From Xestospongia muta (Eukaryota; Porifera; Demospongiae; Haplosclerida; Petrosiidae): a stretch of DNA of 64,000 nt. The DNA lies in the NCBI GenBank assembly GCA_963693285.1, contig OY848917.1, positions 29,027,245 through 29,091,244 on the forward strand, read 5' to 3'. Made by a program: the position numbers and the translations under genes. The notes under the pieces were generated by a model. The model was given only the letters and a program-made list of their open reading frames with translations. It ran no database searches and was not told the origin of the DNA. Position 1 is the stretch's first letter. Every line of letters begins with the position of its first letter. Below are positions 1 to 64,000 of this stretch, piece by piece.

Positions 1-41
1 AGGCAACAATACTCTTACACCACCAGAATTACTCTACTAAA

Positions 42-287
42 TTAAAACTCTGTTGGTTTGACTTTGTAGATTGGCTTTAGCCATAAATCTACTATACTGC
101 TTGCTACAGAGTTAGCTTTGATTCTATTGGATTCCCACATTCTTGCAATTCTTATGATGGCTTCATGAAGTGATTGGTATTTCCTAAATGACCACTCTCC
201 ATATAAATTTATATGTATTATCCCCCAAAAGCAATCGCCTTCATCTGGAAAGTTGTAATGAACAGAATATATAGTATACACATTCAA
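42..287 (-). CDS. possible terminal exon of an unidentified gene
   Basis: An 81-codon open frame on the minus strand ends at a TAA near position 42. Its product has an ordinary amino-acid mix with many aromatic residues (for example WGIIHINLYGEW and RIARMWES) and is not a low-complexity artefact. On the minus strand a candidate acceptor (CTTTCCAG) lies near position 250, so the real coding part may be a last exon starting there, with the rest outside the window or upstream. I do not recognise the family. It could equally be chance in AT-rich DNA. Confidence 0.2.
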   Translation of the reverse strand: MNVYTIYSVHYNFPDEGDCFWGIIHINLYGEWSFRKYQSLHEAIIRIARMWESNRIKANSVASSIVDLWLKPIYKVKPTEF

Positions 288-681
288 TACTAGTATCTGT
301 AGTGATTACAATGTGTGACATATATAAATTTAAATCTTTGTCTAATTCTGTTCTCTGGCTAGGTAAAAATGTCCATTGCTGGTGCCTGCTGCCTAGACCC
401 AATCATGTATATTTATATAATGACTACTAATAAACTAGTACATAATAGTGTGCTAGTCAACCAATAAACGTTTTAACTTTAAGTCTTCTAGCAAAGATGT
501 TAGATGTATTATTTTTATAAAACAGTGATAGAGAGGTCACCTTTCAGGATAGATTATCAATTTTAGCATTATTTTTATATAAAACCACAAAAATAATATG
601 CTATTGAATTACATCATGTGTTTCTTGTTCTTCATTGAAAATATTATTATGTTTGGACATCTCTTTAGTTTAGGTCTACAG
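288..681. other. intergenic, nothing recognised
   Basis: AT-rich spacer upstream of the aminotransferase gene. No exon, repeat or RNA gene is seen. It includes a short upstream in-frame extension (ATG at 598) of the following gene, which I do not take as the start. Confidence 0.4.
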
Positions 682-2616
682 ATGAACGTCCTCACTACAA
701 ATACTCTACCATCTTTTTCATCTCGGATTGTTCAAGCAAGTGGAGTTATGTTTACTGATGAGAGTGGAAAGGAATATGTTGGCTTGTCTTCTTCAACTTT
801 GAATCTTGCATTAGGTTATCGACATTCAGAGGTTTCTCAAGCAGTTTCTGAGCAACTGTCTAAAGTCTGGTTTGTTCCAAGTTCTTTTAACAATCCAGTT
901 TATTTTGAGTTAGCTCAACTTCTTGTTGAAGCTGCACCTGATGGCATCTCTGCTGTAAATCTACGACAGTGTAATGGTACCGATGCAGTTGACTTTGCAA
1001 TCAAGTTAGCTCGTTGTCATACAAGAAGAACCAAGTTACTATGTGGACGAGATGCCTGGCATGGAATATCACAAAGTATTCTTCCCTTGTCCTCTCGTAA
1101 TACTTACCATCGCATCATTGAACAATCAGGTGTTTTTTATGCTGAAGAAAAGACACTTGAGTCTATGGCAAAACTTATTGAAGATCATCCTGATGCTGCA
1201 GCTGTGATTTTAGATCCTCTAGGAGTTGCCATTGGCCTCTATGAACCAGAGACAATATGTGAAGGTTTACACTGTGTAAGAGAACTGTGTAATAAATATG
1301 GCATCATCTTTATAATGGATGAAATTCAAACTTTTGGTGGTTATATTGGAGACAACCTCTTTGCTTGCTGTCACTATAATGTAACTCCAGACATCATATG
1401 CATTGGTAAAGCTCTTGGTGCTGGTTTGCCTCTAAGTGCAACTCTTTGTCGTAGTGATTTGAGAGCTGTTATTAGTAAGATGGAAGGAAGATATACTTAC
1501 GGAGGTCAGCCTCTTGCATGTGCAGCAGCTGTTCAAGCTATCAAGACGTTCATGGCCATTCAAGATGATGTTAGAAAAACATTGGAAACATTTACAAAGG
1601 AAACTCTGATTTTGACAGAAGCTTTTCCAATGCTTTGTATTCGACAAGTCGGTTTTTTTACTAAAATTTCCCCCCAAAATGAAGATTTTATAGAAAACTG
1701 GACAAAACGAGTTGAGGAGCTTTGTGTGGAGAATAGTCTGCTTATTCGTAATAATTTTGGAAGGAATGTTCTTTTAAAACCATCAATAGTGATCCCACCA
1801 CATGTCATTGAAGTTTCATTTAAGAAATTATCAGCTATTTTGATGAAAGCTGAAAAAGAATTACAGCAACCAAGTTTATTCTACAGTGACTTGATTCGTT
1901 ATGGAATACGTCCTACGCTATTGACTCGTATTAAGAAGAAACCTCCTGGGCCAAACAATTGGGATTATGTAGGAGCACTTCTAGCTGAAATTAGTCCCAC
2001 CCTATCAGTGAAGGAAATCAATATCAAACAACAGGTTAGAAATGTCATAAACCTTCGCCAGGCGGGTATTTGTGCAGCTGAAGTGGTTAAATCAGAGGAG
2101 GAATATGCAGAGTATACATATATAAGAGGAGTGTCTTTGGAAAAATACATGGTTGATCACATTGATTCAGATCCTGCTCTTGTTAATGGGCTTGTTTTGC
2201 AGCATCAGCAATATGTTGAAATGGCTCATGATGCAGGTCTCAGCATCCCTGATCGTTGGCCTGGTAACGCTATAGTAGTAGCAAATGGTTCAGGGCTTAC
2301 TTTGATTGATTTTGATATAACATATGAAGTATCTGATGGTGATAAAACTTTACTGTTCGCTTTTGAAGAGATTTGGTCAACTTTCCAGTGCCTTTCTTGG
2401 GTCAAAAATTGTCATTTTCGACAGGATTTGTCAGATAGGCTTTGCTATGCTCTTGTTACGAGAAATAAGTCTAAGATATCTATAGTTTGGAATGGGTTAG
2501 TGACGTTTTATGGCAATCCTAAAAAGCCCTATCTACCAGAATCTCTGTCACCTGAAGATTACGTCAAGTCCATTGATACGATGAGAAAATCATTTTCCAG
2601 ACTTCAAACCTTTTGA
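682..2616 (+). CDS. class III PLP aminotransferase fused to a kinase-like C-terminal domain
   Basis: One uninterrupted frame. The ATG at 682 is preferred because the family's N-terminal region begins there; an in-frame ATG at 598 would add 28 hydrophobic residues with no family counterpart. Residues about 1-400 show class III (glutamate-1-semialdehyde/GABA type) aminotransferase hallmarks: the phosphate-binding NGTDAVDFAIKLAR, the cofactor-ring Asp in IMDEIQTFG, the Schiff-base Lys in GKALGAGLPLSA, then YGGQPLACAAA. All key residues are present, so activity is plausible; the substrate cannot be told. The last ~240 residues resemble a small-molecule or LPS-kinase-like fold, with SIPDRWPGNAIV (catalytic D..N) followed by LTLIDFDITYE (metal-binding DFD). 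Aminotransferases of this class are normally ~430 residues, so the extension is a fusion. A 2 kb gene with no intron among intron-rich neighbours suggests bacterial transfer or retrocopying (inference). Confidence 0.8.
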   Translation: MNVLTTNTLPSFSSRIVQASGVMFTDESGKEYVGLSSSTLNLALGYRHSEVSQAVSEQLSKVWFVPSSFNNPVYFELAQLLVEAAPDGISAVNLRQCNGTDAVDFAIKLARCHTRRTKLLCGRDAWHGISQSILPLSSRNTYHRIIEQSGVFYAEEKTLESMAKLIEDHPDAAAVILDPLGVAIGLYEPETICEGLHCVRELCNKYGIIFIMDEIQTFGGYIGDNLFACCHYNVTPDIICIGKALGAGLPLSATLCRSDLRAVISKMEGRYTYGGQPLACAAAVQAIKTFMAIQDDVRKTLETFTKETLILTEAFPMLCIRQVGFFTKISPQNEDFIENWTKRVEELCVENSLLIRNNFGRNVLLKPSIVIPPHVIEVSFKKLSAILMKAEKELQQPSLFYSDLIRYGIRPTLLTRIKKKPPGPNNWDYVGALLAEISPTLSVKEINIKQQVRNVINLRQAGICAAEVVKSEEEYAEYTYIRGVSLEKYMVDHIDSDPALVNGLVLQHQQYVEMAHDAGLSIPDRWPGNAIVVANGSGLTLIDFDITYEVSDGDKTLLFAFEEIWSTFQCLSWVKNCHFRQDLSDRLCYALVTRNKSKISIVWNGLVTFYGNPKKPYLPESLSPEDYVKSIDTMRKSFSRLQTF

Positions 2617-2985
2617 AAACGATGTTGCTAACCTTAATTAACATAACAAGCATTAAAATTGTTTAATTATAAAATTTAATTTCCTATATATAAATAAATA
2701 ACTGGTAAAATAAATAATTTAACTGCATTTTCACTCAAACATATAATTGCAATCTTGATGCATACATGTAGCTATGTCTTATAATAAGGTTTCAACTTTG
2801 TTGTTAAGTTTAATGTGAAAAAACAATCATACAGTTAATGAATACACGTTCTTTAACAAAGCAATGTTCATTTATAACTGTAGTATGAGTGTTAGAGATC
2901 TCAAGATCTTGCCAGTAGCAATTCAACATGTACAGCTACTAGGGCATATCTTTGCAAATCATCTCATATCCTATAAGTGCAATAG
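2617..2985. other. intergenic, nothing recognised
   Basis: AT-rich 3' flank of the aminotransferase gene. No further gene-like signal is seen. Confidence 0.4.
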
Positions 2986-2989
2986 AGAA

Positions 2990-4648
2990 TGAAGTAGCTT
3001 GAGGATTGCCATATGGATTTTTTGGGAAATCGATGCATCCACAATGCGCAAGTTGTCAATACCATATACCTTGAGATTCTTTGGATTAACACCTGGGGAT
3101 GTGTTCACTTGACCTCGACCATCAACCCCCATTCAACAAGTGCTATTGTAATGGTATGTAGTGTTTATTGTACCACATAGATAACATTTGAGGGTCTCTA
3201 CATTATCCTTGCTCACATCATTCACTCAACTCAGGAGAAGAACCAATCCTTCTGGAGGGTTTACAAAGCTTTGACACAGGCATCCATGTCTTCTTCCTTT
3301 TCAAGATAATTAACTTCAATGATGGGAAGTCCATACAAGTTTTCTTTGTTTAGTTTGACCTAGCCAGGACTTTGTATATTGTGTACATTTATGCCAAGAT
3401 GAAAACCAGGTTTCCAGGCATCAGGAATATTGTAGAGACCAAGCATTTTTGTGCTTTGATTGGTAATCTGGAATTCTGCATGAGCACCAGTAAATGCAAT
3501 TACTCTTCCTATGCCATATTCCATAAATGTAGGAGAAGCTTTCTGGTCATCTTGTAATTGTTGGATACATAGATATAATGCGCAAGAGCTTTCCCCACTC
3601 AAAGAAGATTAACCCTTGGCATGATACCTACTTTTTTTAACGCTTCTAAATCTCCTATTCCAGATAGCATCAGTATGACTGTTGTCCCAATAGCCCCAGC
3701 AGTCATAATATCTCTTGATTTGCCTTGATAGTAGTTACAGCTCTCTTAGGACTATGATAAGGTCAATACTGCACACTATAAACATGGGTCACCTTTAAAA
3801 TTCAACAAAAGCCATGACACCATGGCACCTGTCTCCACATAAAAAGTTTTCTTTTTTCCATGGCTCCTCAACAAACATCTGATATAGAGTGACCCTCTTA
3901 TCTAAGTGAATAGGATAGTACTGAATGTAAGAAGTGCCTGCCTGATTTTCCATGTTGCAAAAATCTTTCCAAGGAATTGCACTGTTTACACAAGCCTTTA
4001 TGAAGTGCATTTCATATTGAGAATCCTTTCTAGGGTCACACACATGATCTGGCAATATGCTCTCCATTTGCTCAAAGAATGAGACAAAAGTATCCCAACC
4101 CCATCCCTTGCATCCAAATTGGGTAACTTATTCATCGTGTGACTCACACCCACCACGTACCCACAAAAAGGAGTGATGGATAGTACTCCCACCTAAAGCA
4201 GCTGCTCTTGCAAGTTGAATTACATGACCATACAACCATGCCTACTTTGTCGATAAAAAAAAAACATTCAATAGTTGGATCACTCTACAAAACAGTCGAC
4301 ATTTCTGGATTCCAAATGGCCTTGATGTCAATTCCAGGAAGCTCCCCAGCCTCCAGCAATAGAATTAATGCGTGAGGGTCCTTTGATGGTATTTTGTTAG
4401 CTACTATAGCCACCACTACCTACTACTACATAATCATAAGTATTTTCTTGTTCAATGGCTTGTGCTTTAGGATAAAGAAATTCATTGTGAAACAAAGATG
4501 TCACTTTGTTCACATCCAAGGCTATATTGTGATAAGCTTTGGCAGCTGCTGCTTGCACATTAATGTTTTGTTCCCTGGTAGAATGAACATTACTAACTAA
4601 GGTTTCTATGAAGAAAAGGAAAAAAGAAAGTATGATACTAGTATTCAA
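2990..4648 (-). pseudogene. decayed GMC oxidoreductase (choline/glucose dehydrogenase family)
   Basis: Reading the minus strand from 4648 downward gives a hydrophobic, signal-like N-terminus, then YDYVVVGSGG near 4400-4430, a version of the FAD-binding start of GMC enzymes. In another frame near 4140-4200 comes LGGSTIHHSFLWVRGG, the family's first signature (normally LGGSSxxNGMxYVRG). Near 3025-3140 the family's C-terminal end appears: YHY, an in-frame stop where the Lys of GTCKMG should be, then GVNPKNLKVYGIDNLRIVDASI. The parts lie in different frames and stops interrupt them, so no intact enzyme can be made. The order and spacing fit one ~600-residue gene decayed in place. Confidence 0.8.
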
Positions 4649-4896
4649 TATTCTATTGATTTATCGTAAGCAATCTCTGCCTACAAAGCCAGTATTAAGT
4701 GGTTTTTTCTTCAGTGTCTACTTTTTTGAGCAACAAGACAAGACAATGAATTTGATTATTGGTTAAATTATATATGTACCACAGTAATAACATTCATTGA
4801 CATAGCTAGGTGATAGAGAGAGAGAGAGAGAGAAAACTTAACACATATACACACACATTTAGTTCATGTCTTTCACTAATGAATACTTCCTTATTG
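4649..4896. other. intergenic with a short (GA)n run
   Basis: AT-rich spacer. A (GA)n microsatellite lies at about 4813-4833. Nothing else is recognised. Confidence 0.4.
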
Positions 4897-5597
4897 TTAA
4901 TTATGTCTATAAATTGAGAAACTCAATGAGTATCCACATCTGATAACAAATAAAATATAAAATATAAAAGAAACAGTTTTATTAAAAAATTATTAAATAT
5001 ATCATAGAGTTTGACATATGAAACTATTTTGGAATGAAAGTCCCATACTAGTAATATGAAGATTTATATGTTTAGAGTTCATCTTTCCTTTATAAATGCT
5101 TGCCTAATAATTTGATCACTCAAAGGACTTTAGTCATGAAGTCCATCTCATCTCATGCGCGTAACTATTATGGAGATGAAATGAGATACATTGACACTAT
5201 AGATCATGTAACTATTTGAGTGACTACACTATATCTAAGTTATATAACATACACTTGTTAAACTATATCATTACTTTAATCTATAATAATTAACAGTGTT
5301 TATATCATTCATTATTTTTAACATGCAAGTACTCCATATAATTTAAATACTGGTCCTAACATTATATCAGTTTTATTCACTTAAAATAGGATTTTATTAT
5401 TTGAACTGTTGTCATAGTTACTAGAATCTCATCAATTGATGTAAGACAGATATATTGAGTTACTACAGAGCCAAAACAGGTCTAACTCAATATGTATAAA
5501 GCCAACTAGAAGCCAAAAAGCACTCTTTGTAGTTTATGTTCAATAACTGAAACTATGAGGAAAAGATATATACTATTTCAATTTAACTAACTGGATT
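4897..5597. repeat. direct repeat R1, copy 1 (~700 bp)
   Basis: This block is nearly the same, in the same orientation, as 30930-31636. Shared landmarks run in the same order: TCTATAAATTGAGAAACTC, the TTGACATATGAAACTATTTT stretch, and the closing TTTAACTAACTGGATTA. No open frame is seen. The two copies bracket the inverted-repeat region and the beta-helix gene. It may be a mobile-element fragment or a trace of the duplication that built the locus. Confidence 0.75.
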
Positions 5598-5864
5598 AAT
5601 TTCAGTTGAAACAGTATCTGTTGATAGCTAGTCACTCCCATTAGGATTGTCTGAGGTCACTGCTATTAGGATTTCTCTCGGTACCCAATCTCCTTATAAC
5701 ATTTGTGATATAGTGTGTGGTTAAGTTGTATATAAATAAACCCTTTGTCAACTTACACGTGCCAATTGCCTAAGGCAAAAAGTCTGTAGCCTGTGCCAGC
5801 TACCTAGACACACTGTCACAGTGTAATTTTTATTGAACCGGCAATACTTCTATTAATAAGTTTC

Positions 5865-5922
5865 AACTATGCTTGTATTGGAGTCAAATTTAAATTTGAC
5901 TCCGATACAAGCATGGTTAAAA
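5865..5922. repeat. near-perfect palindrome
   Basis: Two ~27-nt arms meet with no loop around the core TCAAATTTAAATTTGA. The flanking halves AACTATGCTTGTATTGGAG and CTCCGATACAAGCATGGTT differ at only a few positions. The matching place in the right arm (about 25387-25443) has the same palindrome with more mismatches. It could form a cruciform, or be the fused ends of a foldback element. Confidence 0.7.
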
Positions 5923-6065
5923 TTAAAGATGAGGTTCAATCTCACAAAACTTTAGCCACAATTTTTTTAGAATTCCCGATCACTGAATATTGTACATACT
6001 GTAAAAAAAAGATGATACTCTATCATGTAAGTGACGTTATTAGTAACGAAATTTACACAATAAGT

Positions 6066-6085
6066 CACGCCCACACTTGAGTGTA
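6066..6085. promoter_or_regulatory. candidate promoter element (CACGCCCACACTTGAGTG)
   Basis: This GC-richer motif stands out in AT-rich DNA upstream of the FERM-kinase exons and is preserved in the right arm at about 25221-25246 on the other strand. About 190 bp downstream a plausible 5' exon ends in CAAGTAAG (near 6253), which is also kept in the right arm. Promoter function is inferred from position and conservation only. Confidence 0.25.
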
Positions 6086-6892
6086 GTTTAATACACCCCT
6101 ACGCGTAAGCTGAAGGCCACGAACCATAGCTATTTGCTCGATATTAGGAATTCTCATAATCTCTGAAATATTTGAGCTAGTGTAAGACATTTTGGTGGAT
6201 CAATTTCTTAGTACAAGCCTGAAGGAGAGTGATACAACATTATTAAATATCAAGTAAGATAATCATGTCTAAACATTTATAGTTTATATAATTATATATT
6301 ATATATGCTTTAAACTCAGTAGTATAACAAAGGGGTTTAAGGGCTGATTCAAGGAGGGAGAGGGGAAAAGAGTGGCTAACCACTCTCTATCCTTTATCTT
6401 CTTATTGTAACATTAGTATTACCATGATTTATAGATTGTACTAATAATATAAATCATGATGACACATGGTAGGTCTTAATTGGATACTTTAATAATGAAA
6501 CAGCTTAAAGGTCACAAGTAATAATCTTATTATTTTTTTTGTAATTTATCAGTACAACAGACGTTATGTCAAATTACATACTAGCATATTAGTTTGATAG
6601 ACAATTAATGAAGCAAACAAATTGTTTGCATAACTTAACTTCCATATATTAAAAATACATTAGGTTAGTTATGACAAATATAGTAATATACAATGCATAG
6701 TTAACCAACAATGTTAACTGACCAGCAATATAGCTGAGCTAGTTATTATACTCGGTCATTTATATATGAATTGTAACTTCTAAATAAAGTTTTTATTCAT
6801 GAGATTCACACATTATATGTATATTAATTATTTAATTGTTGGTATAATTCCTTTTGTATACTTACAAAATCTAAGAATAATTTGAATTCTTG

Positions 6893-6897
6893 TTATA

Positions 6898-6963
<66 letters not shown>

Positions 6964-7078
6964 CACGTACATACATACATTCATACATACATACATACAT
7001 ACATACATACATACATACATACATACATACTTGCATACAAACATACATACATAGATAAATACATACATATATATATAT
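6893..7078. repeat. microsatellite (TA)n / (CATA)n
   Basis: Simple-sequence run, probably within a 5' intron of the FERM-kinase gene. The right arm has a comparable but longer (TATG)n/(TA)n run at the matching place. Open frames across it are repeat artefacts. Confidence 0.95.
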
Positions 7079-8056
7079 AATTATATTGTTACACTTCTAT
7101 AAATGTCATTCTTTTATTCATATAGATATCCACTGTATGCCAAACAAATTTGGTATTGATCTTCAAGCTGTCCGTGAATTATGGCTGTACAAGGTAATAA
7201 GTAATTTGCTAAAAATAGGTCATAACTAAGCTAAACTTGAAATTTGTTAATTATAATAAATCAATGCTAATATTTCAAAGTTATGTATAATATTAATATT
7301 AAGCAAAAGAATCATCATAATATTTTAACTAACTAATAAGTCAATGAAATGTTAAACAGAATCTTTACGTTAATAATTAACTGCTTGACTTCAATTAGTA
7401 AAATAAACATAGTTGAATGGTCTATAACCCCAACACCTTACAATCATAGTAGTCGATAACATGCACTATATATGCATACAGTAAATATCATAAGTGCATG
7501 GTTTAAAACATATAATCATGGCAGATTATTCACACCGAATATAATTGTGATTTCCAATATAATCACACACAATGACTTTATATCTTCGTAAGTTAAAATA
7601 GTTTATTTAGTTTCATGTATAGTTAACTAAAGGCAGAAATTAAATCAAAAAATTTAATGCATAATACATTAAGTGCTAAAAAAATAACATTTACAATTTT
7701 GCTACAAATGTCTGCAGATTGAGTTTCACTGTGTGACCAATCAATCTATTATTAAGATATCTTAATTTGGGATTGTCTTTATTTCAATCCAGCAACATCA
7801 TTTATGAAGAATGTATGATCATTAAATATAACATTGATTGTATAACATGTACTGTCTTTACTTACATATACACTTGACAAATGTCTTTAAGATAGCTTCA
7901 TTTCATATCTGTTATTTCAAGTGTTTCTCATTATCAAACTATATAATTATGGGTATGTGCCTATTAACCTTTCCTTGTTTATCACTTTTTGGTCATGTCA
8001 TATCTACTTTTATTACTTGTGTTGTTATAACTTATTTACAAATTCTATTTCCCTAG

Positions 8057-11000
8057 TAAATGAAATTAATGGCAAAGGATATGTTGATTTACCTTTACTT
8101 GATGAAACAGGAATAGATATTACTGATCCTATTCAAGTTGATGTTCTTTATATCCAGGTATGTTAATATTGTGTTAAAGTAGATGACTTCCATAGAATAA
8201 AAACAACAACCAGTTTTCCATTCAGTTCTTCATCTAGATTATCATTGTCATGTCTTAATCCTTTAGTCAAGAAACAGTATTATTAATGGGACTCAGCCTT
8301 GTACAAAAGTTGAGGCTGTGGTATTGGCTGCTTATCAATGTCAAGTACAGTATGGTAATTATAATAAAGAACAACACAAGAAAGGTTTTCTTAAGTAAGT
8401 TTTTTCATGTACAACAATATATTTATATCCAATACTACTATTTATATAATATAGCTTGTCTGAGTTTTTACCAGAGGACTTTTTGAAAATACAAAGAATA
8501 GAAAATGAAATTTACAATGTATGTTTTCATTAAATCATTAGCATCATTATGATCAGAGTCATTTCTTATCAATATAGGAACATAGAAAACTAATTGATAT
8601 GACAGAAATTGATGTAAAGTGCTGTTACATAAGATTTTGTCGCTCTTTGAAAACTTATGGAGGGACCTATTTTCTTGTGAAGGTATAAAAGTCACTTAAT
8701 CCAGAGTACATAGGTACAACAAATATTATAATTTGTTACTACTTAATTCTTTAGGAAAAGGTACGTGGGCATAAAAACTATGTGCCACACCTTCTTGGAG
8801 TTACACCAAGGGCTGTCCTTCGAATGGACAAAAACACAAAAGAAGTATTAAATGAGTGGTCTTATACAACTGTGTGTCGTTATGCAGGAAAATCTGATAT
8901 GTTGACATTAGTAAGCTGTCAACTGTTTTAATTATAAATTGTTATACTGTGATATATATTAGGATTTTGGTGACTACAATAAGTCATGCTATGTAGCTCA
9001 GACAACAGAAGGAGAAGCTATCTGTCATTTAATGACTAAGTATATCAATACTTTAATACAAAATAAAAGAAGTCATTTTGATGTCTATGAAAATGAAGAT
9101 GTTTCTGTCTCTATTGACACAACTCAAGAAGTAGGATCATTATGTACAAAGTGACAAGCCACACTATATGTATCAATACTTAAAACTCTTATTAGCTTTT
9201 ATGTGCCTATAAGTTTGTACATACCTTAACTGAGTGATTCTTTTAAATATAAGTATTATATAGCTCATTTACCAAACTTGACTTTTCTCTTTCATTAACC
9301 GCAAGAAGAGTCTAAGTTTCATTAAAATTTACTAATAGATTTAGAAGGTGACATTGTTTGTTTGTAGGGAATGTACAAATTGCAAGCCATAATATATTGC
9401 TAATGCTTGTATAACAGCTGGCTAGCATAGATGTACTTATTTAATATGAACTAGACAAATTGGATTATTACTGAATCTTACTTGAGTCATTGATAGGACT
9501 TTCAAAAACAGTTAGCTTGTTATGACAATGAGTTGCTCTAACATTTTTCTCTTTTTATTTTCTTATAAGCCTTGGTCAGAAAGTTAACATTTTGACATGT
9601 ACTGTTCAACTAATTAATTATTTTGTATCTTTATATTGTTCATCATCTTTTTTAAATGTTGATATATTTTTGTTTAGACTACTTTGACAAGTCTCAATGT
9701 TGATACACAGGATAAACAATACATTCAGATACAAAATGATCAACTAGAAGAGCTGTCTGAGATACTAGACAGTCAAAGAGATCAATATTATGAAATGCAA
9801 CAAGAAGAAACCAGTAAGTACTGACTTCAATATCAACTCAATACAACCAACACTGTTACTTTGTAAATTCTTGATAGTCTCTGTGTGATACTTTGCATAT
9901 GATATGAGGTTTTGTAGTAATAGTTTATAATTGAGACTATTTTTCTGAAAAAAGCTAGCAAGTAAGCCTAATTAGTCCTTTTTGAGAAAGATATTCTTCA
10001 GTAAAAATATATAGATGTATCAAGCTACTGTTGATAATCTATGTAAACTTGGCAAGCTATTTCTGAAATATTTATATTGCTCACAGTGCATTTCAATTCA
10101 TGTTTTAGTATTTAAACTTTATAAATGTTACTAATTATGTATGTTGATATTGTCCTCCTCAGAAACACTTACTGATGATGCCAAAGTAATGCAAAGCCTC
10201 AGAGAATATTTCAAAAAAGAGTTTGAAATAGAGAAAGCTGAACTTCATCAAAGAATGTATTCACTTCAGATGCAAATTGATACTCATCAAACTGCCTATG
10301 AAAAAGAGAAGGTAGACCACAATACAACTCTAAAGGCTCAAACTGACCTTAAGGAAAAAATACTCCATCTTCAGAGTAAGATAAATGTTCTAAAAGCGTC
10401 TAACACTCAACTCCAGTTTGAGAAAGATCAAGCTATTTCAGAGCTACAAAGACTGGTACCCAGACTATCAGTGGAGAATATGGAGCTAAAAAAGCAGAAT
10501 GACTCATGGAAAGTCAGTCATAATGAGGTCACTCTAACTGATGATGAATTAGGAAGAGGTGCCTGGGGAGTGATATGGGTTGGTATCTATCGAGAACAGA
10601 AAGTAGCTGTAAAACAAATGCACCATGTGATAATAAGTGAAGATAATCTCAAGTTACTAGATCGCGAGATCAACACAATGGCTCAGTTACGTCACCCCAA
10701 CCTCCTTCAGTTTATTGGTGCTGTATTAGATGATCCATCTGGTAATCCTATGATTATTACTGAGATTATGGATACCTCACTACGTGGTGCTTATGAGAGC
10801 AAGCAACTCACTCCTAACACAACCTGTGAACCTGTCATATTGACCATAATGCGAGATGTTGCAGTAGGTCTAAACTACTTACATTGCTTACCCGATCCTA
10901 TTATCCATCGTGACATTAGCAGTGGTAATGTTCTTTTAGAATCAAAAGGCGCTAACAAATGGAAAACTAAGATCTCCGACTTTGGCTCTGCTAATAAAGC

Positions 11001-11310
11001 TCGCCAAGCAATTACAAGTGCAAGAGGTTCTTTAGTATATAGTGCTCCTGAATCAAAGATTGCTGAAATCAATACAACTCTGACAACTAAGATGGATGTA
11101 TATAGCTATGGTATTCTATTTTGTGAAATATTGACTTGTCGTTTTCCAGACCCTTCAATTTTTAATGAAATGTGCCAACAAATTTTTTCTCAAAATCCAT
11201 CTCTCCATCGTATAATACTTACGTGCATCAAAGCAAAACCCAGTGTTCGTCCAACAATTAAACAAGTTATAGAGCATTTAGACATTTACATTAAACAACT
11301 TCACAAATAA
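8057..11310 (+). CDS. talin-type FERM (F2-F3) - coiled coil - protein kinase, left-arm copy
   Basis: Eight exons join in phase: 8057-8157, 8267-8394, 8455-8518, 8578-8682, 8755-8910, 8963-9130, 9678-9813, 10163-11310, giving 667 codons plus an unresolved N-terminus. The first ~240 residues follow the talin head in order: VLYIQ, CQVQYGNYNKEQHKKGFL (F2), FCRSLKTYGGTYFLVKEK, then F3 with LTLDFGDYNKS and AQTTEGEAI. At the place of talin-1 Trp359 there is Tyr (RY for RW). A ~150-residue coiled coil follows, then a kinase: GRGAWGVIWVG glycine loop, VAVKQM lysine, IHRDISSGNVLL, SDFGSANK, SAPES. All catalytic residues are present; it looks TKL-like. An ATG at 10141 lies in the intron before the last exon. 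The start was not found: a candidate exon at 7126-7193 differs in length between the arms and does not join in frame, so F0/F1 may be missing. Confidence 0.85.
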
Positions 11311-12235
11311 TGTACACATGAGTGTGTATACTAGTACTTACTAAACACATTCTTTTTAATCATGTACTAAATATATTGATGTAATTATTTTCACTATTTT
11401 TGTAATATTGAACGTTTGTTAAATGAGAAATGTAGTGTTTTCTGTAGAATTGGATATTTTGTAATTGTTGTAGGTGCACATTAATGGCTCTCACATTGTG
11501 ACTTACTATTTTTTAAAATCCTTTAGTCACGAAACAATGATGCTCATCCTATTTTAGGAAATCAGGAAATTCTAAAGGTTATTCTGAGAATGGCCTCATA
11601 AATAAATAAAGACTTTAATATATAGGATTGAAACACTAGCAAATGTCTAGTGTTCAACATTTTCTAATGAGTTTCAATATGACAATTACAAACTACAGAC
11701 AGTCTTTCAATTCTTTGTCCTGCTATAATTATTCGAATGAATTATTAAGGATCTTTTGTTTTCATTTGTTTACATAACGTCACAAATACTTTTAGTTTCG
11801 ATTTTTATTTTATCTGAGTCAATGGAATCATTTTTAAAACAACATCAACAACTTTTAATTTTACACAGTTTCTTTTTTTAAGTCTTGTAATAGTCATATA
11901 TCTGTACACATTGAAAATTATATCTCACCTACAAAGTATGAGTATCATGATAAACTGTCTTAAAATTGTAGTTGACTACCTAATACTATTATTGCTATCA
12001 TATTGTGGTTGTATATGACTACATTTGTGGAAAGATTGCTTTATTAAACATTGTTTTTGACTTATTGTTTAGCCATTTTTTAAATATGGTACACAAGTAC
12101 TATAAAAGGATGTTTATGTGGTGATCAAAGTTATATTAAATATAACACATTTTACTTTCAAGTAATTGAAGGCCAATGTGACCACATTCATTGACAATGT
12201 ATTTAATTAAAATTATCTTTGTAAAAAAGGCTAGT
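11311..12235. other. 3' flank of the FERM-kinase gene
   Basis: AT-rich sequence shared with the other arm (about 19486-20392). No exon is seen. A part near 11450-11600 recurs in the remnants at 19235-19485 and 25705-25900, which marks it as kinase-gene 3' flank. Confidence 0.6.
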
Positions 12236-12575
12236 AAGAAAACCTAATTAGTCATTACTGAAAAAGACATTCTTCAGTAAAGATATGTAAATATATCAAA
12301 CTACTATTGATAATCTATGCAAATGTTGATATTGTCCTAGGCCTCCTCAGCAATACTTACTGAGGGTGCCAAAGTAATGTAAACTCTCAGAGAATATTTC
12401 AAAAAAGAGTTTGAAATTGAGAAAGCTGAACTTCATGAAAGAATGCATTCACTTCAGAAGGAAATTAATACTCTTCGATCTGCCTGAGAAAAAAAAAAGA
12501 GAGACCACAATTTAGCTCTGAAGGCTCAAACAGACAAATTTGAGGAGATGCTCCATCTTCAGAGTGAGGTAAATG
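12236..12575 (+). pseudogene. 5' fragment of another kinase-gene copy (intron end and coiled coil)
   Basis: From 12236 the sequence resembles the last intron of the FERM-kinase gene (about 9955-10160). From about 12346 it resembles the start of the last exon, with the same TLTDDAK-like and FKKEFEIEKAELH coding. A stop replaces the codon after KVM, another stop follows a poly-A run near 12485, and the match ends near 12575 inside the coiled coil. The kinase domain is absent. It is a truncated tandem copy. Confidence 0.8.
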
Positions 12576-12942
12576 TTAGTACTGAGTTTAGTTAATTATC
12601 CTCTATTGGTTACATTAGGTATGTTCACATTTTGTCTAACTAAATAATTCTGTGTGTACATATTAGGTGTTTGAAGTGTTGTGGAGAAATTGTTCAGCCT
12701 ACTAAACTGTACTTTGAAAAATAGTGAAAGCATTAGTTTTCACTAACATTTGTTGATTTTTCCTTTTTGCTGAAGTTAGAATTAAATGATAAATTGTTAC
12801 AATTAATGTTCTAATAAAGTTTTCAGAAACATTTTACATCTATTTATTTTAATCCTTATAATATGGCCATGGATGTATGGTTGAGACAATATAATTATAG
12901 TGGTGAATGTATAAAAAAGCAGTTATAAATTCACAAATTATT

Positions 12943-13746
12943 GATCAAATTTAGGACACACGTGGTAATACTCTAAAGTGTCACTGTGACCATCACACAA
13001 TAACTTAACAATAATAAGTAATAACTTAGTAATTATGTTGAGCAGACTATAGTAATTTGTTTTGCTGGGAAGGTTTAATGTCACATGATCTGTACTCAGG
13101 GTTCATGTTTTGGTATAATTTATTACTATAGGATCAAATCACTGGATATGTACTTGTTGTCAGAAACCTGGATTTGTTGAAGTGATGGATAGTTTGGCAT
13201 TATTTTGTACTCTAACAAAATCTGCAATCCTTCAAATTTCAAAAATATATTCTTTTTCACTGTCTGATTTGAGAGTGCAAGTGCATTCAGTGCAACAACA
13301 GGAAAGTTGTTATGATTGTGGTCCATTCTCAATTGCTACAGCAATAGAAGTATGCTTTGGAAACAATCCTGAACTGGCCACTTTTGATCAATGAAAGATG
13401 CGTGCCCACCTCATTGAATGTTTTGAAGAAAGAAAATTGTCATTGTTCCCTAAAATTGTAAAAGAGTATATTCCTTGTCCTTCAAGACGCCTTCATGTCA
13501 TTAAACTGTTTTGTCTGTGTTATATGCCTGAAGAGTAGATGCTAATGATGATCTTGTGTGATAAGTGTCATAAATTGTTTCATTGTTCCTGTGTTTGTAT
13601 CAATCCCACAGAAGTTCCTGATGTTTGGTACTGCTAGACATGTTATTAATTAGTACTTTTTGTGTTATGTAACGTCTAATTACATTTTGAGCTTCAAAAA
13701 ATGTGTGACACTTTAGAGTATTACCACGTGTGTGCTAAATTTGATC
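12943..13746. mobile_element. non-autonomous DNA transposon with 42-bp terminal inverted repeats
   Basis: The ends 12943-12984 and 13705-13746 are inverted repeats of 42 bp with one mismatch, starting GATCAAATTTAGGACACACG. The related segment at about 16430 lacks the element, so it inserted after the tandem duplication. About 85 bp beyond the right terminal repeat are also absent from the other copy, so the exact ends and target-site duplication are uncertain. The interior carries the protease/PHD remnant described separately. No transposase is seen. Confidence 0.75.
13182..13650 (+). pseudogene. Ulp1-like (C48) cysteine protease plus PHD-finger remnant
   Basis: The frame from 13182 has QQQESCYDCGPFSIATAIE, matching the catalytic Gln..Cys block at the C-terminus of Ulp1/SENP-type proteases (Q..DCG.F). 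After FDQ comes a TGA (13392-13394). In the same frame follow MRAHLIECFEE, then a stop and MMILCDKCHKLFHCSCVCI with a later WYC, a PHD-like zinc finger. Such protease-PHD tails are found in several animal transposon families. With the N-terminus missing and several stops it is a dead cargo fragment. Confidence 0.7.
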
Positions 13747-14023
13747 ACGCGATGTACATTTTTGTCATCTTCCTTTTCTTAAATAGTCCTATCTGTGTGT
13801 GATTCGTCGGACTATCGGTCAGTTACTCAATTATTATGTGGAAAGTAGCCATAACAATGTCAGTTAAAGTTTGATCACCTTATGAGTAACACACGCATAC
13901 ATTGAATAATAATTAACTATAGAGTATTATAATGGATGGTGATCAGATATAGACTTCAACGTAACTTGAATAATGTGTCTCTTGTTCCTGTCATTACATT
14001 TGGTAAACATCACAAAGGCCAGA

Positions 14024-14056
<33 letters not shown>

Positions 14057-14463
14057 TGCTAAGTGTTTCTAGCAATGGCAACCAATTTAGTTAGCCTACT
14101 ATCTGTTGATGTTATTGGTTTAGAACATTGTTTATTACTTATATATGATTCCCTTCCTGTCATATAATGTAAAGCCACATGAATATTAAATATATCTTTC
14201 TCTGCTCACCATTCAAAATATATAGATGTTTTCCAAAGAATTAGCATTCACTATACACAATGATATAATTGTCTGCTACTGATTTCATTAGAAAGGTCAT
14301 TATAAACCCACAGTGTATATTGTTCATTATATACATGTATTACATATATGTAGTGTTGTACAGATGATGTAACATTTAACCTCAAAAGGTCATAATTTGA
14401 TATGCAGACATTGAGGTTAAACTTATTTATTATGAATATGTACAGTGTATGTAGAAGTATTAT

Positions 14464-14504
14464 CTGTGTATTCTATATCTTAGACAGAGATATAGAATAC
14501 ACAG
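14464..14504. repeat. perfect 17-bp hairpin
   Basis: CTGTGTATTCTATATCT and its exact reverse complement are separated by 7 nt (TAGACAG). Only the right half exists in the sister copy (near 16650), so the hairpin marks the edge of the block found only in copy a. Confidence 0.8.
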
Positions 14505-15457
14505 ACACAACATTATATAAGCTTGTACTTCAGATCATATTTCTCTTGCATGGAATGTATTGTTTAGACAGTGTACTGATTGTATCATATATATAATATC
14601 TATATTGTGATCACATGTGCATGTGTAGTCACACATGTGATGTTAGGGATTATTTTCAAATTTCTGATGAAATTATCTACAACAATGAATGACATTAGAT
14701 GATCAAATGACTAGTTTTTGACTTTATATCACCAATGATGTGAACTGGAGTTGGTGTATTTCTTTGTTCAAATGTCAGTTTACACTGATAGTATGTAAGT
14801 TCTACTAAGGTGTAGGTAAGGTGTACATCTACCAAAAATAAGTTTATCAAAAGGACCATGGATAAAGCTTTAAGTTTTTGTTTTTTAATTAAGTTTCTGT
14901 TTAACAACTAACTTTTAAATTAACAACATCAAAATTGTCTAACAATTATTTAAATGTAATGATCTTTCATAATTATAACTGACTACAATTAGCAATCATC
15001 TGTATAAAGCTATACCTAGAACCCATCCATATCAATGTGAGATATGGGTCAATCATTCAATACAACACTTGTATGTGTAGTTGATTACATTTTAACCATA
15101 TATATAGAGGTTACCACAAGTCAGTATGCAGGTGTAATGCACATGTATGACCTTATAAAGATGATATAATACCTTATGATATTTACAATAATATATTCAT
15201 ATAATTTTATATCTTAATTTATATCAACAGTATATACAATAATAGGTCTTTCTCCACACATGTAATAACATAATGACGCAATGACGTAATTATTAAAAAT
15301 AGTAACATACAATCATGAGTTACTATGTAATAGAGAACCATTGATGATGTCATCCCATATACTGATTACATATTCATACTTGCTGAGGATGATGCAATAT
15401 TGCATAGATAAAAGAACAGATCTGACATTATAATTTCAGTTAGCAAAGAACATAATT

Positions 15458-16206
15458 ATGTTTATTGCAATCTTACTCATGGTCATTGGCCTTTTCGTAC
15501 AAGGAATCAACTCTCAGACTACTCCTGAAACATGTACACAAGCTGTGAATATGCCTTGTATAGCTTACTGTAATCAAAGCAATCTCTTTCTTAATATTGC
15601 TGAGATATTTCATCATCCGTAAGTTTTAAGAGAAATAGAATATGCTAAGGGTATTGTATCTTTTTGCAGATTGACAGCCATTGATCCCGATGACATATAT
15701 AGCTATACATACCAACCATATTATGGACTGGACTGTAATCCTACCACTAATAGTCCAAGAAGTGCTGTAAGTGATATTTGCTTTATATATATATATATAT
15801 TATATATAATGTGATAACTATCATTTAGATCTGTCAAACATATCTGAAGGATCCCAATCAAAAGTTTAGTGCTGGCAGTATGGTCTTTGTTGATTGGTTT
15901 TTACGTGAAACTGATCCATACTACTTTACTGTTACTTATCTGTTAGGAGATAGTAACAGGTTAGACAGAGATTATATATACTTGTTTCATTTATTTATTT
16001 ATATCTATAGAACTACAATAGTACATTTTAAACAAGATGATACAGTTGATGATCCTGTATTGGCTACATTTGGTGAACCATCTCGCAGGGAATATGTATG
16101 TTCACATTTTGTCTAACTAAATACCTCTGTGTGTACATATTAGGTGTTTGAAGTGCGTGGAAAAAAGATTGGTCAGCCTACTAATCTGTACTTTGAGAAG
16201 AAGTGA
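15458..16206 (+). CDS. small secreted protein, unknown family
   Basis: Five exons join in phase: 15458-15618, 15670-15766, 15829-15959, 16011-16095, 16144-16206, giving 178 residues and a stop. All introns are ~50-60 bp with GT..AG ends. The N-terminus MFIAILLMVIGLFVQGINSQ is a clear signal peptide. The mature part starts QTTPETCTQAVNMPCIAYC and has six Cys in its first two thirds, suggesting disulphide bonds; no transmembrane helix follows. I do not recognise the family and assign no function. The gene lies between the two inverted arms and its last exon was copied upstream at 12.6-12.7 kb, so it was part of the local duplication. Confidence 0.75.
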
Positions 16207-17385
16207 TCATGAAAACATTAATTTACTAATATTTGTTGATTTTTCCTTTTTTGCTGAAGTTAGAATTAAATGATAAATTGTTGCAATTAATATCCTAATA
16301 AAGTTTTTAGAGACATTTTACATCTATTTGCTTTAATCCTTATAATATTGCCATGGATGTATGGTTGAGACAATATAACTATAGTGGTGAATGTATAAAA
16401 AACAGTTATAAATACACAAATTATTACTTAGTATACATTCCTTATATTATTATGTGGAAAGTAGCCATAACAATGTCGAATGAGGATAGATCACCCTATG
16501 AGTAACAAACACATAGATTGAATGATAATACTCTAACTATAGAGTATTATAATGGATGGTGATCAGATATAGACTTCAAAGTAACTTTTGTTCTTTATAC
16601 ATGCTCCTTTGTTTTAAGTGCTGACAAAACGTTCTTAGACAAAGATATAGAATACACAGACACAACATTATATAATGTTGTACTTCATATCATATTTCTA
16701 TTGCATGGAATGTATTGTTTAGATAGTGTACTGATTGCATCACATATATAATATATATATTGTGATCACATGTGCATGTGTAGCCACACGTGTGATGTTA
16801 GGGATTATTTTCAAAATTTCCGATGAAATTATCTACAGACAATTACATCAGGAAATACTATGATCAATTAACTAGTTTATTAACTTTATATCAGCACCAA
16901 CTGAATCAACTAGAATAGATATATTTGTTTGTTCAAGTGGCAGTTTAAACCTATAGCATGTAACTGTAGTTATGTATATCTACCAAATAAGTCTATCAAG
17001 TCATTTTCTGTTAACAATTGGCTTTTAAATTAACAACGTCGAAAACAAATCGTCTGAAGATTATTTTAATGTAATGATCTTTTTTCAATACAAATGACTA
17101 CAAGCAGCAATCACCTGTATAAAGCTACACCTAGAAAGTATCCATGTTGATATGAGACATGGGTTGATGATGAGTTACCACACTTGTATTTGTACATGAT
17201 TACAATTTAGTTTAACCACATATATAAATAGAGGTTATCATAAGTTGGTGTACAGCTATAATACATATGCATAACTTTAAAGATAATGCAATGAGTTATG
17301 ATATTCATGATCACAATAACAACATAATATTCATATGATTTAATATCTTTATATCAACAATAGATACAATAATAGGGTCTTTTTG
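16090..17385. repeat. tandem duplicated segment, copy b
   Basis: Begins in the last intron of the secreted-protein gene and runs through its 3' flank. It matches 12597-15252 minus that copy's insertions. 16207-17385 is non-coding. Confidence 0.8.
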
Positions 17386-17859
17386 AAAATTTCAACTATA
17401 GGTCATCTTGTTTTAACAATACATCACAAATCATGGCAAGATAATGTTTGAGTTCACTGTGAATGTCTCACTAATTACTTTTCTAGCTTTCTGATAATTA
17501 GAACTGCCTTAGTTAATACAGATTTTCTTATAAGCTTCATTTTCAAAGAGGCTATCAACAAGTGCGATCAGGACTACCTGAAAAGCACTCAATTGTCATC
17601 TATGCTATTAGATAAAATCTTGAGTGGACCTTCCAAATTTCCAAGTGCTTGTTCAGTCTGACTACACTTAGCCACACCTCTTGTGGCAAATACCTTGTCT
17701 TTTTCTCTCAATATTCAACAGTATTAACGTAGTTTTGTAATCTCATGAAAATGGACACCTGTTGTTTTAGAACAAGAACCTTTTCTCTAGGTACAATATT
17801 ACTAATATGTACTATCTTTAAATCCTTGTGGTGTGTACATTGTATAGTTTATCTTACAT
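17386..17859. other. unassigned, possible gene debris on minus strand
   Basis: Short minus-strand stretches look protein-like (for example SQTEQALGNLEGPLKILSNS near 17600-17650) but are broken by stops and cannot be joined. Nothing is identified. Confidence 0.25.
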
Positions 17860-18165
17860 TTAAGAGTACCTTAGTCCTTTTGAAGGTTGTGCATTATGAC
17901 CATTTCCTCTTATAAATTGATTGACACTGAAACTAAAGTGGCCATCTGTCCCTCCACTTCTAGTTCTTCCTTGAACCTTACCTCCTCTCTCAGAACAAAA
18001 AGAGTTCTGTTTCTTCTTTTCCTCATGATCACTTGAACTTTCAGTCAATGAGTTGTACTCCAATCTGATATAGGCACATGTGGGATATTCCTCAAATGGT
18101 ACTGTCTCCTGATTCAATTCCTCAACATTAATATTACTAGACCTACTTCCAGTACTGCTGATTTA
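17860..18165 (-). CDS. hypothetical exon, unrecognised
   Basis: A hydrophilic minus-strand frame of ~90 codons, rich in Ser, Glu and Gly, runs from about 18165, where AAATCAG could be an acceptor, to a stop near 17860. It includes NQETVPFEEYPTCAYIRLEY and a Lys/Glu-rich stretch. There is no signal, membrane segment or known motif. It may be the last exon of a lost gene, or cargo of the transposase remnant upstream at 18.95-19.2 kb. Confidence 0.25.
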
Positions 18166-18239
18166 GTGATGAGCACTATCAATTGCTACACATGTCCTCT
18201 TTGCAATTTTGTAAGTAATAAGTATCATATGACATTGCC

Positions 18240-18297
18240 AAATTACATTCATACATACATACATACATACATATATATATTTATGTATGTATGCATG

Positions 18298-18350
<53 letters not shown>

Positions 18351-18470
18351 GCACATATATATACACACACATATATGCATGCATGTATGTATGTATGTAT
18401 GTATATATATATATAATATATATATATATATACATAGATATACACACACACACACACACATATATATTGT
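18240..18470. repeat. microsatellite (CATA)n, (TA)n, (CA)n
   Basis: Mixed di- and tetranucleotide run. It produces open frames in several reading frames on both strands, none of them genes. Confidence 0.95.
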
Positions 18471-18949
18471 ACCCAAAGTGATTGTTTTACAATTGATGTT
18501 TTTTTGTTCTTTACACACACAGCTCTTTTTCTTCAAATGCTGTCAAATATCCATAGCAAATGCTTTGTTCTGTACTTGCAGTCCTCTTACTATATTAACA
18601 ACAATCATCCAACTAATAGGAGTATTTTTACAATATATATATATCCTTTTTGTAGAACATGGTCAAGTTTTGTTTGATTACATTCATGAGATCCAGTAAA
18701 TTCAATTGAGCCCTAAGTGGAGGCAATTGAACTTAGTCTAAGAACTATCAGAATTTGAAAGGCACTATAATCATCACATATTTTTCTTTAATGATGCCAT
18801 TAAGCATAAAGCATACATCCTTTATGTATACTACGACAACAAGAAGAGCTGGTATATGTAGTAGTCAACTATAGGACTAAACACAAACTAAAAATTAAAG
18901 TATTATTATCATTGCAGTTTATAGGTACTACCTTGGTAATTTGCATCCC
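18471..18949. other. intergenic, nothing recognised
   Basis: AT-rich interval between the microsatellite and the transposase remnant. No intact gene is seen. Confidence 0.35.
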
Positions 18950-19225
18950 TCATTAACTGTGCATGCCTCCATGATTCCTTTTTTCTCATAATTTTCTTGG
19001 TGGCTGCTCAGGTGTTTTCAATCTCTTGTGTGTTAGTGTGTTACTTGATGGGTCAACAAAACTTCTCTAATATGATTTACTGCATTGTGAGTCATTCCCA
19101 GATATCACATTTCTACTGTATGCCCTCCACTCATCATATAAGAAAGTTATACCAAAAATAATATATTTCTGGATAAGTGGCAACAAAGTTTCTGTGGATC
19201 TGTCCTCCACTTCAGTTATAAAAGT
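18950..19225 (-). mobile_element. Merlin/IS1595 (ISXO2)-like transposase remnant
   Basis: On the minus strand from about 19220 the translation runs VEDRSTETLLPLIQKYI, then FLYDEWRAY, then after a stop SFVDPSSNTLTHKRL, ending in stops. This is the order of the catalytic core in ISXO2/IS1595-like transposases (V.DRS..TL.P.I......I.SDEW.AY......FVDP....HT..IE). Only the part around the second catalytic Asp is kept. The upstream part is cut off where the kinase-gene remnant begins (about 19235). No terminal repeats were found. Confidence 0.6.
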
Positions 19226-19234
19226 TTTAGAAGT

Positions 19235-19485
19235 TGCTGATTGCTTAAACTAGTATAAGCATCATTAATAATACTGTTTCATGACTAAAGGATTTTAAAA
19301 AAATAATAAGACACAATATTGGGAGCAATTAATGTGGAACAACAATTACAAAATATCCAATTCTACAGAAAACACTAAATTTCTCAGTTAACAAAAGTTC
19401 AAATCAATATTAAAAATAGTGAAAATAATTAGATCAATATCTTATTTATAATATGGTTAAAAAGATTGTGTTTAGTAATTACTAG
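19235..19485 (-). pseudogene. 3' end remnant of another kinase-gene copy
   Basis: It resembles 20135-20370 (the 3' flank of the right-arm gene) and 11330-11580 (left arm), sharing GATTGCTTAAACTAG-like and CAGTTAACAAAAGTTCAA stretches. No coding part is left. It abuts the inner edge of the right arm as the 12236-12575 fragment abuts the left. Confidence 0.65.
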
Positions 19486-20392
19486 CCTTTTTTACAAATA
19501 TAATATATAAGATTGTAAATGAATGTGGTCACGTTGGCCTTCAATTACTCGAAAGTAAAATGTGTTGTATTTAATATAACTTTAATCACCACACAAACAT
19601 CTTTTTATAGTACTGGTGTTCTATATTTAAAAATAAGGCAAAAACAATGATTAATAAAGCAATGTTTACAAAAATGTAGTCACATACAACCAAAGTATGA
19701 TAGCAATAATAGTATTAGATAGTCAACTACAATTTTAAGACAGTTTATCATGATACTCATACTTTGTAGGTGAGATTTAGTTTTCAATGTGTACAGATAT
19801 ATGACTATTATAATACTTAAAAAAAGAAACTGTGTAAAATTAAAAGTTGTTAATGTTGTTTTGAAAATGATTCCACTGACCCAGATAAAATAAAAATTAA
19901 AACTAAAAGTATATGTGACCTTATGTAAACGAATGAAAACAAAGGATCCTTAATAATTTATCTGAATAATTATGGCGGGTAAAGAATTGAAAGACTGTCT
20001 GTAGTTTGTAATTGTCATATTGAAACTTGTTAGAAAATGTTTGAACACTAGACATTTGCCAGTGTTTCAATCCCATATATTAAAGTCTTTATTTATTTAT
20101 GAGGCCATTCTCAGAATAAACTTTAGAATTTCCTGATTGCCTAAACTAGGATGAGCATCATTGTTTCATGACTAAAAAAAATTTAAGAAACAATAAGTCA
20201 CAATGTGGGAGCCATTAATGTGCACCAACAACAATTACAAAATATACAATTCTACAGAAAAAAACTAAATTTATCAGCTAACAAAAGTTCAAGTCAATAA
20301 TATTACAAAAATAGTGAAAATAATTAGATCAATTAGTACATGATTAAAAAGAATGTGTTAAGTAAGTACTAGTATACACACTCATGTGTACA

Positions 20393-23300
20393 TTATTTGT
20401 GAAGTTGTTTAATGTAAATGTCTAAATGCTCTATAACTTGTTTAATTGTTGGACGAACACTGGGTTTTACTTTGATGCACGTAAGTATTATGCGATGAAG
20501 AGATGGAGTTTGAGAAAAAATTTGTTGACACATTTCATTAAAAATTAAAGGGTCTGGAAAACGACAAGTCAATATTTCACAAAATAGAATACCATAGCTA
20601 TATACATCCATCTTAGTTGTCAGTGTTGTATTGATTTCAGCAATCTTTGATTCAGGAGCACTATATACTAAAGCACCTCTTGCACTTGTAGTTGCTTGGC
20701 AAGCCTTATTAGCAGAGCCAAAGTCGGAGATCTTAGTTTTCCATTTGTTAGGGCCTTTTGATTCTAAAAGAACATTACCACTGCTAATGTCACGATGAAT
20801 AATAGGATCAGGTAAGCAATGTAAGTAGTTTAGACCTACTGCAACATCTCGCATTATGGTCAATATGACAGGTTCACAGGTTGTGTTAGGAGTGAGTTGC
20901 TTGCTTTCATAAGCACCACGTAGTGAGGTATCCATAATCTCAGTAATAATCATAGGATTACCAGATGGATCATCTAATACAGCACCAATAAACTGAAGGA
21001 GGTTGGGGTGACGTAACTGAGCCATTGTGTTGATCTCGCGATCTAGTAACTTGAGATTATCTTCACTTATTATCACATGGTGCATTTGTTTTACAGCTAC
21101 TTTCTGTTCTCGATAGATACCAACCCATATCACTCCCCAGGCACCTCTTCCTAATTCATCATCAGTTAGAGTGACCTCATTATGACTGACTTTCCATGAG
21201 TCATTCTGCTTTTTTAGCTCCATGTTCTCCACTGATAGTCTGGCTACTATTCTTTGTAGCTCTGAAATAGCTTGATCTTTCTCAAACTGGAGTTGAGTGT
21301 TAGACGCTTTTAGAATATTTATCTTTCTCTGAAGATGGAGTATCTCCTCCTTAAAATCTGTTTGAGCCTTTAGAGCTGTAATGTGGTCTGTCTTCTCTTT
21401 TACATAGGTAGATTGACGAGTATCAATTTGCATCTGAAGTGAACGCATTCTTTGATGAAGTTCAGCTTTCTCGATTTCAAACTCTTTTTTGAAATATTCT
21501 CTGAGACTTTCCATTACTTTGGCATCATCAGTAAGTGTTGCTGAGGAGGACAATATCAACATACATAATTAGTAACATTTATAAAGTTTAATTACTAAAG
21601 CATGAATTTAAATGCACTGTAAGCAATATTAATATTTCAGAAATAGCTTGCCAAGATTACATAGATTATTAATAGTAGTTTGATACATCTATATTTTTTA
21701 TTGAAGAATATCTTTCTCAAAAAGGACTTATTAGGCTTACTTCCTAGCCTTTTTTACAAAGATAGTCTCAATTATAAACTATTACTACAAAACCTCATGT
21801 CATATGCTAAGTATCACACAGAGACTATCAAAGAATTACCAAAGTAACAATGTTGGTTGTATTGAGTTGATATTGAAGTAAGTACTTACTGGTTTCTTCT
21901 TGTTGCATTTCATAATATTGATCTCTTTGACTGTCTAGTATCTCAGACACCTCTTCTAGTTGATCATTTTGTATCTGAGTGTATTGTTCACCCTGTGTAT
22001 CAACATTGAGACTTCTCGAAGTAGTCTAAACAGAAAATACATCAACATTTAAAAAGATGATGAACAATATAAAGATACAAAGTAAATCATTAATTAGTTG
22101 AATAGTACGGGTCAAAATGTCAACCTTTCTGAGCAGGCCTTATAGGAAAATAAGAAGAGAACAATGTTAGAGCAACTCATTGCCATAACAAGCTAACTGT
22201 TTTTAAAGTCATATATATCCATGATTCGAGTAAGATTCGGTAATAATCCAATTTGTCTAGTTCATATTAAATAAGTACATCTATGTTAGCCAGCTGTTAT
22301 ACAAGCATTAGCAATATATTATGGCTTGCAATTTGTACAATTCCTACTAACAAACAATATCACTTTGTAAATTTATTTGTACATTCTAATCAAACTTAGG
22401 CTCTTCTTGCACTTAATGAAAGAGAAAAGTCAAGTTTGGTAAATGAGCTATATAATACATCTATTTAAAAATATCACTCAGTTACGGTAAGTATAAACTT
22501 AAAGGCACATAAAAGCTAATAGGACTTTTAAGTATTGATGCATATAGTGTGATTTGACTACAAACAAACAATGTCACTTTGTACATAATGATCCTACTTC
22601 TTTGGTTGTATCTACAGAGACAGAAACATCTTCATGTTCATCAACATCAAAATGACATCTCTTAATTTGTATTAAAGTGTTGATATACTTAGTCATTAAA
22701 TGACAGATAGCTTCTCCTTCTGTTGTCTGAGCTACATAGCATGACTTACTGTAGTCACCAAAATCCTAATATATATAACAGTATAACAATTTATTATTAA
22801 AACAATTGGCAGCTTACTAATGTCAACATATTAGATTTTCTTGCATAACGAAGCACAGTTGTATACGGCCACTCATTTAATACTTCTTTTGTGTTTTTGT
22901 CCATTCGAAGGACAGCCCTTGGTGTAACTCCAAGAAGGTGTGGCACATAGTTTTTATGCCCACGTACCTTTTCCTAAAGAATTAAGTAGTAACAAATCAT
23001 CATATTTGTTGTACCTATGTACTCTGGAATAAGTAACTTTTATACCTTCACAAGAAAATAGGTCCCTCCATAAGTTTTCAAAGAGCGACAAAATCTTATG
23101 TAACAGCACTTTACATCAATTTCTGTCATATCAATTAGTTTTTTATGTTCCTTTATTAGTAACAAATGACCCTGATCATAATGATGCTAATGATTTATGA
23201 AAACTTACATTGTAAATTTCATTTTCTATTCCTTGTACTTTCAAAAAATCCTCTGGTAAAAACTCAGACAAGCTATATTATATAAATAGTAGTATTGGAT

Positions 23301-23670
23301 ATAAATATACTGTTGTACATGAAAAATCTTACTTAAGAAAACCTTTCTTGTGTTGTTCTTTATTATAATTACCAAAATGTACTTGACATTGATAAGCACC
23401 CAATACCACAGCCTCAACTTTTGTACAAGGCTGAAGTCCATTAACAATATAATTTCTTGACTAAAGGATTAAGAAATGACAATGATAATCTAAATGAGGA
23501 ACTGAATGGAAAACTGGTTGTTGTTTTTATTCTATGGAAGTCATCCACTTTAACACAATATTAACATACCTGGATATAAAGAACATCAACTTGAATAGGA
23601 TCAGTAATACATATTCCAGTTTCACCACGTAAAGGTAAATCAACATATTCTTTGTCATTAATGTCATTTA
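20393..23670 (-). CDS. talin-type FERM (F2-F3) - coiled coil - protein kinase, right-arm copy
   Basis: Mirror copy of the left-arm gene. Exons in gene order: 23670-23570, 23460-23333, 23272-23209, 23150-23046, 22973-22818, 22765-22598, 22025-21890, 21540-20393. Each has exactly the length of its partner and correct GT..AG ends, and the frame is open throughout, so both copies could be functional. F2-F3 motifs and all kinase catalytic residues (VAVKQM, IHRDISSGNVLL, SDFGSANK) are kept. In the last exon the copies differ at about 16 positions in the first ~110 residues but only about 7 in the following ~270. Kinase differences include KACQAT for KARQAI after the DFG motif. As in the left copy, the N-terminal exon and start were not found. 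Confidence 0.85.
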
Positions 23671-24149
23671 CTAAGGAAATATAATTAGTAAATAAGTTAT
23701 AACAACACCAGTAAATAAAAGTAGATATGACAAGACAATAATAATCAAAATATTTTAAAAATATATTAGTATGAAAGATGTATACAACATAAGTGATAAT
23801 AAATCATTTAAAACAATTCATCTATTTTATATAGTTTATTATTATATTATTGAGCCTTAATTTATGTGAATGATTAAAATTGAAACTGTAACCAACTATA
23901 CACGTATTGTGCAATATAGAACAGTCACTCTTTAGTCACAATATTGTCAGTCATAATATTTCTTTTACTTTATATTGACATTAATATGTACATAACAATA
24001 CAAGTTTAGCTTAGGTATGACCTATTTTAGCAAATTACTTTATCACCTTGCACAGCCATAATTCACAGACAGCATGAAGATTAATACTAAATTTTTTGGC
24101 ATACACTGGGTATCTATATGAATTAAAGAATGACATTTATAGAAGTGTA

Positions 24150-24168
24150 ACAATATAATAATATATAC

Positions 24169-24201
<33 letters not shown>

Positions 24202-24365
24202 TGTATGTATGTATGTATGTATGTATGTGTGTGTGTATGTATGTATGTAGGTGTATGTATGTATGTATGTATGTATGTATGTATGTATGTATGTATGTAT
24301 GTATGTGTGTGTGTATGTATGTATGTATGTATGTATGTATGTATGTATGTATGTATGTATCTACG

Positions 24366-24402
<37 letters not shown>

Positions 24403-24416
24403 ATATATATATATGA
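24150..24416. repeat. microsatellite (TATG)n then (TA)n
   Basis: Right-arm counterpart of 6893-7078, longer here. Open frames across it on both strands are artefacts. Confidence 0.95.
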
Positions 24417-25704
24417 CAAGAACTCAAATTATTCTTTTTAAAATAGATTTTGTAAGCATACAAAAGGAATTATACCAACAATTAATAATTAATATACATG
24501 TAATGTGTGAATCTCATGAACAAAAACTTTATTTAGAAGTTACAATTCATATACAATACCCAAGTATAATAACTAGTTGAGCTATATTACTGATCAGTTA
24601 ACATTATTGGTCAACTATGCATTGTATATTACTATATTTGTTGTAGCTAAGCTAATGTATTCTTAATACATGGAAGTTAAGTTATCCAAACAATTTGTTT
24701 GCTTCAGTAATTGTCTATCAAACTAATATCCTAGTTTTATGAAATTTGACATAACATCTGTTGTACTGCTAAATTACAATAATAATAATAAGATTATTAC
24801 TTGTGACCTTTAAGCTGTTTCATTATTAAAGTATCTAATCAAGACCTGCCATGTATCATTATGATTCATATTATTAGCACAATCTATAAATCATGGTAAT
24901 ATTCATATTACAATAAGAAGATAAAGGATAGAGAGTGGTTAGCCACTCTATTCCCCCCTCCCTCCTTGAATCAGTCCTTAAACCCCTTGTTATACTACTG
25001 AGTTTAAAAACATATATATATCATATATATAAATTGTAAATGTTTAGACATGATTGGCTTACTTGTTATTTCAATGATGTTGTATCACTCTCCTTCAGGC
25101 TTGTACTAAGAAATTGATCCACCAAAATGTCCTACACTAGCTCAAATATTTCATTGATTACGAGAATTCCTAATATCGAGCTATAGTTCGTGGCCTTCAG
25201 CTCACGCGTAGGTGTGTATTACACTCAAGTGTGGGCGTGGCTTAATAGGTAACGTTCATCACTATAGTGGCGTCACTATATGATAGGGTATCTTTTTTTG
25301 AATACTGTATATACAATTTTCAGTGATTGGGATTTCTAAAAATTTTAAGGCTAACGTTTTGTGAGGCTGAGCCTTGCCATCAATTTAAACCATGCTTGTG
25401 TTGGAGTCAAATTTAAATTTGACTCCATTACAAACATAGTTAAAACTTATTAATAGAAGTATTGCTGGTTCATTAAAACTTAAACTATTTCAGTGTGTCT
25501 AGGTAGCTGGCACAGGCTATAGACGTTTTACTTTAGGTGGTCGGCATGTGTAAATTGACAAAGGGCTTATTTTATATACAACCAGACACTATATCACTAA
25601 TGTTATAAGGAGATTGAGTACTGAGAGGAATCTTAATGGCATTGAGCTCAGACATACTAGTGGTTCTAATCCTACTTATCATACAACAGAAAATCTGCAA
25701 ACCA

Positions 25705-26062
25705 ACAATGTTAAAGTTATTATATAAGATAATTTAAATACAAAAATTTCAAAATATCCATTTCTACAAAAAATTCTAAAAATTTCAGTTAACAAAAGTT
25801 CAAGTCGACAAACCTACAATAAACAGAGAAAATAATTATATTAACATCTCAATGATTGAGAACGTGTTTAGTAAGTTCTTTCTTGTTTTTTTTTCTTTTT
25901 TGTTTATACACATTCATGGACACATTATTTTTAAACTTGTTTAATTAAATATACTCTATATACAGTCTGTATTCTTCTCTGACAGTCCAGCTACTAGCTT
26001 TTATGGCTCAGAAATAGCTTGATTTTTCTCAAACTGTAGTTTGGTGTTAGAAGTTTGTATTA
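25705..26062 (-). pseudogene. internally deleted kinase-gene copy
   Basis: Minus-strand remnant. 25705-25950 resembles the 3' flank and last codons of the right-arm gene. From about 25975 it jumps to the coiled-coil region (AAATAGCTTGATTTTTCTCA, matching the EKDQAISEL coding) and stops at 26062. The kinase domain between them is missing. Together with 12236-12575 and 19235-19485 it shows that the locus once held more copies of this gene. Confidence 0.7.
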
Positions 26063-26192
26063 TACAAATCAATGGCCATTCCTCCTCCTTTCCAAGCCGT
26101 ATTGTTGTATATAGTGCAATCACTACACTCAATACTACCATTTCCATTATGCGACTCAATGTAGATTGCTGCTCCCCCCTTAGCCTCGTACC
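26063..26192 (-). pseudogene. inverted fragment of a beta-helix repeat gene
   Basis: The minus-strand translation IESHNGNGSIECSDCTIYNN then TAWKGGGMAIDL matches the ~34-residue repeat of the gene at 26834-30606 on the other strand. It is a single repeat unit joined directly to the deleted kinase copy. Confidence 0.8.
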
Positions 26193-26347
26193 CAGCCGTT
26201 AGAGTAGAACTCCTGGTGACTACTGCTTGGGCATGCGCGTAATTATTGAAACATGTTGACATCATAATTACTACTTTTTTAATTAAATGACGAATCGATG
26301 GGCTGGGTTTATAATGATGACGTTTCATTCACTACGTGAGTTTAAGC

Positions 26348-26608
26348 ATGGCTAGTCGAGTTTGTCGGTTATGCAGTGATTTAGTGGAAGCCAAAAGAGC
26401 AACAAACTTGTTCAGTGCTGTTGGGATGCAAAACAACTGGGTTTCTCGAATAACTTCTTTGCTTGATGCCATCATTTCGAAAGGTCATGGTCTCTCTTTA
26501 TATATTTGTATTAAGTGCAAACTTCGAATTGTTTCTCTTGAGAAATATCTTGCAGACTTAAAGGCATTCAAACAGCTGGTTTCTAGCTTCTTTAGAGCTT
26601 ACAGTTAG
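26348..26608 (+). CDS. small Cys-pair (ZAD-like) protein
   Basis: An 86-residue frame from the ATG at 26348 has two CxxC pairs, CRLC (residues 6-9) and CIKC (54-57), about 45 residues apart, followed by a helix-rich tail ending at TAG. That spacing resembles treble-clef zinc domains of the ZAD type (zinc-finger-associated domain), which mediate dimerisation in insect zinc-finger proteins. No zinc fingers follow before the stop. It may be a complete small protein, the first exon of a longer gene, or a domesticated transposon end. It lies ~225 bp before the beta-helix gene on the same strand. Confidence 0.4.
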   Translation: MASRVCRLCSDLVEAKRATNLFSAVGMQNNWVSRITSLLDAIISKGHGLSLYICIKCKLRIVSLEKYLADLKAFKQLVSSFFRAYS

Positions 26609-26833
26609 TTTCTATCAGTACTACAAGTAGCCATCACAATTAATCTAACATTGAGGTTAAAGGAATTTGACGTCATAGTTGACGGAGGATTCCTAGAGTA
26701 TACTATTTTCCAAGAAATCTGTGGAAATTAAACGCTCACCAGAAATACAACTTAAATTATCTTGTTTGTTCATCAATTTGACATTAATTCTCTATTGTTT
26801 GTTTGATCTTTCATTGTTAAATCTGCTGTTATC

Positions 26834-29800
26834 ATGAGCTGGTGTCATATCTATCATATAACATCAGTTATACTGATACTGTATATCTACAGTGGATATG
26901 TTACTGCTTCTGAGTATTATGTCTCTGCAGATCCTAATGGAGAACCGTGTCCTCGTACTGACCTACCTTGTCACAACCTCTCACACTATACTGCTGATTA
27001 TGCATTTTACTTCACTGATGACACAATCTTCTACTTCCTAGAGGGAACTTATACTCTACAAGGTACATTGGAGATCAGTGGTGTAAGTAATATAACCCTA
27101 CAGGGACTGGGTCATATAGAACAAGGCTTTCATGAGACAATTATGCAATCTACTTCAGTAATAAGGTGTAGTGATTATAACAGAAGTGGTATACAATTTA
27201 CTAATAGCACAGATGTCGTATTGAAATCATTAACAATAGCAAGCTATGGATTTAATTTGAATGGTAATTATAGTAATAGCTTAGTCTTTACTGACATCAA
27301 TAATGTCACGTTGGAATGGGTATCAGTCCAGAATAGTTCAGGTAGTGGACTCATTCTTTACAATGTTATTGATGTGTTAATCACCAATTCCACATTCGCT
27401 AATAATAGAGGTTCTAAGACTTATGTAGCCAATGTATTAATTTACTATGATGACCTGGTTAAAAAATGGTCCAGAGTTAATATTGTGAAATCAAATTTTA
27501 CACTGAGCTTAGGAAGTGGCATGACTTTGATGTATGATGTTTATAATGAAAGTAAAGTTGAGGTAGTCATTGAAAATAGTGAGTTTTCACATAATATTGT
27601 TCAATATGGAGGAATGTACATTTATATCAATAATGGAGGTGGTAGTATTGAGTTTAGTAATTGCACTATATACAACAATACTGCTTGGAATGGAGGAGCA
27701 GGAGTGTACATTGATTTGCATAATGGAAGTGGTAGTATTGAGTTTAGTCATTGTACTATATCTAACAATACTGCTTGGAATGGAGGAGAAGGAGGAGGAG
27801 TGTTGATTGAGTTGCATAATGGAAGTGGTAGTACTGAGTTTAGTAATTGCACTATATACAATAATATTGCTTGGAATGGAGGAGGAGGAGTGTACATTGA
27901 TTTGCATAATGGAATATATTAGCAGAGTTCAGTCATTGTACTATATCTAACAATACTGCTTGGAATGGAGGAGGAGTGTTCATTGAATTCCATAATGGAA
28001 GTGGTAGTACTGAGTTCAGTAATTGCAGTATATACAACAATACTGCTCTGTATGGAGGAGGAGTGTTCATTGATTTGCATAATGGAAGTGGTAGTATCGA
28101 GTTTATTAACAGTACTATAAACAACAATACTGCATACTATGGACCAGGACTGATCATTAGTGCTTTAGAATCTACTTCAACAAGTAGTATTCATTTTACA
28201 AATGTTTTGTTACAATTCAATAAACTGCCAAAAAAGCTTAACATATATCAATCTGCTGTGTTACTTATGAACATTGAAAATGTTATTTTTGACCAAATTG
28301 ACATTAGTAATCATAACACAACTGGTTTACTGAGTGTCAATAGCCTAATAATGTTTGATGGACATAGTACATTTGTAAACAATTCTGGCATTAATGGTGG
28401 AGGCATTAATTTATATGGATTCTCAAAATTATTATTAAAGCAGAACACAAAAATATCATTTGTCAATAATCATGCCAGTGAGTCAGGTGGAGGAATATTT
28501 GTGTCACAAGTTGTTGGTAGCATTGAAATGACAAATTGCCCCTTTAATGATTTGTCGTATTATAATAATGATACTAAGACAATATTATATTTTGTCAACA
28601 ATACAGCTGATATATCTGGTGATGTCTTGTATGGAGGTAAAATCTCTAAATGTACAAACTTTGACTTTGATTACCAATTTCATTATCCTCAGCAAACTGG
28701 TCTATCAGTTGTGTCATCAGATCCTATCAAAGTGTGTTTTTGTGAATCAAACATACAAAATTGCTCTATTACAAACTTCAATATAACAGCAATACCTGGA
28801 ATTAATGTCAATATATCACTAGCTACTGTTGGTAATAAAGATGGCTTAACAAAGGGTGTGATAAAATTGACAACAACAGATAGTATATTATCTACTGTAC
28901 AAACTGACAATACTAGACTAAATGCAACCTGTACCAATGTAACCTTCAAATTAACAGCAAACCCTTCACTGAACACAACAAACGTCTATGTAACACATGA
29001 AGGATTAATCAGTGAACTTATATCTGATGGCTATGATAAAGTCATTGAAGTTACCATTGAGTCCTGTCCAATTGGTTATCCATTAGTAAATGATGCTTGC
29101 ATTTGTAGATCTGAATTAAATACATCTTCAATAACTTGTGACATTGACACTCAAATTATAACTAGAGATGGTGATATGTGGATTGGTTATAATAATGACT
29201 CAGACTGTCTCATTGTTTATCCTCACTGCCCCTTTGATTACTGCAATGATGAAGCAGTTCAATTTAAAATCACTTCTCCTGATCCATAGTGTCTTCACAA
29301 TCGATCTGGCATACTCTGTGGACAATGTAGTGAAGGACTCAGTCTCATGTTAGGTTCCAATCAATGTGGACAATGTACTAATAACCACATAGCTCTTATC
29401 ATTCCATTTGCTTTAGCTGGTTTAGCACTGGTAGCTTTTATCATTACTTTAAACTTAACTGTGTCTGTGGGTACAATCAATGGACTTATATTTTACGCTA
29501 ATGTTGTGAAAATATATGAACCCATCTTCTTTCCCAATGGTCCTGTGAAACTTCTGAGTCAATTCATTTCTTGGCTCAATCTAGATCTGGGTATTGAGAC
29601 TTGTTTCATTGATGGTATGGATTCTTGCAGTAAGACATGGTTACAGTTTATCTTTCCAGCCTATGTTTGGTTTCTACTAATACTCATTGTAATATCATCA
29701 CAATATTCCAGCAAAGTGGTTCGACTTGTGGGTTCACAGGCAGTTCCAGTACTAGCCACTATGATCCTTCTCTCTTATACCAAACTGATACGTACCGTCT

Positions 29801-30606
29801 TCAAGGCCCTTTATTTCATCAATATTCAGTGTAATGGTAATAATAATGTAGCATTATTGAGGTGGTACATTGATGCTAATGTCCAACATGTAGGAGGTTA
29901 TTGTCATCTACCACTGTTCCTGTTTTCAGTGGCTGTACTCATTTTACTAATTGTTCCATACACTTTCTACCTTCTTGCTATACCATTATTTGAAGGACTT
30001 TTATCAAAATACATGTGTTGCTGCCAAACATATATGAAGCCTTTCTTTGATGCATATGGAGGTCCATATAAAGACAAGTGTCGTTTTTGGACTGGATTTT
30101 TACTACTTGTTCGTGTTATATTAGCACTGGTTGTGTCTCTAGATACTGAGGCTACTATAAGTTTGGATGTGTTAGCATCTCTTTTATTTGTTATTATATC
30201 AATGTACTTCCTTTTAAAAGGAATATATCGACATTTACCTTTGGCTTGTCTAGAGATGTCTTTTTTTCTTAATCTCATGTTTATAGCTTATGTGAATGTA
30301 CAAACCTATAAAGCGTCAAATTCAAGGCAACTGTTAAGTGTTGGTTTAGTATCAGTATCATTTGTACTATTCTGTGGTATAATTATCTATCATGTCTGGG
30401 ATCATCTGTCTAAATCTTGTTTAAAACAACCAATTGCAAAAGTTAGGAGCGTGTTCAAGAAACCTCCACGAGATTCTATTACTAAAGATGCAGAAATTCC
30501 TTTAATGCGTCCTGGATCCCCTGCTTTAATATGTGAAACTAGTTCAGTGACTGTGGTATCAGTAGTAATGAGACGAGACTCATTAGTGGATGATGAAGGT
30601 GACTAA
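26834..30606 (+). pseudogene. beta-helix / multi-transmembrane surface protein, broken by a frameshift and a stop
   Basis: The start at 26834 gives a signal peptide (MSWCHIYHITSVILILYIYS). Residues to ~770 are rich in Asn, Ser and Gly with repeating NCTIYNNTAWNGG units, typical of pectin-lyase-like right-handed beta-helices. A Cys-rich linker (SGILCGQCSEGLS) follows, then ~8 hydrophobic segments with the landmark FFDAYGGPYKDKCRFWTG and a ~60-residue cytoplasmic tail. I know this architecture as a large family in sponges; its function is unknown. Two defects interrupt the frame: a 1-nt deletion in a repeat unit near 27913 (stop at 27920-27922), and TAG at 29287-29289 just before the Cys linker. 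The rest is open with no introns, so decay is recent. Sequencing error is a possible cause of either. Confidence 0.8.
27600..28140 (+). repeat. tandem ~100-bp coding repeats (beta-helix rungs)
   Basis: Six units of about 33-35 codons, each with the pattern HNGSGSxEFSxCTIxNNTAW and a variable run of Gly-coding GGA. They are very similar at the DNA level, which points to recent unit gain. The frameshift lies in the fourth unit. Confidence 0.85.
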
Positions 30607-30929
30607 TGCTTGATTTTTTGATATATAATACAATTGTTTGAATTCTACCTCATAAAACTGATTATGTTTTGATTTGTATAACTTTATTTTTGATATGTAG
30701 TTAACAGTAACAACAGTATGTAATGTAAATAATAATATCATAGAAGTGTGTTATTATGTATTACTAAACTTACTGTTAATATTGTTTTTGTTTTTGTTGT
30801 TATTGTTATTTAGTATTAATTATGAAGGTACATTTTAAGTTTAAAATCTTTCTGAGCACAACCAATTGTATATTAAAATAAAGATGACATGACCAGTAAT
30901 TACCAGTTCATTTCAAATATCTATTCTTA
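30607..30929. other. 3' flank, nothing recognised
   Basis: AT-rich sequence after the beta-helix gene with short TTGTT-type runs. No gene is seen. Confidence 0.4.
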
Positions 30930-31636
30930 ATTGTGTCTATAAATTGAGAAACTCAATGAGTATCCACATCTGATAACAAAATAAAATATATAATATAAAA
31001 GAAACAGTTTTATTAAAAATTTATTAAATATATCATAGAGTTTGACATATGAAACTATTTTGGAATGAAAGTCCCATACTAGTAATATGAAGATTTATAC
31101 ATGAAGAGTTCATCTTTCCTCTATAAATGCTTACCAAATAATTTGATCACTCGAAGGACTTTAGTCATAAAATCCATCTCACCTCATACACATAACTATA
31201 TGTAGACAAAACAATAATTATACATTGACACTATGGATCATCTAGCTATTTGAATGACTATACACTATATTTAATATAACACACACTTGTTAGAACTGTA
31301 TAATTACTCTAATCTATAACAACTAACATTGTTACATCTTTCATTATTTTTTACGTGCAAGTACTCCACATAATTTAAATACTGTTTCTAATGGACACAT
31401 TCTATTGATTTTATTCATTTAAAATAGCAATTTATTATTTAACTGTTGTCATAGTTACTAGAATCTTATCAATTAATGTAAGGTCAATATATTGAGTTAC
31501 CACAAAGCCAAAACTCGTCTAGTTCTGTATGTATAAAGTCAACTAGAAGCCAAAAAGTACTCTTTGTAGTCTATGTCCAATAAATGAAGCCATAAGTGAG
31601 AAACAGATACTATTTCAACTTAACTAACTGGATTAT
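30930..31636. repeat. direct repeat R1, copy 2 (~700 bp)
   Basis: Same orientation as 4897-5597. It ends at ACTAACTGGATTA, exactly where the tandem-unit repeat A begins. No open frame is seen. Confidence 0.75.
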
Positions 31637-32716
31637 GCTTTGATCACTCTCAGAATACTAACACTTGTTAATAGAGCGTGTGTGAGGTATTCAAAAAGGA
31701 GGAGGGTCTAGCTAGCTAGACTATAGTATGTGAGGTATTCTGTATATTACATTCTTGTATTGTGTAGGGGTGTACAGTTAATAAAATTCATTGTTATTAT
31801 TTGATATTCATTGCCTCTTTTGATTGCATATCAGATGTCAGTCAGGTAGTTTTCAAGGCATCTGGTTGGTTGTAGGTCACATGACAAAACCATTTACTTG
31901 ATACTTATCATATTAGTCCAAAACATACATTTGTCTCTAGATATAGAGAAGGAAGACAGTTGCCATATTCTCTGTAGAAGTGATTTGATCTCCATGTACT
32001 TGACACCATAGACAAAAGAGCTGTACTGACTTGATTTGGCACTTGTTGAATAAGTTCGTAGTGGTAAGTTAGATTTAGTCACTATATTAAACCACAACAC
32101 TCAGTCAGTTATGTTAAGACTGAGCTCCACCCCTTAGTTAGCAACAAATAAAACATCTACCATGATAACTATTGAAGGTAGATGCTTTGGATGGAATTGG
32201 AAGCATTGCCTTTGTATTAATGACAATAGTAGTTTTAATCTCAAATTATGCTCTGTAAAACCACCCTCATCTGCCCTGAAAAGTGCCAAGTTTCTATCTT
32301 TTCCGTTGAGGCTATTGAGCAATGGTAGTTGGAAGGTGTATCAATGATTTTATATAGAGGCTTCAGGCAAGTGTTGATTGTAGTCCTGGAAAGTATAGAA
32401 CAGCTAAGCATACATGTTTAAGTATATTCAATAAGGGTGCTAATGTGCTGTAAATGGAGAAAGATTGAAAGCATGTGAGCTAGGAAATGTAACGTTATAT
32501 ATATATTGGTATAATCATAAGTTGTAATATGCCTTAGTTCAAACTGTGCCATTGTTCATCATCCACTAGTCACAATGAAAAGTTATAGGATTAACATGAG
32601 CAGAAACTCACTAGCTGTAATATTCTGCCTGTTACTAGCTGTAAACATGGTTAAGTTTACATAAGTGTAGAACAATTATTAAACAGGAAATGTTAAACGT
32701 CACATCCGGAGCACTT
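31637..32716. repeat. repeat A, copy 1 (upstream part of the ankyrin-gene tandem unit)
   Basis: Near-identical to 48215-49300. Parts recur at 47322-47680 and about 60900-62080. It contains a CTAGCTAGCTAGAC motif also found at the foldback element ends. Short open frames at 32134-32347 on both strands recur in the second copy but show no protein family. The sequence right after 32716 jumps to what in copy 2 lies 1336 bp further on. Confidence 0.8.
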
Positions 32717-34397
32717 GCCAATGAACACAAACTTTATTAATGGGAAAAATACTATAATTGCTGATTCAATATTTCAATATCCATGATTTTACTCTTCCTT
32801 GCCATAGAACGATGAGTTAGTTACTGGTGTTATACTTGGGAATATAGAAAATGTGAGATCATCTCTTGAGAATGGAGCTGATGTTAACACTACTAAAGAT
32901 GAGGTATAGTAACTACATAATACATATGGAAGCTAATATTGTAATAACATATCATTATAGTGATAGAGTTTTGATTATGGGTCTAATAAAATAGTTAACG
33001 TACTTTATGAAATTATATAATGGAATTGTTTTAAATGATTTGCAGAACTGGGTGTGTTTTTCTATTTTTGCATGTGATTTTAAAGTTCAAACTCAGTCTT
33101 AATGAAGCAATAACTATTAATCACAAGTACGTTTTATGTTGTTTTGTAATTTTCTTAGGATCGAGAAACTCCTTTATGCCTAGCAGCAAATTATGGTCAT
33201 TCTGATATAGTATCACTGTTAATAATTGCTGGAGGAGATCCCAATTTTACTCCTAACAAGGTAATTTATCTAGTAGGAAGTTCTATAGACAAATTACCTA
33301 ACTAAAATATTATTCAAAGAATATGTTGACTGATATTTTACTGTTTTAGGGTTTGTTACAATTTTATAGGACCGAGAAACACCTTTACTTAAGGCATCAA
33401 GCAATGGTTATACTGAAATAGTGTCACAGTTAATAGAGGCTGGAGGAGATCCTAATGCTGCTAGTAAAGTAATTTCTAGTGTTAAACTTATTACCAAGCA
33501 CACATTATGTACATGTGCATGTCCATTTCTCATCATTTTATCTTATTGCTATATAAACTTATACATACATTAATTTTATTTCATTGAAAATGAACTAGTC
33601 TTCATAAGGTCACATTTTCTTTTAGACACAAGAGACACCTTTACATTGGGCATCATTTAAAGGTCACACTGAAATTGTGTCACTGTTAATAAAGGCTGGA
33701 GCAAATCCTAATGCCACTAATAAAGTAATGTTTAATGCCAACCTTTCTAATTATGCATAAACCATTTTACTTAACCATTTAATTGTAGACATTTTAACTT
33801 CGTAGCGAAGATAATAGAACAATTACAGTAGCCCTCATCCATGTAGACTGAGAGATACCATAATTATTTCAATTTACTTTGACACTATTATCTTGTGGAT
33901 TGATAACGCATCTTTTCTAGGAGAGAGAAACACCTTTACATTGGGCAGCACGATGGGGTCATATTGAAATAGTATCACTGTTATTGCAGGCTGGTGGATA
34001 TCCTTTTGTTTTAAGCAAAGTAATATCTGTGCTATAATATTATAAAGAAGAAATAATTGGCAACTGCTTATTATCACTGTAAAAATTGGTTGATTGATTT
34101 AACCAATATATGGTTATACAGGTTGCAATGTATATAGCAAATTATTTGATGTAAAAAGTAAAGATCATGTACAGTTTTTTATTGCTAATTTTGTAAATAT
34201 ACTATTGAATTGATTGTTCATGTAGCTAATTGATAGAATTATGATGATTTGATTCTTTATAGACAAGATATATACAGGGATACATGTATTCAAAATGTCC
34301 ATGAATCCCTGTAATTTAGTTTATAATCTATGTGCATGAATGGTTTGCTTATACTTGGGAATGCTAGTTATTGACTTAGCAATCACAGACAAGCTGA

Positions 34398-34596
34398 TGT
34401 TGGAGAATAGTGATCTATAAGTATGAATATTTATGTAACATAGTTACGTAATACTACTTCCTGTTAATGATGGTATATTAAATGATTTTTTTTGTACTAT
34501 CTTATATATATATCTTTTGATCAATCTCTCTCGTTGACTTGTTTTTGTGATTATTGTTATCTCAAGAATTAATTCTTTGATTAGACTCTGCTAACA
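34398..34596 (+). repeat. Copia 5' LTR
   Basis: 199 bp, from TGTTGGAGAATAG to CTCTGCTAACA. The TATATATAT stretch near 34505 may be the promoter TATA region (inference). Confidence 0.95.
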
Positions 34597-34610
34597 GGTT
34601 ATGAGCCCAG
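34597..34610 (+). promoter_or_regulatory. primer binding site (initiator tRNA-Met half)
   Basis: GGTTATGAGCCCAG directly follows the LTR. Its complement CTGGGCTCATAACC has the form of a tRNA-iMet anticodon arm (stem CTGGG, loop with CAT). Drosophila copia primes from such an internal half of tRNA-iMet rather than from the tRNA 3' end. The match is by eye. Confidence 0.65.
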
Positions 34611-34622
34611 ATCGACGCTATT

Positions 34623-37600
34623 ATGGCTGAAGCAACAATTGGACAAACAAAATGTTCTATTGACAGACTAGATGCAAACAATTGGTTCGTTTGGAAATTC
34701 CAAATGAAACATCTGCTGCTGGCTAATGGTCTGTGGGGCCTAGTAGACGAAACAGAGGTACTCAGGCATGGAGCGACAGCTCAACAAGAAGCTGAATACA
34801 ACAAAAGGGCGCAGAAAGCGTTCTCAACGATTGTACTCGCTATTAGCCCGTCTCAACTTTATCTTATTACTTCATATGATAGACCGAAGCCAGCATGGGA
34901 TGCTTTGTGTAACCATTTTGAGAGAGACACACTAGCTAACAAACTCCTACTGAAGAAACAATATTTTCGTTTAGAGATGAAAGAAGGTACCTCCGTCGAA
35001 GCTCACATGAAAAGGATGAAGGAATTGACTGATAAGCTCTCCGCTCTCGGAGCACCTATTGCAGAGGAAGACCAGGTGGTAACGCTCCTTGGTAGTTTGC
35101 CTGCAAGTTTTCAAACGTTAGTTACAGCTCTAGAGGCTCGAGACACAGTCACTTTGAGCCATGCTCAGCAATCGTTGATCCATGAAGAAAAGAAGCTGAA
35201 CGGGGAATATGGTAGGGAAAGGCCAGGTGACTCTGGTACAGCACTCTACCATCGTGAGAGAGGTAGTAACAGGCAACGTCGCCAATGGAAACCGAAGTGC
35301 TTTACGTGTGGACAAACAGGACATTTTCGACGCGACTGTCCCAAGAAACCACAAGAGCACAACCCTAAACCGACTTGTAGACACAATGCAAAACCTGCTA
35401 AAGAGATGTCACAGGAGTCAGAGGGAGTATTTACAGCCCTGGCTGATTCGTCAATGACTGAAGAGTGGATAATTGATTCTGGTGCCACTAGTCACATGAC
35501 TCATTCAAAGGAGCTGTTGTATCAGTATTGCAAGTTTGAAGTTCCAGAGAAAGTGAGCCTTGGTGATGGACGTCACGTAGAAGCTCTTGGTACAGGGGAT
35601 ATTCAAGTTAATATGACATTTAAGGTTAGCAAACAGAAAAAGTGTGTCATGAGACGTGTGTTGTATGTCCCTAAACTTACAAGTAATTTGTTTTCAGTAA
35701 GAGCAGCAGTATTGAAGGGCAATACTGTTAGATTCGGAGACTTAAATTGTTGGATTAAGAATAGAAAAGGGAAGTTAATTGGCATGGGGTCGTTGGTTGA
35801 TAATAAGTTATACAAGCTAAACTGTACACCCGTGGTGCAGGTACAACAATGTGCCTCACCAGCATTTGAAAAGGGTAACTCAGCTGATTTATGGCATAGA
35901 AGACTTGGTCATTTGGGGAAACAGCAAATGAGAGAAGTAGCTTCTAAAGAGCTCGCAAGAGGAATGACCATTTCGAAGAATGATGAGCTATCATTTTGTG
36001 AATCATGCATTGAAGGCAAACTGCACAGAAAACCGTTTAAGTGTGTTGGAGGAATTCGCTCCACTAGAAAGTTACAATGCGTTCACAGTGACGTGTGTGG
36101 ACCGATGCCCACTGAGTCCTTAGGACAAAAGAGATATTTCGTGTCGTTCACTGATGACTATTCAAGATGTTGTCAAGTCTATTTTATGAGACACAAATCA
36201 GAAGTTTTACATAAGTTTAAAGAGTTTGAAGCTCTCGCTACGAATGAAAGTGGATTGAGTATCGGTACACTTCGTACAGACAACGGAGGGGAGTATGTTT
36301 CTAAAGAATTTGAAGAATTTCTAAAGTCTAAAGGTATCAGACATGAACTCACCGTCCCATATTCTCCTGCACAGAATGGAGTAGCAGAAAGACTAAATCG
36401 CACTTTGATGGAGTCAGCAAGAACCATGATTAGATTTGCAAGGTTACCTGATAGCTATTGGGGTGAAGCTGTGGCTACAGCAGCTTACATTAGAAACAGA
36501 GTTCCCACCAGTGCATTTAAGGAAAGGGTATCACCTTATGAGAAATGGTACCAAAGGAGACCAGATCTAAGTCATCTGAGGGTGTTTGGTTGTGTGGCTT
36601 ATGCCCACATTCCAGACTGTCAAAGAAACAAATTAACCAAAAAGGCTGAGAAGTTTAGATTTGTTGGTTATAGCCTCAACTCCAAAGGTTATAGGTTGAT
36701 GAATGAGAAAACCACCAAAGTTGTGATAAGCAGAGATGTGGTCTTTAATGAAAATGATTTTTGGGTAAACAAAACTGAAGCAGACACAATCATCCCAAAT
36801 GAGGTGAATGTTCAAGTAGACTCTGATAAGAATAACACTCAACCTAATAAGCCAGTGGGAGAAATACGCCAGTCGATTAGGCAGAGACATCCTCCAGTTA
36901 GGTTTGGAACGGATGAATATGTCGAAGCTGCAATAGTGAATGAAGATGTAGAACCTGAAAATATAGAAGAGGCGTTTGCTACTGAAAATTGGAGCTCAGC
37001 AGCTAATGCAGAGTATGAATCCTTAATGGAGAATAATACTTGGGAACTGGTCGATCTACCAGAAGGTCGAAAGTCGATAGAATGTAAATGGATTTTTAAA
37101 GTTAAGAGAGGAAGTGATGGTGACATAAAGAGATATAAAGCTCGTTTGGTGGCAAAGGGATTTGCTCAAAAGTATGGAATTGATTATGAAGAAACCTTTG
37201 CACCAGTGGTACGTTATTCATCGATTCGAACCCTGTTGGCATATGCTATACAGAATGATATGCTAATACACCAAATGGACGTTGTGACAGCATTCCTCAA
37301 TGGAACACTTGAAGAAGATATATACATGCAACAACCAGCAGGATACGTCCAACCAGGAAAAGAAAAGATGGTTTGCAAGTTAAAGAAATCGTTGTATGGA
37401 CTAAAACAATCTCCCAGGTGTTGGAACAAGGAATTCAAGGAGCATATGGAATCAGCTAACTTTAAGCAGAGTACTGCAGATCCATGCATCTTTACTAAGA
37501 CAGAAGAATCTGGAGAGATTATAATAGTTGCTGTATACGTAGATGATCTAATAATTGTTACCAAGACGAATGAGAAGATGAACGAAATAAAGAGAAATCT

Positions 37601-38537
37601 AACATCAAGATTCAAAATGAAAGACTTAGGAAAATTGCATCACTGTCTTGGGATAACAGTTGAGTATGATGAGAGCAAGAGGTGCTTGTGGTTACATCAG
37701 AAGCCATATATCTCAGCAATGTTAGAGAAGTTTGGATTGTCACAAGCTAAGACTGTATCAACACCTGCTAATCTTAATGAGAAGCTCAAACGGGATGATG
37801 GAACTAGCAAATTGGTGGATCCTACACTGTACCAGTCTATGGTTGGAAGCCTCTTGTATGCGGCTATTGCCACTCGTCCCGACATTTCACAAGCAGTGGG
37901 AGCAGTGTCAAAGTATTGCTCAAATCCAGGTGAAGCTCACCTAACAGCGGTAAAGAGGATCTTAAGATACTTAAAGGAGACCATTAACTTAGGACTAAAA
38001 TATGAGAAATTAGAAAGTAGTACTCTAGTAGGATACTCAGACGCAGATTGGGCGGGTGACCTTGATGATCGTCACTCTACAAGTGGTAATCTATTTTTAC
38101 TTGCTGGAGGACCAGTAAGCTGGCTCAGTAAGAAACAATCTACAGTGGCCTTATCAACTGCAGAGGCAGAATACATGTCTTTATGTGGTGCCACGCAAGA
38201 AGCTGTTTGGTTAAGACGACTACTTAGTGATTTCAAATTTTGTCAAGAAGAACCAACAGTTATAAAAGAAGATAATCAAGGGACAATTGCAATAGCAAGA
38301 AATCCAGTTTCCCATTCTCGTACCAAACACATCGACATCAAATATCATTATGTACGTGAAACAATTCTGGATGGATACGTTACATTAGAATATTGTTCGA
38401 CTGAGCAAATGATTGCCGACTTGCTCACAAAGCCACTTACTCGTGATCGATTTGAAACATTACGAAATTTAATGGGACTAGAATCGTTACCAACCACTAT
38501 TCAAACTGATAAATCAAGTGGGAGTGTTGGAGAATAG
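34623..38537 (+). CDS. Copia gag-pol polyprotein, intact
   Basis: A single 1304-codon frame starts 26 nt after the 5' LTR. In order: a UBN2/gag-like capsid region (residues ~1-200); zinc knuckle CFTCGQTGHFRRDC (~226); aspartic protease WIIDSGATSHMT (~282); integrase zinc motif WHRRLGHLGK with CESC (~424-460); integrase catalytic core with HSDVCGPM (~487), RTDNGGEY (~551) and NGVAERLNR (~583); reverse transcriptase with QMDVVTAFLNGTLEEDIY and the YVDDLII active site (~970); RNase H with GYSDADWAGD (~1137) and STAEAEYMSL. The protease-integrase-RT-RNase H order is diagnostic of Copia. No frameshift or stop is seen, and the stop codon lies 13 nt inside the 3' LTR. A GTGGGAG polypurine tract sits just before that LTR. 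The element appears competent to move. Confidence 0.97.
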   Translation: MAEATIGQTKCSIDRLDANNWFVWKFQMKHLLLANGLWGLVDETEVLRHGATAQQEAEYNKRAQKAFSTIVLAISPSQLYLITSYDRPKPAWDALCNHFERDTLANKLLLKKQYFRLEMKEGTSVEAHMKRMKELTDKLSALGAPIAEEDQVVTLLGSLPASFQTLVTALEARDTVTLSHAQQSLIHEEKKLNGEYGRERPGDSGTALYHRERGSNRQRRQWKPKCFTCGQTGHFRRDCPKKPQEHNPKPTCRHNAKPAKEMSQESEGVFTALADSSMTEEWIIDSGATSHMTHSKELLYQYCKFEVPEKVSLGDGRHVEALGTGDIQVNMTFKVSKQKKCVMRRVLYVPKLTSNLFSVRAAVLKGNTVRFGDLNCWIKNRKGKLIGMGSLVDNKLYKLNCTPVVQVQQCASPAFEKGNSADLWHRRLGHLGKQQMREVASKELARGMTISKNDELSFCESCIEGKLHRKPFKCVGGIRSTRKLQCVHSDVCGPMPTESLGQKRYFVSFTDDYSRCCQVYFMRHKSEVLHKFKEFEALATNESGLSIGTLRTDNGGEYVSKEFEEFLKSKGIRHELTVPYSPAQNGVAERLNRTLMESARTMIRFARLPDSYWGEAVATAAYIRNRVPTSAFKERVSPYEKWYQRRPDLSHLRVFGCVAYAHIPDCQRNKLTKKAEKFRFVGYSLNSKGYRLMNEKTTKVVISRDVVFNENDFWVNKTEADTIIPNEVNVQVDSDKNNTQPNKPVGEIRQSIRQRHPPVRFGTDEYVEAAIVNEDVEPENIEEAFATENWSSAANAEYESLMENNTWELVDLPEGRKSIECKWIFKVKRGSDGDIKRYKARLVAKGFAQKYGIDYEETFAPVVRYSSIRTLLAYAIQNDMLIHQMDVVTAFLNGTLEEDIYMQQPAGYVQPGKEKMVCKLKKSLYGLKQSPRCWNKEFKEHMESANFKQSTADPCIFTKTEESGEIIIVAVYVDDLIIVTKTNEKMNEIKRNLTSRFKMKDLGKLHHCLGITVEYDESKRCLWLHQKPYISAMLEKFGLSQAKTVSTPANLNEKLKRDDGTSKLVDPTLYQSMVGSLLYAAIATRPDISQAVGAVSKYCSNPGEAHLTAVKRILRYLKETINLGLKYEKLESSTLVGYSDADWAGDLDDRHSTSGNLFLLAGGPVSWLSKKQSTVALSTAEAEYMSLCGATQEAVWLRRLLSDFKFCQEEPTVIKEDNQGTIAIARNPVSHSRTKHIDIKYHYVRETILDGYVTLEYCSTEQMIADLLTKPLTRDRFETLRNLMGLESLPTTIQTDKSSGSVGE

Positions 38538-38724
38538 TGATCTATAAGTATGAATATTTATGTAACATAGTTACGTAATACTACTTCCTGTTAATGATGG
38601 TATATAAAATGATTTTTTTTTGTACTATCTTATATATATATCTTTTGATCAATCTCTCTCGTTGACTTGTTTTTGTGATTATTGTTATCTCAAGAATTAA
38701 TTCTTTGATTAGACTCTGCTAACA
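38525..38724 (+). repeat. Copia 3' LTR
   Basis: 200 bp, matching the 5' LTR except for one T-to-A change and one extra T. It is followed by the target duplication GCTGA. Confidence 0.95.
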
Positions 38725-41700
38725 GCTGAGACAACTGTGATTATAATACTAAAAGTTTAATAAAATTTTAGCAATGCCCTGTTTTATAGTATAGCATATC
38801 ATGAGTAAACTCATTCAACCTGTAATAATATAGAAACACAGCATTGTGAGCATGCTTCACTCAATTATAGTTCAAATTAAAATAACAAAATAAATAAAAA
38901 TTGTAAAATATTATTAAATGTAGGGATTGCTCTACAAACATCTCAAACAAGCCCAAAGTAGGAATGACACTATAAAAATTCCTACATAGTAGCCAGAAAG
39001 AAGTACCTATTAGCAGTTTTTATACATTATGTTATCTTTAAAAAATCCTCACTTTCTATTCAACTGAACAATCTTTATGTTTGATTTGTTAATGTAACTG
39101 TTTGTCATATACAACTGTTGTAACAAATCATTATGCCCTTGATATAGTGGCTGCTATATAGGGATGTCCATACTACCATTCCTATATCTATCTATACCTT
39201 GGGCTTGTTTGAGATGTTTTTCCCACCATCCTACTTTAATACTTCGAAATTTAGTTTTACTTGTGTAATATATAGCCATAACAACTTCCCACTTTCATAA
39301 TATATGAATAGATTATATAACAAGGTTGAAGTAGATACCATTCTGAGCAATCAGATTGCTTCATTTCAATTACTGCCTTGGACTGCTGCACATCTACATC
39401 TACATTTGCATATTATCTTTATTTAGCATGGGAACACTAACTAAAGTTTACTTACAGTAAAGAAATGGGCTTCCTTATGTATGTTTTTGTCTACAATACA
39501 TGAACAAATTACTCAGATGCTCATCAATTATTTTTTATTTATTTATAATTTTTCAGTCTTCACTTGTTTGACACTTTCTAGAGCATTTCATTTAATAAAA
39601 AGCAATTTTGAGTTCTGTAAATTTTGATATTGCTGAGCTATTTATTGATAACCTTTTTAAATTTTCATAACATTTGTCATTATAACTTTAAGATTCACAA
39701 GGCAGCAATTTTAGTTAAACTGATTCTATATCTTGGAAATCACAGGCTCAGAAAAGAGTGTGTAAGATTTATACCTTACTGGGAGGTGTATAAATTATTA
39801 TTGTTCTGAAATCGAACAATGTGATTGGTCAATTATGGCATAGCATGATACAATATGTATGTAATATATTGCTGTAATGAACTACTATTTGTTTATATTT
39901 TCATATTCAGAAAAAGGTATCACCTTTACAAAATGCGCTGTACAGAAATCATACTGAAACTGCATCACTACTAAAGGAGTGTGGAGGAGATCTTAGTATT
40001 GATACAAAAGTAATATATAATGGTGTAATATTTATGTCTTACTCTACTTGATGTCATTTTAATTGAATAATATCATTCCTTCCTTTATGTCTAGAAAACA
40101 CCCTTACATTGGGCAGCAGAAAATGATAATGAAACACTAGTTGAAATGTTAATACTGGCTGGAGAAGATCCCAATATTGCTGATCTAGTAATGTGGAATA
40201 TAATAACTTATTAAAATACTAAGCCTTTATTCAAATGCATGTTTTATATTTGAGTTAGTATAGAATTGTCAAAGGAAGCTATGCTGGAAATATAAGTGAG
40301 CATGAAATCTTACTAATGAATTGGTAATTTTTGTCCGGCAAAAATAATTTTAAAAGCATTTATCATTGATTAATTTATTAGCTCTTTGATATTGTTTATT
40401 AGCATTTAGCAGACAAGTTTATCATTGCAAAAGTTTAGTCCTTCCTTGCAAAGAGTGGAATTGCTGCTGTTTATGCATTGAGCAGATATGATACATGTTG
40501 ATAAAGTAATTTTTTGTCTGAAGTAATTTGTTGTTAGCCTAATATACTGGTGTGTCATTAGTTCTATTTTTAAGAGACATCGTCCGTTAATAAAATATTT
40601 TTTATTTTCTTTAGGATGGTAATACTCCATTACACTTTGCCTGTAAACAAGGTCATCTTGATGTTATACACTGCTTGGTTCATCATGGAGCAGATACATA
40701 TATTGAGAATAGTGATGGGAACACTCCATTGGATGAATGTCAAGACGAAGATAGAGATGATATTGCAGATGCTATTTATTTTTCAGAAGGTAGCTTGAGA
40801 TACATGACATTATGTGGTAACACAAAGAGAAGGAAGTTTTTTAGAACAGTTCATATTATGATAGACAGTTCTTAGAAGCCAACATTCCAAATAAAGCTAT
40901 TATCTAAAGCTTAATATATTAATATATCTTATAATATTACTGATATGTACCATTTTTTCCTTTGTAGAAATAGCTTATGACACTGAGGATCTGGAAACTA
41001 ATGATATGGTATGTTTTTGTCTTCATCAATAAACCAGTTGATTTATTAATTCAGTAGTCATTTGTTTAGCATAGGATAACCAAGAAAAACAACTTGATTA
41101 AATTGTTGATGTGATTTTACAAGCCTTGAGGATATGTATTACATATATGTGAGCGTGACCCAACATGTTGTTACAATTAAGATTAAGCCTAAATGATTAA
41201 AACAGAAGACTAAAAGTGTGATTCAATTTTTTATTGAAGTTATGAGAGGTTATGCTTGGCATTATTATCTATCCTTCATGCGGAATTTTAGCTTAGTTCT
41301 CCATCACTTAACAATTTGTAATTATGCAGTATTCCTAACATGATTGATTACAATTATATAATGAAACATCACTACATTAAGTTATTTTAATAGTTTACTG
41401 TGAAATCTTGCAGATATTGTTTGCTGCTGTAAGAAATGGAGATATTGAAAAAGTGAGAACAGCTCTTAATGAAGGAGCTAATGCTAATGCTCAGAATAGG
41501 GTAAATAAATAAACACTAACTTGCTTGCAGTATATAAGATTGTCATAGTATTACTGTTCATACGAGGTAAATGAGAAACAAATATTGCTACTAATTATGA
41601 AAGAGCATTTATTTCTTAACCCTGAAGGGTCAAATGATGTAAATACTTTTAAAAAAGATAGCTTGATCATGAGGGGGCTAATTTTATATGGATTATCTTC

Positions 41701-44700
41701 AACGTTTTTCTGGCTATTCCCTAATTATAGTGAACCTCCTTAGGAAGATGTTGTCTCATAAATTGCATACTTTAGCAACTTTAATTTATATACAGTCATT
41801 AACTATTTTTGTAATTATTGATAATGTCTTCCTTTTATAGGATCATAACTCACCTTTACACTATGCAGCAAGCCAAGGCAACACTGAAATAGTATCACTC
41901 CTAATAGAATCAGGAGGAGATCCTAACATAGCAAATGATGTAATGTCTCTAGTAGAGTAATTATTGAAATGCATCGACAAATCTAACAATATCATTATTA
42001 ACTTAAAATTTGTTGTCTTTCACAGGACCAGGAAACACCTTTACATTGTGGAGTATTTTCAAGTAATACTGACACAGTATCACTCTTGTTACAGGCTGAT
42101 GGAGATCCCACGATTGGCAATAAAGTAATAGTTTATCTAAATTTTTAATCCACCATAGTTAGTTATTTAATTAAATCCTTTTCATTTTTTATATTTAGTT
42201 TCATGAAACACCTTTACGTGTTGCAGTAGATTTTGGTTATACGGAAATAGTGTCACTGTTAATACAGGCAGGAGGAAATCCCAATGCACTTGCTCAGGTA
42301 ATGCATGCCTATTAAAAAATATTCTTAACACTACATTACTCTTCCAAACTATGCTACTATACAAATTGTTGTTCAGGAGTAATGTATAACTGTCAGTTCT
42401 TTATCTTAAATTTTGATCATGTTTTTACCTCATGTTTATTTCTTTAGAGTGGTAATACTCTTTTACATCGTGCATGCCACTATGGCTATGTAGATGTAAT
42501 TCGCTGCTTGCTCTCTCAAGGAGCAGATCCGACTATTGAGAATGATGATGATGAGACTCCATAAGATTTGTGTCAAGATAATGATGAAATTGTGAAAATT
42601 TTTGCTGAATATAATCCAAAGCGAGGTGATTGGTATAATAATAACTACACAACAAGCTTACATACTTTATACTTCAATGTTCTTATAACATTTTGTCTAG
42701 TTTTGGAGAATGTTTCTGAGTGGAACATTGAAAGCATTGATGAAGGACAGGTCTTTGAGAAGTCACAATATGGAATAAAGTTGGTTATCCCACCATCCTC
42801 AGTGGAACAGGGACAGGAAGTGGAAACAAAAGTTAAGGTTGTGTCACCAGTAGAATCTGAGTTTGAGCTTCCTTCTGATGTTGAGCCTGTCAGCTGTTTC
42901 TACAAGATTGAAACAACAGGAAAATTTTCTAGACCTGTTGAGCTTCATCTCCAACATAATGTTGAGCTTACTTCACAAGAGGAAAGTCAACAGCTTGCTT
43001 TTATAACAGCTAAAGGTCCACCACCTTATAAGTTTGAACTTGTGCCAATTGCAATTGATCAAAAGTTCAAGCCTAATGACAACTCAGGTGTTGTAGAAGT
43101 TTCTGATTTGTCTGTGTTCAGCATTGTCAAGCAAAAGCTTAAAGCTATTTTTTGCCAAGAACCATCTTATAGCTATGTAATGACTGTTTTTTTCAAGCAT
43201 ATGCTGAAGTCCAGTTGGGCAATACAAGCTGTGGTTACAAGGAATCTTGGGCCTTTTCTCAAGGTATACAACTAAAAGTATTTATAATGTACTTGTACTG
43301 TTTTGTCTGTTATAGAGAGTTAGCACTGAGAAATGTTTTGAAAGTTGGAATAAGATAGAACCAGTCTCTTTCCACTTTGATCCAGAAGTCAATGAAGTGA
43401 CATCTATATTTGTTAATGACTGCTTTCAAATCAAACCATTGAAGAGGCCTTTTAAAGTAAAATATTAAACTTAACTTGAAAATTTTACTTTTTTGTAATG
43501 AAGGTCACTAAAAAAGCTGTTGATAAAAGTCAACCAGACACTGCTCTACTTTACTTAAAGTTTAAGGCATCACTCAAATCCAACCAAGACCTTGCAGATT
43601 TAGAGCTCACTTTTAAAGGAATGAGAGATGGAGAGAGTTTAGTTATTGCTAGTAATGAATTACAAGCAATACAAGGAAAGACAGGTAGGAACATAATGAT
43701 TTGCTATATCAATAATTTAAGGGGTATTGAATTATTTTCTATTAGATGAACTTACCAAGCCTACTGTTAAAAATGCCACTGAGCACTTACAGACCTCATC
43801 TCGAAAAGAACTTTCTATGGACTTGTTAGGTAAGTATGAACATGTAATACATTGTTACTATAAAATATGCCTATTAGGTAAAGAACCAAAGAAACAACAT
43901 CTTATGTCACTGCTTCACTGTATCAAACATATGTGGGATACTATTGGAGAACAACTTGCTGTACGATATGGTGATATAAAATCTGCTGAATACAACATGA
44001 CATATGACAGTACCAAAAAGCTCTCAGAGATCCTGCAGGTTTGGATTGATAAGAGAACTTGTGAGGTGTCTTGGAGAACAATCATCACTGATGTAGATGA
44101 CCCTCCAGTTGAAAATAAGAGGGTAGCTGATGAGATATGTGAATTTCTATCCAGATCAGATATTCAGATTGAGTATCTATCAAGTGGTCAGTTTGAATTA
44201 CATTGTGTACATGTATGTTCATTAGCTTGTCACTATAGGTTACTCTTTTGCTACATTTAGTGCTCCACCTCCAATACCTCCCAGACGAAGGATAAGCAAA
44301 CGTATGTTTGGATTTTAATTATTCATATGAATTTACTCTTTTTCTTTTCAGCTTCAATTCCACCAATACCTGCTAAACGAAAAAGTACATTATTTGTTAC
44401 ATCTAGTAAACATGAGTTACTTCTCTATTACTACTAGGTAAGATTAGCTCTGAAGCTACTCCAGCTCCAATTCCACCAGTGCCAAAGAAAAGAAGTAAGT
44501 TAGTAAATTTATTTCTTTAATGGTGACAGTCATTAATACTTTATTTAGCTCGAATACCTTCTGTAAAGAAACATAAGTTAACCCTATCTCACTAGGTTAA
44601 ACTTTTTTATGTTCTTATGACTTCAATAGAGGAGCAGGAACTTGATGAAATGGAACAAGAAGCTCCACCACAATCATCCAATCCTATTGGAGTAAACATA

Positions 44701-45358
44701 CATCTTAAATTAATTATAATGTATTTTTATTAAGTTAGGACATGTAGTCAAACCACATTCAACTGTATTTATTGTTGTATGTAATAGCATATGGAGTTAT
44801 TTTTTCTTTTTTTGTGAGCCTTGTCACAGCACAGACAATATATTATTCTAATATTGAAATGTTAATTCTTATCTTATCTAGTTTGCTGCTCATCATCTTC
44901 ATAAACAAGCTAAACAATGGGAGGAGAAAGATAATGATATGGTAGTAGCTACTAAACGTATGGCTAGATTGATGGTGAAAATGTCAAAATTTGCAAGGTA
45001 TTTTCCACAAAATTAAATTCTTTTCTTAACTCCTATAACATTTTCTTATCAAGCTCAGTTTTTTATTAAGATTTATGAGTACAAAATATGAGTATACTTG
45101 TAGTTATAGAATGTGCTACTTCAAGTTTGATGATATGATATTCTTCCTTATATAGAGATGAAGAAGGTGATGTCACTTCTAAAGATGATTTTATCCAAAC
45201 AGCTAATCTTATTGTCAAAGATAGTAAAGAGGTTGTTGAAATAGCATCAAAAGTTGTTGTAGTCTGTACAGATATACAACTGAAAAATGTGAGTTAGGCA
45301 GTTCATTCATAGACTTAGTTAAATCATTATGTCAATAATATATATGTATGTATGTTTA

Positions 45359-45389
<31 letters not shown>

Positions 45390-46194
45390 GGTGAATATGA
45401 TTGTAATTTATGATTCGTTATCACCCCTTAATTGAGATAATTATATAGAAAGTCAGAGTTGCTTGTATACCTGTGTTTGGCTGTTTACAAACATGTTTTT
45501 AATTATTGTTTTGTATTACTTTACATACAGACTTTGTCACAAGTTCTTGATGGTATTCCAACTTATGCCACTCAACTCAAAATTAATGTTGGTGTGCATG
45601 CAAGAAGAGGAGGAGATGATATGTTATAAACTAATAAGTATTAGTAGTCAGCCATTGTTATAATCCACAAAACAGAACAGACTTATTTTGACAATAATAC
45701 CTCTAACTATAACACTACAACAAGAACTCTTTCAAAAAATATGAAACTAAAGTTAATTTATATTAAACTGTATGTACAAACATATTGTGTAACCTTTGAA
45801 GAATACTTACTTTTATTAGTTAATTGATACTTGCATGATTATGAACTTTATATTTAATTATGATAGTACATGTATTTATAGTTGTATATGCATATTTATT
45901 TATATTATCTATATCCATACCTTACATGTAATATTTCTAAATGCTACATTCTCTTTTTGTTCTATAATTGTACTAGATATCTATATAACTAAACTTTTTT
46001 ACCATGTGTACTTTCTTCATTTTACAGACCCAGAGGCAGATAAAGAAGCCACTAGATTATTGACAGTTAATGCTGAAAATCTCATGACTGCTGTTGGTGT
46101 AGTACTTAATACTACAGAGAGTGCTTTAATAAAAGTACCTCCAGAGGTTCGTTCACATTTGACTGGACTAAGCTGGGTCAAAAAATTGAACTGA

Positions 46195-46754
46195 ACTGAC
46201 AAACTTCATTAGTTGTTATGCCTCTTACTTACATTACTGCAGTTGTCTCCTTAATATGTAGTGTAGTTTCTTAGATACATAGTTTTGTATTTACTGTGTA
46301 CTTTCAGCAATTGTTATAGTCATGATATGTTAATAAATTTCTATTTTTACCTTTAAAAATTATTCTTTTTTTAAAAAACTAAATAAATTTTCACTAGTGT
46401 ACGTATATAATCTATTATTAATATCTTCAAAGACATCAAAGAAAAAAGGATAAACAAGAAGAACAACAAACTAATGTACTATACATGAACAGATGTTCAA
46501 CAGGGACAAAAGAAAATATTATCCCATAGCTATTTACATTTTTGCCTTCAATCATGTCATCCCAGAGAGAGAAAGTAAGGCTAATGCTAGTCTAGCAAGC
46601 TAGCCTCTTTTCCTTTTTTATAAGTTGATGGATGAGCAGTGTGGGACAGTACTGCAATACTTACATAAAGGTTATAAACATTATTATAATTGCCACATGG
46701 AGTTATATATGGAGGAAAAGAAGATACTTTCAATTCAATTAGATTAGACTTAGT
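46195..46754. other. 3' flank of tandem copy 1
   Basis: Matches 59760-60326 after copy 2. Near 46540-46580 a short minus-strand stretch (SLWDDMIEGK-like) resembles part of the frame at 47682-48143, suggesting debris of the same unidentified gene. No intact gene is seen. Confidence 0.5.
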
Positions 46755-47322
46755 CTAGCTAGCTAGACCCTCCTCCTTTTTGATAAGCTGACAGGCAGAG
46801 GAGACTCTAGAAGTGAAATGTGCATACTGCCTTATTTGAATGAGTGGAATGTGGGGGAGTACATAGTGGTTATAAATTGTTATTATAATTGCCACATGGA
46901 GTTATTTATATATGGAGGAAAGCAGCTACTTTCAATTCAATTTGATTGGACTATCTTTAAATGATTCGTGATTGTCTAAGGACAAGTAGAGAAAGGCCAT
47001 CTTAAAAGGTTAAGAGAGAAATCATTGTTTTATTTCTTATATTTCAATGATTTCCCTCTAAAACTTTTAAGATGGCCTTTCTCTGCTCATCCTTAGACAA
47101 TGACAAGTCATTTGAAGACAGTCTAATCAAAATTGAATTGCAAGTAGCTTCTTTTATTCCATATATAACTCCACATGGCAATTGTAATAACACTATGTAA
47201 ACATTGCAGTACTGCCCCACACATTCCACTCATTCCAAATTTCCAATGGGGCAGTAAGCCCAGTTCGCTCCTCCGCCTGTCAGCTTATCAAAGAAGAGAA
47301 GGGTCTAGCTAGATAGACCATA
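46755..47322. repeat. foldback element, ~570 bp
   Basis: Long imperfect inverted repeat. The left half contains TTGATAAGCTGACAGGCAGA, AATGAGTGGAATG and AAAGGCCATCTTAAAA. The right half contains their complements in reverse order, ending CCTGTCAGCTTATCAAA and CTAGCTAGATAGACC. The halves meet near 47035. It is non-coding and MITE-like. Confidence 0.8.
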
Positions 47323-47680
47323 GTGTGTGAGGTATTCCGTATATTACATTCTTGTATAGTGTAAGAGTGTACAGTTAATAAAATTCATTGTTATTATTTG
47401 ACATTCATTTCCAAAACATTCACTTGTCTCTAGATATAAAGAAGGAAGACAGTTGCCATATTCTCTATAGAAGTGATTTGATCTCCATGTACTTGACACC
47501 ATAGACAAAAGAGCTGCACTGACTTGATTTGGCACTTGTTGAATAAATTCGTAGTGGTAAGTTAGATTTTAGTCACTATATTAAACCACAGCACTCAGTC
47601 ATTGCTATGTTATGACTAAGCTATAGCCCTTAGTTAGCAAACAAGTAAAGCATTTACGACAAGAACTATTGAAAGTAGAT
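47322..47680. repeat. repeat A fragment
   Basis: Resembles 31735-32150 with an internal deletion (the stretch carrying the GTCAGTCAGGTAG motif is missing). Also similar to 60900-61320. Confidence 0.75.
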
Positions 47681-47681
47681 G

Positions 47682-48143
47682 CTATGGACTTTTAGTCTTA
47701 ATAGAAGAGTTACCTTTGTGGTAATGATAATAATAATTGTAATTTTGTTTTTTCACAAAATGACTGTACAACATTTTTATATGCCTGTATATGTGTCTCA
47801 GCTTCTTTGATATCAAATCACTGTCACCTGTTGCCTGTGATATGACGATCTCTGCTATGAAGGTAGTATTGTTAATAACAAAGAAAATAAAGCTTTTCCT
47901 ATAATCTTTCAAAATAAGAGGGGACCAGGAACGAATGTACATAGGACTCAGCATATGACATAATGAACGATAGAGCTCAATGTCTCCATTTGCTTCTGCT
48001 ACTTTATAGCTATTTGAATCCTTACCTTCAATTATGTCACACCAAAGAGAGTGTAAGGTTAACACACACAAACGTACTTCATGTAGCTCACTAATAATTC
48101 CTAATACAGTATATGCCTTATTGCTTTGTTCCAACAAGTACAT
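47682..48143 (-). CDS. unrecognised 153-residue open frame
   Basis: The minus-strand frame from the ATG at 48143 starts MYLLEQSNKAYTVLGIISEL and includes LHSLWCDIIEGKD and SFIFFVINNTTFIAEIVI, with a low-complexity Tyr/His-rich end. The composition looks like a soluble alpha/beta protein. A fragment of the same sequence occurs in the 3' flanks near 46550 and 60110, so it may be a relic exon of a gene once between the tandem copies. No family is recognised and it has no intact copy elsewhere in the window. Confidence 0.35.
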   Translation of the reverse strand: MYLLEQSNKAYTVLGIISELHEVRLCVLTLHSLWCDIIEGKDSNSYKVAEANGDIELYRSLCHMLSPMYIRSWSPLILKDYRKSFIFFVINNTTFIAEIVISQATGDSDLISKKLRHIYRHIKMLYSHFVKKQNYNYYYHYHKGNSSIKTKSP

Positions 48144-48214
48144 GTATTAACAAAAAAAGTATCATTGTACTGTACACGTACAATTGATCTCTCTTCTATA
48201 AACACTCACTAAGC

Positions 48215-49300
48215 AAATGCTTTGATCACTCTCAGAACACTAATACTTATTAATAGAGCATGTGTGAGGTATTCAAAAAGGAGGAGGGTCTAGCTAGCTA
48301 GACTATAGTATGTGAGGTATTCTGTATATTACATTCTTGTATTGTGTAGGAGTGTACAGTTAATAAAATTCATTGTTATTATTTGATATTCATTGCCTCT
48401 TTTGATTGCATATTAGATGTCAGTCAGGTAGTTTTCAGGGCATCTGGTTGGTTGTAGGTCACATGACAAAACCATTTACTTGATACTTATCATATTAGTC
48501 CAAAACATTCATTTGTCTCTAGATATAGAGAAGGAAGACAGTTGCCATATTCTCTATAGAAGTGATTTGATCTCCATGTACTTGACACCATAGACAAAAG
48601 AGCTGCACTGACTTGATTTGGCACTTGTTGAATAAGTTCGTAGTGGTAAGTTAGATTTAGTCACTATATTAAACCACAACACTCAGTCATTGTTGTTAAG
48701 ACTGAGCTCCACCCCTTAGTTAGCAACAAATAAAATATCTACCGTGATAACTATTGAAGGTAGATGCTTTGGATGGAATTGGAAGCATTGCCTTTGTATT
48801 AATGACAATAGTAGTTTTAATCTCAAATTATGCTCTGTAAAACCACCCTCATCTGCCCTGAAAAGTGCCAAATTTCTATCTTTTTCCGAAGAGGCTTTTG
48901 AGCAGTGGTTGTTGGAAGGTGTATCAATGATTTTATATAGAGGCTTCAGGCAAGTGTTGATTGTAGTCCTGGAAAGTATAGAACAGCTAAGCATACATGT
49001 TTAAGTATATTCAATAAAGGGTGCTAATGTGCTGTAAATGGAGAAAGATTGAAAGCATGTGAGCTAGGAAATGTAACGTTATATATATATTGGTATAATC
49101 ATAAGTTGTAATATGCCTTAGTTCAAACTGTGCCATTGTTCATCATCCACTAGTCACAATGAAAAGTTCAAGGATGAACATGAGCAGAAACTCACCAGCT
49201 GTAATATTCTGCCTGTTACTAGCTGTAAACATGGTTAAGTTTACATAAGTGTAGAACAATTATTAAACAGGAAATGTTAAACGTCACATCCGGAGCACTT
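48215..49300. repeat. repeat A, copy 2
   Basis: Near-identical to 31637-32716. It forms the 5' part of the second tandem unit. No gene is recognised. Confidence 0.8.
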
Positions 49301-50177
49301 CCTGGTCGCCATTTTCAAACTGTTCATAGTAAAGGGGGTAGTCTCGTTCCCAGAGAAATGGCAGTCTGGGACGAGAGTAAATTAATCCCTTTCGATCGGA
49401 GGCGTGGTAGTCTGAATTTTGGATAAATTATAGTACTGTTTATTCTATTACTAAAACTATAAAAATGACTGCCACATTCAAAACAGTAAAAAGGGAGAAG
49501 AAATTCCAAGTCTTGTTTGCACAAATGTTTCACCTAAATACGTCGTGTAATGAGGGCAGGTACGTTTTTGATAGCTAGGTTAGTTTTGACTACATTGTAT
49601 TTTAAATACTGTTGGTAATCTGCAAGATTTTATTATCATTTTCATTGCTATTTGAGAGTAAATGTTGAACTAGACAAAATGTGACTTATTAATAGTTCCC
49701 TGAAAGTATCCAGGCATGCAATGAAGACTTTGCTATCACAATATCGTCATCAATGTATTAGGAGATTATATCAATGGTTACTGTTATAAACGTTAACACA
49801 GTTATAATTACTACTCAATCACTTGAAGATATCTAGTTGTTCTGATTTTGATGACAACTAAAGCAAAAAAAGACCTCTCAGCAGCTGTCTTGAAGCAGGT
49901 GTAACTCAGAGCATAGAATTTTTCATATCTAAGACTCAGTTTATATTATTTTTAATAGTTTTATTAATAGAATAAACGGTACAGGTTTGCAAAGGAAGAT
50001 ATTTCTGCAACAAAATATCAGTCAGAAAGTACTCTTGATGTACTCTGGATATCATTAACGATAATTAATTGTTTTGACAAGCTGTTAATTTAATACTTAT
50101 GTACTGTCCTCCTTTATAAAATGAAATGATTACTTATTTTAGGTGAATTATAGACCGGGGATTTCCTATCATGAAGC
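49301..50177. promoter_or_regulatory. 5' region of the ankyrin-vinculin tail gene (absent from copy 1)
   Basis: This stretch precedes the first coding exon. A small inverted repeat (TCTCGTTCCCAGA / TCTGGGACGAGA) lies at 49342-49376. Copy 3 has a related region from about 62070. Copy 1 lost all of it together with exon 1. The promoter probably lies here (inference); no defined core motif is seen. Confidence 0.4.
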
Positions 50178-50203
50178 ATGGCTGCTATAAAACGCTTTTT
50201 TGA
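50171..50203 (+). promoter_or_regulatory. overlapping upstream ORF
   Basis: An ATG 7 nt before the main start opens a 10-codon frame ([10 protein letters not shown], then TGA) that overlaps the main start in another frame. Copy 3 keeps the same arrangement (62387-62419). It may lower translation of the main frame. Confidence 0.45.
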
Positions 50204-53200
50204 TAAAAGGAAACTAGTGAGTTTGTATACTTATATGTACTATAGTGTAATGCAGTCAATGTATATCTTCTTATTAACTTACAGACTATCTATGCAGTCA
50301 CTCTGAGAAATGTACATTGTGATTGATTTATAGGAAAAAATATAGTGTGTAGGAGTTAATGATGCAGCAGCCTAGTTGTAGACAAATGCACATTAATTGA
50401 TACAGACAAAAACTGAGATGGGAAAGTAGAATTATGATGGATAATTACTAAGAGACCAGTTTCTTACTATCCATACCATATTGGATCTGTGTTCTATTCC
50501 TAACTATATACACATGAGATAAGCAACTCTACAATAATTATTGTATACCTATATACAAAGCCATCAAATAACATAATTATTCAATATTTGAATTTAGATA
50601 CTCTATGTAATATTAACAATTCATTGCATGGCAATTGCCAATGAACACAAACTTTATTAATGGGAAAAATACTATAATTGCTGATTCAATATTTCAATAT
50701 CCATGATTTTACTTTTCCTTGCCATAGAACGATGAGTTAGTTACTGGTGTTATACTTGGGATTATAGAAAATGTGAGATCATCTCTTGAGAATGGAGCTG
50801 ATGTTAACACTACTAAAGATGAGGTATAGTAACTACATAATACATATGGAAGCTAATATTGTAATAACATATCATTATAGTGATAGAGTTTTGATTATGG
50901 GTCTAATAAAATAGTTAACGTACTTCATGAAATTATATAATGGAATTGTTTTAAATGATTTGCAGAACTGGGTGTGTTTTTCTATTTTTGCATGTGATTT
51001 TAAAGTTCAAACTCAGTCTTAATGAAGCAATAACTATTAATCACAAGTACTTTTTATGATGTTTTGTAATTTTCTTAGGATCGAGAAACTCCTTTATGCC
51101 TAGCAGCAAATTATGGTCATTCTGATATAGTATCACTGTTAATAATTGCTGGAGGAGATCCCAATTTTACTCCTAACAAGGTAATTTATCTAGTAGGAAA
51201 GTTCTATAGACAAATTACCTAACTAAAATATTATTCAAAGAATATGTTGACTGATATTTTACTGTTTTTGGGTTTGTTACAATTTTATAGGACCGAGAAA
51301 CACCTTTACTTAAGGCATCAAGCAATGGTTATACTGAAATAGTATCACAGTTAATAGAGGCTGGAGGAGATCCTAATGCTGCTAGTAAAGTAATTTCTAG
51401 TGTTAAACTTATTACCAAGCACACATTATGTACATGTGCATGCTCATTTCTCATCATTTATCTTATTGCTATATAAACTTATACATACATTAATTTTATT
51501 TCATTGAAAATGAACTAGTCTTCATAAGGTCACATTTTCTTTTAGACACAAGAGACACCTTTACATTGGGCATCATTTAAAGGTCACACTGAAATTGTGT
51601 CACTGTTAATAAAGGCTGGAGCAAATCCTAATGCCACTAATAAAGTAATGTTTAATGCCAACCTTTCTAATTATGCATAAACCATTTTACTTAACCATTT
51701 AATTGTAGACATTTTAACTTCGTAGCGAAGATAATAGAACAATTACAGTAGCCCTCATCCATGTAGACTGAGAGATACCATAATTATTTCAATTTACTTT
51801 GACACTATTATCTTGTGGATTGATAATGCATCTTTTCTAGGAGAGAGAAACACCTTTACATTGGGCAGCACGATGGGGTCATATTGAAATAGTATCACTG
51901 TTATTGCAGGCTGGTGGATATCCTTTTGTTTTAAGCAAAGTAATATCTATGCTATAATATTATAAAGAAGAAATAATTGGCAACTGCTTATTATCACTGT
52001 AAAAATTGGTTGATTGATTTAACCAATATATGGTTATACAGGTTGCAATGTATGTAGCAAATTATTTGATGTAAAAAAGTAAAGATCATGTACAGTTTTT
52101 TATTGCTAATTTTGTAAATATACTATTGAATTGATTGTTCATGTAGCTAATTGATAGAATTATGATGATTTGATTCTTTATAGACAAGATATATACAGGG
52201 ATACATGTATTCAAAATGTCCATGAATCCCTGTAATTTAGTTTATAATCTATGTGTATGAATGGTTTGCTTATACTTGGGAATGCTAGTTATTGACTTAG
52301 CAATCACAGACAAGCTGAGACAACTGTGATTATAATACTAAAAGTTTAATAAAATTTTAGCAATGCCCTGTTTTATAGTATAGCATATCATGAGTAAACT
52401 CATTCAACCTGTAATAATATAGAAACACAGCATTGTGAGCATGCTTCACTCAATTATAGTTCAAATTAAAATAACAAAATAAATAAAAATTGTAAAATAT
52501 TATTAAATGTAGGGATTGCTCTACAAACATCTCAAACAAGCCCAAAGTAGGAATAACACTATAAAAATCCCTACATAGTAGCCAGAAAGAAGTACCTATT
52601 AGCAGTTTTTATACTTTATGTTATCTTTAAAAAATCCTCACTTTCTATTCAACTGAACAATCTTTATGTTTGATTTGTTAATGTAACTGTTTGTCATATA
52701 CAACTGTTGTAACAAAGCATTATGCCCTTGATATAGTGGCTGCTATATAGGGATGTCCATACTACCATTCCTATATCTATCTATCTATACCTTGGGCTTG
52801 TTTGAGATGTTTTTCCCACCATCCTACTTTAATACTTCGAAATTTAGTTTTACTTGTGTAATATATAGCCATAACAACTTCCCACTTTCATAATATATGA
52901 ATAGATTATATAACAAGGTTGAAGTAGATACCATACTGAGCGATCAGATTGCTTCATTTCAATTACTGCCTTGGACTGCTGCACATCTACATCTACATTT
53001 GCATATTATCTTTATTTAGCATGGGAACACTAACTAAAGTTTACTTACAGTAAAGAAATGGGCTTTCTTATGTATGTTTTTGTCTACAATACATGAACAA
53101 ATTACTCAGATGCTCATCAATTATTTTTTATTTATTTATAACTTTTCAGTCTTCACTTGTTTGACACTTTCTAGAGCATTTCATTTAATAAAAAGCAATT

Positions 53201-56200
53201 TTGAGTTCTGTAAATTTTGATATTGCTGAGCTATTTATTGATAACCTTTTTAAATTTTCATAACATTTGTCATTATAACTTTAAGATTCACAAGGCAGCA
53301 ATTTTAGTTAAACTGATTCTATATCTTGGAAATCATAGCCTCAGAAAAGAGCGTGTAAGATTTATACCTTACTGGGAGGTGTATAAATTATTATTGTTCT
53401 GAAATCGAACAATGTGATTGGTCAATTATGGCATAGCATGATACAATATGTATGTAATATATTGCTGTAATGAACTACTATTTGTTTATATTTTCATATT
53501 CAGAAAAAGGTATCACCTTTACAAAATGCGCTGTACAGAAATCATACTGAAACTGCATCACTACTAAAGGAGTGTGGAGGAGATCTTAGTATTGATACAA
53601 AAGTAATATATAATGGTGTAATATTTATGTCTTACTCTACTTGATGTCACTCTAATCGAATAATATCATTCCTTCCTTTATGTCCAGAAAACACCCTTAC
53701 ATTGGGCAGCAGAAAATGATAATGAAACACTAGTTGAAATGTTAATACTGGCTGGAGAAGATCCCAATATTGCTGATCTAGTAATGTGGAATATAATAAC
53801 TTATTAAAATACTAAGCCGTTATTCAAATGCATGTTTTATATTTGAGTTAGTATAGAATTGTCAAGGGAAGCTATGCTGGAAATATAAGTGAGCATGAAA
53901 TCTTACTAATGAATTGGTAATTTTTGTCCGGCAAAAATAATTTTAAAGCATTTATCATTGATTGATTTATTGGCTCTTTGATATTGTTTATTAGCATTTA
54001 GCAGACAAGTTTATCATTGCAAAAGTTTAGTCCTTCCTTGCAAAGAGTGGAATTGCTGCTGTTTATGCATTGAGCAGATATGATACATGTTGATAAAGTA
54101 ATTTTTTGTCTGAAGTAATTTGTTGTTAGCCTAATATACTGGTTTGTCATTAGTTCTATTTTTAAGGGACATCGTCTGTTAATAAAATAATTTTTATTTT
54201 CTTTAGGATGGTAATACTCCATTACACTTTGCCTGTAAACAAGGTCATCTTGATGTTATACGCTGCTTGGTACATCATGGAGCAGATACATATATTGAGA
54301 ATAGTGATGGGAACACTCCATTGGATGAATGTCAAGACGAAGATAGAGATGATATTGCAGATGCTATTTATTTTTCAGAAGGTAGCTTGAGATACATGAC
54401 ATTATGTGGTAACACAAAGAGAAGGAAGTTTTTTAGAACAATTCATATATAGATAGACAGTTCTTAGAAGCCAACATTCCAAATAAAGCTATTATCTAAA
54501 GCTTAATATATTAATATATCTTATAATATTACTGATATGTACCATTTTTTCCTTTGTAGAAATAGCTTATGACACTGAGGATCTGGAAACTAATGATATG
54601 GTATGTTTTTGTCTTCATCAATAAACCAGTTGATTTATTAATTTGTAGTCATTTGTTTAGCACAGAATAACAGAAAAAACAACTTGATTAAATTGTTGAT
54701 GTGATTTTACAAGCCTTGAGGATATGTTTTACATATATGTGAGCGTGACCCAACATGTTACAATTAAGATTAAGCCTAAATGATTAAAACGGAAGACTAA
54801 AAGTGTGATTCAATTTTTTATTGAAGTTATGAGAGGTTATGCTTGGCGTTATTATCTATCCTTCATGCGGAATTTTAGCTTAGTTCTCCATCACTTAACA
54901 ATTTGTAATTATGCAGTATTCCTAACATGATTGATTACAATTATATAGTGAAAGATCACTACATTAAGTATTTTTAATAGTTTACTGTGAAATCTTGCAG
55001 ATATTGTTTGCTGCTGTTAGAAATGGAGATATTGAAAAAGTGAGAGCAGCTCTTAATGAAGGAGCTAATGCTAATGCTCAGAATAGGGTAAATAAATAAA
55101 CACTAACTTGCTTGCAGTATATAAGATTGTCATAGTATTACTGTTCATACAAGGTAAATGAGAAACAAATATTGCTACTAATTATGAAAGAGCATTTATT
55201 TCTTAACCCTGAAGGGTCAAATGATGTAAATACTTTAAAAAACAGATAGCTTGATCGTGAGGGGCTAATTTTATATGGATTATCTTCAAAGTTTTTCTGG
55301 CTATTCCCTAATTATAGTGAACCTCCTTAGGAAGATGTTGTCTCATAAATTGCATACTTTAGCAACTTTAATTTATATACAGTCATTAACTGTTTTTGTA
55401 ATTATTGATATTGTCTTCCTTTTATAGGATCATAACTCACCTTTACATTATGCAGCAAGCCAAGGCAACACTGAAATAGTATCACTCCTAATAGAAGCAG
55501 GAGGAGATCCTAATATAGCAAATGATGTAATGTCTCTAGTAGAGTAATTATTGAAATGCATCGACAAATCTAACAATATCATTTATTAACTTAAAATTTG
55601 TTGTCTTTCACAGGACCAGGAAACACCTTTACATTGTGGAGTATTTTCAAGTAATACTGACACAGTATCACTCTTGTTACAGGCTGATGGAGATCCCACT
55701 ATTGGCAATAAAGTAATAGTTTATCTAAATTTTTAATCCACCATAGTTAGTTATTTAATTAAATCCTTTTCATTTTTTATATTTAGTTTCATGAAACACC
55801 TTTACGTGTTGCAGTAGATTTTGGTTATACGGAAATAGTGTCACTGTTAATACAGGCAGGAGGAAATCCCAATGCACTTGCTCAGGTAATGCATGCCTAT
55901 TTAAAAATATTCTTAACACTACATTACTCTTCCAAACTATGCTACTATACAAAATGTTGTTCAGGAGTAATGTATAACTGTCAGTTCTTTATCTTAAATT
56001 TTGATCATGTTTTTACCTCATGTTTATTTGTTTAGAGTGGTAATACTCTTTTACATCGTGCATGCCACTATGGCTATGTAGATGTAATTCGCTGCTTGTT
56101 ATCTCAAGGAGCAGATCCGACTATTGAGAATGATGATGATGAGACTCCATTAGATTTATGTCAAGATAATGATGAAATTGTGAAAATTTTTGCTGAATAT

Positions 56201-59200
56201 AATCCAAAGAGAGGTGATTGATATAATAATAACTACACAACAAGGCTAGATACTTTATACTTAAATGTTCTTATTACATTTTGTCTAGTTTTGGAAAATG
56301 TTTCTGAGTGGAATATTGAAAGCATTGATGAAGGACAGGTCTTTGAGAAGTCACAATATGGAATAAAATTGGTCATCCCACCATCCTCAGTCGAACAGGG
56401 ACAGGAAGTGGAAACTAAAGTTAAAATAGTTTCACCAGATGAATCTGAGTTTGAGCTTCCTTCTGATGTTGAGCCTGTCAGCTGTTTCTACAAGATTGAA
56501 ACAACAGGAAAATTTTCTAGACCTGTTGAGCTTCATCTTCAACATAATGTTGAGCTTACATCACAAGAGGAAAGTCAACAGCTTGCTTTTATAACAGCTA
56601 AAGGTCCACCACCTTATAAGTTTGAACTTGTGCCAATTGCAATTGATCAAACGTTCAAACCTAACGACAACTCAGGTGTTGTAGAAGTTTCTGATTTCTC
56701 TGTGTTCAGCATTGTCAAGCAAAAGCTTAAAGCTATTTTTTGCCGAGAACCATCTTATAGCTATGTAATGACTGTTTTTTTCAAGCATATGCTAAAGTCT
56801 AGTTGGGCAATACAAGCTGTGGTCACGAGGAATCTTGGGCCCTTTCTCAAGGTATACAGCTAAAAGTATCTATAATGTACATGTACTGTTTTGTCTGTTA
56901 TAGAGAGTTAGGACTGAGAAATGTTTTGAAAGTTGGAATAAGATAGAACCAGTCTCTTTCCACTTTGATCCAGAAGTCAATGAAGTGACATCTATATTTG
57001 TTAATGACTGCTTTCAAATCAAACCATTGAAAAAGCCCTTTAAAGTAAATATTAAACTTAACTTGAAAATTTTACTTTTTGTTTGTAATGAAGGTCACTA
57101 AAAAAGCTGTTGATAAAAGTCAACCAGACACTGCTCTACTTTACTTAAAGTTTAAGGCCTCACTCAAACCCAACCAAGACCTTGCAGATTTAGAGCTCAC
57201 TTTTAAAGGAATGAGAGATGGAGAGGGTTTAGTTATTGCTAGTAATGAATTACAAGCAATACAAGGCAAGACAGGTAGGAACATAAGGATTTGCTATATC
57301 AATAATTTAAGGGCTATTGAATTATTTTTCTATTAGATGAACCTACCAAGCCTACTGTTAAAAATGCCACTGAGCACTTACAGACCTCATCTCGAAAAGA
57401 AATTTCTATGGACTTGTTAGGTAAGTATGAACATGTAATATATTGTTACTATAAAATATTCTTATTAGGTAAAGAACCAAAGAAACAACATCTAATGTCA
57501 CTGCTTCACTGTATCAAACATATGTGGGATACTATTGGAGAACAACTTGCTGTACGATATGGTGACATTAAATCTGCTGAATACAACATGACATATGACA
57601 GTACAAAAAAGCTCTCAGAGGTCTTGCAGGTTTGGATTGATAAGAAAACATGTGAGGTGTCTTGGAGAACAATCATCACTGTTGTAGATGACCCTCCAGT
57701 TGAAAATAAGAGGGTAGTTGATGAGATATGTGAATTTCTAGCCAGATCAGATATTCAGATTGAATATCTATCAAGTGGTCAGTTTGAATTACATTGTGTA
57801 TATGTATATTCATTAGTTTGTCACTATAGGTTACTCTTTTGCTACATTTAGTGCTCCACCTCCAATACCTCCCAGACGAAGGATAAACAAATGTATGTTT
57901 TCATTTAAATTTTTATATAAATGTATTCTTTTTCTTCTCAGCTATAATTCCACCAATACCTGCTAAACGAAAAAGTACATTATTTGTTACATCTAGTAAA
58001 CACGAGTTTATTCCTCTATTATTATTAGGTAAGATTAGTTCTGAAGCTACTCCAGCTCCAATTCCACCAGTGCCAAAGAAAAGAAGTAAGTTAGCAATTT
58101 TATTTCTTTAATGTTGACAGTATATAATACTTTATTTAGCTCGAATACCTTCTGTAAAGAAACGTAAGTTAACTCTATCTCACTAGGTTAAACGTTTTTT
58201 TATCTTTTATGACTCAATAGAGGAGCAAGAACTTGATGAAATGGAACAAGAAGCTCCACCACAATCATCCAATCCTATTGGAGTAAAATACATCTTAAAT
58301 TAATTATAATGTATTTTATTGATTTTGACAAGTAGTCAAGCCACATTCAACTGTATTTATTGTTGTGTGCAATAGCATATGGAGTTAATTTGTCCTTTTT
58401 GTGAGCCTTGTCACAACATAGACTGGTATCATTCTAATATTGAGATGTTAATTCTCATCTTATCTAGTTTGCTGCTCATCATCTTCATAAACAAGCTAAA
58501 CAATGGGAGGAGAAAGATAATGATATGGTAGTAGCTACTAAACGTATGGCAAGATTGATGCTGCAAATGTCAAAGTTTGCAAGGTATTTTCCACAGAATT
58601 AAATGCTTTTCTTAACTCCTATAACATTTTCTTATTAAACTCAAGTTTTTTATTGTATTATAATATGATTATACCTCTAGTTGTTTGTACTTCTTTGAGT
58701 TTAGTCATATAATATTCTTTCTTTTATAGAGATGAAGAAGGTGATGTCACTTCTAAAGATGATTTTATCCAAACAGCTAATCTTATTGTCAAAGATAGCA
58801 AAGAGGTTGTTGAAATAGCATCAAAAGTTGTTGTAGTCTGTACAGATATACAATTGAAAAATGTGAGTTGGACATTTATATAACAAGAATGCACTTTCAT
58901 AGGTTAATTAAGTTAATTGTCAAATATGTATATATGGTAAATATGATTGTAATTTATAATTTGTTATTGCTTCTTAATGAAATGTTTATATGGAAAGTCA
59001 GAGTTGTTTATATACCTGTGTTTGGCTGTTTACAAACATGTTTTTAATTATCGTTTTGTGTTACTTTACATGCAGACTTTGTCACAAGTTCTTGATGGTA
59101 TTCCAACTTATGCCACTCAACTCAAAATTAATGTTGGTGTGCATGCAAGAAGAGGAGGAGATGGTATGTTATAAACTGGGAAGTATTAGTAGTCAACCAT

Positions 59201-59759
59201 TGCTATAATCCACAAAACAGAACAGACTTATTTTGACAATTATACCTCTAACTATAACACTACAACAAGAACCCTTTCCAAAAATGTGAAACTAAAGTTA
59301 ATTTATATTAAGCTATATGTACGTACATACATATTGCTTGTGTAAGCCTTGAAGAATACTTAGTTTTTATAGTTAATTGATACTTGCATGATTATGAACT
59401 TTATAGTTAATTATGACAGTACATGTATTTACAATTGCATATGCATATTTATATTATATATATATATATATATATATCCATACCTTGCATGTAATATTTC
59501 TAAACATTACATTCTCTTTTTGTTCTATAATTGTACTAGATATCTATTTAACTGAACTTATTTACCATGTGTATATTCCCTTCATTTTACAGACCCAGAG
59601 GCAGATAAAGAAGCCACTAGATTGTTGACAGTTAATGCTGAGAATCTCATGACTGCTGTTGGTGTAGTACTTAATACTACAGAGAGTGCTTTAATAAAAG
59701 TACCTCCAGAGGTTCGTGCACATTTGACTGGACTAAGCTGGGTCAAAAAATTGAACTGA
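50178..59759 (+). CDS. ankyrin - ZU5 - Death - proline-rich linker - vinculin tail protein, intact copy 2
   Basis: 29 exons join in phase into 1181 codons: 50178-50216, 50728-50823, 51079-51180, 51291-51389, 51546-51644, 51841-51939, 53504-53602, 53688-53780, 54207-54381, 54560-54600, 55001-55087, 55428-55526, 55614-55712, 55787-55885, 56036-56213, 56289-56851, 56904-57044, 57094-57274, 57337-57420, 57469-57777, 57830-57892, 57942-57995, 58029-58085, 58140-58163, 58221-58282, 58468-58583, 58730-58862, 59076-59163, 59593-59759. Residues 14-490: ~13 ankyrin repeats, mostly one per exon (SLLIxAGGDPN). ~505-640: ZU5-like ([15 protein letters not shown]). ~640-820: possible UPA. ~835-920: Death domain ([19 protein letters not shown]). 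928-1014: linker with [21 protein letters not shown]. 1015-1181: vinculin tail ([38 protein letters not shown], ending LSWVKKLN). Vinculin's actin-binding tail suggests an actin-linked scaffold for Death-domain signalling (inference). Confidence 0.9.
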
Positions 59760-60326
59760 ACTGACAAACTTCATTAGTTGTTATGCCTCTTACTTATATT
59801 ACTGCATTCAATTTGTCTCCTTAATATGTAGTGTAGTTTCTTAGATACATAGTTTTGTATTTACTGTGTACTTTCAGCAATTGTTATAGTCATGATATGT
59901 TAAGAATTTCTACTTTTAGCTTTAAAAATTATTCTTTTTTTAAAAAACTAAATAAATTTTCACTACTGTACGTATATAATCTATTATTAATATCTTCAAA
60001 GACATCAAAGAAAAAAGGATAAACAAGAAGAACAACAAACTAATGTACTATACATGAACAGATGTTCAACAGGGACAAAAGAAAATATTATCCCATAGCT
60101 ATTTACATTTTTGCCTTCAATCATGTCATCCCAGAGAGAGAAAGTAAGGCTAATGCTAGTCTAGCAAGCTAGCCTCTTTTCCTTTTTTATAAGTTGATAG
60201 AATGAGCAGTGTGGGACACAGGACTGCAATACTTACATAGTGGTTATAAACATTATTATAATTACCACGTGGAGTTATATATGGAGGAATAGAAGATACT
60301 TTCAATTCAATTAGATTAGACTTAGT
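59760..60326. other. 3' flank of copy 2
   Basis: Matches the 3' flank of copy 1 (46195-46754). No gene is seen. Confidence 0.5.
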
Positions 60327-60906
60327 CTAGGCTAGCTAGACCCTCCTCCTTTTTGATAAGCTGACAGGCAGAGGAGACTCTAGAAGTGAAATGTGCATAC
60401 TGCCCTATTGGAATGAGTGGAATGTGGGGCAGTACATAGTGGTTATAAATTGTTATTATAATTGCCACATTGAGTTATTTATATATGGAGGAAAAGAAGC
60501 TACTTTCAATTCAATTTTGATTAGACTATCTTTAAATGATTCATGATTGTCTAAGAGCAAGTAGAGAAAGGCCATCTTAAAAGTTTAAGAGAGAAATCAT
60601 TGTTTTATTTCTTATATTTCAATGATTTCCCTCTAAACTTTTTAAGATGGCCTTTCTCTACTCTTCCTTTAAACAATGACAAGTCATTTGAAGACAGTCT
60701 AATCAAAATTGAATCACAAATAGCTTCTTTTCCTCCATATGAAACTCCATGTGGCAATCGTAATAACAGTTTATAACCACTATGTAAACGTTGTGGTACT
60801 GCCCACACATTCCACTCATTCCAATGGGACAGTAAGGCCCAGTTCACTTCTTGACCTCCTCCGCCTGTCAGCTTATCAAAGAAGAGGAGGGTCTATATAG
60901 ATAGAC
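60327..60906. repeat. foldback element, second copy
   Basis: Same long inverted repeat as 46755-47322, carried along with the tandem unit. The halves meet near 60610. Confidence 0.8.
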
Positions 60907-62080
60907 CATAGTATGTGAGGTATTCCGTATATTACATTCTTGTACTGTGTAGGAGTGTACAGTTAGATGTCAGTCAGGTAGTTTTCAGGGCATCTGGTTG
61001 GTTGTAGGTCACATGACAAAACTATTCATTTGATACTTATCATATTACTCCAAAACATTCCATTTGTCTCTAGACATAGATAGAGAAGGAAGACAGTTCC
61101 CATATTCTCTATAGAAGTGATTTGATCTCCATGTACTTGACACCATAGACAAAAGAGCTGCACTGACTTGATTTGGCACATTTTGAATAAATTCATTGTG
61201 GTAAGTTAGATTTTAGTCACTATATTAAACCACAACACTCAGTCATTGCTATGTTAAGATTGAGCTCCACCCCTTAGTTAGCAAACAAATGAAGCATCAA
61301 GAATTATTGAAAGTAGATGCTTTGGACGTTTAATCTTAATAGAAGAGTTACCTTTGTGGTAATGATAATAATAATTGTAATCTGAAATTATGTTTTGTAA
61401 AGCACCCTAATCAGCCCTGAAGTGTGCTACTATTTCCACTTTTTTCTATCAAGGCAATTGAACAGTAATAATTGGAAGGTACATCACTGATATTTATATA
61501 AAGGCTTTAGTCAAGTGTTGATGGTGATCTTTGAAAGTGTATAACAGGTAGGCATACATTATTAAGAATATCAAATAAAGGTATTAATGTACTGTAAACA
61601 TGGTTTCTTTTAGAAAGGTTCAGCAGGGTTAAGTCACGGTAATTAACCTATTTAATGGGTGGGTTCATGGTAATTATCTTAATTAAATGGTGAGTTTCCT
61701 ATAGTTTGAATTGTTTTTGAGATATTCTAGGGGGGGTATCGGGGATTTAGGGAGGGAACCTTCCCCCTTGCCCCCCCCTGTAGATGAAATCCTGGTAAAT
61801 GTAGAAATACCGAAGACATGGGAGCTAATAAAATCTAACATTACATATATTGGTGTAATCATAGGTTGTAAGATACCTTGGATAAAACTATGCCATTGTT
61901 CAATATACACTAGTCACGTTGAAGTCTTCAAGGCTGAACATGAGCAGAACTTGCCAGCCATAATATTTTACATATTAGTAGCTATAAATATAGTGTAATT
62001 TATATCACAAGCGTAGATCAATTATCAAACAGGAAATTCTATAAATGTCACATCTGTAATACTTCTTCATCTCCATTTTA
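60907..62080. repeat. repeat A, copy 3 (diverged)
   Basis: Resembles 31737-32716 and 48295-49300 with several indels. An insertion with a G-run and C-run around 61730-61778 is not in the other copies. Open frames here follow no known family. Confidence 0.65.
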
Positions 62081-62095
62081 AACTGTTTAGTAAAT

Positions 62096-62160
62096 GTTAG
62101 TCTTGTCTTCAGACTGCTACGTCCCAGAACAAAAAGCAGTCTGGTAACGAGACTAATTTT
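62096..62160. repeat. short foldback (MITE-like) hairpin
   Basis: TTAGTCTTGTCTTCAGACTG and CAGTCTGGTAACGAGACTAA form imperfect inverted arms around a ~24-nt loop. It is related to the small inverted repeat at 49342-49376 in copy 2. Confidence 0.6.
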
Positions 62161-62393
62161 TGTCTGGAGCATGGCACTCTGGAAGAAAGGAGGATATTTC
62201 AAGAATGGTGTATTGAACTAGTACTAAATTTCATCAGCCAGGAAGTAGTCCCAATGTACTCTGGATATCATTAACAATAATTACATATTTTGATAAACTT
62301 ATTAATTCAATATTCATGCACTGCTGTCCTTTATAAAATGAATAGATTATTCAATTATTTTAGGCGAATTAAAGGGATTTCCTATCATGAAGC

Positions 62394-64000
62394 ATGGCTG
62401 CTATAAAACGCTATTTTGATAAAAGGAAACAAGTGAGTTTGTATACTAGTATGTACTATAATGTAGCGTAGTCCAAACAATGTATATCACTCTTATCAAC
62501 ATATACAATAGCTATCCAGTCCATCTAAGAAATGTACATTGTGAATTTATTTATAGTATAAAATGTAATATGTAGGACATAATAATATAGAATTCTAGTT
62601 GTAGACAAATGCATGTATAATAATTTTTCAGGCAAAAACTGAGATGGAAAGCATACTAAGGAATCAGATTTTTATTATACTACCTATTTACGGAACCCAA
62701 AGGCAGACTTCCTTTTCCACTTTCCAATTTTCAAAATTCCAATTAATGACTCAATTAACTATGGGAAGCCGAGGACAGACATTCCAATTCCTATTTCCAA
62801 TTTTAATCAAATTGGATTATATGGAGTTGTAATGTCCGTCCTTGGTTTCTATACTTGATAAATCTATAATATACAACCAAAATCAGGAACCCAACCAAAC
62901 TGGAAACTTTGTGCTGATACTCGATTGTAAGAGACAGCTATGTATTTTACTAAGTAATGAGAAAAACCTTTAAAAATTGGAAATTTCAAAATATGCGATC
63001 AAAATTGGAAAGTGGAAATGGAAGTCTTCCCTCGGATTCTGTGCTTATTAGATCTTTGTTGTATTCCTAATCATAATACAATTGGTATAATAATATTATA
63101 ATAAAGTTATTTATACATTGTGTATATTGTACACAATGGAAAAGCAATTTTAAAATAATTATTGTATCAATGTACATAGGTACTAAGTAATATATTATTA
63201 AATATTCAGATACTCTTGTGTTATATTACCAACACATTACATGTCAACTATCGATGAACACATCTTCATTAATGGAAAGATACTACAATTACTGATCTAA
63301 TATTTATATAATCTTACTTTTCTTGCCCTAGAATGAGAAGTTAGTAACTGGTGCTGTACTTGGAAACATAGAAGATGTGAGATCATCTCTTGAGAATGGA
63401 GCTGATGTTAACACTACCAAAGATGAGGTATAGTAACTATATAATACATATGGAAGCTAATATTGTAATAACAATATCATTAGCAATGACATTTTGATTA
63501 TATGTCTAATAATAATGTTAATGTACTTCAGGAAATTATATAATGGGATTGTGTTAAGACTTTACAGTATAAGTGTGTTGTTTTTAAGTGTTTATAGTTT
63601 TTTTAGCCATTTTAAAGCTCAAAATACAGTCTTAATGAAGCAATAACTATTAATTACAAGTACATTTTACAAAGTTTTGTAATTTTCTTAGGATCGACAA
63701 ACTCCTTTATACCTAGCAGCACAGTATGGTCATTCTGATATAGTATCATTGTTAATAATTGCTGGAGGAGATCCCAATTTTACTCCTAATAAGGTAATTT
63801 ATCTAGTAGGAAAGTTCTATAGTCAAATTACCTAACTAGAATATTAGTCAAAGAATATGTTGACTGATATTTTACTGTTTTTGGTTTTTGACAATTTTAC
63901 AGGACCGAACAACACCTTTACATGTGGCATCACGTAGTGGTTATACAAAAATAGTATCACAGTTAATAGAGGCTGGAGGAGATCTTAATGCTGCTAGTAA
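62394..64000 (+). CDS. ankyrin-vinculin tail gene, tandem copy 3 (5' part only)
   Basis: The first four exons are present and open: 62394-62432 (MAAIKRYFDKRKQ), 63332-63427, 63692-63793, and 63903 to the window end, where one base of the exon is cut off. The start, splice sites and phases match copy 2. Amino-acid changes are more numerous than between copies 1 and 2, so this copy split off earlier. The ankyrin exons keep the [11 protein letters not shown] motif. The rest of the gene, and whether it keeps the vinculin tail, lies outside the window. Confidence 0.85.
62690..63052. mobile_element. foldback element in intron 1 of copy 3
   Basis: Around 62692-62735 and 62998-63050 the sequence AGACTTCC..TTTCCACTTTCCAATTTT and its reverse complement form arms of ~40 bp. 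A second pair lies inside (CCGAGGACAGACATT / AATGTCCGTCCTTGG). The element is absent from the same intron in copy 2. A short open frame at 62644-62832 runs across it and is not a gene. Confidence 0.6.

Follow-up and report, generated by a model that had tools for sequence, protein, structure and literature searches.

A vinculin tail exon block behind an ankyrin-ZU5-Death gene of the sponge Xestospongia muta, and its probable reuse across the genome

The stretch of Xestospongia muta DNA analyzed here (the window: 64,000 nucleotides, positions 29,027,245 to 29,091,244 of contig OY848917.1, assembly GCA_963693285.1) contains, at 50178..59759, a gene of 29 exons that lies second among three tandem copies and is called copy 2 below. 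All exon phases match, giving a single frame of 1174 amino acids and a stop, and all 28 introns have GT-AG borders. The preliminary description had proposed the same 29 exons, phases and single frame, and its junctions 57777/57830 and 58282/58468 are borne out in the joined exons, but the 1181 codons that it gave for the product are too many. The features of the window are as follows.

32808..46194, +, tandem copy 1 (exons 2-29), decayed
34398..38725, +, Copia-type LTR element within copy 1, in the intron matching intron 6
50178..50216, +, exon 1 with the start codon, [13 protein letters not shown] (joined frame)
50728..54381, +, exons 2-9, first ankyrin block, mostly one repeat per exon (Pfam PF00023)
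54560..54600, +, exon 10, acidic joint linking the two ankyrin blocks (joined frame)
55001..56213, +, exons 11-15, second ankyrin block (joined frame, Pfam)
56289..57274, +, exons 16-18, ZU5 (residues ~517-598) and a conserved region at the UPA position (Pfam ZU5, E 8e-7)
57337..57420, +, exon 19, variable joint (joined frame, comparison with relatives)
57469..57777, +, exon 20, Death-like domain (sub-cut-off Pfam match, relative P0040, all-helical model)
57830..58163, +, exons 21-24, proline-rich linker, phase 1 at entry and exit of each (joined frame)
58221..58282, +, exon 25, start of the vinculin-derived block ([18 protein letters not shown]), entered in phase 1 and left in phase 0
58468..58583, +, exon 26, first exon of the vinculin tail (Pfam, PDB sequence search, splice match)
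58730..58862, +, exon 27, vinculin tail (Pfam, PDB sequence search, splice match)
59076..59163, +, exon 28, vinculin tail with the I997/V1001 equivalents (splice match, residue comparison)
59593..59759, +, exon 29, vinculin tail as far as WVKKLN and the stop (Pfam, splice match)
59951..59956, +, AATAAA, ~190 bp beyond the stop (motif scan from 57777 on)
63332..64000, +, first part of tandem copy 3, from exon 2 (tblastn), leaving the window

Domains were called with Pfam on the 1174-residue protein cut into three overlapping pieces. Ank (8e-94, in 10 stretches of PF00023 across both ankyrin blocks together), ZU5 (8e-7) and Vinculin (PF01044, 3e-40) scored above cut-off, so that the vinculin tail named in the preliminary description is significant by Pfam. 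The PF01044 match covers profile positions 618-847 of 852 and lies in the C-terminal piece only; the other two pieces gave no PF01044 match that would represent the vinculin head (talin-binding D1 to D4). Because the profile is matched only in this part, the predicted protein carries a vinculin tail yet is not itself a vinculin.

The domains in front of the tail are recognized with differing clarity. A single ZU5 stretch is present in the window gene, and Pfam finds ZU5 in all seven family members run; UPA was found in none of the seven, a PDB profile was also without it, and a UPA identity of the region following ZU5 is unproven. The HFS/HFP motif, which we take to be the cleavage motif of the PIDD-like ZU5 autoprotease, is absent from all 24 loci read, which makes PIDD-like self-cleavage of this ZU5 unlikely. 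Ank and ZU5 thus stand as first described, but the Death domain falls below cut-off in this copy (0.18), and its label is carried by relatives: the equivalent exon of P0040, with 61% identity where the two align, reaches 30 bits, with the cut-off at 22.6. AlphaFold models of the Death exon were poor (pLDDT 53.7 with 7 sequences, 63.0 with 46), the latter being all-helical. A Foldseek search with the model returned nothing at E<=0.001; two death-domain entries and one DED protein are among its 18 insignificant matches. PDB sequence searches with the ZU5-to-Death stretch or the Death alignment gave zero relatives, and three tested frames downstream of a tail-less Death-family exon (L032) held no Pfam-recognizable domain.

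The nearest PDB sequence relatives of the tail are 6bfi 'VIN1' (111 bits), which we take to be a sponge vinculin, then vertebrate vinculin (94) and alpha-catenin (41). A whole-length protein search, with words from residues 502-1174 and the best 7987 candidates by shared words scored, returned two full vinculins, P0001 and P0002. Aligned to these by eye, the likeness to vinculin is seen from exon 25 on, ahead of the 58282/58468 junction; the last four exons do form the tail, as had been proposed, but homology starts one exon earlier. Three vinculin genes of the same genome lie at C1:28.84-28.86 Mb, ~0.2 Mb from the window. Exon 25 shows 79% identity to one of this genome's vinculin genes and has the same donor, and the exon 25 donor and the borders of exons 26-29 agree in position and phase with at least one of the three, while in some vinculin rows the exon 28 donor and the exon 27 length differ by a codon or so. 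Since borders and phases match in this way, we read the tail as a captured block of vinculin exons rather than a chance likeness. Judged from these matches, the source of the block was a vinculin gene within this genome; what was copied comprises the linker end and four tail exons, entered in phase 1.

How general this arrangement is was determined in the 158-Mb assembly (28 contigs), in which all 117 first-look tail candidates were scored and 57 tail first exons found. A Death exon lies upstream on the same strand in 50 of them, at 591-3177 bp (median 983 bp), against a chance expectation of about 0.002 per place. Of the other seven, three belong to the vinculin genes, three follow the last 7TM exon of receptor genes, and one (L036, C1:9982356) has only weak ankyrin matches (E 0.002-0.07) in the preceding 2.2 kb. 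An earlier count of 45/50 tail first exons behind Death had taken in a distant tail on contig C13; with 38% identity in its first exon, this tail is not among the 57 and may be alpha-catenin. In a first batch of 20 10-kb loci (L009-L028), 19 have ankyrin, ZU5, Death, linker and tail in order; the twentieth, L020, has Death, linker and two tail exons, with no match to ankyrin, ZU5 or the last two tail exons. The L020 stretch also contains the gene of L019. Tail exon VT3 was not found at L018, and VT3 and VT4 are missing at L031. Some near-identical pairs on C1, at 16.67 and 17.01 Mb, could have arisen by recent duplication or in assembly, and the 50 are therefore places rather than proven genes. 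We thus describe, from genomic sequence, a family of about 50 Death-tail loci. None of the matches in three protein searches (2, 5 and 45 matches) spans both Death and tail.

These data bear directly on whether the locus instead comprises two adjacent genes, one encoding ankyrin-ZU5-Death and a second one behind it encoding only the vinculin tail. Introns 25-28 do contain stops, as two genes would allow, but the linker exons have matching phases, vinculin homology starts ahead of the proposed break, and the first AATAAA from 57777 on (59693) falls inside exon 29, the other poly(A)-type motifs before the distal AATAAA being two ATTAAA in intron 26. The 50/57 pairing persists, moreover, in copies diverged to dS about 1, and for this reason we consider two genes very unlikely; a split at exon 25/26 in particular is rejected on the exon 25 homology and the pairing. 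The fusion of a vinculin tail to an ankyrin-ZU5-Death protein, the central claim of the preliminary description, is thereby supported.

A different concern is that the fused form is only one splice form, with many transcripts ending after Death and the tail optional or decaying. Among the 150 Death exons listed (150 out of 1336 first-look candidates were scored), at least 100 are not paired with a tail first exon, one copy on C8 has an exon-25-like piece but shows no tail exon, and a tailed receptor gene (L035, described below) would reach a stop after 8 more codons with its last intron retained. Set against this is the constraint on the tail, for which dN/dS is 0.14 between copies 1 and 2 of the window and 0.27-0.38 in L023-L029 compared with copy 2. 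We regard an optional or decaying tail as unlikely and favor a tail that is a regular part of the predicted product.

Constraint is uneven along the gene and among the copies. Copy 1 and copy 2 are 97.8% identical in exons and 95.8% in introns, with dN/dS of 0.17 over the whole and 0.66 in the linker; copy 1 lacks the exon 1 region, is interrupted by a stop where copy 2 has codon 481, and its introns 24 and 28 start with AT. For copy 3, a DNA match to the exon 1 region lies at about 62233-62651. The L031 tail has a dN/dS of 0.76 against copy 2 and, like the linker, evolves loosely. Among 12 related loci that were mapped, exon 1 is present without flagged defect in eight (L009, L010, L011, L013, L015, L016, L019 and L021), and four (L009, L012, L015 and L016) have no internal stop; of the stops in the other eight, some reflect misaligned ankyrin exons and some are perhaps real. 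In copy 2 and the four stop-free loci, the ankyrin exons (without exons 1, 6 and 7) have dN of 0.02-0.09 and dN/dS of 0.41-0.66, compared with dN of 0.00-0.02 for Death and tail, and most pairs with copy 2 have a higher dS in the ankyrin exons as well. These values fit a variable binding part, the ankyrin repeats, carried on a steadier chassis, and lend no support to positive selection.

The three receptor genes allow the history of the tail to be examined outside the Death family. At L035 (C3:4.33 Mb), SRCR, Ig and secretin-type 7TM exons lie upstream of the tail, and the linker exon after the 7TM is entered in phase 1, with the frame running on into the tail. A phase-1 AG|GTACT donor closes the 7TM exon in L035, L037 and L038; the latter two have the same linker exon start, with further linker-like exons in between, and a tail-less receptor paralogue (L039) diverges about 20 b before the donor. 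The tail-block DNA of L035 is 85-93% identical, introns included, to that of the Death gene L030. With the human and 6bfi tails as root, a phylogenetic tree unites the 14 captured tails tested in a single clade (100/99), separate from the seven vinculins; this clade takes its place among this genome's vinculins and P0001, and P0002 lies outside (90/86). The L030 tail is grouped with the receptor tails (100/100), and a single clade of 11 Death-gene tails is rejected (AU p=1.2e-5, a value that flatters because the group was defined with earlier trees already in view); the L030/L035 DNA match agrees with the AU test on the tail grouping. Because a Death-gene tail groups with receptor tails, the block would have moved between unrelated genes.

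Synonymous divergence gives a less direct view of this movement. Compared with copy 2, eight loci (L023-L029 and L031) have dS of 0.73-1.00 in exons 16-18 and 20 and 0.20-0.33 in exons 25-29, and the tail introns of L023-L029 align with those of copy 2 partly and at low identity. Three loci at C1:14.8 Mb and L016 have no step between body and tail, nor does L018 (tail 0.76 vs body 0.91), and L030 has a smaller one (body 1.12 vs tail 0.65). Steps also occur at low divergence (tail/body: copy 1, 0.06/0.12; L009, 0.02/0.13; L012, 0.02/0.11), and as these lie within the array, a dS step alone could be local conversion. The stronger evidence for tail transfer, as we weigh the comparisons, is accordingly the tree with the receptor tails together with the shared tail DNA, and not the dS step. 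Were the tail instead captured from vinculin independently in each gene lineage, tails of differing age would be expected, and ages do differ (L018 and L030 old, most others young), but the single clade of 14 tails apart from seven vinculins and the identity of L030 and L035 across introns make repeated capture quite improbable. Given the tree and this DNA match, there was probably one capture, followed by copying between unrelated genes. The somewhat broader proposal that the tail is a spreading phase-1 'actin anchor' cassette, taken once from vinculin, copied at the DNA level to about 50 Death-gene loci and three SRCR/Ig receptor genes, and wired to actin outside autoinhibition, is one we hold to be reasonably likely.

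CAP-Gly was considered as a second swapped tail and is kept as a lead; the two stretches read, L033 and L034, have no same-strand Death or ZU5 match upstream. CAP-Gly exon clusters do occur within some tens of kb of Death genes in this genome, and L033 by eye resembles an ankyrin and CAP-Gly gene. By eye, too, the Death exon of P0004, a single-frame protein from ENA, runs into a CAP-Gly-like start, for which Pfam made no CAP-Gly call.

In vinculin the tail is kept shut by the head, and the T12 mutant (D974A, K975A, R976A, R978A) is described in the consulted portion of one study as 'partially activated' via a reduced Vh-Vt interaction (PMC5384775). Positions 975 and 976 are both basic in all six vinculins compared and in none of 22 Death-gene tails. 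The I997 and V1001 positions are kept in all 20 tails having the exon, and W1058 is kept too. In the same portion of that study, the substitutions I997A and V1001A left the co-sedimentation of vinculin with F-actin undiminished but altered stiffness-dependent behavior (PMC5384775); retention of these residues is hence a weak indicator, and as a sign of actin binding it is suggestive only.

It may be asked whether the tail still binds actin, or has been retained without a head as a dimer or lipid module, or drifts. Human vinculin ends in a hairpin. This hairpin is absent after WVKK in the window gene, most captured tails have changes at the positions of human T1004 and M1022, and some (L018, L031) are without whole exons, as noted above. 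Yet I997, V1001 and W1058 are kept, and tail dN/dS is below 1 in most comparisons, the exception being 1.1 in the first tail exon within the C1:16-Mb group. A tail without actin binding is, on balance, somewhat unlikely, and F-actin binding is the function that we predict.

The explanation that we favor as a whole, with good confidence, is of an ankyrin-ZU5-Death adaptor with a captured vinculin tail, anchored to actin without head control, whose tail is reused by exon shuffling. The exon block, its origin, family and spread, and the loss and retention of residues are read from the sequence; the working of the protein is a proposal built on them. A cytosolic adaptor would have gained the vinculin 3' exon block by DNA-level exon shuffling, and the gene, if expressed and spliced as joined here, would yield a Death adaptor held at the actin cortex, most likely by F-actin binding of its tail, with a presumed signaling role. 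The tail should escape the shut-off seen in vinculin because there is no vinculin head and the clamp residues are lost; control would come instead from ZU5-Death packing or the proline-rich linker. The ankyrin repeats would choose and bind a varying partner, and the phase-1 proline-rich exons could serve as docking site or spacer. After the first capture, the block would have been copied between genes, including the three SRCR/Ig/7TM receptor genes.

To our knowledge, no protein other than vinculin and alpha-catenin carries the actin-binding tail of either. The window gene shares with vinculin (6bfi VIN1 and the genes at C1:28.84-28.86 Mb) the tail exons with their borders and phases and the proline-rich linker end; unlike vinculin, it has no head match, places the tail behind ankyrin-ZU5-Death, and does not keep 975 and 976 together. 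UNC5 and PIDD have a ZU5-UPA-Death architecture. The window gene has the same succession of ZU5 and a Death-like domain, whereas it adds ankyrin repeats before and a vinculin tail after, and lacks the ZU5 autocleavage motif. With canonical ankyrin (24 ANK, ZU5-ZU5-UPA, Death) it shares the order ANK, ZU5, Death, but it has one ZU5, no UPA match, a C-terminal vinculin tail and, rather than 24 repeats, about 13 repeat-coding exons and 10 Pfam Ank stretches. The consulted part of a survey of nine sponge species reports no gene combining ANK with ZU5-ZU5-UPA (PMC5135030).

Two sponge families also bear comparison. The Death/TRADD-N expansion of Amphimedon is, in the part of its description consulted, a large Death-superfamily family whose variable C termini include ankyrin repeats (PMC8195603), and in this it resembles the present one; vinculin and cytoskelet- have 0 occurrences in the main text of that paper. 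SRCR adhesion GPCRs of Amphimedon combine SRCR repeats, 7TM and Ig domains, again from part of the source (PMC4302439), as at L035, whereas three such genes here continue into a vinculin tail block; that paper is indexed with 0 occurrences of vinculin. A vinculin tail on a Death or 7TM protein was not found in the literature titles and abstract openings searched, a scope that most subscription papers lie outside. Exon shuffling is a known kind of event; within that scope, the fusion product and its reuse were not found described.

Together, these comparisons suggest that the vinculin tail has been reused as a plug-in anchor to the cell skeleton. If true, actin anchorage would be swappable by exon shuffling, on Death-domain adaptors and adhesion receptors, and the captured tails would be naturally occurring vinculin tails that lack a head, in which actin binding could be tested free of autoinhibition. 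The cytoskeleton would also be tied to a Death-domain expansion in a sponge, of a kind discussed, in the part of the source consulted, as immune or self-recognition systems (PMC8195603).

Besides the ankyrin-ZU5-Death-vinculin tail gene, the window holds the following features:

583-2616: frame of 677 aa, of which residues 48-420 match a class-III aminotransferase
10135-11310, + strand: protein kinase frame of 391 aa
20393-21568, - strand: protein kinase frame of 391 aa
26807-30606: frame rich in repeats, matching beta-helix, and the further frames after it
34398-38725: Copia-type LTR element within copy 1, the decayed tandem copy of the main gene, with a single 1310-aa open frame

The Copia-type element is probably a young insertion, because its end repeats (~0.2 kb) contain two blocks at 99-100% identity. 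The two kinase frames are highly alike, lie in opposite orientation, and are separated by ~9 kb. Judged by eye, the frames that follow the beta-helix frame have the appearance of a multi-helix membrane part, and 26807-30606 is perhaps a single large surface protein gene. Outside residues 48-420, the 677-aa frame has no Pfam match at 1e-5.

Elsewhere in the genome, shortened copies of the ankyrin-ZU5-Death-tail family were seen at C1:14.780 Mb (L020) and C8:259 kb (L029). Ankyrin, ZU5, and the last tail exons were all undetected at L020; L029 shows a Death exon and an exon-25-like piece, with no tail exon found.

The vinculin tail block also follows each of three SRCR/Ig/7TM-type receptor genes at C3:4.24-4.33 Mb (L035, L037, and L038), among which the complete upstream receptor part was observed for L035 only. 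The 7TM exon of these receptors has 117 further genome matches, many distant or partial, and none is paired with a tail when compared with the genome-wide list of vinculin-tail first exons. At L036 (C1:9981600-9984599), weak ankyrin matches lie upstream of a vinculin-tail first exon, no Death exon was found before it, and the locus may represent a third arrangement of the tail.

Finally, the ENA protein P0004 (contig of 194168 b) carries a family Death exon and, beyond an intron-like stretch, a proline-rich exon sharing 82-85% identity with the front of this genome's CAP-Gly genes. This Death-to-CAP-Gly run could possibly reflect either a second tail swap or an assembly join.
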